Positions 1-37,718 of a stretch of DNA of 37,718 nt are shown piece by piece. Position 1 is the stretch's first letter. Every line of letters begins with the position of its first letter. A program made the position numbers and the translations under genes. Origin of the DNA: Enterobacterales bacterium (GTDB taxonomy: Bacteria > Pseudomonadota > Gammaproteobacteria > Enterobacterales > Enterobacteriaceae); assembly GCA_015654745.1 (NCBI GenBank), contig JAATGH010000229.1, forward strand, positions 1 to 37,718, written 5' to 3'. The notes under the pieces were generated by a model, which worked only from the letters and a program-made list of their open reading frames with translations, had not been told where the DNA came from and searched no databases.

Positions 1-855
1 GAAAGCCGCCGCTACCAGACCAATATCATTAAACCTGCCTACATCAAAGATAAGCGTGCCCCGGATCTCCGTAAGCCGGTTCGGCGTCAGATTGGCGAAC
101 GCATCGGCGGTGAATATACTGCCGCCGAACGCGAAATGCTGAACATCCAGTTTGAAATGGCCGATCAGGTCGATATTCTGAATCGCCGGATGGAATGGAT
201 GGCAGCACAGGCGTTACAAACTGCGACTGTTACCGTTGCAGGCGATGGCTATGAGACTACCGTGGTGGATTTTGGCCGCGATAGTGCATTGACTATCGCT
301 TTGAGCGGTTCCGATTTGTGGCCTACTAGCGTAGCGGTGGGGGCTACAAATACCCAGCCGTCAGATGATATCGAGATCTGGCAGGTTTTGTATTTGCAGA
401 AATCCGGCGCAAATGCCACTGATTTGGTTTTTACCCCCAAGTCGTGGCGCGCATTTCGTCTTGATACCACAATCAAAGACAACGCCATCGTGCTGCCAAA
501 TCAAAGCCCATTTGGCAACCAGGTTGACGCGGGTCCGCGCAACGAAAAAGGCGCCGCCTATAAAGGCCGCTGGGGCAACTTTGACTTGTGGTTGTACAAC
601 GACTGGTATCTCGACGCCTCAAACACCGAGCAGCCCATGCTGGTGGATGGTGCCGTTATTATGTCGGGTGCGGCGCTCATGGGTACCCGTGCGTTCGCCG
701 CTATTTTGGATCCGGAATTCAACTATGGCCCCCTGGCGTACGCGCCAAAAACCTGGGTAATGCCCGATCCTGCCCAGCGTTACCTGCTGATGCAGTCATC
801 CCCAATTGTCATTCCAAGCCGGGTGAATGCCGCCCTTTGCGCGAAGGTGGTGTGA
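1..855 (+). CDS. Phage major capsid protein, lambda gpE family (5' end outside window)
   Basis: The frame is open from the first base of the window and ends with TGA at 853-855, giving 284 visible residues; the true start lies to the left. An internal ATG at 136 is not the start because continuous coding sequence precedes it. The protein looks like the Phage_cap_E family: an N-terminal arm rich in basic residues (RRQIGERIGG), the helical stretch LNRRMEWMAAQAL, and a beta-rich C-terminal half ending in MQSSPIVIPSRVNAALCAKVV-like sequence. It would form the icosahedral shell of the virion. It is followed after 1 base by a small head gene and then an FII-like connector, which is the lambda head order. 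Family assignment is by recognition, with good confidence; the missing N-terminus limits length comparison. Confidence 0.85.
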   Translation, partial: ESRRYQTNIIKPAYIKDKRAPDLRKPVRRQIGERIGGEYTAAEREMLNIQFEMADQVDILNRRMEWMAAQALQTATVTVAGDGYETTVVDFGRDSALTIALSGSDLWPTSVAVGATNTQPSDDIEIWQVLYLQKSGANATDLVFTPKSWRAFRLDTTIKDNAIVLPNQSPFGNQVDAGPRNEKGAAYKGRWGNFDLWLYNDWYLDASNTEQPMLVDGAVIMSGAALMGTRAFAAILDPEFNYGPLAYAPKTWVMPDPAQRYLLMQSSPIVIPSRVNAALCAKVV

Positions 856-856
856 A

Positions 857-1108
857 ATGGCTGACAAAAAAACCGTTCAGGTTGTCGTGTTGAAACGCAA
901 AACCGTCCGTCATAACGGGGAAACCTACAAGGAAAACACCCTGATAAGCCTATCCGAGGCTGACGCTGACGCGTTGATTAAATTCGGCTTTGTGGCTACC
1001 AGGGAGTCGTTATTGGAATCCGCTGTTTCCACTTCGGCGGCTGGTACCACTATCACCACACAGGACGGCACGTCAGTAGTGCAGGGACCCGTAGAAACTA
1101 AGGTGTAA
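857..1108 (+). CDS. Small phage head-region protein of unknown function
   Basis: 83 residues, starting at ATG 857 (MADKKTVQ). This start is preferred over an upstream in-frame ATG at 827 because it follows an AAGGTGG ribosome-binding sequence and lies 1 base after the capsid stop; the longer version would overlap the capsid gene. The protein is a short, mostly beta/polar sequence with a basic N-terminus (VVVLKRKTVRHNGETY) and a Ser/Thr/Gly-rich C-terminal tail. It sits between capsid and FII-like connector genes, where lambda-type phages place small DNA-packaging or head-completion proteins (FI position). I do not recognise a catalytic motif. A head-completion or packaging accessory role is inferred from position only. 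Confidence 0.6.
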   Translation: MADKKTVQVVVLKRKTVRHNGETYKENTLISLSEADADALIKFGFVATRESLLESAVSTSAAGTTITTQDGTSVVQGPVETKV

Positions 1109-1110
1109 CT

Positions 1111-1440
1111 ATGCCATTAGACTGGGACCTAAACCTACTGGCGCCACTGCAAGCAGTCTTCGGGGAGCCGGTTAACTACCGGCCTGCCGGCGGCGCTGCA
1201 TATGACATCACCGGGATATTTGACCGCGCCTATACCGAGGCGGTTGAATCTATCGACGGTGGGCCAACTATCAACACCACCCATCCTGTTTTGGGCGTTC
1301 GTGATGCAGTGTTCATAACGCCGCCGAAAGCAGGTGATAGGCTATTTATTTATAAGGTGCAAACGCTGTTTGTTATTAACAACGTCCAACCGGATAGCCA
1401 TGGTGGCAGCATCCTCATTCTGAACAGGGTGGACTCATGA
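1111..1440 (+). CDS. Head-tail joining protein, lambda gpFII-like
   Basis: 109 residues, starting 2 bases after the previous stop. Small beta-rich protein with the features of the Phage_attach (gpFII) family: an N-terminal segment naming the target fold (LLAPLQAVFGEPVNYRP), a central loop ending before HPVLGVRDAVF, and a C-terminal strand pair (LFIYKVQTLFVINNVQ, GGSILILNRV). In lambda, FII docks on the filled head and forms the tail-binding site. Position directly before a tail terminator-like gene fits the head-tail boundary. Its TGA overlaps the next gene's ATG (ATGA at 1437-1440), implying translational coupling. Confidence is fairly high because length, position and pattern all agree. Confidence 0.75.
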   Translation: MPLDWDLNLLAPLQAVFGEPVNYRPAGGAAYDITGIFDRAYTEAVESIDGGPTINTTHPVLGVRDAVFITPPKAGDRLFIYKVQTLFVINNVQPDSHGGSILILNRVDS

Positions 1441-1982
1441 ATGCAGCAATATTACGGGGCCTGGTGGTTATGGCCCTACAGGGTAAAACGGCTGCTGGGG
1501 CAAATGTGTTTTCGCCGCAAGACTGGTCAACATCGGAGGATATGTACCCGGCCATTCTGGTGCAAACGGGATTCGAAGAAAAACAATCCCTAGGCCGTAG
1601 TGCGCCGCAGTTTAATACCGTCACCACCGTTTCAATCTCTGGCCGTCTCCAGAAACAAGACAGTGCCGAGGCGAACGATGGGGCAATGAAAGCGCAGTTG
1701 GCTCTCGAGTCGTTGCGCCTGGAAATCGAGCGGGCAACCATTAATAGTTATGATCTGACTCGGCAAATCCAGCAATTCAAGTCCATTCGCTCCCGCATCG
1801 ATCTCAATACCACCGGGGAGGGGCATATGGCCCAACTCTCAATGGAAATGGATATCGAATATTACCAAGGGCCGGAAGATTTTTACCCTGTCGAATCGGT
1901 GCCTCTTGAGGGCGTCGACACCACAATCAAAATGCCTGACGGCACCACCGAACCCATGGTGACGGTCGATCTGCCTCAATAA
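1437..1982 (+). CDS. Putative tail terminator / tail completion protein
   Basis: 181 residues, starting at the ATG overlapping the connector stop. The sequence has an N-terminal helix (NAAILRGLVVMALQGKT), the phrase YPAILVQTGFEEKQS typical of tail-terminator-like proteins, a central segment of helices with many charged residues, and a C-terminal strand ending in GHMAQLSMEMDIEYYQGP. Proteins of this size and position cap the tail tube and stop its growth at the length fixed by the tape measure, and bind the head connector. The assignment is from position (connector before it, sheath module after) plus the overall pattern; no catalytic motif is expected. The C-terminal 30 residues are acidic and Pro/Thr-rich. 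Confidence 0.6.
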   Translation: MNAAILRGLVVMALQGKTAAGANVFSPQDWSTSEDMYPAILVQTGFEEKQSLGRSAPQFNTVTTVSISGRLQKQDSAEANDGAMKAQLALESLRLEIERATINSYDLTRQIQQFKSIRSRIDLNTTGEGHMAQLSMEMDIEYYQGPEDFYPVESVPLEGVDTTIKMPDGTTEPMVTVDLPQ

Positions 1983-1996
1983 TTTGGAGTAAACCC

Positions 1997-2215
1997 ATGC
2001 TTGTTAAACCCAACGCTGGGCGCGCCGTGCGCGACCCGGTTAAAGGCACTCTATTGCCTGAATCTGGGGCGGAGGTTCCGGATAACAGTTTTTGGCGCCG
2101 TCGGCTGCGTGACGAAGATGTGTCTTTGATCACTGCAACGCCCCTCGCCGCAACGCCGGCCGCCAGTAATACCGCGCCGTCTGCAACTACCACAGCGACC
2201 GAGGACACTAAATAA
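1997..2215 (+). CDS. DUF2635 family protein (Mu gp38-like)
   Basis: 72 residues with the characteristic DUF2635 pattern: MLVKP at the start, VRDP, then LLPESGAEVPDNSFW and RRRLRDEDV. The C-terminal third is a low-complexity Ala/Thr tail (residues about 46-70). A ribosome-binding site TTGGAGT precedes the ATG by 7 bases. The TAA overlaps the ATG of the sheath gene (TAATG at 2213-2217). In Mu-like phages this small protein is encoded immediately before the tail sheath; its function is not established, and a role in sheath folding or assembly is only inferred from invariant gene order. Confidence 0.8.
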   Translation: MLVKPNAGRAVRDPVKGTLLPESGAEVPDNSFWRRRLRDEDVSLITATPLAATPAASNTAPSATTTATEDTK

Positions 2216-3699
2216 TGACCGTTCCTTTTAGCCGAGTTCCCTCAAATTTGCGGGTACCGTTGTTCTATGCCGAGTTTGACGCATCGCAGGCCAATACGGC
2301 TACCGCGACACAGCGGACGTTAATCATTGGGCAGCAGCTCGCCGCCGCAACCCAGGCCGTAAACGTACCGTTTATTGCGTCCTCAGCATCGACTGTTGGC
2401 GGGGCGTGCGGTTATGGCTCCATGCTGCATAACATGATGACCGCGTACCTGGCTAACGATTCGGCGGGGCAAATCTATCTGCTGCCACTGGCTGATAATC
2501 CCGCCGGCGTTGCCGCTACCGGTACCATCACATTTACTGCCAGCGGATCGGGCACGTTGTCTATCTATATCGCCGGCACGCGCGTACAGATTGCGGTTGC
2601 CTCAACGGATACACCGACCATTATCGCCGCCGCCCTGGCCGCCGCAGTTAATGCGGCCACTGCATTGCCGGTGACCGCCACCGCAGCCTTGGGCGTGGTC
2701 ACGGTAACGGCTAAAAATAAAGGTGCGCACGGTAACGGCATTGATATTCGCCTAAATTACCAAGGTACTGCTGGTGGAGAGGAAACACCCACCGGGCTTG
2801 GCGTGGCCATTGTTGCTATGAGCAACGGGACAACGTCTCCCATTCTTTCCGATGCGCTGGCGAACCTGGGCGATCAGACCTTCGACTTTATCATCCATCC
2901 CTACACCGACACCACGTCGCTGGATGCGATTAAGGCGTTTTTATCTGACACTACCGGGCGGTGGAGTTACGCGGAGCAACTCTATGGCCACTCGCTGGGC
3001 GTCCTGTCTGGCACCTATGGCCAATTGACCGCGGCTGGTGAAGCGCGCAACGATCAGCATGCCTCCCTGGTCGGTATTTATGACTCCCCGACGCCCGCTT
3101 ACATTTGGTCCGCCGCCGTTTATGGAGCGATCGCCGGTAGTTTGCGAAATGACCCAGGCAGGCCGCTGCAAACCCTGACAGTTTCTGGCGTTCTCGCTCC
3201 ACCGAGGGCCTCCCGATTCATCTTCACTGAGCGCAATAATCTGCTGTACAGCGGCATATCCTCGGTGGTGGTTGCTGATGACGGCACGGTGCAGATCGAA
3301 AACATCATCACTACGTACCAGACCAACAAATACGGAGATGCCGACGACAGCTACCTGCAAATAGAAACGCTGTTTTTGCTGATGTTTGTCACCCGGTACA
3401 TACGCACGCAGATCACGTCTAAGTTTGCCCGCATGAAGTTGGCGGCCAACGGTACCCGGTTTGCTCCCGGCGCGGCGATTGTGACACCCAACACTATCAG
3501 GGCGGAGATCATTGCTCAGTACACCTATTTGGTCACAAACGGGTATACGCAGGATGCAGCCGCCTTCGCATCGGGATTGATTGTCGAGCAGAACGCCAGC
3601 AATCCGAATCGGGTAGATGTGTTGTGGGATGGCACGTTAATCAATCAGCTCCGCATTTTCGCGCTGCTTAATCAGTTCCGCCTACAGGCGTCAGCATAA
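2215..3699 (+). CDS. Contractile tail sheath protein (Mu gpL-like)
   Basis: 494 residues, the normal size for a Mu-type sheath subunit. It opens with VPFSRVPSNLRVPLFYAEFD, the usual Mu-like sheath N-terminus, followed by TATQRTLIIGQQL. The C-terminal half has the conserved sheath core with LVGIYDSPTPAYIWSA, RPLQTLTVSGV and PPRASRFIFTERNNLLYSGIS, and ends with LWDGTLINQLRIFALLNQFR. Subunits would polymerise around the tube and contract to drive it through the host envelope. It is coupled to DUF2635 upstream and followed 9 bases later by the tube gene behind an AAGGA ribosome-binding site. High confidence from length, order and sequence. Confidence 0.92.
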   Translation: MTVPFSRVPSNLRVPLFYAEFDASQANTATATQRTLIIGQQLAAATQAVNVPFIASSASTVGGACGYGSMLHNMMTAYLANDSAGQIYLLPLADNPAGVAATGTITFTASGSGTLSIYIAGTRVQIAVASTDTPTIIAAALAAAVNAATALPVTATAALGVVTVTAKNKGAHGNGIDIRLNYQGTAGGEETPTGLGVAIVAMSNGTTSPILSDALANLGDQTFDFIIHPYTDTTSLDAIKAFLSDTTGRWSYAEQLYGHSLGVLSGTYGQLTAAGEARNDQHASLVGIYDSPTPAYIWSAAVYGAIAGSLRNDPGRPLQTLTVSGVLAPPRASRFIFTERNNLLYSGISSVVVADDGTVQIENIITTYQTNKYGDADDSYLQIETLFLLMFVTRYIRTQITSKFARMKLAANGTRFAPGAAIVTPNTIRAEIIAQYTYLVTNGYTQDAAAFASGLIVEQNASNPNRVDVLWDGTLINQLRIFALLNQFRLQASA

Positions 3700-3708
3700 G
3701 GAACAATC

Positions 3709-4077
3709 ATGGCAGATACAACTAATCGCCTGGCGGGTATCGCTTACATTGCCTGCGATGGCATCACGGTAATGGTTGGCGGTAAATTTGGCTATAGCGT
3801 GTCCAAAGTAAAACGCGAAACTATGAGCGGCGGGAGTGGCGTACAAGGCTATAAAGAAACGTTCATCCCTGGCTTTATCACCGCCGAAATACGAGATAGT
3901 GGTGCGTTGACCGTTGCAGACTTCAACGATCAAACCAATGTCACGGTCACCATGGAATTAGCCAACGGCAAAACCATTATCGGTAGCGGGTTGTGGGCGG
4001 TAGATTCGCAGGAGGTTGACTCAATGGAAGCAACCTTCACAGTTAAATGGGAAGGCCCATCGGTAACGGAGAATTAA
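3709..4077 (+). CDS. Tail tube protein (Mu gpM-like)
   Basis: 122 residues, typical for a Mu-type tube subunit. It carries N-terminal NRLAGIAYIACDGITVMVGG, then the polar hinge KRETMSGGSGVQGYKE, a strand FIPGFITAEIRDSG, and a C-terminal strand FTVKWEGPS. These match the two-sheet fold of the inner tube of contractile tails. It directly follows the sheath, and the tail assembly chaperone starts 2 bases after its stop. ATG is at 3709 behind AAGGA. High confidence. Confidence 0.88.
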   Translation: MADTTNRLAGIAYIACDGITVMVGGKFGYSVSKVKRETMSGGSGVQGYKETFIPGFITAEIRDSGALTVADFNDQTNVTVTMELANGKTIIGSGLWAVDSQEVDSMEATFTVKWEGPSVTEN

Positions 4078-4079
4078 TT

Positions 4080-4379
4080 ATGGCAGAACTTGAAAGAAAT
4101 AAAACGATCACGCTGGTTAAACCCGTTTCGGATAAGTCTGGTAATCAGACCTGGGAGTCCATTGATCTGCATGAGCCGGCATTGATTGAGGTCCAGCAAT
4201 TTTATAATGAACAAGCAAAAACGGGTTCGTTAGGGGGTATGGGCCTTCTTATTACTTTATTGTCCGGCATCCCGCAAGAGGTAGTAAAAAAACTGGCCTT
4301 TACTGACTACAAAGCATGCGAGGAATATTTGCTGGGTTTTTTGAACTACTCCCCAACGGTGGAAAATGGCAAGAGTTAA
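4080..4379 (+). CDS. Tail assembly chaperone, short form (Mu gp41/lambda gpG-like)
   Basis: 99 residues, starting at ATG 4080 (MAELERNK). An in-frame ATG at 4047 lies inside the tube gene and is rejected. The protein is a small helical domain (HEPALIEVQQFYNEQ, GGMGLLITLLSGIP, YKACEEYLLGFL), like the tail assembly chaperones encoded between tube and tape measure in long-tailed phages. These chaperones coat the tape measure during tail assembly and are absent from the virion. The gene overlaps a -1 frame that is open from 4307 to 4501 and continues as the long-form extension; see the slippery site at 4334-4343. Confidence 0.8.
   Translation: MAELERNKTITLVKPVSDKSGNQTWESIDLHEPALIEVQQFYNEQAKTGSLGGMGLLITLLSGIPQEVVKKLAFTDYKACEEYLLGFLNYSPTVENGKS
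4334..4343 (+). other. Probable -1 programmed frameshift site
   Basis: Bases GGGTTTTTTG hold two overlapping heptamers of the X XXY YYZ type in the chaperone frame: G GGT TTT (4334-4340) and T TTT TTG (4337-4343). The -1 frame has a TGA at 4304-4306 and is then open to 4501, so a shift must occur between 4307 and the 0-frame stop at 4377; this is the best candidate there. It would produce the G-T-like long chaperone, as in lambda. Sequence shown directly; shifting itself is inferred. Confidence 0.7.
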
Positions 4380-4501
4380 TCGCCGATGTAACTCTATATT
4401 ACCGGTGGGGTCCGGCTGATGCCGAGGCTATGACATGGAGTAGGCTTTGCTGGTGGGTAGATCAGGCGCACCGGATTAATTCTGAGAGGAAAAATAAATA
4501 A
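4343..4501 (+). CDS. Tail assembly chaperone, frameshift extension (gpT-like part)
   Basis: This -1 frame segment continues the chaperone after the slip and has no ribosome-binding site of its own. It encodes ELLPNGGKWQELIADVTLYY-type sequence followed by RWGPADAEAMTWSRLCWWVDQAHRIN, the conserved T-like motif of Mu and lambda family chaperones with its Trp-rich core. The TAA at 4499-4501 overlaps the tape measure ATG (TAATG), so translation of the long form would couple directly to tape measure synthesis, which is the protein it binds. Read with the short form it gives a product of about 139 residues. An ATG at 4316 in this frame is not needed. Confidence 0.75.
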   Translation, partial: ELLPNGGKWQELIADVTLYYRWGPADAEAMTWSRLCWWVDQAHRINSERKNK

Positions 4502-6330
4502 TGGCCAATTCGTTTGATTTTGAGCTGAAAGCTGATGATCAGGTTAGCGCATCTATTCAGCGCATTGACGAGGCGGTCAAAAACCTGCTTCCCGCCCTGA
4601 ATAAGACCCAGGACGGAATGAAGTTAGGTGGGCAAGAGTCAGTAGACGGCTTGAATAAATTAGGACTTGGATTTCAAAATATTTCAAAAAATGCACGGGA
4701 TAGTGTCCAGTTTATTGGCGATATAGTACCACCGTTAAAAATGGTTGCAGGATTGACTGTAGGCCTAGGTGGCGTCGCTAAAGTTATCAGCATGGTAAAA
4801 GATAGCGTAGTGCAATTCGCCGGCAATGGCTATCGTATAGCAACAACAGCAAAAAACATCGGAATGACCACTTATGCCTTTCAGCAACTCACCGGGGCCA
4901 TGATTGAGAATGGCGCCGCGCGAGATAAGGCAGAAGGCTCGGTAACAGATCTTTTTAGCCGGGCTAATAATGCCATTCAGGGTTTTAACCCGCAATTCCA
5001 GGGGCTGCTTAAATCTCAAGGAATCGACCTTAACTACAACGATCAGGGCGTTGTGGATATGAATCGCCTCTTGGAAGATATGCACAGCAAGCTGATTTTA
5101 CTACCACCGGCGTTACAAGCTGTTTTTGGTGATAAAGCTGGGTTATCACCTGAAATGCTGAATTATTTACGTCAGTCTGGGGATGAAATCCAACGCTTAA
5201 AGGACCAAGCGCAGCGTGATGGGTTGATATTCAGCGCCCAGGATATTCAAAATTCCTTGGCTTTCCGCGATAATATCAATCAGATCGGCGCCGCATGGGA
5301 CGGCATGCTGATGAAATCCCAGGCATGGCTCGGGCAATCAGAGTTAGTTAAAAACTCTCTCGATGAAGTCAAGCAGTTGATGGTTAACGGCCCCGACAAT
5401 GTAGCCGTAAGTTCTATTTTGGGCTGGAATAAAGGGGGGAAACAGGCTGACGTGTTGCGCCAGGCCCAAGGTGATGAAAAATTCAAAAACACACTCTCTT
5501 TCAAGGAAAAATCAGATCTTTATTTGGGATATGCCTCTGATGATTTGAGAGATAAAATGCAGGGTTATTACGGCCCTATCTGGCAGGCGCAGCAGTTGAA
5601 AAACGATGTGCAAAAGCTTTATGTCCAGCCTCCAGCGTACAATTCACAAAGCAACGGAAACGGTAATAGCCAGGGAGGAAACCTCTTCCCGCAGTTAGAG
5701 ACAAAATATCAGTTGCCGTCTGGGCTATTGAACCGGGTCTACCAGGCAGAGTCCGGCGGTGGAAAGCATCTTTACTCTAATGCTGGAGCTGAGGGGCCAT
5801 TTCAATTTATGCCGGATACAGGCCAGGATTACGGACTAAATAGCCGCGCCGATAGAATGGACTTTGGAAAATCTTCCGAAGCTGCGGCTAAATATCTTTC
5901 TGATTTATTGAGAATGTTTGATGGTGACGTAGCCAAGGCCGTTGCCGCCTATAATTGGGGCCCAACGAGGGTTAAGGCGCACGGACTTTATCATGCACCC
6001 AAGGAAACGAGGGACTACCTTGATCGAGTTATGCCGGGCTTACCGGGTTACTCGGCTGTTAGCCCTCAACCTTCACCAGGGGACGGCAATCCGGTTGTTA
6101 CGCCACCGTATAGAATTAATTCTGAACAACCACTAACTAACATCAATGCCCCACAGCCAGCGGCTACAACTACTTCATCTTCTGCACAGGACATAGCTAA
6201 CGCAATCGCTGCTGCCATGAAAGACAGCAAGACTCAAATTGAGCTAACAATCATCAACAGCCAGACTGGTGAGAAGCGGATCATCAATACAGAAGGGGCA
6301 AAAATCTCCGCTTCAATGTCATATCAGTAG
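4501..6330 (+). CDS. Tail tape measure protein with lytic transglycosylase domain
   Basis: 609 residues. The N-terminus (FDFELKADDQVSASIQRIDE) is the usual start of Mu-like tape measure proteins. A hydrophobic stretch at about 82-108 (VAGLTVGLGGVAKVISMV) is followed by long helical sequence. Residues about 398-510 form a soluble lytic transglycosylase domain: LPSGLLNRVYQAESGGG with catalytic Glu417, then AEGPFQFMPDTGQDYG and AVAAYNWGP. The rod sets tail length, and the enzyme domain would open peptidoglycan during DNA entry. The tail of the protein is Ser/Gln/Pro-rich. It is short compared with many tape measures, implying a short tail. High confidence. Confidence 0.9.
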   Translation: MANSFDFELKADDQVSASIQRIDEAVKNLLPALNKTQDGMKLGGQESVDGLNKLGLGFQNISKNARDSVQFIGDIVPPLKMVAGLTVGLGGVAKVISMVKDSVVQFAGNGYRIATTAKNIGMTTYAFQQLTGAMIENGAARDKAEGSVTDLFSRANNAIQGFNPQFQGLLKSQGIDLNYNDQGVVDMNRLLEDMHSKLILLPPALQAVFGDKAGLSPEMLNYLRQSGDEIQRLKDQAQRDGLIFSAQDIQNSLAFRDNINQIGAAWDGMLMKSQAWLGQSELVKNSLDEVKQLMVNGPDNVAVSSILGWNKGGKQADVLRQAQGDEKFKNTLSFKEKSDLYLGYASDDLRDKMQGYYGPIWQAQQLKNDVQKLYVQPPAYNSQSNGNGNSQGGNLFPQLETKYQLPSGLLNRVYQAESGGGKHLYSNAGAEGPFQFMPDTGQDYGLNSRADRMDFGKSSEAAAKYLSDLLRMFDGDVAKAVAAYNWGPTRVKAHGLYHAPKETRDYLDRVMPGLPGYSAVSPQPSPGDGNPVVTPPYRINSEQPLTNINAPQPAATTTSSSAQDIANAIAAAMKDSKTQIELTIINSQTGEKRIINTEGAKISASMSYQ

Positions 6331-6335
6331 CAATA

Positions 6336-6350
6336 CAATAATAATTATTG
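6336..6350. repeat. Short inverted repeat before the moron gene
   Basis: CAATAAT-A-ATTATTG, perfect 7-base arms with a 1-base spacer, placed 36 bases before the 6386 ATG in an AT-rich leader. It could be an operator for the inserted gene's own promoter, or simply a by-product of AT-rich sequence. Confidence 0.4.
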
Positions 6351-6385
6351 TTAATATGTTCCTTTACTAAAAAGGAATTGAAATT

Positions 6386-6772
6386 ATGACTTATTTAATA
6401 ATTTTATTTGTTTTGTTTTTAGTATGTCTTTATCAATCATTTAGTAAGACCCCATCTATTAAAAGAAAGATAATGAGATTGGTAGCTGCTATTTCTTCTA
6501 TAATTTTGATATCGGTATTTTATCTTTTGCATGGATATTTTACTGATATAGAAAAGTGTTCTCAAACCGCTAATGAATTTTATGGTAATAAAGAGACATT
6601 ATGTTATGGTGTTATGAATATAAATTCATCTGTTTCTGCTAAGAAAAATATTACAATTCAATCATTTAAAATTATAGATAGCAATAGAGCATTTATAAGT
6701 TCTACCGTGGGTGACATTTATGAATTAGATTATATAAATGTAGAAGGAATGACGGTTAGTAAAATGAAATAA
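6386..6772 (+). CDS. AT-rich two-helix membrane protein, moron-type insert
   Basis: 128 residues with an AGGAA ribosome-binding sequence 8 bases upstream. Two hydrophobic helices are visible (residues about 3-20, LIILFVLFLVCLYQSF, and 31-50, LVAAISSIILISVFYLLHGY). A polar domain of about 75 residues follows, with two cysteines (Cys58 and Cys72 region) that could pair if it is periplasmic. Base composition is strikingly AT-rich and codon choice is unlike the flanking tail genes. It sits between tape measure and gpN genes, where Mu-like phages normally have nothing, and has its own terminator. These are the marks of a moron, a phage-carried gene expressed in the lysogen. Superinfection exclusion or envelope modification is possible but unproven; no family is recognised. 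Confidence 0.7.
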   Translation: MTYLIILFVLFLVCLYQSFSKTPSIKRKIMRLVAAISSIILISVFYLLHGYFTDIEKCSQTANEFYGNKETLCYGVMNINSSVSAKKNITIQSFKIIDSNRAFISSTVGDIYELDYINVEGMTVSKMK

Positions 6773-6789
6773 AATAAATATATTTACTA

Positions 6790-6811
6790 ACCCGCTTCGG
6801 CGGGTTTTTTT
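6790..6811 (+). terminator. Intrinsic terminator after the moron gene
   Basis: CCCGC (6791-6795), loop TTCG, GCGGG (6800-6804), then seven T residues. It is a textbook rho-independent terminator located inside a phage late operon, directly between the AT-rich gene and the next tail gene. Late transcripts would need antitermination or readthrough to pass it. Confidence 0.9.
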
Positions 6812-6823
6812 ATGGAGAAAGCT

Positions 6824-8227
6824 ATGTCTATTTTAAGCAATGAATTATCATCCCTATTGGGTGGTTCGGGAGATAGTTGGAAATGGTCAGAGCATCTTCA
6901 TGCCGCTTCGTTCCGTGGCGTGCCATTTGCAGTCAAAGCAGGCCAAGGTGAGTTTGGCCGCCGGCAGGCAGTGCATGAGTACCCTTACCGCGATACGGCC
7001 TGGGTAGAGGACATTGGACGCTCAACGCGGAAATTGACGCTACGTGGCTTCATCATTCAAAGCAGCCTGCTTTATACCGCCGCCGACGTGATGAAACAGC
7101 GGGATTCGCTGGTGGCTGCATGTGAAATGAATGGCCCCGGCACGCTAGTTCACCCCACACTGGGTGAGCTGACGGTGAGTATTCCTGAGGGTGGATTAAG
7201 AATCAATGAAGGAATGGCGGGTCGTGTATTTGAATTTTCGTTAACGGTCATTGAGTCGGGAATTAAGGTTTTTGCGATCACCGATGCAAAAAAAGCGGTT
7301 TCGACAGTAAAAACCTCATGGTTGTCCGTTGCATCAAAAGCAGCCGCTTCCTTTATCGCAGAAATACGGGGTGATTTGCGGACGGTCACGCAGGCTATAA
7401 AAACAATAAAAGCAACGATAAAATTCTGGACAGGAATGGTAACGGGTATTGCTGATGAAGCTACAAACTTGAGCAATATGTTTAAGTCTACATTCGGTAG
7501 TACTCATTATGGGCGTTATAATACCGGGACTATCGGTGGTAATTCATCTGGGGCAACAAGTACGACAACAACCCAAGCCGATACAACAGGCTATACGGCG
7601 CTTGCGGCTCAAAAGGTTGCCACGGCAATAGAAAATCGAGCATCAATTACTGCCGCTATTTTAGTTCTGTCAAACACCACCACAATTGAAGAATATCCAA
7701 CCAATGCACAGGCCGTGATTCAGGCCATGCTAGATGGCATACCCAGTATTTATGATTTGATTAAAGCACTAGAAAATTTATCCTCCATTTCTGATACGAC
7801 CTATTACGCAAAATCCAGTGACGTTTTAATCCAAAATATTACCAACGTTTATCTTAACGTCATGTGCGCCAGCGCAATGGCCTATGCCGCATCAGAGTAC
7901 AGCCCGCAAAGCTACGATGATGCAATAGCGATATTGGAACGAGTGATCACCGCAGTGGACGCAGCCGGGGTGTCGGCGGCCGATATTGGCTTTGATGACG
8001 CTTATTCAGAAATGCAAAACCTGCGCTCAACTATTCTCACGTCGCTGATGGATAAGGGGGCGGATTTAGCGGCGCTGACGACCGTTAATTTTTCTAAACC
8101 ACTCCCTGCATTAACACTGGCAAATCGACTATATCAGGATGCAGGTAGAACGGAGTCTTTGATAAAGATGGGCGATCCGATACATCCTGCTTTTATGCCC
8201 ATAAGATTTAAGGCCCTAAGCTCATGA
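6824..8227 (+). CDS. DNA circularization / tail protein (Mu gpN-like)
   Basis: 467 residues from ATG 6824 (MSILSNEL). This start is chosen over ATG 6812 because a GGAG sequence lies 6 bases before it, inside the longer version. The N-terminal 90 residues match the DNA circularization N-domain of Mu-like phages: HAASFRGVPFAVKAGQGEFG, RRQAVHEYPYRDTAWVEDIG and RKLTLRGFII. The rest is helical and Ala/Thr-rich, with a hydrophobic-basic segment. In Mu-like phages this protein belongs to the baseplate/tail-tip region despite its historical name. Its TGA overlaps the next ATG (8224-8227). Confidence 0.82.
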   Translation: MSILSNELSSLLGGSGDSWKWSEHLHAASFRGVPFAVKAGQGEFGRRQAVHEYPYRDTAWVEDIGRSTRKLTLRGFIIQSSLLYTAADVMKQRDSLVAACEMNGPGTLVHPTLGELTVSIPEGGLRINEGMAGRVFEFSLTVIESGIKVFAITDAKKAVSTVKTSWLSVASKAAASFIAEIRGDLRTVTQAIKTIKATIKFWTGMVTGIADEATNLSNMFKSTFGSTHYGRYNTGTIGGNSSGATSTTTTQADTTGYTALAAQKVATAIENRASITAAILVLSNTTTIEEYPTNAQAVIQAMLDGIPSIYDLIKALENLSSISDTTYYAKSSDVLIQNITNVYLNVMCASAMAYAASEYSPQSYDDAIAILERVITAVDAAGVSAADIGFDDAYSEMQNLRSTILTSLMDKGADLAALTTVNFSKPLPALTLANRLYQDAGRTESLIKMGDPIHPAFMPIRFKALSS

Positions 8228-9279
8228 CTGATGACTTAACGCTATCTGTTGGTGGGAAAATAATATCTGGTTGGGATCAAGTGCGGGTCACGCGCGGTAT
8301 AGAACGGCTTCCCAGTAGCTTTGATTTATCTCTGATGGATTATTATCCGGGAAGCAATGAACAGCAATTAGTTAAACCAGGTGATCCCTGTGTGGTTAAA
8401 TTGGGGGCTGACCTGGCATTAACTGGCTATGTTGATCGCTGGGCGCCGATGATTAGCCGATCACGGCATGAAGTGAGGGCTATAGGACGCAGCAAATGCC
8501 AAGACTTGGTTGATTGCTCAGCAGAGTGGCCAAATAACGTTATCAGCAACGCCACCGCATTACAGATTGCCCAAAGACTTGCAAGCCCCTATGGGATCAC
8601 GGTATCCACTGACGTTACGGGCATGGCTACCGTACCGCAATTTACACTAAATTGGGGTGAAAGCTCTCAAGAAATCATTGATCGCATCAGCCGTTGGGCG
8701 GCGTTCCTTTATTATGATTTACCCGACGGTAATTTATACCTAACCCGCGTAGGCACCAAAAAAGCCGCAAGTGGCGTAGAGCAGGGTGTCAATATCCAAG
8801 ACGCCGCTTATGAGTCGTCCATTGATGAGCGTTTTTCTAATTATACTGGCGTTTCGTTATCCATCACGCCAATGACCGGAAATTACAGCGCAGTAACCAA
8901 AGCGACCGCAACAGATCCAGAAGCATTAACGATGCGCTATCGAAACCACATCGTAATAGTTGAAAGCACGATGGTGGCTCACGACAAAGCACAGGACTGC
9001 ATAAACTGGGAAATGAATCGACGTTACGGGCGGTCCAAACACCTACAGGTCACTGTAGATAGCTGGAGGGATAGCGCGGGAACATTATGGACACCCAATA
9101 CACTGATCCCCATAAATATCCCTGTTTTTGGCCTGAAAAATTTGCTCTGGCTATTATCGGAAGTGACGTACATCAAAGATGAGCGAGGAACGGTCGCACA
9201 GATGGTCATCATGCCTCCCGAGGCTTTCACTGTCCAACCATACCAATTTTATCAGGTGGTCCCGGAGTTGACGCGATGA
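8224..9279 (+). CDS. Baseplate hub protein (Mu gpP/gp44-like)
   Basis: 351 residues. Typical features of the Mu gpP hub are visible: the short N-terminus DDLTLSVGGKIISGWDQVRV followed by RGIERLPSSFDLSL, a barrel with VVKLGADLALTGYVDR, and RAIGRSKCQDLVDCSAEW. The middle contains RISRWAAFLYYDLPDGNLYL, and the C-terminus carries conserved PEAF. The protein forms the central hub that ties spike, tube and wedges together. It overlaps both neighbours by 4 bases, indicating coupled translation with gpN-like and spike genes. High confidence from sequence and gene order. Confidence 0.87.
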   Translation: MTDDLTLSVGGKIISGWDQVRVTRGIERLPSSFDLSLMDYYPGSNEQQLVKPGDPCVVKLGADLALTGYVDRWAPMISRSRHEVRAIGRSKCQDLVDCSAEWPNNVISNATALQIAQRLASPYGITVSTDVTGMATVPQFTLNWGESSQEIIDRISRWAAFLYYDLPDGNLYLTRVGTKKAASGVEQGVNIQDAAYESSIDERFSNYTGVSLSITPMTGNYSAVTKATATDPEALTMRYRNHIVIVESTMVAHDKAQDCINWEMNRRYGRSKHLQVTVDSWRDSAGTLWTPNTLIPINIPVFGLKNLLWLLSEVTYIKDERGTVAQMVIMPPEAFTVQPYQFYQVVPELTR

Positions 9280-9872
9280 GTGATGTTGATGGGAGTATTT
9301 CCCGGCTTTATCGCCAGGTTAGAATGATGTTGGGCCTTGGTAAGGTAACCGGGTCATCCGACGCCGGCGTGGCACAGAACGTCCAGTATCAGACACAAAT
9401 GGAAGTGCGTAGCAATACCCCTCGAATGGCAGAATTCGGTTTTTCATCTGGGTTGCCTGTTGGCACAGATGTTGTGCTGGCATTCCTAGGTGGTGATCGC
9501 TCAAACGCCGTCATTATCGGTTCCAATCATCAAGGGTTTCGTCATACCGGGTTGGCTGATGGTGAGACGGTTATTTATGACCAATGGGGACAATACGTTA
9601 AGCTGACGGAAGCCGGGATTGTCGTAGAGGCCCAGGGCCAGCCGGTTACCGTGAATAATGCCACAGTCGTGACGATAAACGCGGCCACCGAAATTCAGAT
9701 GAATACCCCGGTGCTCAAAGTCTCTGGTGACATTATCGATAACTCGGCCAGCAATACTACGACGCTCAAAACTCTACGTGAAACCTATAACACGCATAAC
9801 CACCAGGTAGAACACGTACATAGTGGAGATTCAACGCTGACCAGTAAGGCGCCCGGGGAGTTAGTTGAATGA
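9276..9872 (+). CDS. Baseplate spike protein (Mu gp45/gpV-like)
   Basis: 198 residues. An N-terminal OB-fold region (residues about 1-100) includes ISRLYRQVRMMLGLGKVT, FGFSSGLPVGTDVVLAFLGG and RSNAVIIGSN. A beta-helical needle follows, with short repeats (VTVNNATVVTINAATEIQMN). Near the C-terminus is a histidine cluster, THNHQVEHVHSGD (about residues 170-184), as in the metal-binding tip of Mu and P2 spikes. The trimer would form the sharp tip that pierces the outer membrane. It overlaps both neighbours by 4 bases. High confidence. Confidence 0.88.
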   Translation: MSDVDGSISRLYRQVRMMLGLGKVTGSSDAGVAQNVQYQTQMEVRSNTPRMAEFGFSSGLPVGTDVVLAFLGGDRSNAVIIGSNHQGFRHTGLADGETVIYDQWGQYVKLTEAGIVVEAQGQPVTVNNATVVTINAATEIQMNTPVLKVSGDIIDNSASNTTTLKTLRETYNTHNHQVEHVHSGDSTLTSKAPGELVE

Positions 9873-10303
9873 CCGATATCAAAACAGTATGGGATGCCGA
9901 CAAAATAACCGGCGACTGGTCGGTAGTGGCTGGTGGACTGGAGACGGGCGACGATTTAGAAACAGCAATACTGCTCAGCCTGTTCACCGATCGCCTGGCC
10001 AGAAGTGACGATTCAATCGATGGATCAGATCGGCGGGGCTGGTGGGGTGATACTGACGCGGATTACCCAATCGGCTCCCGGTTTTGGCTCCTTAAACGAC
10101 AAAAACTCACCACGCAAGTGGCCACGAAAGCCGAGGATTACGCGAAAGAGGCGTTGCAGTGGCTAATTGATGACAAAGTCGTGAGTAGCATCACCGCAAC
10201 CGCCCAGATTGTTTACCCCACCAGGCTTTATCTCACCATCGTTTATCAGCAGCCAAGCAAGGATCCGGTATCGGCTAAATTCGGCTGGGTCTGGGAGAAA
10301 TAG
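9869..10303 (+). CDS. Baseplate protein gp46-like (phage GP46 family)
   Basis: 144 residues, with DGSDRRGWWGDTDADYPIGS followed by RFWLLKRQKLT, the signature of Mu gp46-like proteins. ATG at 9869 overlaps the spike stop. In Mu-like and P2-like baseplates this protein corresponds to the gpW/gp25-type component linking hub and wedge. It is followed 2 bases later by the gp47-like wedge gene. High confidence from motif and order. Confidence 0.85.
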   Translation: MTDIKTVWDADKITGDWSVVAGGLETGDDLETAILLSLFTDRLARSDDSIDGSDRRGWWGDTDADYPIGSRFWLLKRQKLTTQVATKAEDYAKEALQWLIDDKVVSSITATAQIVYPTRLYLTIVYQQPSKDPVSAKFGWVWEK

Positions 10304-10305
10304 CT

Positions 10306-11448
10306 ATGCCATATAATCGCCCGACGCTGACCGAGCTGCGCCAGCGCAATCAGGCATTTATTCAAACTGAATTGGAAAGCATAGGGACGTTACTGCGGTT
10401 TTCAAACCTGAAAATTATGGGTGATGCGGACGCCGGCATGGCCTACCTCCATTATGGCTATTTGGATTGGATATCAAAGCAAGCAGTACCGTTTACCGCG
10501 ACGGATGATTATCTTGCTGCCTGGGGTGCGCTCAAAGACAAATATCAGAAAGCCGCCACCGCCGCCACCTGTGCTCAATTGGCTATTACTGGCACCGTGG
10601 GCACTCCAGTACCGTCTGGATCAGTTTTAAATCGCAGTGATGGCTATCAATACACGATTGACACATCAGTAACCATTGGCTCTGATGGGACGGCTGTGGG
10701 GGCTATTACGGCGGTCCTGCTGGATGCATCAACTGATACCACAGGTGGCGGGGCATCTGGCAATGCCGCCGCCGGCACTATCCTGACCTTTGATCAAGCA
10801 ATATCCGGTGTAGATAGCCAAGCGACAGCAGTTGTTGCTATTGCTGGTGGTGCTGATATTGAAGATGAAGAAGTTTTCCGGGCCAGGGTGATTGCCGCAT
10901 ACAGTAATACACCACAGGGTGGTAATGATTCGGACTATGAGGGGTGGGCGTTGTCAGTCGCCGGCGTTACCCGCGCCTGGACGGCGCCACGGCTCATGGG
11001 TATTGGCACCGTAGGCGTTTACATCATGTGTGACGGATCCGATACCACAAACAATGGTTTTCCGGTTGGCACCGATGGCGTGGCCACTGCTGAATCTTAC
11101 GCTGGTGCGAAAGCCACGGGTAATCAACTGGCGGTCGCTGATTATATTTACCCGCTACAGCCCGTCACGGCGCTAGTTTATATTTGCTCACCAATCCGGC
11201 ATGACGTCGATTTTGTAATAAATGGAATTTCAACAGCCTCTGCTGATGTAGTGGCCTCAATCAAGTCGGCCATCGATGAGGTTTTTTTCGAAGATGGCTC
11301 CCCGGGCGGGAAAATCCTGCTATCCGCACTTAATTTGGCGATCGGGGCGATATCTGGAACGGAGGGCTTTTTGATCACTACGCCGGCCGCCAATATCGTG
11401 ATGGGGACGGGGGAAATGCCGGTGCGCGGCGGGGTGTCATTCACATGA
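10306..11448 (+). CDS. Baseplate wedge protein, J-like (Mu gp47)
   Basis: 380 residues, normal length. The N-terminus has YNRPTLTELRQRNQAFIQTE and YGYLDWISKQAVPFTAT. The core contains the Baseplate_J motifs: GTVGTPVPSGSVLNRSDGYQY, EDEEVFRARVIAAYSNTPQG and GNDSDYEGWALSVAGVTRAW. The protein forms the baseplate wedges that open before sheath contraction. The TGA overlaps the next ATG (11445-11448). High confidence. Confidence 0.92.
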   Translation: MPYNRPTLTELRQRNQAFIQTELESIGTLLRFSNLKIMGDADAGMAYLHYGYLDWISKQAVPFTATDDYLAAWGALKDKYQKAATAATCAQLAITGTVGTPVPSGSVLNRSDGYQYTIDTSVTIGSDGTAVGAITAVLLDASTDTTGGGASGNAAAGTILTFDQAISGVDSQATAVVAIAGGADIEDEEVFRARVIAAYSNTPQGGNDSDYEGWALSVAGVTRAWTAPRLMGIGTVGVYIMCDGSDTTNNGFPVGTDGVATAESYAGAKATGNQLAVADYIYPLQPVTALVYICSPIRHDVDFVINGISTASADVVASIKSAIDEVFFEDGSPGGKILLSALNLAIGAISGTEGFLITTPAANIVMGTGEMPVRGGVSFT

Positions 11449-12116
11449 GCCAATTTTCCGTTTCTGATTATGCGTCGGCTTTTCAGTCGTTATTGCCCAC
11501 TGGGCTTGTTTGGCCAAGGGATAGCGATGCGATACAGTCTGCGGTTTCTCGGGCGATAGCGAAATCATTTCAACAAATTGATAGTGACGCCATGTCTCTG
11601 CTGACAAACCTTTTTCCCAAAACTGCGGTAACAATGCTTCCTGAGTGGGAAAGTACCCTGGGTTTGCCGGATGATTGCTCGATCGGTGAGGTTGATACGA
11701 TATCGAAAAGGCAAAACGCGGTTGTATCAAAACTAATTAGCTCGGGTGGCCAGTCAGTAGCCTATTTTATCAGCGTAGCTAAGGCACTCGGGTATAACAT
11801 TACGATCACCGAGTTTCGCCAGGCGCGCGCCGGCATGTCTGCTTGCGGTGATGCCATAAATGGCGAGGACTGGCCGCTAACTTGGCGGGTGAATGCGGAA
11901 TCAATAACGCTGGTTTATGCGCGGTGCGGGCTAAGTTATTGTGGGGACCCGCTACGGTCATGGGGTAACAAGCAATTAGAGTGCAGAATAAATTCATTAA
12001 CACCATCTCACACTATTGTGAAATTTGGTTATACCTATTTTCCGTTTGTCGATGAGAACGTTTATATAATTTCTGACTCGATGGCAACCATATTAGATTC
12101 CGCATTGAATAGCTAA
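11445..12116 (+). CDS. Baseplate/tail-tip protein gp48-like (YmfQ/DUF2313 family)
   Basis: 223 residues. The start YASAFQSLLPTGLVWPRD and the middle section LLTNLFPKTAVTMLPEWEST, LGLPDDC match the DUF2313/YmfQ family (Mu gp48). A later ISVAKALGYNITITEF region leads to a C-terminal segment with four cysteines (SACGDAING, YARCGLSYCGDP, LECRINS). The protein attaches fibres to the wedge in Mu-like baseplates. It overlaps gp47 by 4 bases. A 44-base gap with no overlap follows, so the coupled part of the tail operon ends here. Confidence 0.85.
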   Translation: MSQFSVSDYASAFQSLLPTGLVWPRDSDAIQSAVSRAIAKSFQQIDSDAMSLLTNLFPKTAVTMLPEWESTLGLPDDCSIGEVDTISKRQNAVVSKLISSGGQSVAYFISVAKALGYNITITEFRQARAGMSACGDAINGEDWPLTWRVNAESITLVYARCGLSYCGDPLRSWGNKQLECRINSLTPSHTIVKFGYTYFPFVDENVYIISDSMATILDSALNS

Positions 12117-12160
12117 ATATCCTTCTTAAATTACATCGCTTTTACCGGCGAGGGATCCTC

Positions 12161-13201
12161 ATGCAAAAAATTAGCAGCATAACTGATACAGCGGACACTG
12201 ATGGCGAATTTACTGATGGCAATGTCGCCGGCGGCGTTTCACCGACAATACTCCCAGCCGCATGGTTTAACACAATTCAGCGCGAATTGGTCAATGCAGT
12301 TTTAGCTGGTGGATTATCACTTGATCCGACCAATGACGCACAAGTCATCGCGGCGTTAAAATCTCTATTTCTCCAAAAAACCAACAACCTCTCAGAGATT
12401 GCCGCTGCTGGCGCGGATGCCGTTGCTCAGACTCTCGCAAACCTTAGTTTAGGCAGAGGGCTGACGGGCACCATTGGGCAGTCAAGGAATGCGGTGATGA
12501 CTTGCTCATCAGTCTCGGCATCACAAACCTTTACCGCTGATGAGTTAATCGTAGAAACTGAGCTGGGTGGCATTCAGTACCGAATAAATTCCATCAATCT
12601 TGCCGTCAACCTGGCAGCAACTGGTGCGGGTGGGATGGATACCGGGACTGCGCCAGCATCCGGTTTTGTTGCGCTGTATGTGATCTACAATCCGACAACT
12701 CAAACTGCAGCGCTGTTGGCAAAAAATGCCACATCAGTGAAAGTAAATGAGGTGTATTCCGGCATCAACATGCCATCAGGATATACAGCATCAGCGCTCG
12801 TTGCTGTGTGGCCGACTAATGCATCTGGACAACTTATATATGGTCAATTAATTAACCGAAAGGCAATATTTCAGAACACGTCTGCTGTGACTTCCACAGC
12901 AGTTGTGACAAATGGCAGTGTATCGTTGGTTAATATTGTTCCGTTGAATGCAAAAACCATAGATGGGTTCATCGCAGCGGCAATAACAACCGGTTCCGGA
13001 ACAATTTATGGTATCGCGTCCAGTGATTCCGTATCAGGATTGAGTAAACAAGTCTGGGGTTATTCGACGAATTCCAGCTCAGTCCAGGGATATTTCGGTG
13101 GGTTGCCACTGCTGACTCCGCAAAAGCTTTATTACAGCTTTGGTTACAGCGGCGGCACGGCGTGGTCATGGCAAGTCGGCATCAACGGATACGAATTTTA
13201 A
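12161..13201 (+). CDS. Tail fibre protein
   Basis: 346 residues, behind GAGGGAT 7 bases before ATG. The N-terminal 100 residues are the standard baseplate-binding part of Mu/P2-like fibres: DTDGEFTDGNVAGGVSPTIL, PAAWFNTIQRELVNAVLAGG, LDPTNDAQVIAALKSLFLQK and the collagen-like NLSEIA repeat. The middle (residues about 110-230) is beta-rich. The C-terminal part (about 240-346) has many Gly/Ser/Tyr/Trp residues (YSFGYSGGTAWSWQVGINGY), as in receptor-binding tips. No fibre assembly chaperone of the Mu gpU or lambda Tfa type follows; instead a 61-residue gene and a tailspike do. Target receptor cannot be read. Confidence 0.85.
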   Translation: MQKISSITDTADTDGEFTDGNVAGGVSPTILPAAWFNTIQRELVNAVLAGGLSLDPTNDAQVIAALKSLFLQKTNNLSEIAAAGADAVAQTLANLSLGRGLTGTIGQSRNAVMTCSSVSASQTFTADELIVETELGGIQYRINSINLAVNLAATGAGGMDTGTAPASGFVALYVIYNPTTQTAALLAKNATSVKVNEVYSGINMPSGYTASALVAVWPTNASGQLIYGQLINRKAIFQNTSAVTSTAVVTNGSVSLVNIVPLNAKTIDGFIAAAITTGSGTIYGIASSDSVSGLSKQVWGYSTNSSSVQGYFGGLPLLTPQKLYYSFGYSGGTAWSWQVGINGYEF

Positions 13202-13212
13202 GGGAACACTCT

Positions 13213-13398
13213 ATGTACGCAGTATATTCTGACAATAGTAAAGCCGTGATAATTGCAATTTTTGATTCCCAGCCCGATCTTGCGGAGTGGCCTAATCAGG
13301 CTGGGATATCCGCATCTGATGCAGTATACGCGGCGTTTTATGCGGCACAGCCAATTGGGGTTCAGCGGGGCATGATAACCCCTACTGCTATCAGCTAA
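13213..13398 (+). CDS. Small unidentified protein between fibre and tailspike
   Basis: 61 residues from ATG 13213 (MYAVYSDNSKAV). An upstream in-frame start at 13162 would overlap the fibre gene and is rejected; AAGGGAAC precedes the chosen ATG by about 6 bases. The protein is compact, mostly uncharged, with a strand-like start (AVIIAIFDSQPD) and a helix (ASDAVYAAFYAAQP). I do not recognise it. Small proteins in this slot can be fibre chaperones or fibre subunits, but nothing in the sequence supports one over the other. Confidence 0.55.
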   Translation: MYAVYSDNSKAVIIAIFDSQPDLAEWPNQAGISASDAVYAAFYAAQPIGVQRGMITPTAIS

Positions 13399-13416
13399 TT
13401 AATATGGGTGTTGAAA

Positions 13417-14898
13417 ATGGCTACTCGATATGATACTGGCAACCAGGTTCCCTCAAATACGATGATGGATTTAAGCGATAACGTCCAAGTTTTAGATTCG
13501 TTCATAAATAACCCCGAAGGTACGGTCCCATTGCGCACTGGCGAAGTCGTGCCAGTATTACAAGCTCAATTAGCCGAGCGCATTGACGGCTTAACCTCGA
13601 TCGCACAAGAGGCCATTGATACCTCTACTGCTAACGCGGCCGTGGTAGCATCTGACAAGTCCACCGTGCAATCTCTGACCGACACGACCACGCTCGTCGC
13701 CGCAGCCGTAGGTGTATTCACCATCACTACCGAAGACCCTGACGGCACCATCGCTGGACTGGCTGCAACTACTGACGGCCAGTCGTTCTATGTCGCGCAG
13801 GGTACAGGAGCGAGTACAGCGGCGATATTGTATAAAAACGTGTCCGGGGCGGCTGTAGCGGTAGCGAAGCTGTCGGGGCAGGCAGCGGTGGATGCGGTGG
13901 CGTCGAGCGTATCATCGGGTCTACGGGCCACTAATAATAATGTCACGGCAACAAATCTGACAAATTCAGTGCAGATTGGTAATCAATCAAAGCACATTAA
14001 ACATGTGTTCAACACGCTACAACTAAACGGGATCACCGCGGCGGTTGCGGCGCAATTTTGCCCAGAGAGATCTGCTTTAATCATTAATAGCCTAGTAAAT
14101 AGTAATGCTGTCGGCGTTCCAGGCGGTATTACTGTAAAAGTTGCGGGAACAACTGTTTACCAGCCGGCTATACTTCCTGGTGAAAGCGTATCGGCTGGGG
14201 TTAAAACCTCTCCGTATGCTTATAAGGATATTACTGGTGCTGTGCCAGCTCAAATTTCTTATGATACAAGTATTGTGCGCGTTCGTTACGCGTTTACTAT
14301 GATAAATCAAACTTTAGCGATTGGTGGTTATAACGTTCAGGATAAAAACAATGTTTTTTCTCCTACCACGCAAACCGCAGCATCAACTGTTACGGTGCGT
14401 TCTGTGTCGTCTCATTCAGCTGGCGGCATTCAATTGGCAATTCCTAATGCGCTTATTACTGGCGCTGGTTTTACGCTGGATGATAGCGGTGTTAAATCCT
14501 ACATCGCAACATTCAGCGCGCTCGTGTTTTGGTGCCTTACCAGTTCTGTGCAATCCACAGAAAATTTTGTTGATTATGCTGTTGTAGATGCGGGTGCATT
14601 TTCATTAGATGTAACAACCGGCGTTACTTTTAACGCATCACTTTATTCATCGCGCATTCCAACAGCAGAAAATGGACTTGATGATTTAAGTAAAAAATCA
14701 TCATTCGACGGTTATTCAAATAAAGTATTCTCCGGTGATCTAGCTGAGGCCTCCGGGTTGATCGTCTCAGACAGTGCGGCACTATTTTTAACTGAATTAT
14801 CGACAAATGGCACGCTGGCTAATGTGAACGGCATTACCGTGTTGAAGGACGGAACCGAGATTTCTCGACGGTATTTTCCCGGCGCCTCTACCCTGTAG
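13417..14898 (+). CDS. Tailspike / receptor-binding protein, part before an in-frame amber codon
   Basis: 493 residues from ATG 13417 (MATRYDTGN); the upstream GTG 13408 is less likely. N-terminal MATRYDTGNQVPSNTMMDLS and VQVLDSFINNPEG are the usual virion-anchoring start of enterobacterial prophage tail proteins. It is followed by a coiled linker (residues about 50-110) and a spike-like head with FYVAQGTGASTAAILYKN. A later beta domain holds GITVKVAGTTVYQPAILPGE and, further on, a similar unit GITVLKDGTEISRRYFPGAS. The TAG at 14896-14898 is followed by open sequence in the same frame to 17562, and the second unit appears to continue across it. So this is probably the front part of a 1381-residue spike, cut by a nonsense codon or read through at low level. 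Confidence 0.75.
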   Translation: MATRYDTGNQVPSNTMMDLSDNVQVLDSFINNPEGTVPLRTGEVVPVLQAQLAERIDGLTSIAQEAIDTSTANAAVVASDKSTVQSLTDTTTLVAAAVGVFTITTEDPDGTIAGLAATTDGQSFYVAQGTGASTAAILYKNVSGAAVAVAKLSGQAAVDAVASSVSSGLRATNNNVTATNLTNSVQIGNQSKHIKHVFNTLQLNGITAAVAAQFCPERSALIINSLVNSNAVGVPGGITVKVAGTTVYQPAILPGESVSAGVKTSPYAYKDITGAVPAQISYDTSIVRVRYAFTMINQTLAIGGYNVQDKNNVFSPTTQTAASTVTVRSVSSHSAGGIQLAIPNALITGAGFTLDDSGVKSYIATFSALVFWCLTSSVQSTENFVDYAVVDAGAFSLDVTTGVTFNASLYSSRIPTAENGLDDLSKKSSFDGYSNKVFSGDLAEASGLIVSDSAALFLTELSTNGTLANVNGITVLKDGTEISRRYFPGASTL

Positions 14899-14949
14899 GG
14901 TAACACCTTATCGTCTCTATATAAGCCGTTCCGGTTTAGGGATTTAGCG

Positions 14950-17562
14950 GTGGAGACCCTTGCGTCCGCAGCTGCCGGGATGCTGAGGATTCGATATTAC
15001 CTACCAGCAGGGTTCGGCGGCCTTGCATACGATTATACCGTGCCCGTTTGCGTTGATATTTGCGGGCTGTTTTATCCAACGATAGCCAACAATGCCGCGA
15101 CAACTACCCAGCGTGCAGTCAGTGGGCACGCGGATAACAACAAAGTGCAATTTATGTTAACCACTGCGGAACTGACCGCGCTAGGGTATGACGCTACAGA
15201 TAAATATTCTGTTGACCGCTATTTGAAAACCTTGGCGGCAGATTGTCAATTTGTTGCATACACTGGCACCAATCAGTCGGTTACATTAGATAGCCATCTG
15301 CTAGCTATAGCCATGCCAGCGGGTGCATATAGTTTTTCATATTTAAGCAGCGGCGGATTGAAAGGTTCCATCCGTCGGCAACCGGTCTCGGCACCAGTTG
15401 ATACCGGGGCTTATATTCGCAGTGTAGCCGATATTGTTAATAGCACATCTCAGGCGCATAGCAATTATCCGTTTGAGATCAGATCATCGTTCAATCCAGG
15501 GCAGGTAGCATCATCGGATTGCCTGGTTTTAACCGACAGCGATGGTAACGAGCACCCCTGTCAGTGGGCTGATGAATTCCACTGCAATCCTCGTCAACAG
15601 TCCAATATGGGATTTCATTATGAAAATTCACTGCGTGACGGGTCGGTGTTTTTTATGGACTCGCTGGCGGCGGGTGCAAAAAAATATTATGAGCTGAGGG
15701 CTTATAATCGGCCTATGCGCAGTTATGTGTCGCCGGCGCTGACAAGAAATGGTCGTGATTTTTCCGTTTCGGTAGATGGATGGGTTTACAATTTTACCGG
15801 TTCGAACCAATATCAGTTACGATCGATTATTGACCCCACCGGCACTACACACAACATTACAGCAATACTGTATATTTCGGGGTTGGTTTCCGGCACATCC
15901 AGTGAAGTGGCTTTTGACAACAAACCAACATTGCGCATGGTTAATACCGGGCCTGTGTTTACAGAGGTCGAAACGGTGGTGTTTAACAGCGCATTCGCCG
16001 GCATTGCGGCTGGCGCGTTAAAGGCACGGATCCGCACGCGGATGTTTAAAAACGGCAAATGCAAAATTTACACCATGGTAACTGCCGTGACACAAATCGC
16101 GACTGGGCTACTGTACGGTGTTTCAATGCGGTGCAACTTGAGTGATGCCGCATACGCATACGACAACAATGTTTTGACTGCAGCTTGGGCTGACTCGACT
16201 AGCAATCAGAACTGGTCATCTATCCTCATCAGGGCAAACGGAGATGTGCACCGCGATGGCACCACCTACGGCCCGCTACGTCCGGTGCGAGCAACGTTTA
16301 TCAATCCCACAACAACGTCCGTACGCGCTTATGCGGGATGGGTGTACACCAGCGCAACCGATTATTCGTTTTTAAATTGGCCGGTGACGATGGGATGGAC
16401 GTGGACCAATGAATTTTGGATTGACGGAAATAATTCATTAACGGACAAAACAGCAATCGCCAGTCAGGTGCATAACCGTCCTATTGGCTATGCAGGTAAC
16501 AGCCCGTTTGTGGCCGTATCGCGCCAGGATGCACTGGATACAATGGCGCGTCATGTGCGTGGCTCTATGGCCTGGTGGAATAGTGCTGACGCTAGTGCAT
16601 ACGGCGGAGGTACTGCTACGACCCTGCTTTATCATTCGTATACTGCCGACATCATGAACCTATTGGCCTACGGCAGAGGTGATTTTGCGACAATATACAG
16701 CAATTTTAAAACCTATATAGCGACTCGCTGGGGTACGCTGGCAACAATAGGTGCGGCATATACCTCTGGCAGTATGGTGCTCCAATTTGCCTCTCGTCTG
16801 TCTATTCCAGTATTGCAATGGCTGTACTACCTAGCTGTAAAAAATAACGACGCGGCGAAGATCGCTGAATTGCAGGCGGGTATAAAAAGCCTGGCGGATG
16901 CCTTGGTCACAAAATTCAACGCATTGGGTGGTGTTGGCATTCCATTGAATGGTTCGGCTAGCGATACAGGAAACAGCAACAGTAATGCTGCTGCCATGCG
17001 AGCGCTGGCATTAGCCATTTATGCTGGACAAGACAGTGCTGGAGCATATTTAGCAACGCTCACCGCGCTTGAGTCAATCATAACAAGTCGTTCAAGTTAT
17101 ATGCGTATTGAGGGGATCGTTACTGATACCTCTTCTGATGTATTGGCTGGAGCAATGTATCTGCATTATCAGGCTTACGCCGTAAACAATTACCTGTTTG
17201 CAGAAAAGATGGCTGGGCGCACCCCAGCGTTTGATTTGGTAAATTACATAATGCTAGCAACTAGCGGCATGGGGGGATTTAAGGAGATCGATTATTGTAT
17301 ATCTGAAAGCCGGCGCGGCAGCGCGAACACGATCACGTTCGCCGCATTCTCGTTGCTGCTAGCAGGAACGACATCAACTGTTAATGCAGCAAACACGCTA
17401 TTAAGTAAACTTAAATCTGAATATGGCCCAAGGCCGGGATTTCCGTTAAGATTTTTCGGGTTCGACGGAACGACAGCAAATGGAACGACCATATCTGATA
17501 TAAGTTTTGTAGCAACTACACTCTCTGATATTTGGCTTTATTATTATTTTTCAGACAATTAA
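14950..17562 (+). CDS. Large tailspike C-terminal part, same frame after the amber codon
   Basis: 870 residues if started at GTG 14950; the frame is open from 14899, directly after the TAG. The GTG has only a weak AGGG about 10 bases upstream, so independent translation is doubtful. The first residues (GNTLSSLYKPFRFRDL, then MLRIRYYLPAG) read as the continuation of the beta domain interrupted upstream. Further on are beta-sandwich-like segments and, from about residue 530 to 760, a long helical region with repeated Trp/Tyr/His motifs (HVRGSMAWWNSADASAYGGG, YHSYTADIMNLLAYGRGDF). An alpha/alpha-barrel lyase or hydrolase acting on surface polysaccharide is a reasonable guess but not proven. The end YYYFSDN is intact. 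It is the last structural gene of the prophage seen here. Confidence 0.65.
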   Translation: METLASAAAGMLRIRYYLPAGFGGLAYDYTVPVCVDICGLFYPTIANNAATTTQRAVSGHADNNKVQFMLTTAELTALGYDATDKYSVDRYLKTLAADCQFVAYTGTNQSVTLDSHLLAIAMPAGAYSFSYLSSGGLKGSIRRQPVSAPVDTGAYIRSVADIVNSTSQAHSNYPFEIRSSFNPGQVASSDCLVLTDSDGNEHPCQWADEFHCNPRQQSNMGFHYENSLRDGSVFFMDSLAAGAKKYYELRAYNRPMRSYVSPALTRNGRDFSVSVDGWVYNFTGSNQYQLRSIIDPTGTTHNITAILYISGLVSGTSSEVAFDNKPTLRMVNTGPVFTEVETVVFNSAFAGIAAGALKARIRTRMFKNGKCKIYTMVTAVTQIATGLLYGVSMRCNLSDAAYAYDNNVLTAAWADSTSNQNWSSILIRANGDVHRDGTTYGPLRPVRATFINPTTTSVRAYAGWVYTSATDYSFLNWPVTMGWTWTNEFWIDGNNSLTDKTAIASQVHNRPIGYAGNSPFVAVSRQDALDTMARHVRGSMAWWNSADASAYGGGTATTLLYHSYTADIMNLLAYGRGDFATIYSNFKTYIATRWGTLATIGAAYTSGSMVLQFASRLSIPVLQWLYYLAVKNNDAAKIAELQAGIKSLADALVTKFNALGGVGIPLNGSASDTGNSNSNAAAMRALALAIYAGQDSAGAYLATLTALESIITSRSSYMRIEGIVTDTSSDVLAGAMYLHYQAYAVNNYLFAEKMAGRTPAFDLVNYIMLATSGMGGFKEIDYCISESRRGSANTITFAAFSLLLAGTTSTVNAANTLLSKLKSEYGPRPGFPLRFFGFDGTTANGTTISDISFVATTLSDIWLYYYFSDN

Positions 17563-17570
17563 TTTAAAAA

Positions 17571-17587
17571 TGGGCCATTACGGCCCA
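17571..17587 (-). terminator. Hairpin after the tailspike, U-tract on the - strand
   Basis: TGGGCC (17571-17576), loop ATTAC, GGCCCA (17582-17587). On the + strand there is no T-run after the stem; on the - strand the stem is followed by TTTTTAAATT. It would stop - strand transcription entering the prophage from the right and may also weakly end the + late transcript. Confidence 0.55.
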
Positions 17588-17757
17588 ATCACTACAAGCA
17601 CAGCGAGACGGGGCTAACTTATCGGCTCCGTTCTCGCGCCTCAACCATCCTCGCTCATTCCTGCGTAACGCCTCGCAAAAACTAAATTCTCCCCTCACTC
17701 AATAGCCTACCGCGATCATCATTCTGCCTGCTTCACAACCCAACACGCTCGCGACTA

Positions 17758-17777
17758 TACTGTACAAAATCACAGTA
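17758..17777 (+). promoter_or_regulatory. LexA (SOS) box
   Basis: TACTGT-N8-ACAGTA, a full match to the outer parts of the E. coli LexA consensus (CTGT-N8-ACAG at 17760-17775), ending 14 bases before the UmuD'-like ATG. The spacer ACAAAATC is AT-rich as usual. It implies DNA-damage induction of the gene that follows. Confidence 0.85.
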
Positions 17778-17791
17778 ATTAGGCATTCATC

Positions 17792-18181
17792 ATGGCATTC
17801 CCATCCCCGGCAGCGGACTACGTAGAGAACTCAATCAGCCTGGACGACCTTTGCATCGTGCGGCCGGCGTCAACGTTTCTGATGCGCTCCGACCGAACGC
17901 TGCTACATGCGGGCATTTTCAAGGATGCATTGCTCGTCGTTGACGCCAGTATTAAGCCGGTTCACGGCAGCGTTGTGATTGCCGAGGTTGACGGGTGCCG
18001 CGTTGTGCGCCGGCTACATCTGCATCCAGCCGTGGGACTGGAGCGCCTGGACACTGGATATATTCAACTGGTCGATCTGGTGGATTTTGAACAGGGGGAG
18101 GGGGTCTACATTTTCGGCGTGGTGACATATTGCGTAAACGATATGCGCGGGGCGGAGTTCGATGATGGGCCGGGGGTTTGA
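17792..18181 (+). CDS. UmuD'/HumD-like protein of the S24 fold, catalytic residues replaced
   Basis: 129 residues. MAFPSPAADYVENSISLDDL aligns with E. coli UmuD from its Gly25-Phe26 on (GFPSPAADYVE), i.e. it begins where processed UmuD' begins. An in-frame TAG at 17780 excludes a longer N-terminus. The catalytic Ser60 position (GDSMI in UmuD) reads DRTLL here, with Thr36, and the catalytic Lys97 position reads Arg73 (VVRRL). So it should be unable to self-cleave. Phage P1 HumD is a known naturally short UmuD' homologue under LexA control. As a UmuD' mimic it could partner a host UmuC for mutagenic repair; no umuC is in the window. The C-terminal 15 residues (MRGAEFDDGPGV) are acidic and extra. 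A LexA box lies just upstream. Decayed copies of the same gene lie at 19391-19507 and 21737-21797. Confidence 0.8.
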   Translation: MAFPSPAADYVENSISLDDLCIVRPASTFLMRSDRTLLHAGIFKDALLVVDASIKPVHGSVVIAEVDGCRVVRRLHLHPAVGLERLDTGYIQLVDLVDFEQGEGVYIFGVVTYCVNDMRGAEFDDGPGV

Positions 18182-18260
18182 GTACAAACAAAAATGCCCG
18201 CCGTATGCTCAGGCAGGCAAAGTACACCAGGGTAATTATCTAAAACACAACAAGGGTACC

Positions 18261-18302
18261 AGCGAATGCCAATTTATGAAATGATCATTTTTAGCATTCG
18301 CT
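18261..18302. repeat. Nested inverted repeat between umuD'-like gene and att
   Basis: AGCGAATGC (18261-18269) and GCATTCGCT (18294-18302) are perfect 9-base arms. Inside them lies the 12-base perfect palindrome AAATGATCATTT (18279-18290). It may be a protein-binding site near the phage end, or a hairpin in the transcript leaving the umuD'-like gene. No T-run follows, so it is not a plain terminator. Confidence 0.6.
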
Positions 18303-18474
18303 AACGGGATGGGCGGCGAGAAGCTTGATAAGGGTCCTAGTATTTGAGGTGGGACGATGTTGGGACAGGTAACGCGTCGCAACGTAATGCAACGTTTTAC
18401 ATCTTCCTGCATCTTGGGACGTGTGAGCGCGGCGGGATGCGGTAAGTTAATGATTAGTTAGTTAATACTTAGCT

Positions 18475-18519
18475 CTTCTAAGCCGTAGGTCACTGGTTCG
18501 AATCCAGTAGGGCGTACCA
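18475..18519 (+). repeat. 3' half of tRNA-Arg(UCU): phage attachment site
   Basis: Sequence CTTCTAA (anticodon loop with TCT), then GCCGT, variable region, T arm with GGTTCGAATCC and acceptor strand AGGGCGT plus A and CCA. It follows the 3' half of enterobacterial tRNA-Arg(UCU) exactly. Bases upstream of 18475 do not form the 5' half of a tRNA (no D arm, no anticodon-stem partner), so this is a fragment, not a tRNA gene. Tyrosine integrases commonly recombine within the anticodon loop and leave such a 3' piece at the end far from the integrase. The prophage therefore most likely ends here, with the intact tRNA and integrase to the left of the window. Confidence 0.8.
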
Positions 18520-18929
18520 TTCCGACGGTGGCGTGCCAGACGTGATTAACCCACTATCAACATCGCCGGCACGACGCTAGTTAGGCACTCCATGTTTTGA
18601 TTCACCCGGTTTCCTTCTTTAGCTATTTAGAGCCCGCGCGGCAAGATATAGCTAACCGTACGGAAAACAGAATATGCCTAATGAGGCGAGGTAATGACGC
18701 GACCGGCGGCGGAAAGACCGCTGGCGTAGCCGACTGACAAAAATGGGGTTATTGCGATTTGAAAAGCCTTAATATAAATAATCGCGTACCAAAAGCAATT
18801 AGTGCAACCAATCCTGAAATGATATGAAATACAATAATAAAAAAACAATTACTTCTAGCGTTATTATGTTTTTCTTAATATGAAAGTAATTCCTGAAAGG
18901 AACATTGAAAAAATAATTCATCAGTGGCT
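18520..18929. other. Non-coding stretch right of the att fragment
   Basis: No credible gene. The left part is of mixed composition; bases from about 18770 become very AT-rich with many stops on both strands. It leads into the first 107-bp repeat copy. I see no tRNA, terminator or conserved coding fragment in it. Confidence 0.5.
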
Positions 18930-19036
18930 GGCCGCGGCATCCTCTTTCTTAATCGAATGCCGGAAATGTTCGCCATATTTTTGCTAATTTAACGGCGATT
19001 AAAAATAGACTGAATTAGAAAATAAAACCGGACAGT
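18930..19036 (+). repeat. 107-bp direct repeat, copy 1
   Basis: Begins GGCCGCGGCATCCTC and ends CCGGACAGT. It matches 21796-21902 at 106 of 107 positions; the only difference is A19021 against C21887. It carries no open frame. The copies are in the same orientation and enclose the IS66 remnant, umuD'-like remnants and the toxin-immunity pair. Confidence 0.9.
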
Positions 19037-19067
19037 ATATGTAAGCATACGCCCAGTGCCGACCGTT

Positions 19068-19365
19068 AAGTTCTATGCGATCGAAGCGGACATCGGGGCG
19101 CGTCCGGCCGAGGAACGACAATCGGTGCGCGAAGCGCGCTGCGGGTGGTGAGCCTGGGCCGAAAAAAACCACCTGTTCATGGGTTCGGACAGGGGCGGCG
19201 ACCGGGCGGGCGGGGTTGATGTACACGCTGATTGGCAGTTGCAAACTGAACGGGTTGGAGACAGAGGCGTACGGTCTGCGCCATGTGCTGGTGATTATCG
19301 CGGCTCATCCCATCAATAAGAGTAAAGATCTCCTACCTGGGAACCTCACAATGCTTGCCAGATAA
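19068..19365 (+). pseudogene. IS66-family transposase remnant (C-terminal region)
   Basis: Three pieces in different frames match the end of IS66 TnpC-type transposases. First, KFYAIEADIGARPAEERQSV from 19068, ending in TGA at 19149. Second, KNHLFMGSDRGGDRAGG from about 19164. Third, MYTLIGSCKLNGLETEAYG and HVLVIIAAHPINK from 19219 to 19365. The catalytic middle part normally found between the first two pieces is missing, and at least two frame changes are present, so the gene is dead. No terminal inverted repeat was recognised. Confidence 0.75.
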
Positions 19366-19390
19366 GTGTCAATACGCCACTGGGTTGACG

Positions 19391-19507
19391 CTTACCGTTG
19401 ATGAAAGCATTAAACCAGTTCACGGCAGCAGCGTTGTTGCCAAAGTTGACGGGTGCCGAGTTGTGCGGAATGACTACATCCGCATCCCAGGGGGAGTTGT
19501 CATATGA
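19391..19507 (+). pseudogene. Internal fragment of a second UmuD'-like gene
   Basis: Translated in frame it reads LTVDESIKPVHGSSVVAKVD then GCRVVRNDYIRIP, matching residues about 49-80 of the intact copy at 17792-18181 (VDASIKPVHGSVVIAEVDGC). It has no start, begins mid-gene and reaches TGA at 19505. The matching 3' end lies at 21737-21797, on the other side of the toxin-immunity module. Confidence 0.75.
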
Positions 19508-19539
19508 GTAGAATGAAATCTATTATAACTTGATAGAAT

Positions 19540-19815
19540 CTAATGTGTTACGCATAAATTATAAAGAGTGTTACTCAATTGATTGAACCTCTTATTCGGG
19601 GCAACAAGCGGTTTTCCATTTTTTTGCAGTACGACATCATTTAATGAACCCATTCCGCCAAAAAGTGAATGAAGCCTATAAATTGCTTCTTCAGGATCGT
19701 CATCTAAATAGATATACAGCTGAGATAAGGTGTTCGCTAAATCGTGATATAAAGAATCTTTCAGCATTGGTATCATTTCTTTGATGACGATTTTAAGTTC
19801 CATGATTTTTTTCAT
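19540..19815 (-). CDS. Probable immunity protein for the adjacent bacteriocin-like toxin
   Basis: 91 residues, start ATG at 19815 overlapping the toxin stop (ATGA); an alternative ATG lies 4 codons on. The protein is small, mostly helical and acidic in the centre (YIYLDDDPEEAIYRLHSLF), with a GGMGSLNDVVL motif that I associate with DUF6966-type small proteins often found beside polymorphic toxins. It has no signal peptide and would act in the cytoplasm. Direct downstream overlap with a toxin-like gene is the classical immunity position. The immunity role is inferred from context. Confidence 0.6.
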   Translation of the reverse strand: MKKIMELKIVIKEMIPMLKDSLYHDLANTLSQLYIYLDDDPEEAIYRLHSLFGGMGSLNDVVLQKNGKPLVAPNKRFNQLSNTLYNLCVTH

Positions 19816-21455
19816 TTCAATGGCTCGCTTGATAAAATTTTAATGCCCGGAAGATCCCACGATGAAGGTATAATTACCTGATGGGTTCCGCCAACATAGA
19901 AACCCGACTGTGTCCCTACTTCTCCTAGGTACACTTTAGACCCAGCTGGCACTTCCATTGTGTAAACAGTATCTATGGGCGATTTTGCTCCGGTTGGCCA
20001 CTCTGGTAATAAAGCCTTGTCAATTCGCACTTGCACCATCCCCCTAGGCTTGTCTAGGCTAAAATACTGACCGAATTGCACTTCCGAAGTACCTGCTCTA
20101 TATAGTTTTACATTTTCTTTCAAAACAATTTCTGAATATCTGCCTCCAGCAAAGGTTTCTACTTGTTTAGCAACCAATGGACCAGGATTGACAGCGGAGT
20201 ATTCACCTAAGACCCTGCCAGGAATAGTTATAGATGTACCTGCAATCGGGATAGCATGGGCGGGGCCAACTAGGGCGGCAACTTTTTGCACACCGGTAAT
20301 GGCAGATTTGACGGCGCCAGGCACGACTAAAGCGGCTGTGGTCACTTCTGCTGTTAGTTTTCCACCGCCAAGACCAGCATTGAAAGCGCCAGCTACAGTT
20401 CCCTTGTTTTGCTCCAATTGATTATGTTCAAGTTTTGCGCGAAATGAATTATCGATCTGCTCAAGTTTATTATCGCTAACAGCGAATTGATAAGCTTTCA
20501 CCGTTGTATCGATTGGGTGAGTGACCAGATTCACAACACCGAGACCTGTATCTAAAACAGATGCTCCAACCCCCACCAACTGACCAGCTTTATAAGCGGC
20601 GTCTTGGGTAAACTGACTGATTATCTGCTCGGCTTTTACACCCAATCCACAAACTAACGTATCGCAAGCGGCGATTTCATTTTTATTAAGCTTTTGCTGA
20701 GAAGTCCAAGCTAATTCACTGGACTGCTTCGCTGCTTCTTCGGCTTTTCTTTGCTCCGATCGCCGATTTTCTATTACCTTGCATTCTCGAAGTTCACTGA
20801 GATGTTCTTGTGTTTTCTCTTTAATAAAATAGGCTTGGCATACGATATGATGCCGAATGTCGTAGGCTTTTTGCCGTGTCGGTATCTGAAATTTTTCGAT
20901 AAGATGAATGTTATGTTCTATGCGGTAGCGGCGTTCTTTGTCTTCTACACTATTATTCGGCAAAATTGATAATTGCCGTTTTAAATTATCTAGATATGCA
21001 TAGCTTTCATGTATTAACTTTTCAGCTTCACGCTGTTGGTGCTCTTTATCTGGAATTCGGGCATGGGCGGCCCTAACAAGATTTTCAGCGATTTCAACTG
21101 AATCAGTTTGCCATTGAGATTCAAAATCCTCTTTAAGCTGTTGGGACTCTGTTTTAGATTGTTTCTCATACCTGGCTGCATCCTGGATAGAAGGGTCATA
21201 TACTTGATTCATGGCGCACAAATCTCTGATTCTTGCCTCTGTTAAACTTTGTTGCCATGAGGTGCTTGAGATGGAATGGTTGCTTGAATAATTGCCTGGT
21301 CCATTAGCTCTCGCATTACCATGTGGTGAATGCGAACTATTTGAAACACCTGTTGTAGACGAAGGACCACTATAATGACAAATAGACCCCCTCGAATCAG
21401 TAGTCGTCGACCGACCATTTCCGTGATTGACTGTGCTCCCATTAATGTGTGGCAT
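19812..21455 (-). CDS. Bacteriocin / polymorphic-toxin-like protein
   Basis: 547 residues, AGGGAAAG before ATG 21455. Residues about 1-65 are a Gly/Ser/Asn/His-rich disordered segment (NHGNGRSTTTDSRG), like the translocation arms of colicin-type bacteriocins. Residues about 66-260 are long, charged helices that could form a coiled-coil receptor or translocation rod. Residues about 270-410 are Ala/Gly/Val-rich and hydrophobic (AGQLVGVGASVLDTGLGVVN, TTAALVVPGAVKSAITGV), like a pretoxin or membrane-contact region. The C-terminal 95 residues form a compact domain: VKLYRAGT (Tyr452-Arg453), GQYFSL (Ser466) and GGTHQVIIP (Gln526). The R/S/Q spacing recalls ADP-ribosyltransferase folds, but this is a weak analogy. 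No signal peptide. The immunity-like gene overlaps its end. Target and activity are unknown. Confidence 0.65.
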   Translation of the reverse strand: MPHINGSTVNHGNGRSTTTDSRGSICHYSGPSSTTGVSNSSHSPHGNARANGPGNYSSNHSISSTSWQQSLTEARIRDLCAMNQVYDPSIQDAARYEKQSKTESQQLKEDFESQWQTDSVEIAENLVRAAHARIPDKEHQQREAEKLIHESYAYLDNLKRQLSILPNNSVEDKERRYRIEHNIHLIEKFQIPTRQKAYDIRHHIVCQAYFIKEKTQEHLSELRECKVIENRRSEQRKAEEAAKQSSELAWTSQQKLNKNEIAACDTLVCGLGVKAEQIISQFTQDAAYKAGQLVGVGASVLDTGLGVVNLVTHPIDTTVKAYQFAVSDNKLEQIDNSFRAKLEHNQLEQNKGTVAGAFNAGLGGGKLTAEVTTAALVVPGAVKSAITGVQKVAALVGPAHAIPIAGTSITIPGRVLGEYSAVNPGPLVAKQVETFAGGRYSEIVLKENVKLYRAGTSEVQFGQYFSLDKPRGMVQVRIDKALLPEWPTGAKSPIDTVYTMEVPAGSKVYLGEVGTQSGFYVGGTHQVIIPSSWDLPGIKILSSEPLK

Positions 21456-21736
21456 ATTCTTTCCCTGAATTTATTAATTATTGCATTCTAAATAAAACAA
21501 TACTTCAAGTTTATGAAATATATAATTTCACCAAAACAAATAAACCACAGTGCAAGTCAAAGGATATTAAATGGCAATGTGATAGCTTGGTCGTTTCAGA
21601 ATATAAAAATATGTATATCAATTTAATAAATATATAATTTTTATATCACTTTAATTAATTTTGTTTAGTGCCGCTGCACAAATTCTTGACGTTATTATTT
21701 ACGCGCCAGTAGTGGTGATTTGTTGATTTTTATAGT
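21456..21736. other. AT-rich leader region upstream of the toxin gene
   Basis: About 280 very AT-rich bases without a credible ORF, ending at the umuD'-like 3' remnant. It must contain the toxin promoter on the - strand. I found no LexA box of the CTGT-N8-ACAG type in it, unlike most colicin genes. Confidence 0.45.
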
Positions 21737-21797
21737 GATTTTTAGATGGTTGACGTATTGAATTAATGAGATGCGGGGCGGGGAGTTTGATGGTGGG
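21737..21797 (+). pseudogene. 3' remnant of the second UmuD'-like gene
   Basis: Bases 21771-21800 match 18143-18172 of the intact gene at 25 of 30 positions (ATGCG..GGGCGG..AGTT.GATG.TGGGCCG), and the preceding 25 bases match at 19 of 25 (TGAC.TATTG). This is the end of the frame encoding the FGVVTYCVNDMRGAEFDDGP region. It is frame-damaged and abuts the second 107-bp repeat directly. Confidence 0.65.
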
Positions 21798-21902
21798 CCG
21801 CGGCATCCTCTTTCTTAATCGAATGCCGGAAATGTTCGCCATATTTTTGCTAATTTAACGGCGATTAAAAATAGACTGAATTAGAACATAAAACCGGACA
21901 GT
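21796..21902 (+). repeat. 107-bp direct repeat, copy 2
   Basis: Same orientation as copy 1 (18930-19036), 106 of 107 identical. Copy 2 starts exactly at the end of the umuD'-like 3' remnant, while copy 1 lies about 750 bases beyond the end of the intact umuD'-like gene. Confidence 0.9.
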
Positions 21903-21976
21903 TTATTACTTTTGTTGAAATACGGCGAGTTATTGAAGGAAATCGTGTTCTTCATGCTTGGTATTATATGGGTGCA

Positions 21977-23371
21977 TTAGTTCTCGGATACGCGGGCGAC
22001 TCGTAGCGGAAGGCGTGTTGCCGCCCCGAAGGCCAGTAGATGAAGGCCGGCAAGCATCACAAAGGTCAGCAAGAATTGCCGTGGCGGAACGTTGGCGGCG
22101 CCATGCATCGTCAATGAAACGATCACCGCCAAGAGGGTGGTAGCAATCGGGCCGCCAATCCGTTGCGCAATGTTCAACGCGGTGTTAGCCACGGCAAGTC
22201 TCGCTTTGGGAAGCGATGAATAGGCCGCCGATATGGACGGTATGCTGATGGTGCCCTGTCCTGCGCCGGCCAGGAACAGGCTTGCCACCGCCCACGTCAC
22301 CGAGAACTGATGCGCTATCATCCACAGGAATACCAGTGTGCCCAGCAACGCCAGCAGCGCACCTCCCGCGGAAATCAGGCGGCAGCCATATCTGTCGGTT
22401 AACCATCCCAGCAGTGGAAACGAGCACATCATGCCCAGGCCCATAAAGGCGATAAGCCAACCCGCTTGCGCCGCGGATAATCCGCAGCCGGCGATCAGGT
22501 ATAATGGGACCACGAGCTGCCGGCCATACATGATGCCATTAGCGAAAAATTGCGTGGTGGCGGCAACTGAGAACGTGCGGTTGGCAAAAATCCGCACGTC
22601 GATCAGCGCGGCATCGCCCTTGCGTAGCGAGTGTCGCAAAAATCCCCCGAGCAACACGACACCGGCGAGCAGAAACCACCGATCCGTTACGTGCGAGGCA
22701 TTTTGCAGCCCGTAGATGAGGGCGGCGAGACCAGGGGAAATCAGGGTAAAACCCAGAAAATCGAATGGGCGCTTTCGTAACGAGGACCGATCCTTCGGAA
22801 GCATTAACACGGCTAACCCGACGCCGAGAATACCTACTGGGACGTTGAGGTAAAACAGCCAGGGCCAGCCGGCATGGGTCAGGATGGTCCCAGCCAATAC
22901 CGGGCCAAGTATTGGCGCCAGCAGGATAGGCAGGGCAGCGTAACCCATGACGCGCGCCATGTTTTTCCCCGCCACGCGCGCTATCATCATCTGGGTCATG
23001 GGTGCCAGCACGCCGCCCACCAGCCCCTGAAATAGCCGGGCACAGATCAACTCGCTCATGGTCTGGGACACGCCGCAGAGAACGGAAGCCAGGGTGAACG
23101 TGGAAAAACAGATCAGATAGAGTCGCTTAGCGCCAATGCGATCCACGAGCCAACCGTTGAGCGGCAGCATTAGCGCCATGGCCAGCAGGTAGCCGCTGAC
23201 GACCCATTGCGCGGTGGCAACGGACGAATCAAGGGTGCGGCTGATGGTTGACAACGAAACGTTGACCACGGTGGAATCAAGCTGCGTCATAAAGGATCCC
23301 ATCAAAACCACGATGGCTACTTTCCAAACGAAGGGATCAATTCCGCCGGACGCGTTGGCGCGCTTGCTCAT
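21977..23371 (-). CDS. MFS drug efflux transporter, DHA2/EmrB-like
   Basis: 464 residues from ATG 23371 (MSKRANAS), which overlaps the MarR stop as ATGA; a longer in-frame version would run into marR and is rejected. The first membrane helix carries MTQLDSTVVNVSLSTI, the marker of DHA2 exporters, and TM2 is followed by motif A, GWLVDRIGAKR. A later PILAPILGPVLAG-like motif C (AALPILLAPILGPVLAG) indicates a drug/proton antiporter. About 12-14 hydrophobic helices are visible. It would export hydrophobic toxic compounds across the inner membrane. No EmrA-type adaptor is nearby. Being second in a marR operon, it is probably the regulator's main target. High confidence for family; substrate unknown. 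Confidence 0.88.
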   Translation of the reverse strand: MSKRANASGGIDPFVWKVAIVVLMGSFMTQLDSTVVNVSLSTISRTLDSSVATAQWVVSGYLLAMALMLPLNGWLVDRIGAKRLYLICFSTFTLASVLCGVSQTMSELICARLFQGLVGGVLAPMTQMMIARVAGKNMARVMGYAALPILLAPILGPVLAGTILTHAGWPWLFYLNVPVGILGVGLAVLMLPKDRSSLRKRPFDFLGFTLISPGLAALIYGLQNASHVTDRWFLLAGVVLLGGFLRHSLRKGDAALIDVRIFANRTFSVAATTQFFANGIMYGRQLVVPLYLIAGCGLSAAQAGWLIAFMGLGMMCSFPLLGWLTDRYGCRLISAGGALLALLGTLVFLWMIAHQFSVTWAVASLFLAGAGQGTISIPSISAAYSSLPKARLAVANTALNIAQRIGGPIATTLLAVIVSLTMHGAANVPPRQFLLTFVMLAGLHLLAFGAATRLPLRVARVSEN

Positions 23372-23805
23372 TTTGTTGGTTTCTCTGCCAGGCGTTTGAT
23401 GATTCCGGCAGCATTGAACAACGCGTCGCGCTCTTCCGGGGAGAGTTCGGCGATAGCGCGGGACAGCCATATCTGCTTCGCCGCGCGATTCTTTTTGCGT
23501 AACTCAAGGCCCTTCGGCGTTAATTCGATAAGCATCTGTCGGCCGTCGGTAGCATGAGGCGTGCGCTTGACAATGTCCATTTCTTCAAGGGCGGTGATGG
23601 TGGTTCCCATTGACTGCGGTTTAATCCCTTCGGCGCGGGCCAGGGCAGCGGTAGTCGCGGGTCCGTCGTTAGCCAGCCGCGACATGACCATCGACTCTGT
23701 CATGGAGAGTTCGTCCGCACAGGATTCATTACGAGTACGCCGGACCAGTAATCCTACGGCATGCATGAGCTCGGTGATGTCTTGTTCCAAGGTTTTGCTA
23801 GGCAT
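23368..23805 (-). CDS. MarR-family transcriptional regulator
   Basis: 145 residues, full length for MarR. It has N-terminal dimerisation helices (LMHAVGLLVRRTRNESC), a winged helix with LSMTESMVMSRLANDGPAT, recognition region LARAEGIKPQSMGTTITALE, and wing RTPHATDGRQMLIELTPKG. The C-terminal helices end in NAAGIIKRLAEKP. It is cotranscribed with the MFS gene (ATGA overlap) and probably represses the pair, with the ligand likely being the exported compound. A 45-bp perfect palindrome at 23851-23895, 46 bases upstream of the start, is the likely operator. High confidence. Confidence 0.9.
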   Translation of the reverse strand: MPSKTLEQDITELMHAVGLLVRRTRNESCADELSMTESMVMSRLANDGPATTAALARAEGIKPQSMGTTITALEEMDIVKRTPHATDGRQMLIELTPKGLELRKKNRAAKQIWLSRAIAELSPEERDALFNAAGIIKRLAEKPTK

Positions 23806-23850
23806 GATCTTTCAAACGCAATGTGGCTAAGTGTATGGGCAGGATGAATG

Positions 23851-23895
23851 TAACCAGCCAAACTTGCAAGATAAACTTGCAAGTTTGGCTGGTTA
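23851..23895. promoter_or_regulatory. Probable MarR operator, 20-base perfect inverted repeat
   Basis: TAACCAGCCAAACTTGCAAG (23851-23870), spacer ATAAA, and its exact reverse complement (23876-23895). Each arm also contains the 8-base palindrome CTTGCAAG, so there are two half-operators 13 bases apart. It lies between marR (start 23805, - strand) and the + strand gene at 24019, and so could control both directions. Confidence 0.75.
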
Positions 23896-24018
23896 ATGAG
23901 AATCTCGCTATCTATACCGTCAGCCTGTGAATACGCGAATACGCAATGGGAGCCTCATTGACCGCGTTGCGGCATGAAGCGGCGTCACATGATGTTATGA
24001 AGAATGGAGAGAAATCAT

Positions 24019-24345
24019 ATGCCATGGTATCAATACCTTGCTTACTTCGTGGGCGGCATGTTTGTTGCCAACGCGATTCCACACTTCGTAAGCGGAATGA
24101 TGGGACGGTCTTTTCAGAGTCCGTTTGCCTCGCCTTCGGGCAAGGGATTGTCCTCATCAACCGTCAATGTTTTATGGGGCGCATCCAACCTTGCGCTGGG
24201 CTATCTTCTGATCTATCGGATCGGATATTTTGATGTGCGCGTCACGGCTGATGCCATTACCGCCGGCCTCGGCGCGTTGTTGATGGCAATCATGGCCGCC
24301 CGGATGTTCGGAAGGTTTCATGGTGGCGCGCCTATAGCTCGATAG
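24019..24345 (+). CDS. Conserved small inner-membrane protein
   Basis: 108 residues from ATG 24019 (MPWYQYLAYF), behind GGAG 9 bases upstream; the ATG at 24004 overlaps that site and is rejected. Three to four hydrophobic helices are visible (LAYFVGGMFVANAIPHFVSG, VNVLWGASNLALGYLLIY, DAITAGLGALLMAIMAARMF). The central FQSPFASPSGKGLSSSTVN loop is strongly patterned and recalls a conserved enterobacterial family without known function. It is divergent from the marR-MFS operon, with the shared palindromic operator between them, so regulation by the same MarR protein is plausible. Confidence 0.7.
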   Translation: MPWYQYLAYFVGGMFVANAIPHFVSGMMGRSFQSPFASPSGKGLSSSTVNVLWGASNLALGYLLIYRIGYFDVRVTADAITAGLGALLMAIMAARMFGRFHGGAPIAR

Positions 24346-24351
24346 GGACAA

Positions 24352-24939
24352 TCAACACCTGGCGCCATATTCCTTGACGCCGGTGTGCGCCTGCCATAGT
24401 TCAACGCTGTTTTCGCAGGCATTACCCCAATGCGCCCAGCCCTCGGTACAGGTTCTGGCGAACAGTTCAATGCGCGGTACGTCGCCAAGTAATCGTTCCA
24501 GCATCTGAAGCGCCACAGGTGGTTTGGCGCTGTGATCCATGCGCGGGGCGCTAAAATGCTGGCATATTGAGGCGTCCATGCGTTCGGGCAGTTGGCCGCG
24601 CACCGCAAATAGACAATCCTCGCTATTGGCTCGCGTCATATGGCCCATGCCGATCGCTGAATTACCTTTGTATTTATTGGTTTTGTGCCAGGTGAGCCCC
24701 TTCATGGTCATCAACCTGAACCCCCAGGCCTCAACCACTTTTAGCGCCTCGGTCGGCATTGTCGGAACCCACCACATGGCTAACAGGCAGGCGTCGGGAG
24801 CGGCTAAATCCCATACCGGAAGCCGGCAGATCTCTTGTATCGTCAACACCGGATATTTAAATTCCACTCCACGATCGCCGTCCTTGCATTTATCTCGATA
24901 CTGCCAAGGTGGGTCTGCAAGGATTAAAGTGTATTTCAT
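24352..24939 (-). CDS. MT-A70 family adenine N6-methyltransferase, phage type, orphan
   Basis: 195 residues. The catalytic motif DPPW is at residues 9-12 (LILADPPWQYRDK), followed by the family's LPVWDLAAPDACLLAMWWVP and MKGLTWHKTNK. The C-terminal part has HSAKPPVALQMLERLLGD and ELFARTCTEGWAHWGNA, the usual S-adenosylmethionine-binding end. It would methylate adenine N6 in DNA, as do phage MT-A70 enzymes that protect or mark phage DNA. No restriction enzyme is adjacent. It is convergent with the 24019 gene, 6 bases apart. Its presence outside the tRNA-bounded prophage suggests a leftover of another phage. Family is confident; target site unknown. Confidence 0.88.
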   Translation of the reverse strand: MKYTLILADPPWQYRDKCKDGDRGVEFKYPVLTIQEICRLPVWDLAAPDACLLAMWWVPTMPTEALKVVEAWGFRLMTMKGLTWHKTNKYKGNSAIGMGHMTRANSEDCLFAVRGQLPERMDASICQHFSAPRMDHSAKPPVALQMLERLLGDVPRIELFARTCTEGWAHWGNACENSVELWQAHTGVKEYGARC

Positions 24940-25594
24940 GGCGGCTTCCCTTGAGCAAATTTATACGGCCTAGTACATGCGCCTTCATTGTCCTGTCATT
25001 CAACCATAGACAAGATTGATCCTGCCTGCATGCGTCTACCTCTCAAATTTGCTTGGGGTCAGTTCGAAATGCATGTGGACAATGCGCTTTAGATCGCGGG
25101 GATGCTAGAAAAAAAAGCCCGCTAGCGGATATGCGGGCAAAAAAAATCAATACAATGAACGGCTTCATAGGGGAAGCCGCATATACAATAACAAAAATAA
25201 GGTTAAGCGAGTGTAGTAAAAACGTACCGAGTTGCTACAAAAGCTTGCATAAGACGGCAAAAGCCTCGCGCGCGACGAATCCGCAAGCAAGGTTTTTAGT
25301 TGAAGGGAGTGTTACTCACGGTCTTGCTACCAAACGTGTATCCAGCATATTGCGGTGGCTAACACAAAAAAAGCGGCAAAGCAGAGCGTAGTAACCTGGG
25401 AATAACTTAACTCTCCGGTTTCACATATCATATCGCAGCCCTAATTTATGAGTAAATTTCAAGTATCCTTAACACACATCATCACCCATGGCTTGTACTA
25501 TTTGTGCTACCAGGCAAGATAAGTTAATTTTTATCAAAAAAAGCTAACATCAACGGGACTATAGTGATGAATATTTCTTTATCTGGGAGCAAAA
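24940..25594. other. Gene-poor stretch with a strong - strand terminator
   Basis: An open + strand frame at 25053-25391 has no ribosome-binding site and no recognisable domain. The interval contains the - strand terminator at 25109-25146, a hairpin GGCTTC/GAAGCC at 25161-25178, and AT-rich sequence from 25430. No - strand gene lies close enough on the right to explain the terminator, so a small - strand RNA is possible. Confidence 0.45.
25109..25146 (-). terminator. Intrinsic terminator, - strand
   Basis: Stem GCCCGC (25117-25122) and GCGGGC (25133-25138) with a 10-base loop. On the - strand the stem is followed by eight U residues (25116 down to 25109), and eight As precede it. It is strong and clearly - strand oriented. 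Confidence 0.85.
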
Positions 25595-25894
25595 ATGTCG
25601 CCGCAATGGAGAATGTTCTATTTGTCGGTAGGGCTAGTTTTATGTGCGCCGGTTGTCGCTTATGCCCAAACCAAAAATGTGAACGATGAGCAGATACAGC
25701 AACAAATCATCAATAACTCTATCGCATCCTATCCCGGACACTGCCCGTGTCCCTACAACCAGGCCAGCAATGGTAGCCGCTGCGGCAAGCGGAGTGCCTG
25801 GAGTCGCCCAGGCGGTTATATGCCGATTTGTTATAAAACCGATGTTACCAAAGAGATGATTAAGCAATGGCGAGAAATGCATAAAACGCGTTGA
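25595..25894 (+). CDS. Small secreted Cys-rich protein
   Basis: 99 residues, GGGAGC before ATG. Signal peptide: MFYLSVGLVLCAPVVAYA, cleavage after residue 24 (AYA|QT). The mature part has four cysteines (50, 52, 63, 79) in the pattern CPCPY-x(7)-RCGKRSAWSRPGG-x(4)-CY, which I recognise as a conserved small proteobacterial family without assigned function. Two disulfides in the periplasm are likely. It stands alone with long non-coding flanks. Function unknown. Confidence 0.75.
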   Translation: MSPQWRMFYLSVGLVLCAPVVAYAQTKNVNDEQIQQQIINNSIASYPGHCPCPYNQASNGSRCGKRSAWSRPGGYMPICYKTDVTKEMIKQWREMHKTR

Positions 25895-26326
25895 AACGAG
25901 ATATATGGCTCGTGCCGTCTGCTTATGCAAATCATTGAATTAAGACAACAAATAATATAACAAAAGGTCGTGGCTTTCTGCTGTTGCGCGGAATATATGA
26001 AATATTGCTAAGCATATTAATATATTGTGGGCTTTTTATTTTTCATATGATTTATATGGAATTTTTATGACTGATATTATGCTAATAAGTAATTTACGTA
26101 ATAATATATAAGATAGCGGCGTCAATTAATTGATTTATCGAGTTTTTAGGATTAAATAGGGGAATATGCTATTATTTGCGGTTTTCAACATCCTTGTCTA
26201 ACATAAGAAGAGTTGATGACTGCTAGTTTGAATCATTAACTTAACGAGTATTAGGCCTCAGGTAGAATAGGTATAACCTTAATGCTTGTCGCTTAATTAT
26301 TTAATTGCTTTATATTGGAGGTTTAC
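25895..26326. other. AT-rich intergenic region upstream of yciG
   Basis: About 430 bases with no ORF of merit. It contains the 12-base palindrome TCAATTAATTGA (26122-26133), which may be a regulator site. AT-richness suits H-NS-type silencing and a stress-controlled promoter for yciG, but no clear -35/-10 pair is claimed. Confidence 0.4.
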
Positions 26327-26506
26327 ATGGCTGAACATCGTGGCGGTTCCGGTAACTTCGCAGATGATAAACAAAAAGCGTCCGAAGCAGGTAAGAAAGG
26401 CGGCCAACATAGCGGCGGCGGTACTTTCAAAAACAATCCCGAAAAGGCGTCGGAGGCCGGTAAAAAGGGTGGCGAGCACAGCCATGGCGGCGGCCGGCAC
26501 TCGTAA
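26327..26506 (+). CDS. yciG: KGG-repeat general stress protein YciG
   Basis: 59 residues from ATG 26327 (MAEHRGGSGNFADD), with GGAGG 6 bases upstream; the ATG at 26315 precedes that site and is rejected. It has two copies of the KGG (PF10685) stress-repeat: KASEAGKKGGQHSGG and KASEAGKKGGEHSHGG, with the Phe-Lys-Asn-(Asn/Asp)-Pro linker between. It matches E. coli YciG over its whole length. The protein is highly hydrophilic and of unknown biochemistry; in E. coli it belongs to the stationary-phase and acid-stress set. Stands alone here. Confidence 0.9.
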   Translation: MAEHRGGSGNFADDKQKASEAGKKGGQHSGGGTFKNNPEKASEAGKKGGEHSHGGGRHS

Positions 26507-26635
26507 CTCGCGATCGGTAAATGATTTGGCCAGCATATGAATTTCATTTATCGAAAATCATCACTCATCTCATGAGGCGCTATTGCTATTTATGAAGCGC
26601 TATGGAATTCATCCAGCCCTGATATGAGTCATCTG

Positions 26636-26664
26636 CCCCCCCAAAGTGCCTGCTTAAGGGGGGG
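26636..26664. other. C7/G7 hairpin between yciG and the acyltransferase gene
   Basis: Seven C (26636-26642) and seven G (26658-26664) with a 15-base loop. No T-run follows on either strand. It may act as a weak transcript 3' end or barrier; otherwise nothing coding is visible between 26507 and 26805. Confidence 0.4.
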
Positions 26665-26805
26665 TATCGCACCGTTATCAATACCTCTCGGAACACGCTA
26701 TTTTTTTCTCTAGATCCTGTATCGTTTTCACTCCAGGTATCACGATTGGTATAAGGGAGCTGAATCACAAATTTAAAGACCTTTCGCTGCTATAATTCAC
26801 CAGCT

Positions 26806-27870
26806 ATGCAATATCCACACGCCATATTCTATTACCTTTTTAAACCAGGTGAATTATGCAATGCGTTTGTACTCTTCATGGTTGCTTCACATGTGCTGAC
26901 AATTATGAATAATGTCAGTCTGCATGCTCTGAAAAGCGTAAGCTGTTTTACAGCGGTGACCTATTATTCTACCAGCCATCTTTGTGATGATGAGTGTTTT
27001 CTGCATGATAAAACCCTTAGCGTATTCTATTTTTTATCAATGATAGCAAAACCTCTTTTCTTCATTATTATTGGTTATATCGACGAAGAACGTAAAATTA
27101 GCACTCAATATATTTTCTTAAAAATAAAATCAATTTTTTTGATAGTGGTATTTTGGAATCTTTTGTTTTTATTTATGGATGCCAATTTGTTCAAACGCGG
27201 ATATTTACTGCAAAATGGTGTCTTATTATCGATTGCCATCATTTATCTATGCCATCCCATCTTGGCCAAGGTATTGTATCGTCCGTTCAGCGCGGTCCTG
27301 GCGATGTTTTTTTTGGTGATTTTGTCGGTATCGTTGCATTTATCGATCGCGCCTTGTGATACTTGGTATGCTATCCATTTTTATGATTACTATGGTGTTA
27401 TTTTCTCAGTTGCCTATTATTTATTTGGGCGAGTCCTGGGAAGCGCTCAGGGGCAGCGCTTAACCAAAAGGGTTGGTATGTTGTGGACAGCAAGAGCCGG
27501 CCTCGTTCCGGCGGCAGTTTTATTCATCATTTACGAGGGCCTTATCTCAAATCATGTCTTAATCCGTTCCTGGACGTGGTATCTTTTGGAGCCATTGATT
27601 ATCTCGATATTCTGCCTGTTGATTTTTATTATTTTTGATAACCTGATTATCCATAATAAATTTATTATTAAAACGGTCAGTTTTATCAGTCCTGCCATGG
27701 TGGGTGTATATATTATACATTATAGTGTGTTTTATCTGTTTTCGACTGCTTATGATATCAATAATGTCACCTTGAGGTTTACCTTGCTGGTGGCGGTGTT
27801 TATGGCCTCGGTGATCGTTTCTCGATTGCTACTGTTGAATAAATATACCTCACAAGTTATATCGCTATAG
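26806..27870 (+). CDS. Acyltransferase-3 family membrane protein (WecH/OafA-like)
   Basis: 354 residues with about ten hydrophobic helices. An N-terminal VASHVL holds the conserved first-helix His. [19 protein letters not shown] corresponds to the family's conserved loop, and near the C-terminus [17 protein letters not shown] carries the terminal GVYxIH motif. Family members transfer acetyl or similar groups to sugars of surface polysaccharides at the inner membrane. A TATAAT box at 26791-26796 sits only 9 bases before ATG, so the transcript may be leaderless. The gene end overlaps that of the convergent RND pump gene by 6 bases. Substrate unknown. Confidence 0.75.
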
Positions 27871-30800
27871 CGATGTTTTTGATTTGGTCCATTCGCGCAG
27901 CCGTTGTATATGCAAATACAGCGCTGGAATAAGCATTATTCCTATAGCTGTCGCCATCAGCATCCCGCCAAATACCGTTATGCCGATAATTCGACGGCTC
28001 ATTGCACCGGCCCCGGTGGCCAGCACCAACGGCATTACCCCAAGAATAAACGAAATTGCGGTCATCATTACGGCACGGAAGCGCTGTTCGGCACCTTCGC
28101 GCGCCGCTTCTTTAATACTTGCTCCCTCTTCGCGCCGGGTTTTGGCGAACTCGACAATCAATATAGTGTTTTTGGCCGAAAGCCCAATGAGCAGCACCAG
28201 GCCGATTTGCGCATAGACGTCGTTGGAAAATCCCATCATCCGCAGCCCGGCCACGGCCCCGGCTATGGCAAAAATCACCGACAACATGACGACCATGGGT
28301 ATGCTCCAGCTTTCATATTGCGCGACCAGGAACAGGTAGGCAAACACTAGCGCAGCCGTATAAATCAGAATTGCCTGGCCGCCGGCATGCTGTTCTTGCC
28401 ACGACATACCGCTCCAAGAATAGCCATAACCCGCAGGCAACTGCTCGGCCATTAAACGTTCCATCTCGTGCATCGCCTGTCCGGAGCTGACGCCTTGCGC
28501 TGCCGAACCGCTTACCGATACTGCGGAAAACTGGTTGAAATTACTGATAAATGGCGCACCCAGCGCGGGCGAGAGCGTCATCAGATTACCCAGTCTGACT
28601 AAGGCGCCTGTATCGCTGCGTACGTTAATTTGGTTAATTTGTGCCTGTTGTTGACGGAAATCCATATCGTTTTGCAACTGCACGTTAAACATACGGTTGT
28701 TACGGATAAAGTCGCCAACGTTGACGCCTCCCATCGCTGTCTGCAAGGTGGCAAAGATTCGGCTAATGGGAATATGCAGTAATGCGGCCCGTTCGCGATC
28801 GATGGACAGACCGATTTCCGGTACCGAGGCGCTAAAGGTGGTAAAAACCCGGGTTAATAGCGGGCTTTGATTGGCCGCCAGGATCAGCGCGCCAGTGACC
28901 TGCGACAGCGCTTGGGGCGATTGTCCTTCCAGCGCCTGGATGCGTAAATCGAACCCGGAAGCATTGCCCAAACCGCTAATGGCCGGTGGGTTGAACGCAA
29001 TTATCATTGCGGCGGGGATAGCGAAAAACCGTGTTTGGATATCGGTTAGCACCCGGTCAATATGTTGACGTTCACCCCAGGGTTTGAGCAATACAATTGC
29101 AAAGGCGCTGTTGGTGGCATTGCCGCCGCTTAACAGACTAAAGCCTGTGACTTTAATCACGTCTTCCACGGCGGGATTTACCCTAATGACGTCATAAGCC
29201 TGGTTGACGACCCTCTGCGTCCGATCTAACGACGCGCCGTCCGGTAATTGGATATTGACGAAAAAGAAGCCCTGATCCTCATCGGGCAAAAACGAGGTGG
29301 GTAGGCGACTGTATCCCAGCCAGGTTGCCGCCCCTACCGCCAGCAACACCAGCACGCTGACCACGGCGCGCCGGCTGACGATTTGCGTCAGCCCGACATA
29401 CTTATCCCTGACGCGATCCAACCCACGGTTAAAACCGCCGAAAAATCCGGTGGTGGGAAGCTCACGACGTGTGAGCAACACGGCGCATAAGGCGGGTGTC
29501 AGGGTCAAGGCGTTGATACTTGAAAGCACCACCGCCGCCGATAGCGTAATAGCGAATTGCCGATACAATTCGCCGGTTATGCCCGGCAATACCGCGATGG
29601 GCACAAATACCGCCATTAAAACCAACGTCGTGGCGATAACCGGTCCGGCAATTTGGGCCATCGCCTTTGCCGTCGCCGCTGACGGCGTTAATGAAGTATC
29701 CTGAGCCAATAATCGTTCTACATTTTCGACGACCACAATGGCATCATCCACGACGACCGTCAGCGCCAGAATAATGGCGAAAAGACTCAGGGTATTGGCG
29801 GAAAAACCCGCCGCCAGCAATACGGCAAACGTACCTAAGAGTGATACCGGTATCGTGAGCGCCACGATAAAGGTAGCCCGCAGGCTTTGTAGGAACAGAT
29901 AGACCACCAAGAGTACGACAACCAGCGTCAGAGCCAGGGAAATGGCGATTTCATCCAGGGTTGCCGTGACCGTGATGGTGGAGTCATATTTGATTTCATA
30001 GGTAAAATCATCGGGGAAAGCCTGGGCCTGATGCGCCATTTCCGCCTTTATGGCGCGGGCTACGTTAAGCGCGTTGGCGCCTGGTGCCGGATAAATGCCC
30101 ATGAAAGCCGAATCGGTTAGATTAAGCGCCGCGTTAACCTGATAATTTTGCGCGCCGAGATCGACTCGCGCCACATCCCCGAGGCGTACCATGCCGCCTT
30201 GCGCATTCGTGCGAATAATGACCTGAGCGAACTGCCGCGGGTCTTGCAACCTTCCTTGCCCGCTTATCGTCAGGGTACGTTGCTGCTGGGCTGGCGAGGG
30301 GGGCGAGCCAATCTGCCCGGCTGCGGCCTGAATATTTTGCTGGCGCAACGACTGAACGATATCATCCACGCTAACGTTAAGTGATTCCATGCGACGAGGA
30401 TCCAGCCAAACGCGCATACTATAATCCCGGGCGCCGAAGATTTGCACATCGCCCACGCCGTCAATCCGCGCAAGGGCGTCGCGCAGGCGCAGGCTGGCAT
30501 AATTACTCACAAACAGTGCGCTATGGGTCTGTTTAGGGGAAAAAACGCTGATGCCGAGGAGGATATTAGACGAGCGCTTACGCACGGAAACACCGTTATT
30601 ATTGACCTCGGCCGGCAGTTGCGCGCTCACCTGCGAGATTCTGTTCTGTACTTCCACCGCGGCCATATCGGGGTCGGTGCCGCTGGCAAAGGTAATGTTG
30701 AGTTGATAAGCGCCGCTATTGGCGCTATTGGAGTCCATATAAAGCATATGGCTGACGCCATTTACCTGGGCTTCAATCGGGGAGGCCACTGCCTCGGCAA

Positions 30801-30969
30801 CATCCCGTGCGCTGGCCCCCGGGTATAGCGCGCTGACTGACACCACCGGCGGCGCGACGTCGGGAAACTGTTCAACCGGGATGATTTTCAGCGCGGTAAA
30901 GCCGATGATGACGATGACTATCGCGATAACCATGGCGAACTTCGGGCGCCTGATAAAAAAATTCAGCAT
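27865..30969 (-). CDS. RND multidrug efflux pump, HAE1/AcrB-like inner membrane subunit
   Basis: 1034 residues, normal for the family. The start [19 protein letters not shown] and [16 protein letters not shown] are HAE1 signatures. The proton relay is intact: Asp408-Asp409 in [14 protein letters not shown] and Lys933 in [15 protein letters not shown] (AcrB Asp407/Asp408 and Lys940). Periplasmic porter regions show [16 protein letters not shown] and [16 protein letters not shown]. The trimer would expel lipophilic compounds using proton flow. It is second in an operon, 11 bases after the fusion-protein gene. No outer-membrane channel gene follows, so a host TolC is needed. It overlaps the convergent acyltransferase stop. 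High confidence; no damage seen. Confidence 0.95.
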
Positions 30970-30980
30970 TTACGCGCCCC

Positions 30981-32120
30981 TTATTGTGTCGACGTAATGT
31001 TAGCGGTGGCGAAGATGACCTCGACCTCCATGCCCGGGCGTACACGCTGCAGCCCTTCGACAATGACCCGATCGCCGGCGGTTAACCCCTGCTTGACCTC
31101 ATATTCCTGGTCAAATTGATGTCCAATCGATACCCGCCGGACTTCAACCCGGTTTTGTTTATCGAGGAGTAAAACGAAGTACCCATCCCGATCCTGCTGC
31201 AAGGCGGCGATAGGGGTCATGATCACCGGCTTCACCCGATCGGAAACCAATGCGACATTTACCACACCGCCGGGAAGGAGCAGATGGCGGGGGTTGGGAA
31301 AGCGCGCGCGTACCGTAACCGTACCGGTTTGACTATCAATACGGTTGTCCATGGATTCAAAACTGCCCCTTTCCGGGTATTCCTGGCCATTGGCCAAGCG
31401 TAAGCGGGGCAAATAACCTTGCGCCGAGAGATCGGCAAGTTTACCCGTTTGGCGGTAGGCGGCGGAAATAAAGTCTTGCTCATTGATGGCGATGGCAATC
31501 CTGATAGGATCCAACTGCACGATATTTGCCAGAGAACCGCTGGCGGGATTGACCAAGCTGCCAACATCAATATTGCTATGACTTATCTGTCCGCTTATCG
31601 GCGCCGTGATCCGGGTAAAACCCAATTGCAACTCCTGCATGCGCAGATTGGCTTGCGCTTGCGCCAGGGCGGCATTCGCGGTATCCCGTTGGGCGATTGC
31701 CGTGTCCACGTCGGCGCGGCTGACGGTACGCTGCTCGCCCAAGCGCTGGATTCGCGTCAAGTTTACCTGTTTTAGGCGCGCGCCGGCGCTGGCGCTATCT
31801 ACCTGGGCCTGGGCCTGGGCGACCTGCGCCTGGTGCACCGCGGGATCGATTTCGAACAACATGTCGCCGACCTTGACCAATTGTCCATCGGCAAAGCTCC
31901 TGCGGGCGATAAACCCTTCCGTACGGGTCGTCACTTCTACCGACTGGATGGCCTCTATACGCCCAAGATAAGACAACATGCGCTGCGGTATCCGCTGCTC
32001 GATAATCGCGGCGGTCACGGGAGGGAGTGGTGACGCACGGAGCAGCACGGGATAAATCATAGCCGCCACCAGCAAGACGACATATTGAAATAACGACGAC
32101 AATCTATGCTTGGTTCTCAT
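30981..32120 (-). CDS. RND efflux membrane fusion protein (AcrA/HlyD-like)
   Basis: 379 residues. An N-terminal hydrophobic segment (SLFQYVVLLVAAMIYPVLL) acts as signal or anchor; there is no lipobox Cys, unlike AcrA. The lipoyl half motifs are visible (TEGFIARRSFADGQLVKVGD with LFEIDP, and FTRITAPISGQIS), separated by a long helical hairpin of Ala/Gln/Val repeats (HQAQVAQAQAQVDSA). The beta-barrel and membrane-proximal domains follow (QNRVEVRRVSIG, GDRVIVEGLQRVRPGM). It bridges pump and outer-membrane channel. It is first in the operon, and the promoter must lie in the 32121-32439 gap. High confidence. Confidence 0.92.
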   Translation of the reverse strand: MRTKHRLSSLFQYVVLLVAAMIYPVLLRASPLPPVTAAIIEQRIPQRMLSYLGRIEAIQSVEVTTRTEGFIARRSFADGQLVKVGDMLFEIDPAVHQAQVAQAQAQVDSASAGARLKQVNLTRIQRLGEQRTVSRADVDTAIAQRDTANAALAQAQANLRMQELQLGFTRITAPISGQISHSNIDVGSLVNPASGSLANIVQLDPIRIAIAINEQDFISAAYRQTGKLADLSAQGYLPRLRLANGQEYPERGSFESMDNRIDSQTGTVTVRARFPNPRHLLLPGGVVNVALVSDRVKPVIMTPIAALQQDRDGYFVLLLDKQNRVEVRRVSIGHQFDQEYEVKQGLTAGDRVIVEGLQRVRPGMEVEVIFATANITSTQ

Positions 32121-32439
32121 AAACCAACCCGTTATTAGTAATATCAGTTTATTAAACCTTGTCTATAAATTATTGAATTGGAATCGCGGCGCCCGAATTT
32201 ATTGTGAAAATTAGCGAGGTGTGCAATTTTCACAATCCGGGTGTCTGATCATAATGAATAGACCCGTTGCCTTTATTGGCATTTGTTCAAATGCGGCAAT
32301 AGAGTATAAATATTGTGCCTGCTCCCGATAATATGAGTGCTTTATTATAAAATTTGATTCATTAACGCAGTTGATGCAACACTGCAAATAACGACGCGTC
32401 ATTGACTTAAAGGGCTAGACGGGTCGGCGTCTTCTCCGT
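32121..32439. other. Intergenic region between efflux operon and hydrolase gene
   Basis: About 320 bases on the - strand side must carry the promoter of the efflux operon. A 63-codon frame at 32211-32402 (-) has no ribosome-binding site and no recognisable pattern. No regulator gene (TetR or similar) is present beside the pump. Confidence 0.45.
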
Positions 32440-33894
32440 TCAATCGTCAATTTTACTGTTGATCCTTTTTAACATATAAGGATAAAAAGGATTGGATGAG
32501 AGACGCATCAGCGAATCCAATCCCACGACCAGCACCGCTCGCTCACCGCGCGCCGCAAAGGCGCCCAGACTAATGCCATATTGATTGCGCGGTTCTGGGT
32601 AACGCCCATACAGCGAATCGCTCATGGGAAACGGCAGCGCGACGTGGGATAAGGAGAAAATGTCTGCCGGGTAATCAATGCCCAAGGGTTCGGTGATGTC
32701 AGCGGTTTGTCCGGCGGGGGTGGTCCTTGCCTCGGTGGCCAGACTATCCGAGGCGATATTGGTTACGATAGTGATGGCGTAACGGCGGGACGCGCGCGTC
32801 ACCAGGCGCGAGAGCGCCGTATAGGAAGATGTTCTCAGTAAGGGGCCAAAGTTTTCCGCCTGATTTAAATCGAACAAGACCAGTTCACTGCCGTTGGAGG
32901 GTAGCTGGTCGTACAGCGCGCTAATGACCGCCCGCGTACTGACGGTTGAATCCATTACCGACTGAAACGTCAGTATCGGCGGCAACGCATTCAGCTTATT
33001 GTCAGCGGCATAGGTGGCAATTTGCTGCTGCAGCGCTTGGGTCAGCAGGAACGATTGGCGTCCGCCGTTAACCGGGAACGAGTTATATTTAAACGGGTTG
33101 AACTCCGGCACAATGCCCAACCAGGCGGATTTGGCAAAGGCGGGGAAAAAAGCCGGCCAGCCGGCAAAGCCGGCGAAGCGCGCAAAGCGGGTGACGCCGA
33201 TCATGGGCGAAATCAAAATGATGTTGGTCGGTTTTGCCAATTGAGGATCGCTTAACGCGTCAAGTGAGTATTTCATTGCCAATGCGCCACCGTTGGAAAA
33301 ACCGACGATGTGCAGCGGCAAATCACCGCCGCTTAGCTGCCTGGCCTGGCGCACCGCGAGCCGCGTAGCGGCCAGCCAATCTTCCCATTTTATGCTGGTT
33401 AATGCGCCAGGTACCGTGCCGTGGGCCGGTAGACGGATACCCACCGCAACATAGCCGTGCCGGCGGTAGTTTTCGGCAATGTGGCGCAAGCTATAGGGGG
33501 TGTCGGTCAGGCCATGCAGCAACACCACGGCGCCTTTAGGCGAACCTTCCGGCATCAGAATGTAAGAGCGATTCCAGTTGGTGGCAAAGTTATCCGGATA
33601 TATAGGGCTACCGGAGAAATAACGGTTCAGCTGGGTTTGTTGCGCCGGCGCCATTTTATCGGTAACGTTCTCGCGTACTGACCTGAAAACGTTATCTTCC
33701 GCTGCGAGATAACCGGCCCAGTCGGTGTGATCGATATCCGTCGCATGCAGATCGTCGGGAACATAGGTATGCCATAATTGAAGATCCGGACCGCGTTCGG
33801 TTTCTATTATCCTCAGCGTAAAGGCACCGGCTGCAAACAGGATTATCAATAACAGGATACGTTTGAGGACTTTGCGTATACCGCTGAAAAACAT
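32440..33894 (-). CDS. Membrane-anchored alpha/beta hydrolase (lipase/esterase-like)
   Basis: 484 residues, GAGGTG 7 bases before ATG. One N-terminal membrane helix (residues about 10-27, VLKRILLLIILFAAGAF) anchors it, with the catalytic part probably periplasmic. The hydrolase core shows KGAVVLLHGLTDTPYSLR (oxyanion HG at 127-128), GIRLPAHGT and the nucleophile elbow GFSNGG with Ser200. Candidate acid and His residues lie in the C-terminal half (SHVALPFPMSDSLYG region). It would cleave an ester, lipid or acyl group; substrate cannot be told. It is transcribed in the same direction as the efflux operon but 319 bases apart. Family confidence high. Confidence 0.82.
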   Translation of the reverse strand: MFFSGIRKVLKRILLLIILFAAGAFTLRIIETERGPDLQLWHTYVPDDLHATDIDHTDWAGYLAAEDNVFRSVRENVTDKMAPAQQTQLNRYFSGSPIYPDNFATNWNRSYILMPEGSPKGAVVLLHGLTDTPYSLRHIAENYRRHGYVAVGIRLPAHGTVPGALTSIKWEDWLAATRLAVRQARQLSGGDLPLHIVGFSNGGALAMKYSLDALSDPQLAKPTNIILISPMIGVTRFARFAGFAGWPAFFPAFAKSAWLGIVPEFNPFKYNSFPVNGGRQSFLLTQALQQQIATYAADNKLNALPPILTFQSVMDSTVSTRAVISALYDQLPSNGSELVLFDLNQAENFGPLLRTSSYTALSRLVTRASRRYAITIVTNIASDSLATEARTTPAGQTADITEPLGIDYPADIFSLSHVALPFPMSDSLYGRYPEPRNQYGISLGAFAARGERAVLVVGLDSLMRLSSNPFYPYMLKRINSKIDD

Positions 33895-33971
33895 AATGTT
33901 TCACCTCATTATGTGCTGCATGTCAGCAGGTGGCCAGTCCATCAGCTCGCTTGTACCTTGGCATGATGCGT

Positions 33972-34439
33972 TCACCGGGGCGATACCGTTACCCTGCCTC
34001 CGCCCGAGGCGATGGCGACCCGTTGTCCTGGATGAAACTGACTGGTTCCCAGCGCCTGGGCGACGATAATTGTCGTGCCGTCGTCCCGCCGTATTTCAAG
34101 TTCAACACCGGCGCCGCGATTAGCCGCGCTTTGAATACCGCTGCCGGCGGCGGCTCCGCCCACGGCACCGGCGGCGGTAGCCAAACTGCGCCCTGAACCG
34201 CCCCCGATGGTATTACCCAAAAATCCTCCGACCACTCCACCGCCGAGGGTGCCGGCAACATTTTCACCATTGCCGCCCTGAATGGTAATGGGACGAACGG
34301 AAATTAAGGTGCCATAGGTGACGGTATGTATTTGCCTGGCCTGGGCTGCGGTGAATGTATCGCCGGATGACGTTCGGTTATTCGCGCAACCGTTCACCAG
34401 GGTAGCTGCGATTGCGATAGCAATATAGGTTCTGATCAT
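33972..34439 (-). CDS. slyB: SlyB-like outer membrane lipoprotein
   Basis: 155 residues from ATG 34439 (MIRTYIAIA), the same length as E. coli SlyB; GAGGG lies 5 bases before. Earlier in-frame ATGs (34451, 34442) overlap the ribosome-binding site. Lipobox LVNGC gives acylated Cys18. The glycine-zipper region GGGVVGGFLGNTIGGGSGRS and LATAAGAVGGAAAGSG is the conserved SlyB hallmark, and the C-terminus GVELEIRRDDG to GRVTVSPR also matches. SlyB stabilises outer-membrane complexes in PhoPQ-type stress. It may be a paralogue if slyB also occurs elsewhere in the genome. High confidence for family. Confidence 0.9.
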   Translation of the reverse strand: MIRTYIAIAIAATLVNGCANNRTSSGDTFTAAQARQIHTVTYGTLISVRPITIQGGNGENVAGTLGGGVVGGFLGNTIGGGSGRSLATAAGAVGGAAAGSGIQSAANRGAGVELEIRRDDGTTIIVAQALGTSQFHPGQRVAIASGGGRVTVSPR

Positions 34440-34877
34440 CATGGCCCTCATTGATTCAATTATGGCGAAAAGTTCAAGCCTATGGTTGGGAATCCATCAT
34501 CACGTTTTATAATAAGTCTAATCTGGTGACGATATATTATTTGGCGTGTTCAGGTCGCTTTAATTAATTTAATCAATGTTAAATGCGGGGCGCATTCTAT
34601 TATATAAGTAGTGCTTGCTATGTTGAAGTGAGAGTGAGATCAAAATATTGAGCGATATAATGCTAAAAATGAGTATCCATATTTAAAACATCATGACTCC
34701 ACTAGGGGAACATGGTAACTCGGCGCGGGTTTCTGCAGTCGCGACGTGGCAAGTACGGATTTGTGAGCTGTCGGTTGGTGTCCCAAGGTCATCACGTCAG
34801 GCGTTGGGGCAGAGCGGCGCTGGATAAACCGGCGCCGGTTGACGAAAGAATATAGCGGACATAGCGGGTGGGAAAGG
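34440..34877. other. Intergenic region with a GC palindrome
   Basis: About 440 bases with AT-rich sequence near slyB and GC-rich sequence near the protease end. AACCGGCGCCGGTT (34827-34840) is a perfect 14-base palindrome. Short frames here show no recognisable domain. The promoter for slyB must lie here on the - strand. Confidence 0.4.
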
Positions 34878-35465
34878 TTAGCTCTTGATCTCTTTGGTGA
34901 CCCAACCGGCAATTTCCTGGTAAGGCACAAACATGGTCTGGTTGCGTTTAGGATGTGTCGCGGTAAATACGCCTACCACAGCGCCGTCATGACCATACAC
35001 CGGTCCACCGCTCATTCCCGGTACGCCGCCGGCATCGCTAAGGCCAACCAGGCAACTGGTGCCAGGTTTGTCCCACCAGCCAAACTCTTTCAGTACGCCA
35101 ATGGATGAGGTCGGCATGGCCGTATAAGCATTATACCCATATAAACGAAGGGTATCCCCTTTATCGGCGGTTTCCATTTTTGGCAGTATCCGACCAGTAT
35201 TATCATGGTAAATGATAGCGACGTCGCACAAGGGGTTATAGGCCTTGACCCGTACCATCATCATTTTTGCCACATGACCGGCGGTAAGGCTGTATTGCCG
35301 GGTTAATGGGAAACTTGAACCGATAGCGCCGGCCAACACCGGAATGCCGACAAAATGCATGTCTGCTTTCGACTCGGCAGTTTGATCAACTTTGTAGTGC
35401 CCAACACCGGTACAAGCGGTTAAAAAGAATAAGGGTAAGAGGGAAAATAAATAGTGAATTTTCAT
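34878..35465 (-). CDS. Trypsin-like serine protease lipoprotein
   Basis: 195 residues. Signal LFSLLPLFFLTAC gives lipobox Cys18, so the protein is anchored in an envelope membrane. The catalytic triad is visible: His64 (LTAGHVA), Asp81 (NPLCDVAII) and Ser152 (VPGMSGGPVYG). It is small for the chymotrypsin fold and lacks any PDZ or repeat domain. It looks like a housekeeping-type or host-interacting envelope protease that cleaves secreted or surface proteins, but its substrate is unknown. It stands alone between long spacers, on the - strand like slyB. Confidence 0.8.
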   Translation of the reverse strand: MKIHYLFSLLPLFFLTACTGVGHYKVDQTAESKADMHFVGIPVLAGAIGSSFPLTRQYSLTAGHVAKMMMVRVKAYNPLCDVAIIYHDNTGRILPKMETADKGDTLRLYGYNAYTAMPTSSIGVLKEFGWWDKPGTSCLVGLSDAGGVPGMSGGPVYGHDGAVVGVFTATHPKRNQTMFVPYQEIAGWVTKEIKS

Positions 35466-36317
35466 CGTTTGCCGTTTGGTTTTGTGCCCTATAAGAATTG
35501 ATCGCTTGTCGGATCAGGCCTGGCTAATATGACTAGCTAAAAGAGTTAACGGTCAAAATTGGAATTTCTTTAGTCTTCTTTGGATGTGGATTGTGAGCAT
35601 GCGAGGGCTAAATGACGGACGGGATAGTAGGATACTCTGTGCTTAACTGAAATTGTTAATGCATTATTCGTACTTAACATAAATTTTATCTGCCGCGGGG
35701 CGATACGTCTTCTAATAAGAAAAATGATATTTTTTATAGATCGAACGTGAAATGTATTGTTATCAATTAGATTGAAATATAATATTTTTATTTTTCAGGC
35801 CGACTGAGAACCCGATGCTGAGGAAGTCATGTTGAAAAAATTAAACGAGCCCACCTTGATACGGCTCAGGGGTTAAGTAAAATAGAATATGTGTTATAAT
35901 ATGATTATCTATTTGAGTTAAGTGTTTGGTAATGTTACCAATGCGATAAGTGCCTATCGTAGATGAATTTATTTTTATCGCGCCGGCTTGAAATGTTAAA
36001 TTATAATCACAATGCTACAACAAATTTATAATATAAACGCCATTGCCGAGAGAAGCAGCGGAACCACTGGCTATCATCGGCGCGTGCCCGGAAAATTATT
36101 CCGGCGTGCTGACGGCGTAACCGGGGTAGCTGTCCCCGCCCGGCTCAGATTAAAACTGGACGTAAGGGCGGTTGGCGAGCGGGCTGCCACCCCCGGTGGG
36201 CGGTTTATCGATCTAAATTGCGCGATACTCACACAATCCCTCACACTAAAGCGCAATAATAAGGTAAAATAGGAGATCGTTTCAGGCGAGAAATGAAAAA
36301 GCGGAGGTATACCTGTC
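35466..36317. other. Long intergenic region, mostly AT-rich
   Basis: About 850 bases. The first 530 are AT-rich and stop-dense. A more GC-rich block at 36050-36230 holds overlapping open frames on both strands (36012-36272 +, 36074-36319 -) without start context or recognisable domains; it could be an eroded gene. I see no RNA gene. Confidence 0.4.
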
Positions 36318-36617
36318 ATGAATTCGAGTCATCAGCAACGCACCGAAACCACCAGTAACCCGATAACCACTACCTTATCAGGCGTAATAACCAAGTCTCC
36401 AAGCCGGATCAAGGGCAATACCGGCCGACCGATGGTCAAAGCCACTATTCTGGCTGAAAGCGATAAACGCAGTTCTTACCCCCTCACCGTGGTCGGGTTC
36501 GACATTATGGCGCTTGAATTGATGGCGCATCTGCGCGGTGAACGCTTAACCATCACCGGGCGTATGGAATGGAATGGCGGATATTCCATTGTTGCGGACC
36601 AGATTATCGCCGTTTAG
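36318..36617 (+). CDS. Small protein, possible OB-fold ssDNA-binding (PriB/SSB-like)
   Basis: 99 residues, GGAGG about 10 bases before ATG. The sequence TTLSGVITKSPSRIKGNTGR resembles the first strand of PriB/SSB-type OB folds, followed by strands MVKATILAES, YPLTVVGFD and a C-terminal RLTITGRMEWNGGYSIVADQ strand pair. No acidic SSB tail is present. A role in binding single-stranded DNA is suggested by this pattern but not certain. The gene stands alone; phage origin is possible. Confidence 0.55.
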   Translation: MNSSHQQRTETTSNPITTTLSGVITKSPSRIKGNTGRPMVKATILAESDKRSSYPLTVVGFDIMALELMAHLRGERLTITGRMEWNGGYSIVADQIIAV

Positions 36618-37112
36618 CTATTTGGCCTTTCCAGGGTCTCTCCCAGGTTTGCAAACGAGTTCTGTCGTTACCTACTGCGTTCGGTTTTCCCCGCAGCATT
36701 CCTCAGACTTCCACTGCCAAAACGTCAAAATCCGCCAAGCGAAAGAAGCCGTCATTCCGCGCCGGACACGGAGTGTTCAGGGGTGCGTAGACAAAACGTA
36801 TCTTGGATATCAAAGAGTTAAACGGCTTCGTTTCGATAGGTATAGTACAATTGACGATGATTGTGAAGTTAACAGGTTGAAAAAAAAATTATAAAAATAA
36901 ACCTTGCTATAACAATCTCACTATGTGTAAATAGCGTCATCGGTTTGTAGTACAGACCTATTTATGAATGTCATTTTAGTAAAGTTGTTCCGGCAAATGG
37001 TATATCAAGATATCGTTTCACCGATGAATTTCCTTCTCTAGTGCTCTCATAAGTAAATCCTGACAAGCAGACCACAATCGCCTTATGGCGGCCCTATTAT
37101 AAGGAAACAATT
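36618..37112. other. Intergenic region and cold-shock leader
   Basis: About 495 bases. A 106-codon + frame at 36574-36894 overlaps the previous gene, has no recognisable domain and is not accepted. The AT-rich right half leads into the cold-shock gene and probably holds its promoter and a long 5' leader, including a small hairpin CGCC-TTAT-GGCG near 37079-37090. Confidence 0.4.
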
Positions 37113-37325
37113 ATGTCTAACAAAATGACTGGTTCAGTAAAATGGTTTGATGCTGGTAAAGGTTTTGGTTTTATCACCCCTGCTGACGGTAGCAAAGATG
37201 TGTTCGTACATTTTTCTGCAATCCAAAGCAATGATTTCAAGACCCTGGACGAAGGCCAACAGGTCGAATTCAATATCGAACAAGGCCAGAAAGGTCCGTC
37301 AGCAACTAACGTTGTTGCTCTGTAA
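37113..37325 (+). CDS. CspA-family cold-shock protein
   Basis: 70 residues, the standard size. The RNA-binding motifs are intact: RNP1 KGFGFI (residues 16-21) and RNP2 VFVHF (30-34), with the family opening [19 protein letters not shown]. It binds single-stranded RNA/DNA as an RNA chaperone. The ribosome-binding site is AAGGA, 7 bases before ATG. Sequence is between CspA, CspB and CspG types, so no specific symbol is given. A four-copy 16-bp tandem repeat covers the last codons and the stop. Confidence 0.95.
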
Positions 37326-37380
37326 TATAGCTGCTCTGTAATATAGCTGCCCTGTAACATGGTTGCCCTGCAAACAGCTG
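37317..37380 (+). repeat. 16-bp tandem repeat across the csp stop codon
   Basis: Four units: GCTCTGTAATATAGCT (37317-37332), an identical second copy (37333-37348), then two diverged units (37349-37364, 37365-37380). The first holds the gene's last codons and TAA; the others follow it in the 3' UTR. It looks like a local duplication by slippage. Confidence 0.85.
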
Positions 37381-37532
37381 ACGCAATATAGACGCGCAGT
37401 GTGTACAGCGCCGCTAGCGCCCCGGTAGTATCATCCCGGGAGCAACACGGAATCAATAAGAGTACCTGCGATAGCGATGAAGGCGAAAGCCGGAGCAGTC
37501 AGGTAACTTTTAAACAGCGAAAAAATTCTAAG

Positions 37533-37556
37533 CCTCGGTAATGCCGGGGTTTTTTT
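37533..37556 (+). terminator. Intrinsic terminator downstream of csp
   Basis: CCTCGG (37533-37538), loop TAATG, CCGGGG (37544-37549), then seven T. One U-G pair in the stem. It probably ends the cold-shock transcript, leaving a long 3' UTR. Confidence 0.8.
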
Positions 37557-37616
37557 ATGGTCATTTCCAATGGAATCCCCTCGCCGCACCGTTGGCAACT
37601 CATAACGTCCAACGAA

Positions 37617-37682
37617 ATAACGCTGAATAGCGTTATAAGATTCTTGTCGCTTTTAACAATCCCCTTCATTTAATGCTAAAAT
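37617..37682 (+). promoter_or_regulatory. Candidate promoter for the gene at the right edge
   Basis: -35 TTAACA (37653-37658), 18-base spacer, extended -10 TGC-TAAAAT (37674-37682). An inverted repeat ATAACGCT/AGCGTTAT with a 4-base loop (37617-37636) lies just upstream and could be a regulator site. Placed 28 bases before the ATG at 37711. Confidence 0.5.
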
Positions 37683-37710
37683 CCCGCTTCGACTGAACAA
37701 GGACACTGGT

Positions 37711-37718
37711 ATGAAGAA
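37711..37718 (+). CDS. Start of an unidentified gene cut by the window edge
   Basis: ATGAAG follows AAGGA (37699-37703) with a 7-base spacing and a plausible promoter upstream. Only two full codons (Met-Lys) are visible, so the product cannot be named. Confidence 0.45.

Follow-up and report, generated by a model that had tools for sequence, protein, structure and literature searches.

A HumD-family UmuD' homologue behind a perfect LexA box at a prophage end, with a catalytic site lost as in many of its relatives

We identify, in the 37,718-nt stretch of DNA analysed here (the window), a gene at the end of a prophage that lies behind a perfect LexA box and encodes what is, to judge from its sequence, an ordinary addition to the HumD family, of which phages P1 and N15 provide known members. 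The protein starts where UmuD is processed to UmuD' and has lost the catalytic Ser and Lys of UmuD, a loss that is common among HumD-type proteins. We consider it quite probable that the gene is a moron of the HumD family, whose product is predicted to serve as a pre-activated UmuD' that joins host UmuC when LexA falls. The observations of a first-pass annotation, which had described the protein as a LexA-controlled UmuD' mimic with a dead protease site, are confirmed, and its interpretation is partly supported. The features on which the analysis draws are collected in Table 1.

Table 1. Features in and around the humD gene of the window, in order of position
Feature	Positions	Strand	Basis
Prophage late genes with contractile tail, ahead of humD	136..17562	+	8 ORFs scanned against PHROGs
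TATACT, candidate -10 element that overlaps the LexA box	17756..17761	+	Read from the sequence; inference only
LexA (SOS) box TACTGT-N8-ACAGTA	17758..17777	+	0 mismatches, 12 fixed bases
In-frame TAG stop that bars an N-terminal arm	17780..17782	+	Translation upstream of the ATG
HumD-family UmuD' homologue, 129 aa	17792..18181	+	NF051876, PHROG 811, AlphaFold2 model and fold matches
T36 codon, aligned with catalytic Ser60 of UmuD	17897..17899	+	Alignment with E. coli UmuD'
R73 codon, aligned with catalytic Lys97 of UmuD	18008..18010	+	Alignment with E. coli UmuD'
C-terminal tail AEFDDGPGV, HumD-type, not seen in UmuD	18152..18178	+	Class comparison
Attachment-site copy, 3' part of tRNA-Arg(TCT)	18475..18520	+	46 bp identical to the C166 tRNA

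Gene product and family

The product of the humD reading frame opens with the residues MAFPSPAADYVE (quoted at greater length, MAFPSPAADYVENSISLDDLCIVRP...), and its N-terminus coincides with the UmuD' processing point, just as the first-pass annotation had claimed from the translation. The in-frame TAG stands nine bases, or three codons, ahead of the ATG at 17792, and the protein can therefore have no form that carries an N-terminal arm; both a longer UmuD with arm and an alternative start are ruled out by this stop, which bears out the earlier exclusion of a longer form and leaves the protein without the arm and cleavage site of a UmuD autoprotease. The frame is a real gene and no chance ORF. 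Compared with a relative of 76% identity, it gives an NG86 dN of 0.19 and a dS of 2.28, the latter near saturation, and a dN well below dS fits purifying selection.

Against the HumD equivalog model NCBIfam NF051876, the protein scores 134.4 bits, above the cut-off of 120, and against the UmuD model NF007621 it scores 87.8 bits, below the cut-off of 110 and identical to the score of P1 HumD with the same model. It also matches Pfam PF00717 (peptidase S24 superfamily; 27.1 bits, cut-off 23.3) and the UmuD-like protein family PHROG 811 (7.9e-38). All four matches of a phmmer sequence search of the PDB are UmuD' or UmuD chains. The AlphaFold2 monomer model (mean pLDDT 83.2) has the UmuD' fold, its first five Foldseek matches being UmuD' or UmuD chains (1umu, 8gmt and 1ay9), with LexA also among the matches. 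In the virus and plasmid collections, matches were found in 65 of 50,697 phage records, all below 60% identity and including N15, phiKO2, HK639, D6 and P1, and in at least 5,000 plasmid records, both counts taking UmuD-type and HumD-type proteins together.

Catalytic positions and two classes of relatives

Thr36 and Arg73 fall at the columns of UmuD Ser60 and Lys97 both in the alignments with E. coli UmuD' and in the phmmer alignments to UmuD' chains. The two substitutions listed by the first-pass annotation are thus upheld, and the catalytic pair that defines a UmuD autoprotease is absent. In an alignment of 185 sequences, the window protein has one residue deleted in the loop ahead of the Ser position.

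We split 196 distinct full-length relatives by the length of the catalytic loop into 118 short-loop (HumD-type) and 78 full-loop (UmuD-type) proteins, so that loop length defines the classes in this set and is no result there; 13 partial or interrupted matches and the five loci holding the window itself had been left out before counting. The contig loci in the set are the best 80 of at least 537 and the best 80 of at least 507 relatives, found with search patterns that included the HumD start and tail.

Ser and Lys are both present at the catalytic positions in 34 of the 118 HumD-type proteins versus 77 of the 78 UmuD-type proteins. The Ser60 column of the HumD type holds Thr in 44 proteins, Ser in 36, Gly and Gln in 12 each and Tyr in five, with Ala (four), Met (two) and Asn, His and Arg (one each) as rarer letters. 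A lost catalytic site is, hence, common among HumD-type proteins, and the idea that it marks the window protein out is not supported, since one or both residues are missing in 84 of the 118 relatives; a unique dead mimic is rejected on these class counts. The emphasis has to be corrected: the loss is widespread in the HumD type, is expected if cleavage is unneeded, and is not peculiar to the prophage in the window. As to the likeness to P1 HumD drawn by the first-pass annotation, the family model supports it, but the dead site does not, because P1 HumD keeps Ser and Lys in its shorter loop, which makes "dead like P1 HumD" inexact.

The classes also differ in their surroundings and ends. A umuC gene lies behind none of the 118 HumD-type genes versus 75 of the 78 UmuD-type genes (at least 300 bases of downstream sequence were available for 93 and 77 of them, respectively), an arm-like P-L-F motif lies upstream of 0 of 118 versus 74 of 78, and the strict EFDDxP-type tail is found in 107 of 118 versus 0 of 78. 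The search used the tail pattern, which inflates the share of tail-bearing proteins in the full set; in a recount on loci found without that pattern, umuC is present at none of the 31 HumD-type loci and 19 of the 20 UmuD-type loci, the strict tail at 25 and none, and Ser and Lys at four and 20, respectively. In the 185-sequence alignment, where the classes were assigned by an S-L-D motif (with a few named variants allowed) together with the absence of umuC, the loop has 12 residues in 109 and 10 residues in one of the 110 HumD-type rows, which include a copy of the window gene (L057), and 13 residues in 72 of the 73 UmuD-type rows, the remaining row being a misplaced HumD-type sequence (L216).

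The split between the HumD and UmuD types is weakly supported in a FastTree phylogeny, where the sole clade that matches a class has a support of 0.077 and the outliers L042 and L048 lie at the base. L042 (5999-6355) and L025 (1501-1860) represent a divergent solo UmuD'-like type (EMMEQGVDLNALVSASAATYYMRSG...) with a DD-x-P tail.

At the eight named positions of the UmuD' arm, F-P-S-P-A-x-D-Y-x-E, the commonest letter accounts for 86-97% of the HumD-type proteins (n = 118) and 97-100% of the UmuD-type proteins (n = 78). The arm is thus conserved in the HumD type though nothing is cleaved there, which fits a partner surface that has been kept. Ten further positions distinguish the classes, namely 16 S, 18 D, 46 A, 60 S, 116 N and 117 D in the core and 122 E, 124 D, 125 D and 127 P in the tail (numbering of the window protein): each holds one letter in at least 94% of the HumD-type proteins, and there the commonest UmuD-type letter differs or UmuD is mostly gapped.

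The HumD-type tail has the consensus xxEFDDxPV, and the window protein carries a tail of this EFDDxP type, which is poorly ordered in the AlphaFold2 monomer model (pLDDT 53 in the last block). Within the partial texts covered by literature searches on HumD with UmuD and on phage UmuD-like proteins, nothing was found on the tail, which may still be described elsewhere. It is conceivable, though doubtful, that HumD-type proteins are a phage-borne class of their own that manages Pol V: through its conserved acidic tail, such a protein would dock on UmuC, on RecA, on the beta clamp or on a phage protein, and host Pol V would be diverted to the phage or taken from the host.

LexA box and SOS control

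The perfect TACTGT-N8-ACAGTA box reported by the first-pass annotation is indeed in place ahead of the gene, and it is the single perfect copy in the window; the chance of such a copy is about 0.005 per window (2 x 37718 / 4^12). When up to two mismatches are allowed, the window holds two boxes (0.73 expected), a count that 15 of 100 shuffles also attain; information therefore comes only from the perfection of the match and from its position. From the end of the box to the ATG there are 14 bases, and a distance of 14-19 bases is found in 45 of the 77 boxed HumD-type rows of the 185-sequence alignment set, one of these rows being a copy of the window gene.

Among the HumD-type relatives, 83 of 118 have, within 80 bases upstream of the start, a LexA box with no more than two mismatches, compared with 0 of 118 in plain base shuffles of the stretches (2 of 110 in an earlier set of rows). 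A LexA site is annotated for lxr and humD in the P1 record (NC_005856) and ahead of the humD-type gene in the phiKO2 record, and humD is termed LexA-regulated in the accessible text of PMC9603915. SOS control of the window gene, as the first-pass annotation had proposed, is thus a well-supported prediction, in line with the box, the P1 annotation and the cited text.

No recognisable LexA box precedes 35 of the 118 HumD-type genes, and SOS control is accordingly not universal in the HumD family; in 20 of these 35, the Ser60 column is occupied by Ser. One HumD subgroup, whose loop reads SRSH (L155, L061, L020 and related loci), has Ser and Lys aligned and lacks the LexA box. Our guess is that this subgroup may use another promoter.

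Prophage setting and mobility

The window is contig C238 of a draft genome of 5.05 Mb in 495 contigs. Six of the eight ORFs scanned ahead of humD match head, sheath, tape measure, baseplate hub, baseplate wedge and tail-fibre PHROGs, and for the ORFs at 13408 and 14950 most matches are to families whose function is unknown. The second of these (14950-17562) encodes an 870-aa protein behind the tail-fibre genes, with PHROG 20877 (unknown function) as its only PHROG and no Pfam match.

An intact tRNA-Arg(TCT) gene lies on contig C166 of the same genome, and the copy of 46 bp of its 3' part behind humD leads us to read humD as the last prophage gene before the attachment site, that is, at the right end; the position at the prophage end given by the first-pass annotation is supported by this copy. 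On C166, the tRNA-Arg gene adjoins an ORF read as folD from its translation and a truncated integrase, surroundings that resemble the argU-type prophage site of enterobacteria.

Two further observations concern the DNA beyond the attachment-site copy. A run of 72 bases (19396-19467) is 81% identical to humD positions 17938-18009 and perhaps derives from an earlier element with humD that had occupied the site before. At 19540-21455 lies a 547-aa ORF that matches no Pfam or NCBIfam model and adjoins a DUF6966 protein; we guess that the two are perhaps a bacteriocin-immunity-like pair.

The closest relative among the matches listed (76% identity) is found in a genome of the same genus (G063, contig C6; L248, 10815-11204). 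Like the window gene, it has Thr and Arg at the catalytic columns and a LexA box, and it lies behind ORFs read from their translations as lambda-J-like and fibre tail genes. However, across the 16 kb compared, DNA similarity between the two loci is confined to humD with its box and to some 70 bases that follow the upstream gene. These differing surroundings, together with a dN below dS, suggest that humD moves between phages and is kept.

Host partners and possible roles

The host genome has umuC over the family cut-off on contig C317, with umuD just before it; contig C207 ends in umuD and the start of a umuC, and contig C269 ends in a part of umuC, also over the cut-off. The host lexA is on contig C162. 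A search of the window contig with the umuC model gave no match, as befits a solitary gene of the HumD family, and a role that needs a phage umuC alongside is thereby ruled out. UmuD- or HumD-type matches are present in all six genomes of the genus, the source genome included. The same genome holds a second HumD-type gene (G000, contig C492, 1168-1545; L041), 45% identical, which scores 119.7 where the HumD cut-off is 120. It has a LexA-like box of its own, and its catalytic columns hold Gly and Cys.

Given that the host has lexA and umuDC, the likely role of the window protein is that of a pre-activated UmuD' joining host UmuC. Upon cleavage of LexA, humD would be expressed at once in its short form; a short protein of the HumD type would dimerise like UmuD' and, if the assumed pairing holds, would bind host UmuC, yielding Pol V activity without RecA-assisted self-cleavage of UmuD. 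Such activity would promote mutagenesis and the tolerance of damage when SOS or the prophage is induced, with the window protein as a putative replacement of UmuD' in SOS mutagenesis. The Ser/Lys pair and the loop would have drifted because cleavage is not needed. If this is true, many temperate phages can raise host error-prone repair once LexA falls, skipping the delay of UmuD self-cleavage.

The protein might instead be a dominant-negative partner that pairs with host UmuD, UmuD' or UmuC, lowers Pol V activity and limits host or phage mutagenesis, which we regard as unlikely. Such a role would suit a protein without the catalytic pair and the N-terminal arm, and, in the accessible text of PMC5342242, the length of the arm alters partner binding by UmuD, an uncleavable arm-shortened form, UmuD 8 S60A, made cells more sensitive to UV at raised dose, and arm-truncated UmuD heterodimerised with UmuD S60A; these arm-length results leave a blocking role as a rival. 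However, in the same text the shorter, UmuD'-like UmuD 18 promoted survival, and the P1 record notes that its humD "functionally complements E. coli UmuD'". The conservation of the UmuD' arm also fits a positive role, though a blocker might need the arm too.

Less probable still is a decayed passenger, a functionless leftover at the prophage edge: its location at the prophage end and the decayed 72-base humD fragment nearby are what one would expect of it, but the ORF is full-length, the box is intact, and dN is well below dS in the comparison with the 76% relative, which also has Thr and Arg. That the protein is an SOS repressor and not a polymerase subunit, along the path by which UmuD became the repressor UmuDAb in Acinetobacter (accessible text of PMC11332147), is barely credible, given that a start at the UmuD' point leaves no N-terminal extension for DNA binding.

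Comparison with known systems

The pre-activated UmuD' that we favour has its counterparts in E. coli and in several phages. With E. coli UmuD and UmuD', the window protein shares the fold (1umu, 8gmt, 1ay9) and the sequence at the UmuD' start; unlike UmuD, it has neither the cleavable arm nor the Ser/Lys pair, its loop is one residue shorter, it bears the extra tail, and umuC is not beside its gene.

As in the window, the humD-type genes of N15 (gp26), phiKO2 (gp23), HK639, Hafnia phage yong1 and Aeromonas phage pAEv1818 lie behind tail or tail-fibre genes, and their products are 45-53% identical to the window protein. The gene precedes the integrase in HK639 and pAEv1818, and in phiKO2 a dinI-like gene lies between the tail genes and the humD-type gene; a literature search on phiKO2 with UmuD and DinI found nothing. 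At the Ser60 column, N15, phiKO2 and HK639 have Thr like the window protein, whereas the residue is Tyr in yong1 and Gln in pAEv1818; at the Lys97 column, the Arg of the window protein is shared by yong1 and pAEv1818, whereas N15 and phiKO2 have Lys and HK639 has Met.

P1 HumD is said, in the title of a 1999 paper, to facilitate SOS mutagenesis. At 42.5% identity to the window protein, P1 HumD (NC_005856, P1_gp103; L004) resembles it in that it starts with MGFPSPAADYVE, has a LexA site upstream and no umuC neighbour, and combines a catalytic loop one residue shorter than that of UmuD with the tail EFDDCPVI. It differs in aligning Ser and Lys where the window protein has Thr and Arg, and in the place of its gene between lxr and phd-doc. 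In the accessible text of PMC7092418, HumD is called an exception, being already in the activated shorter form.
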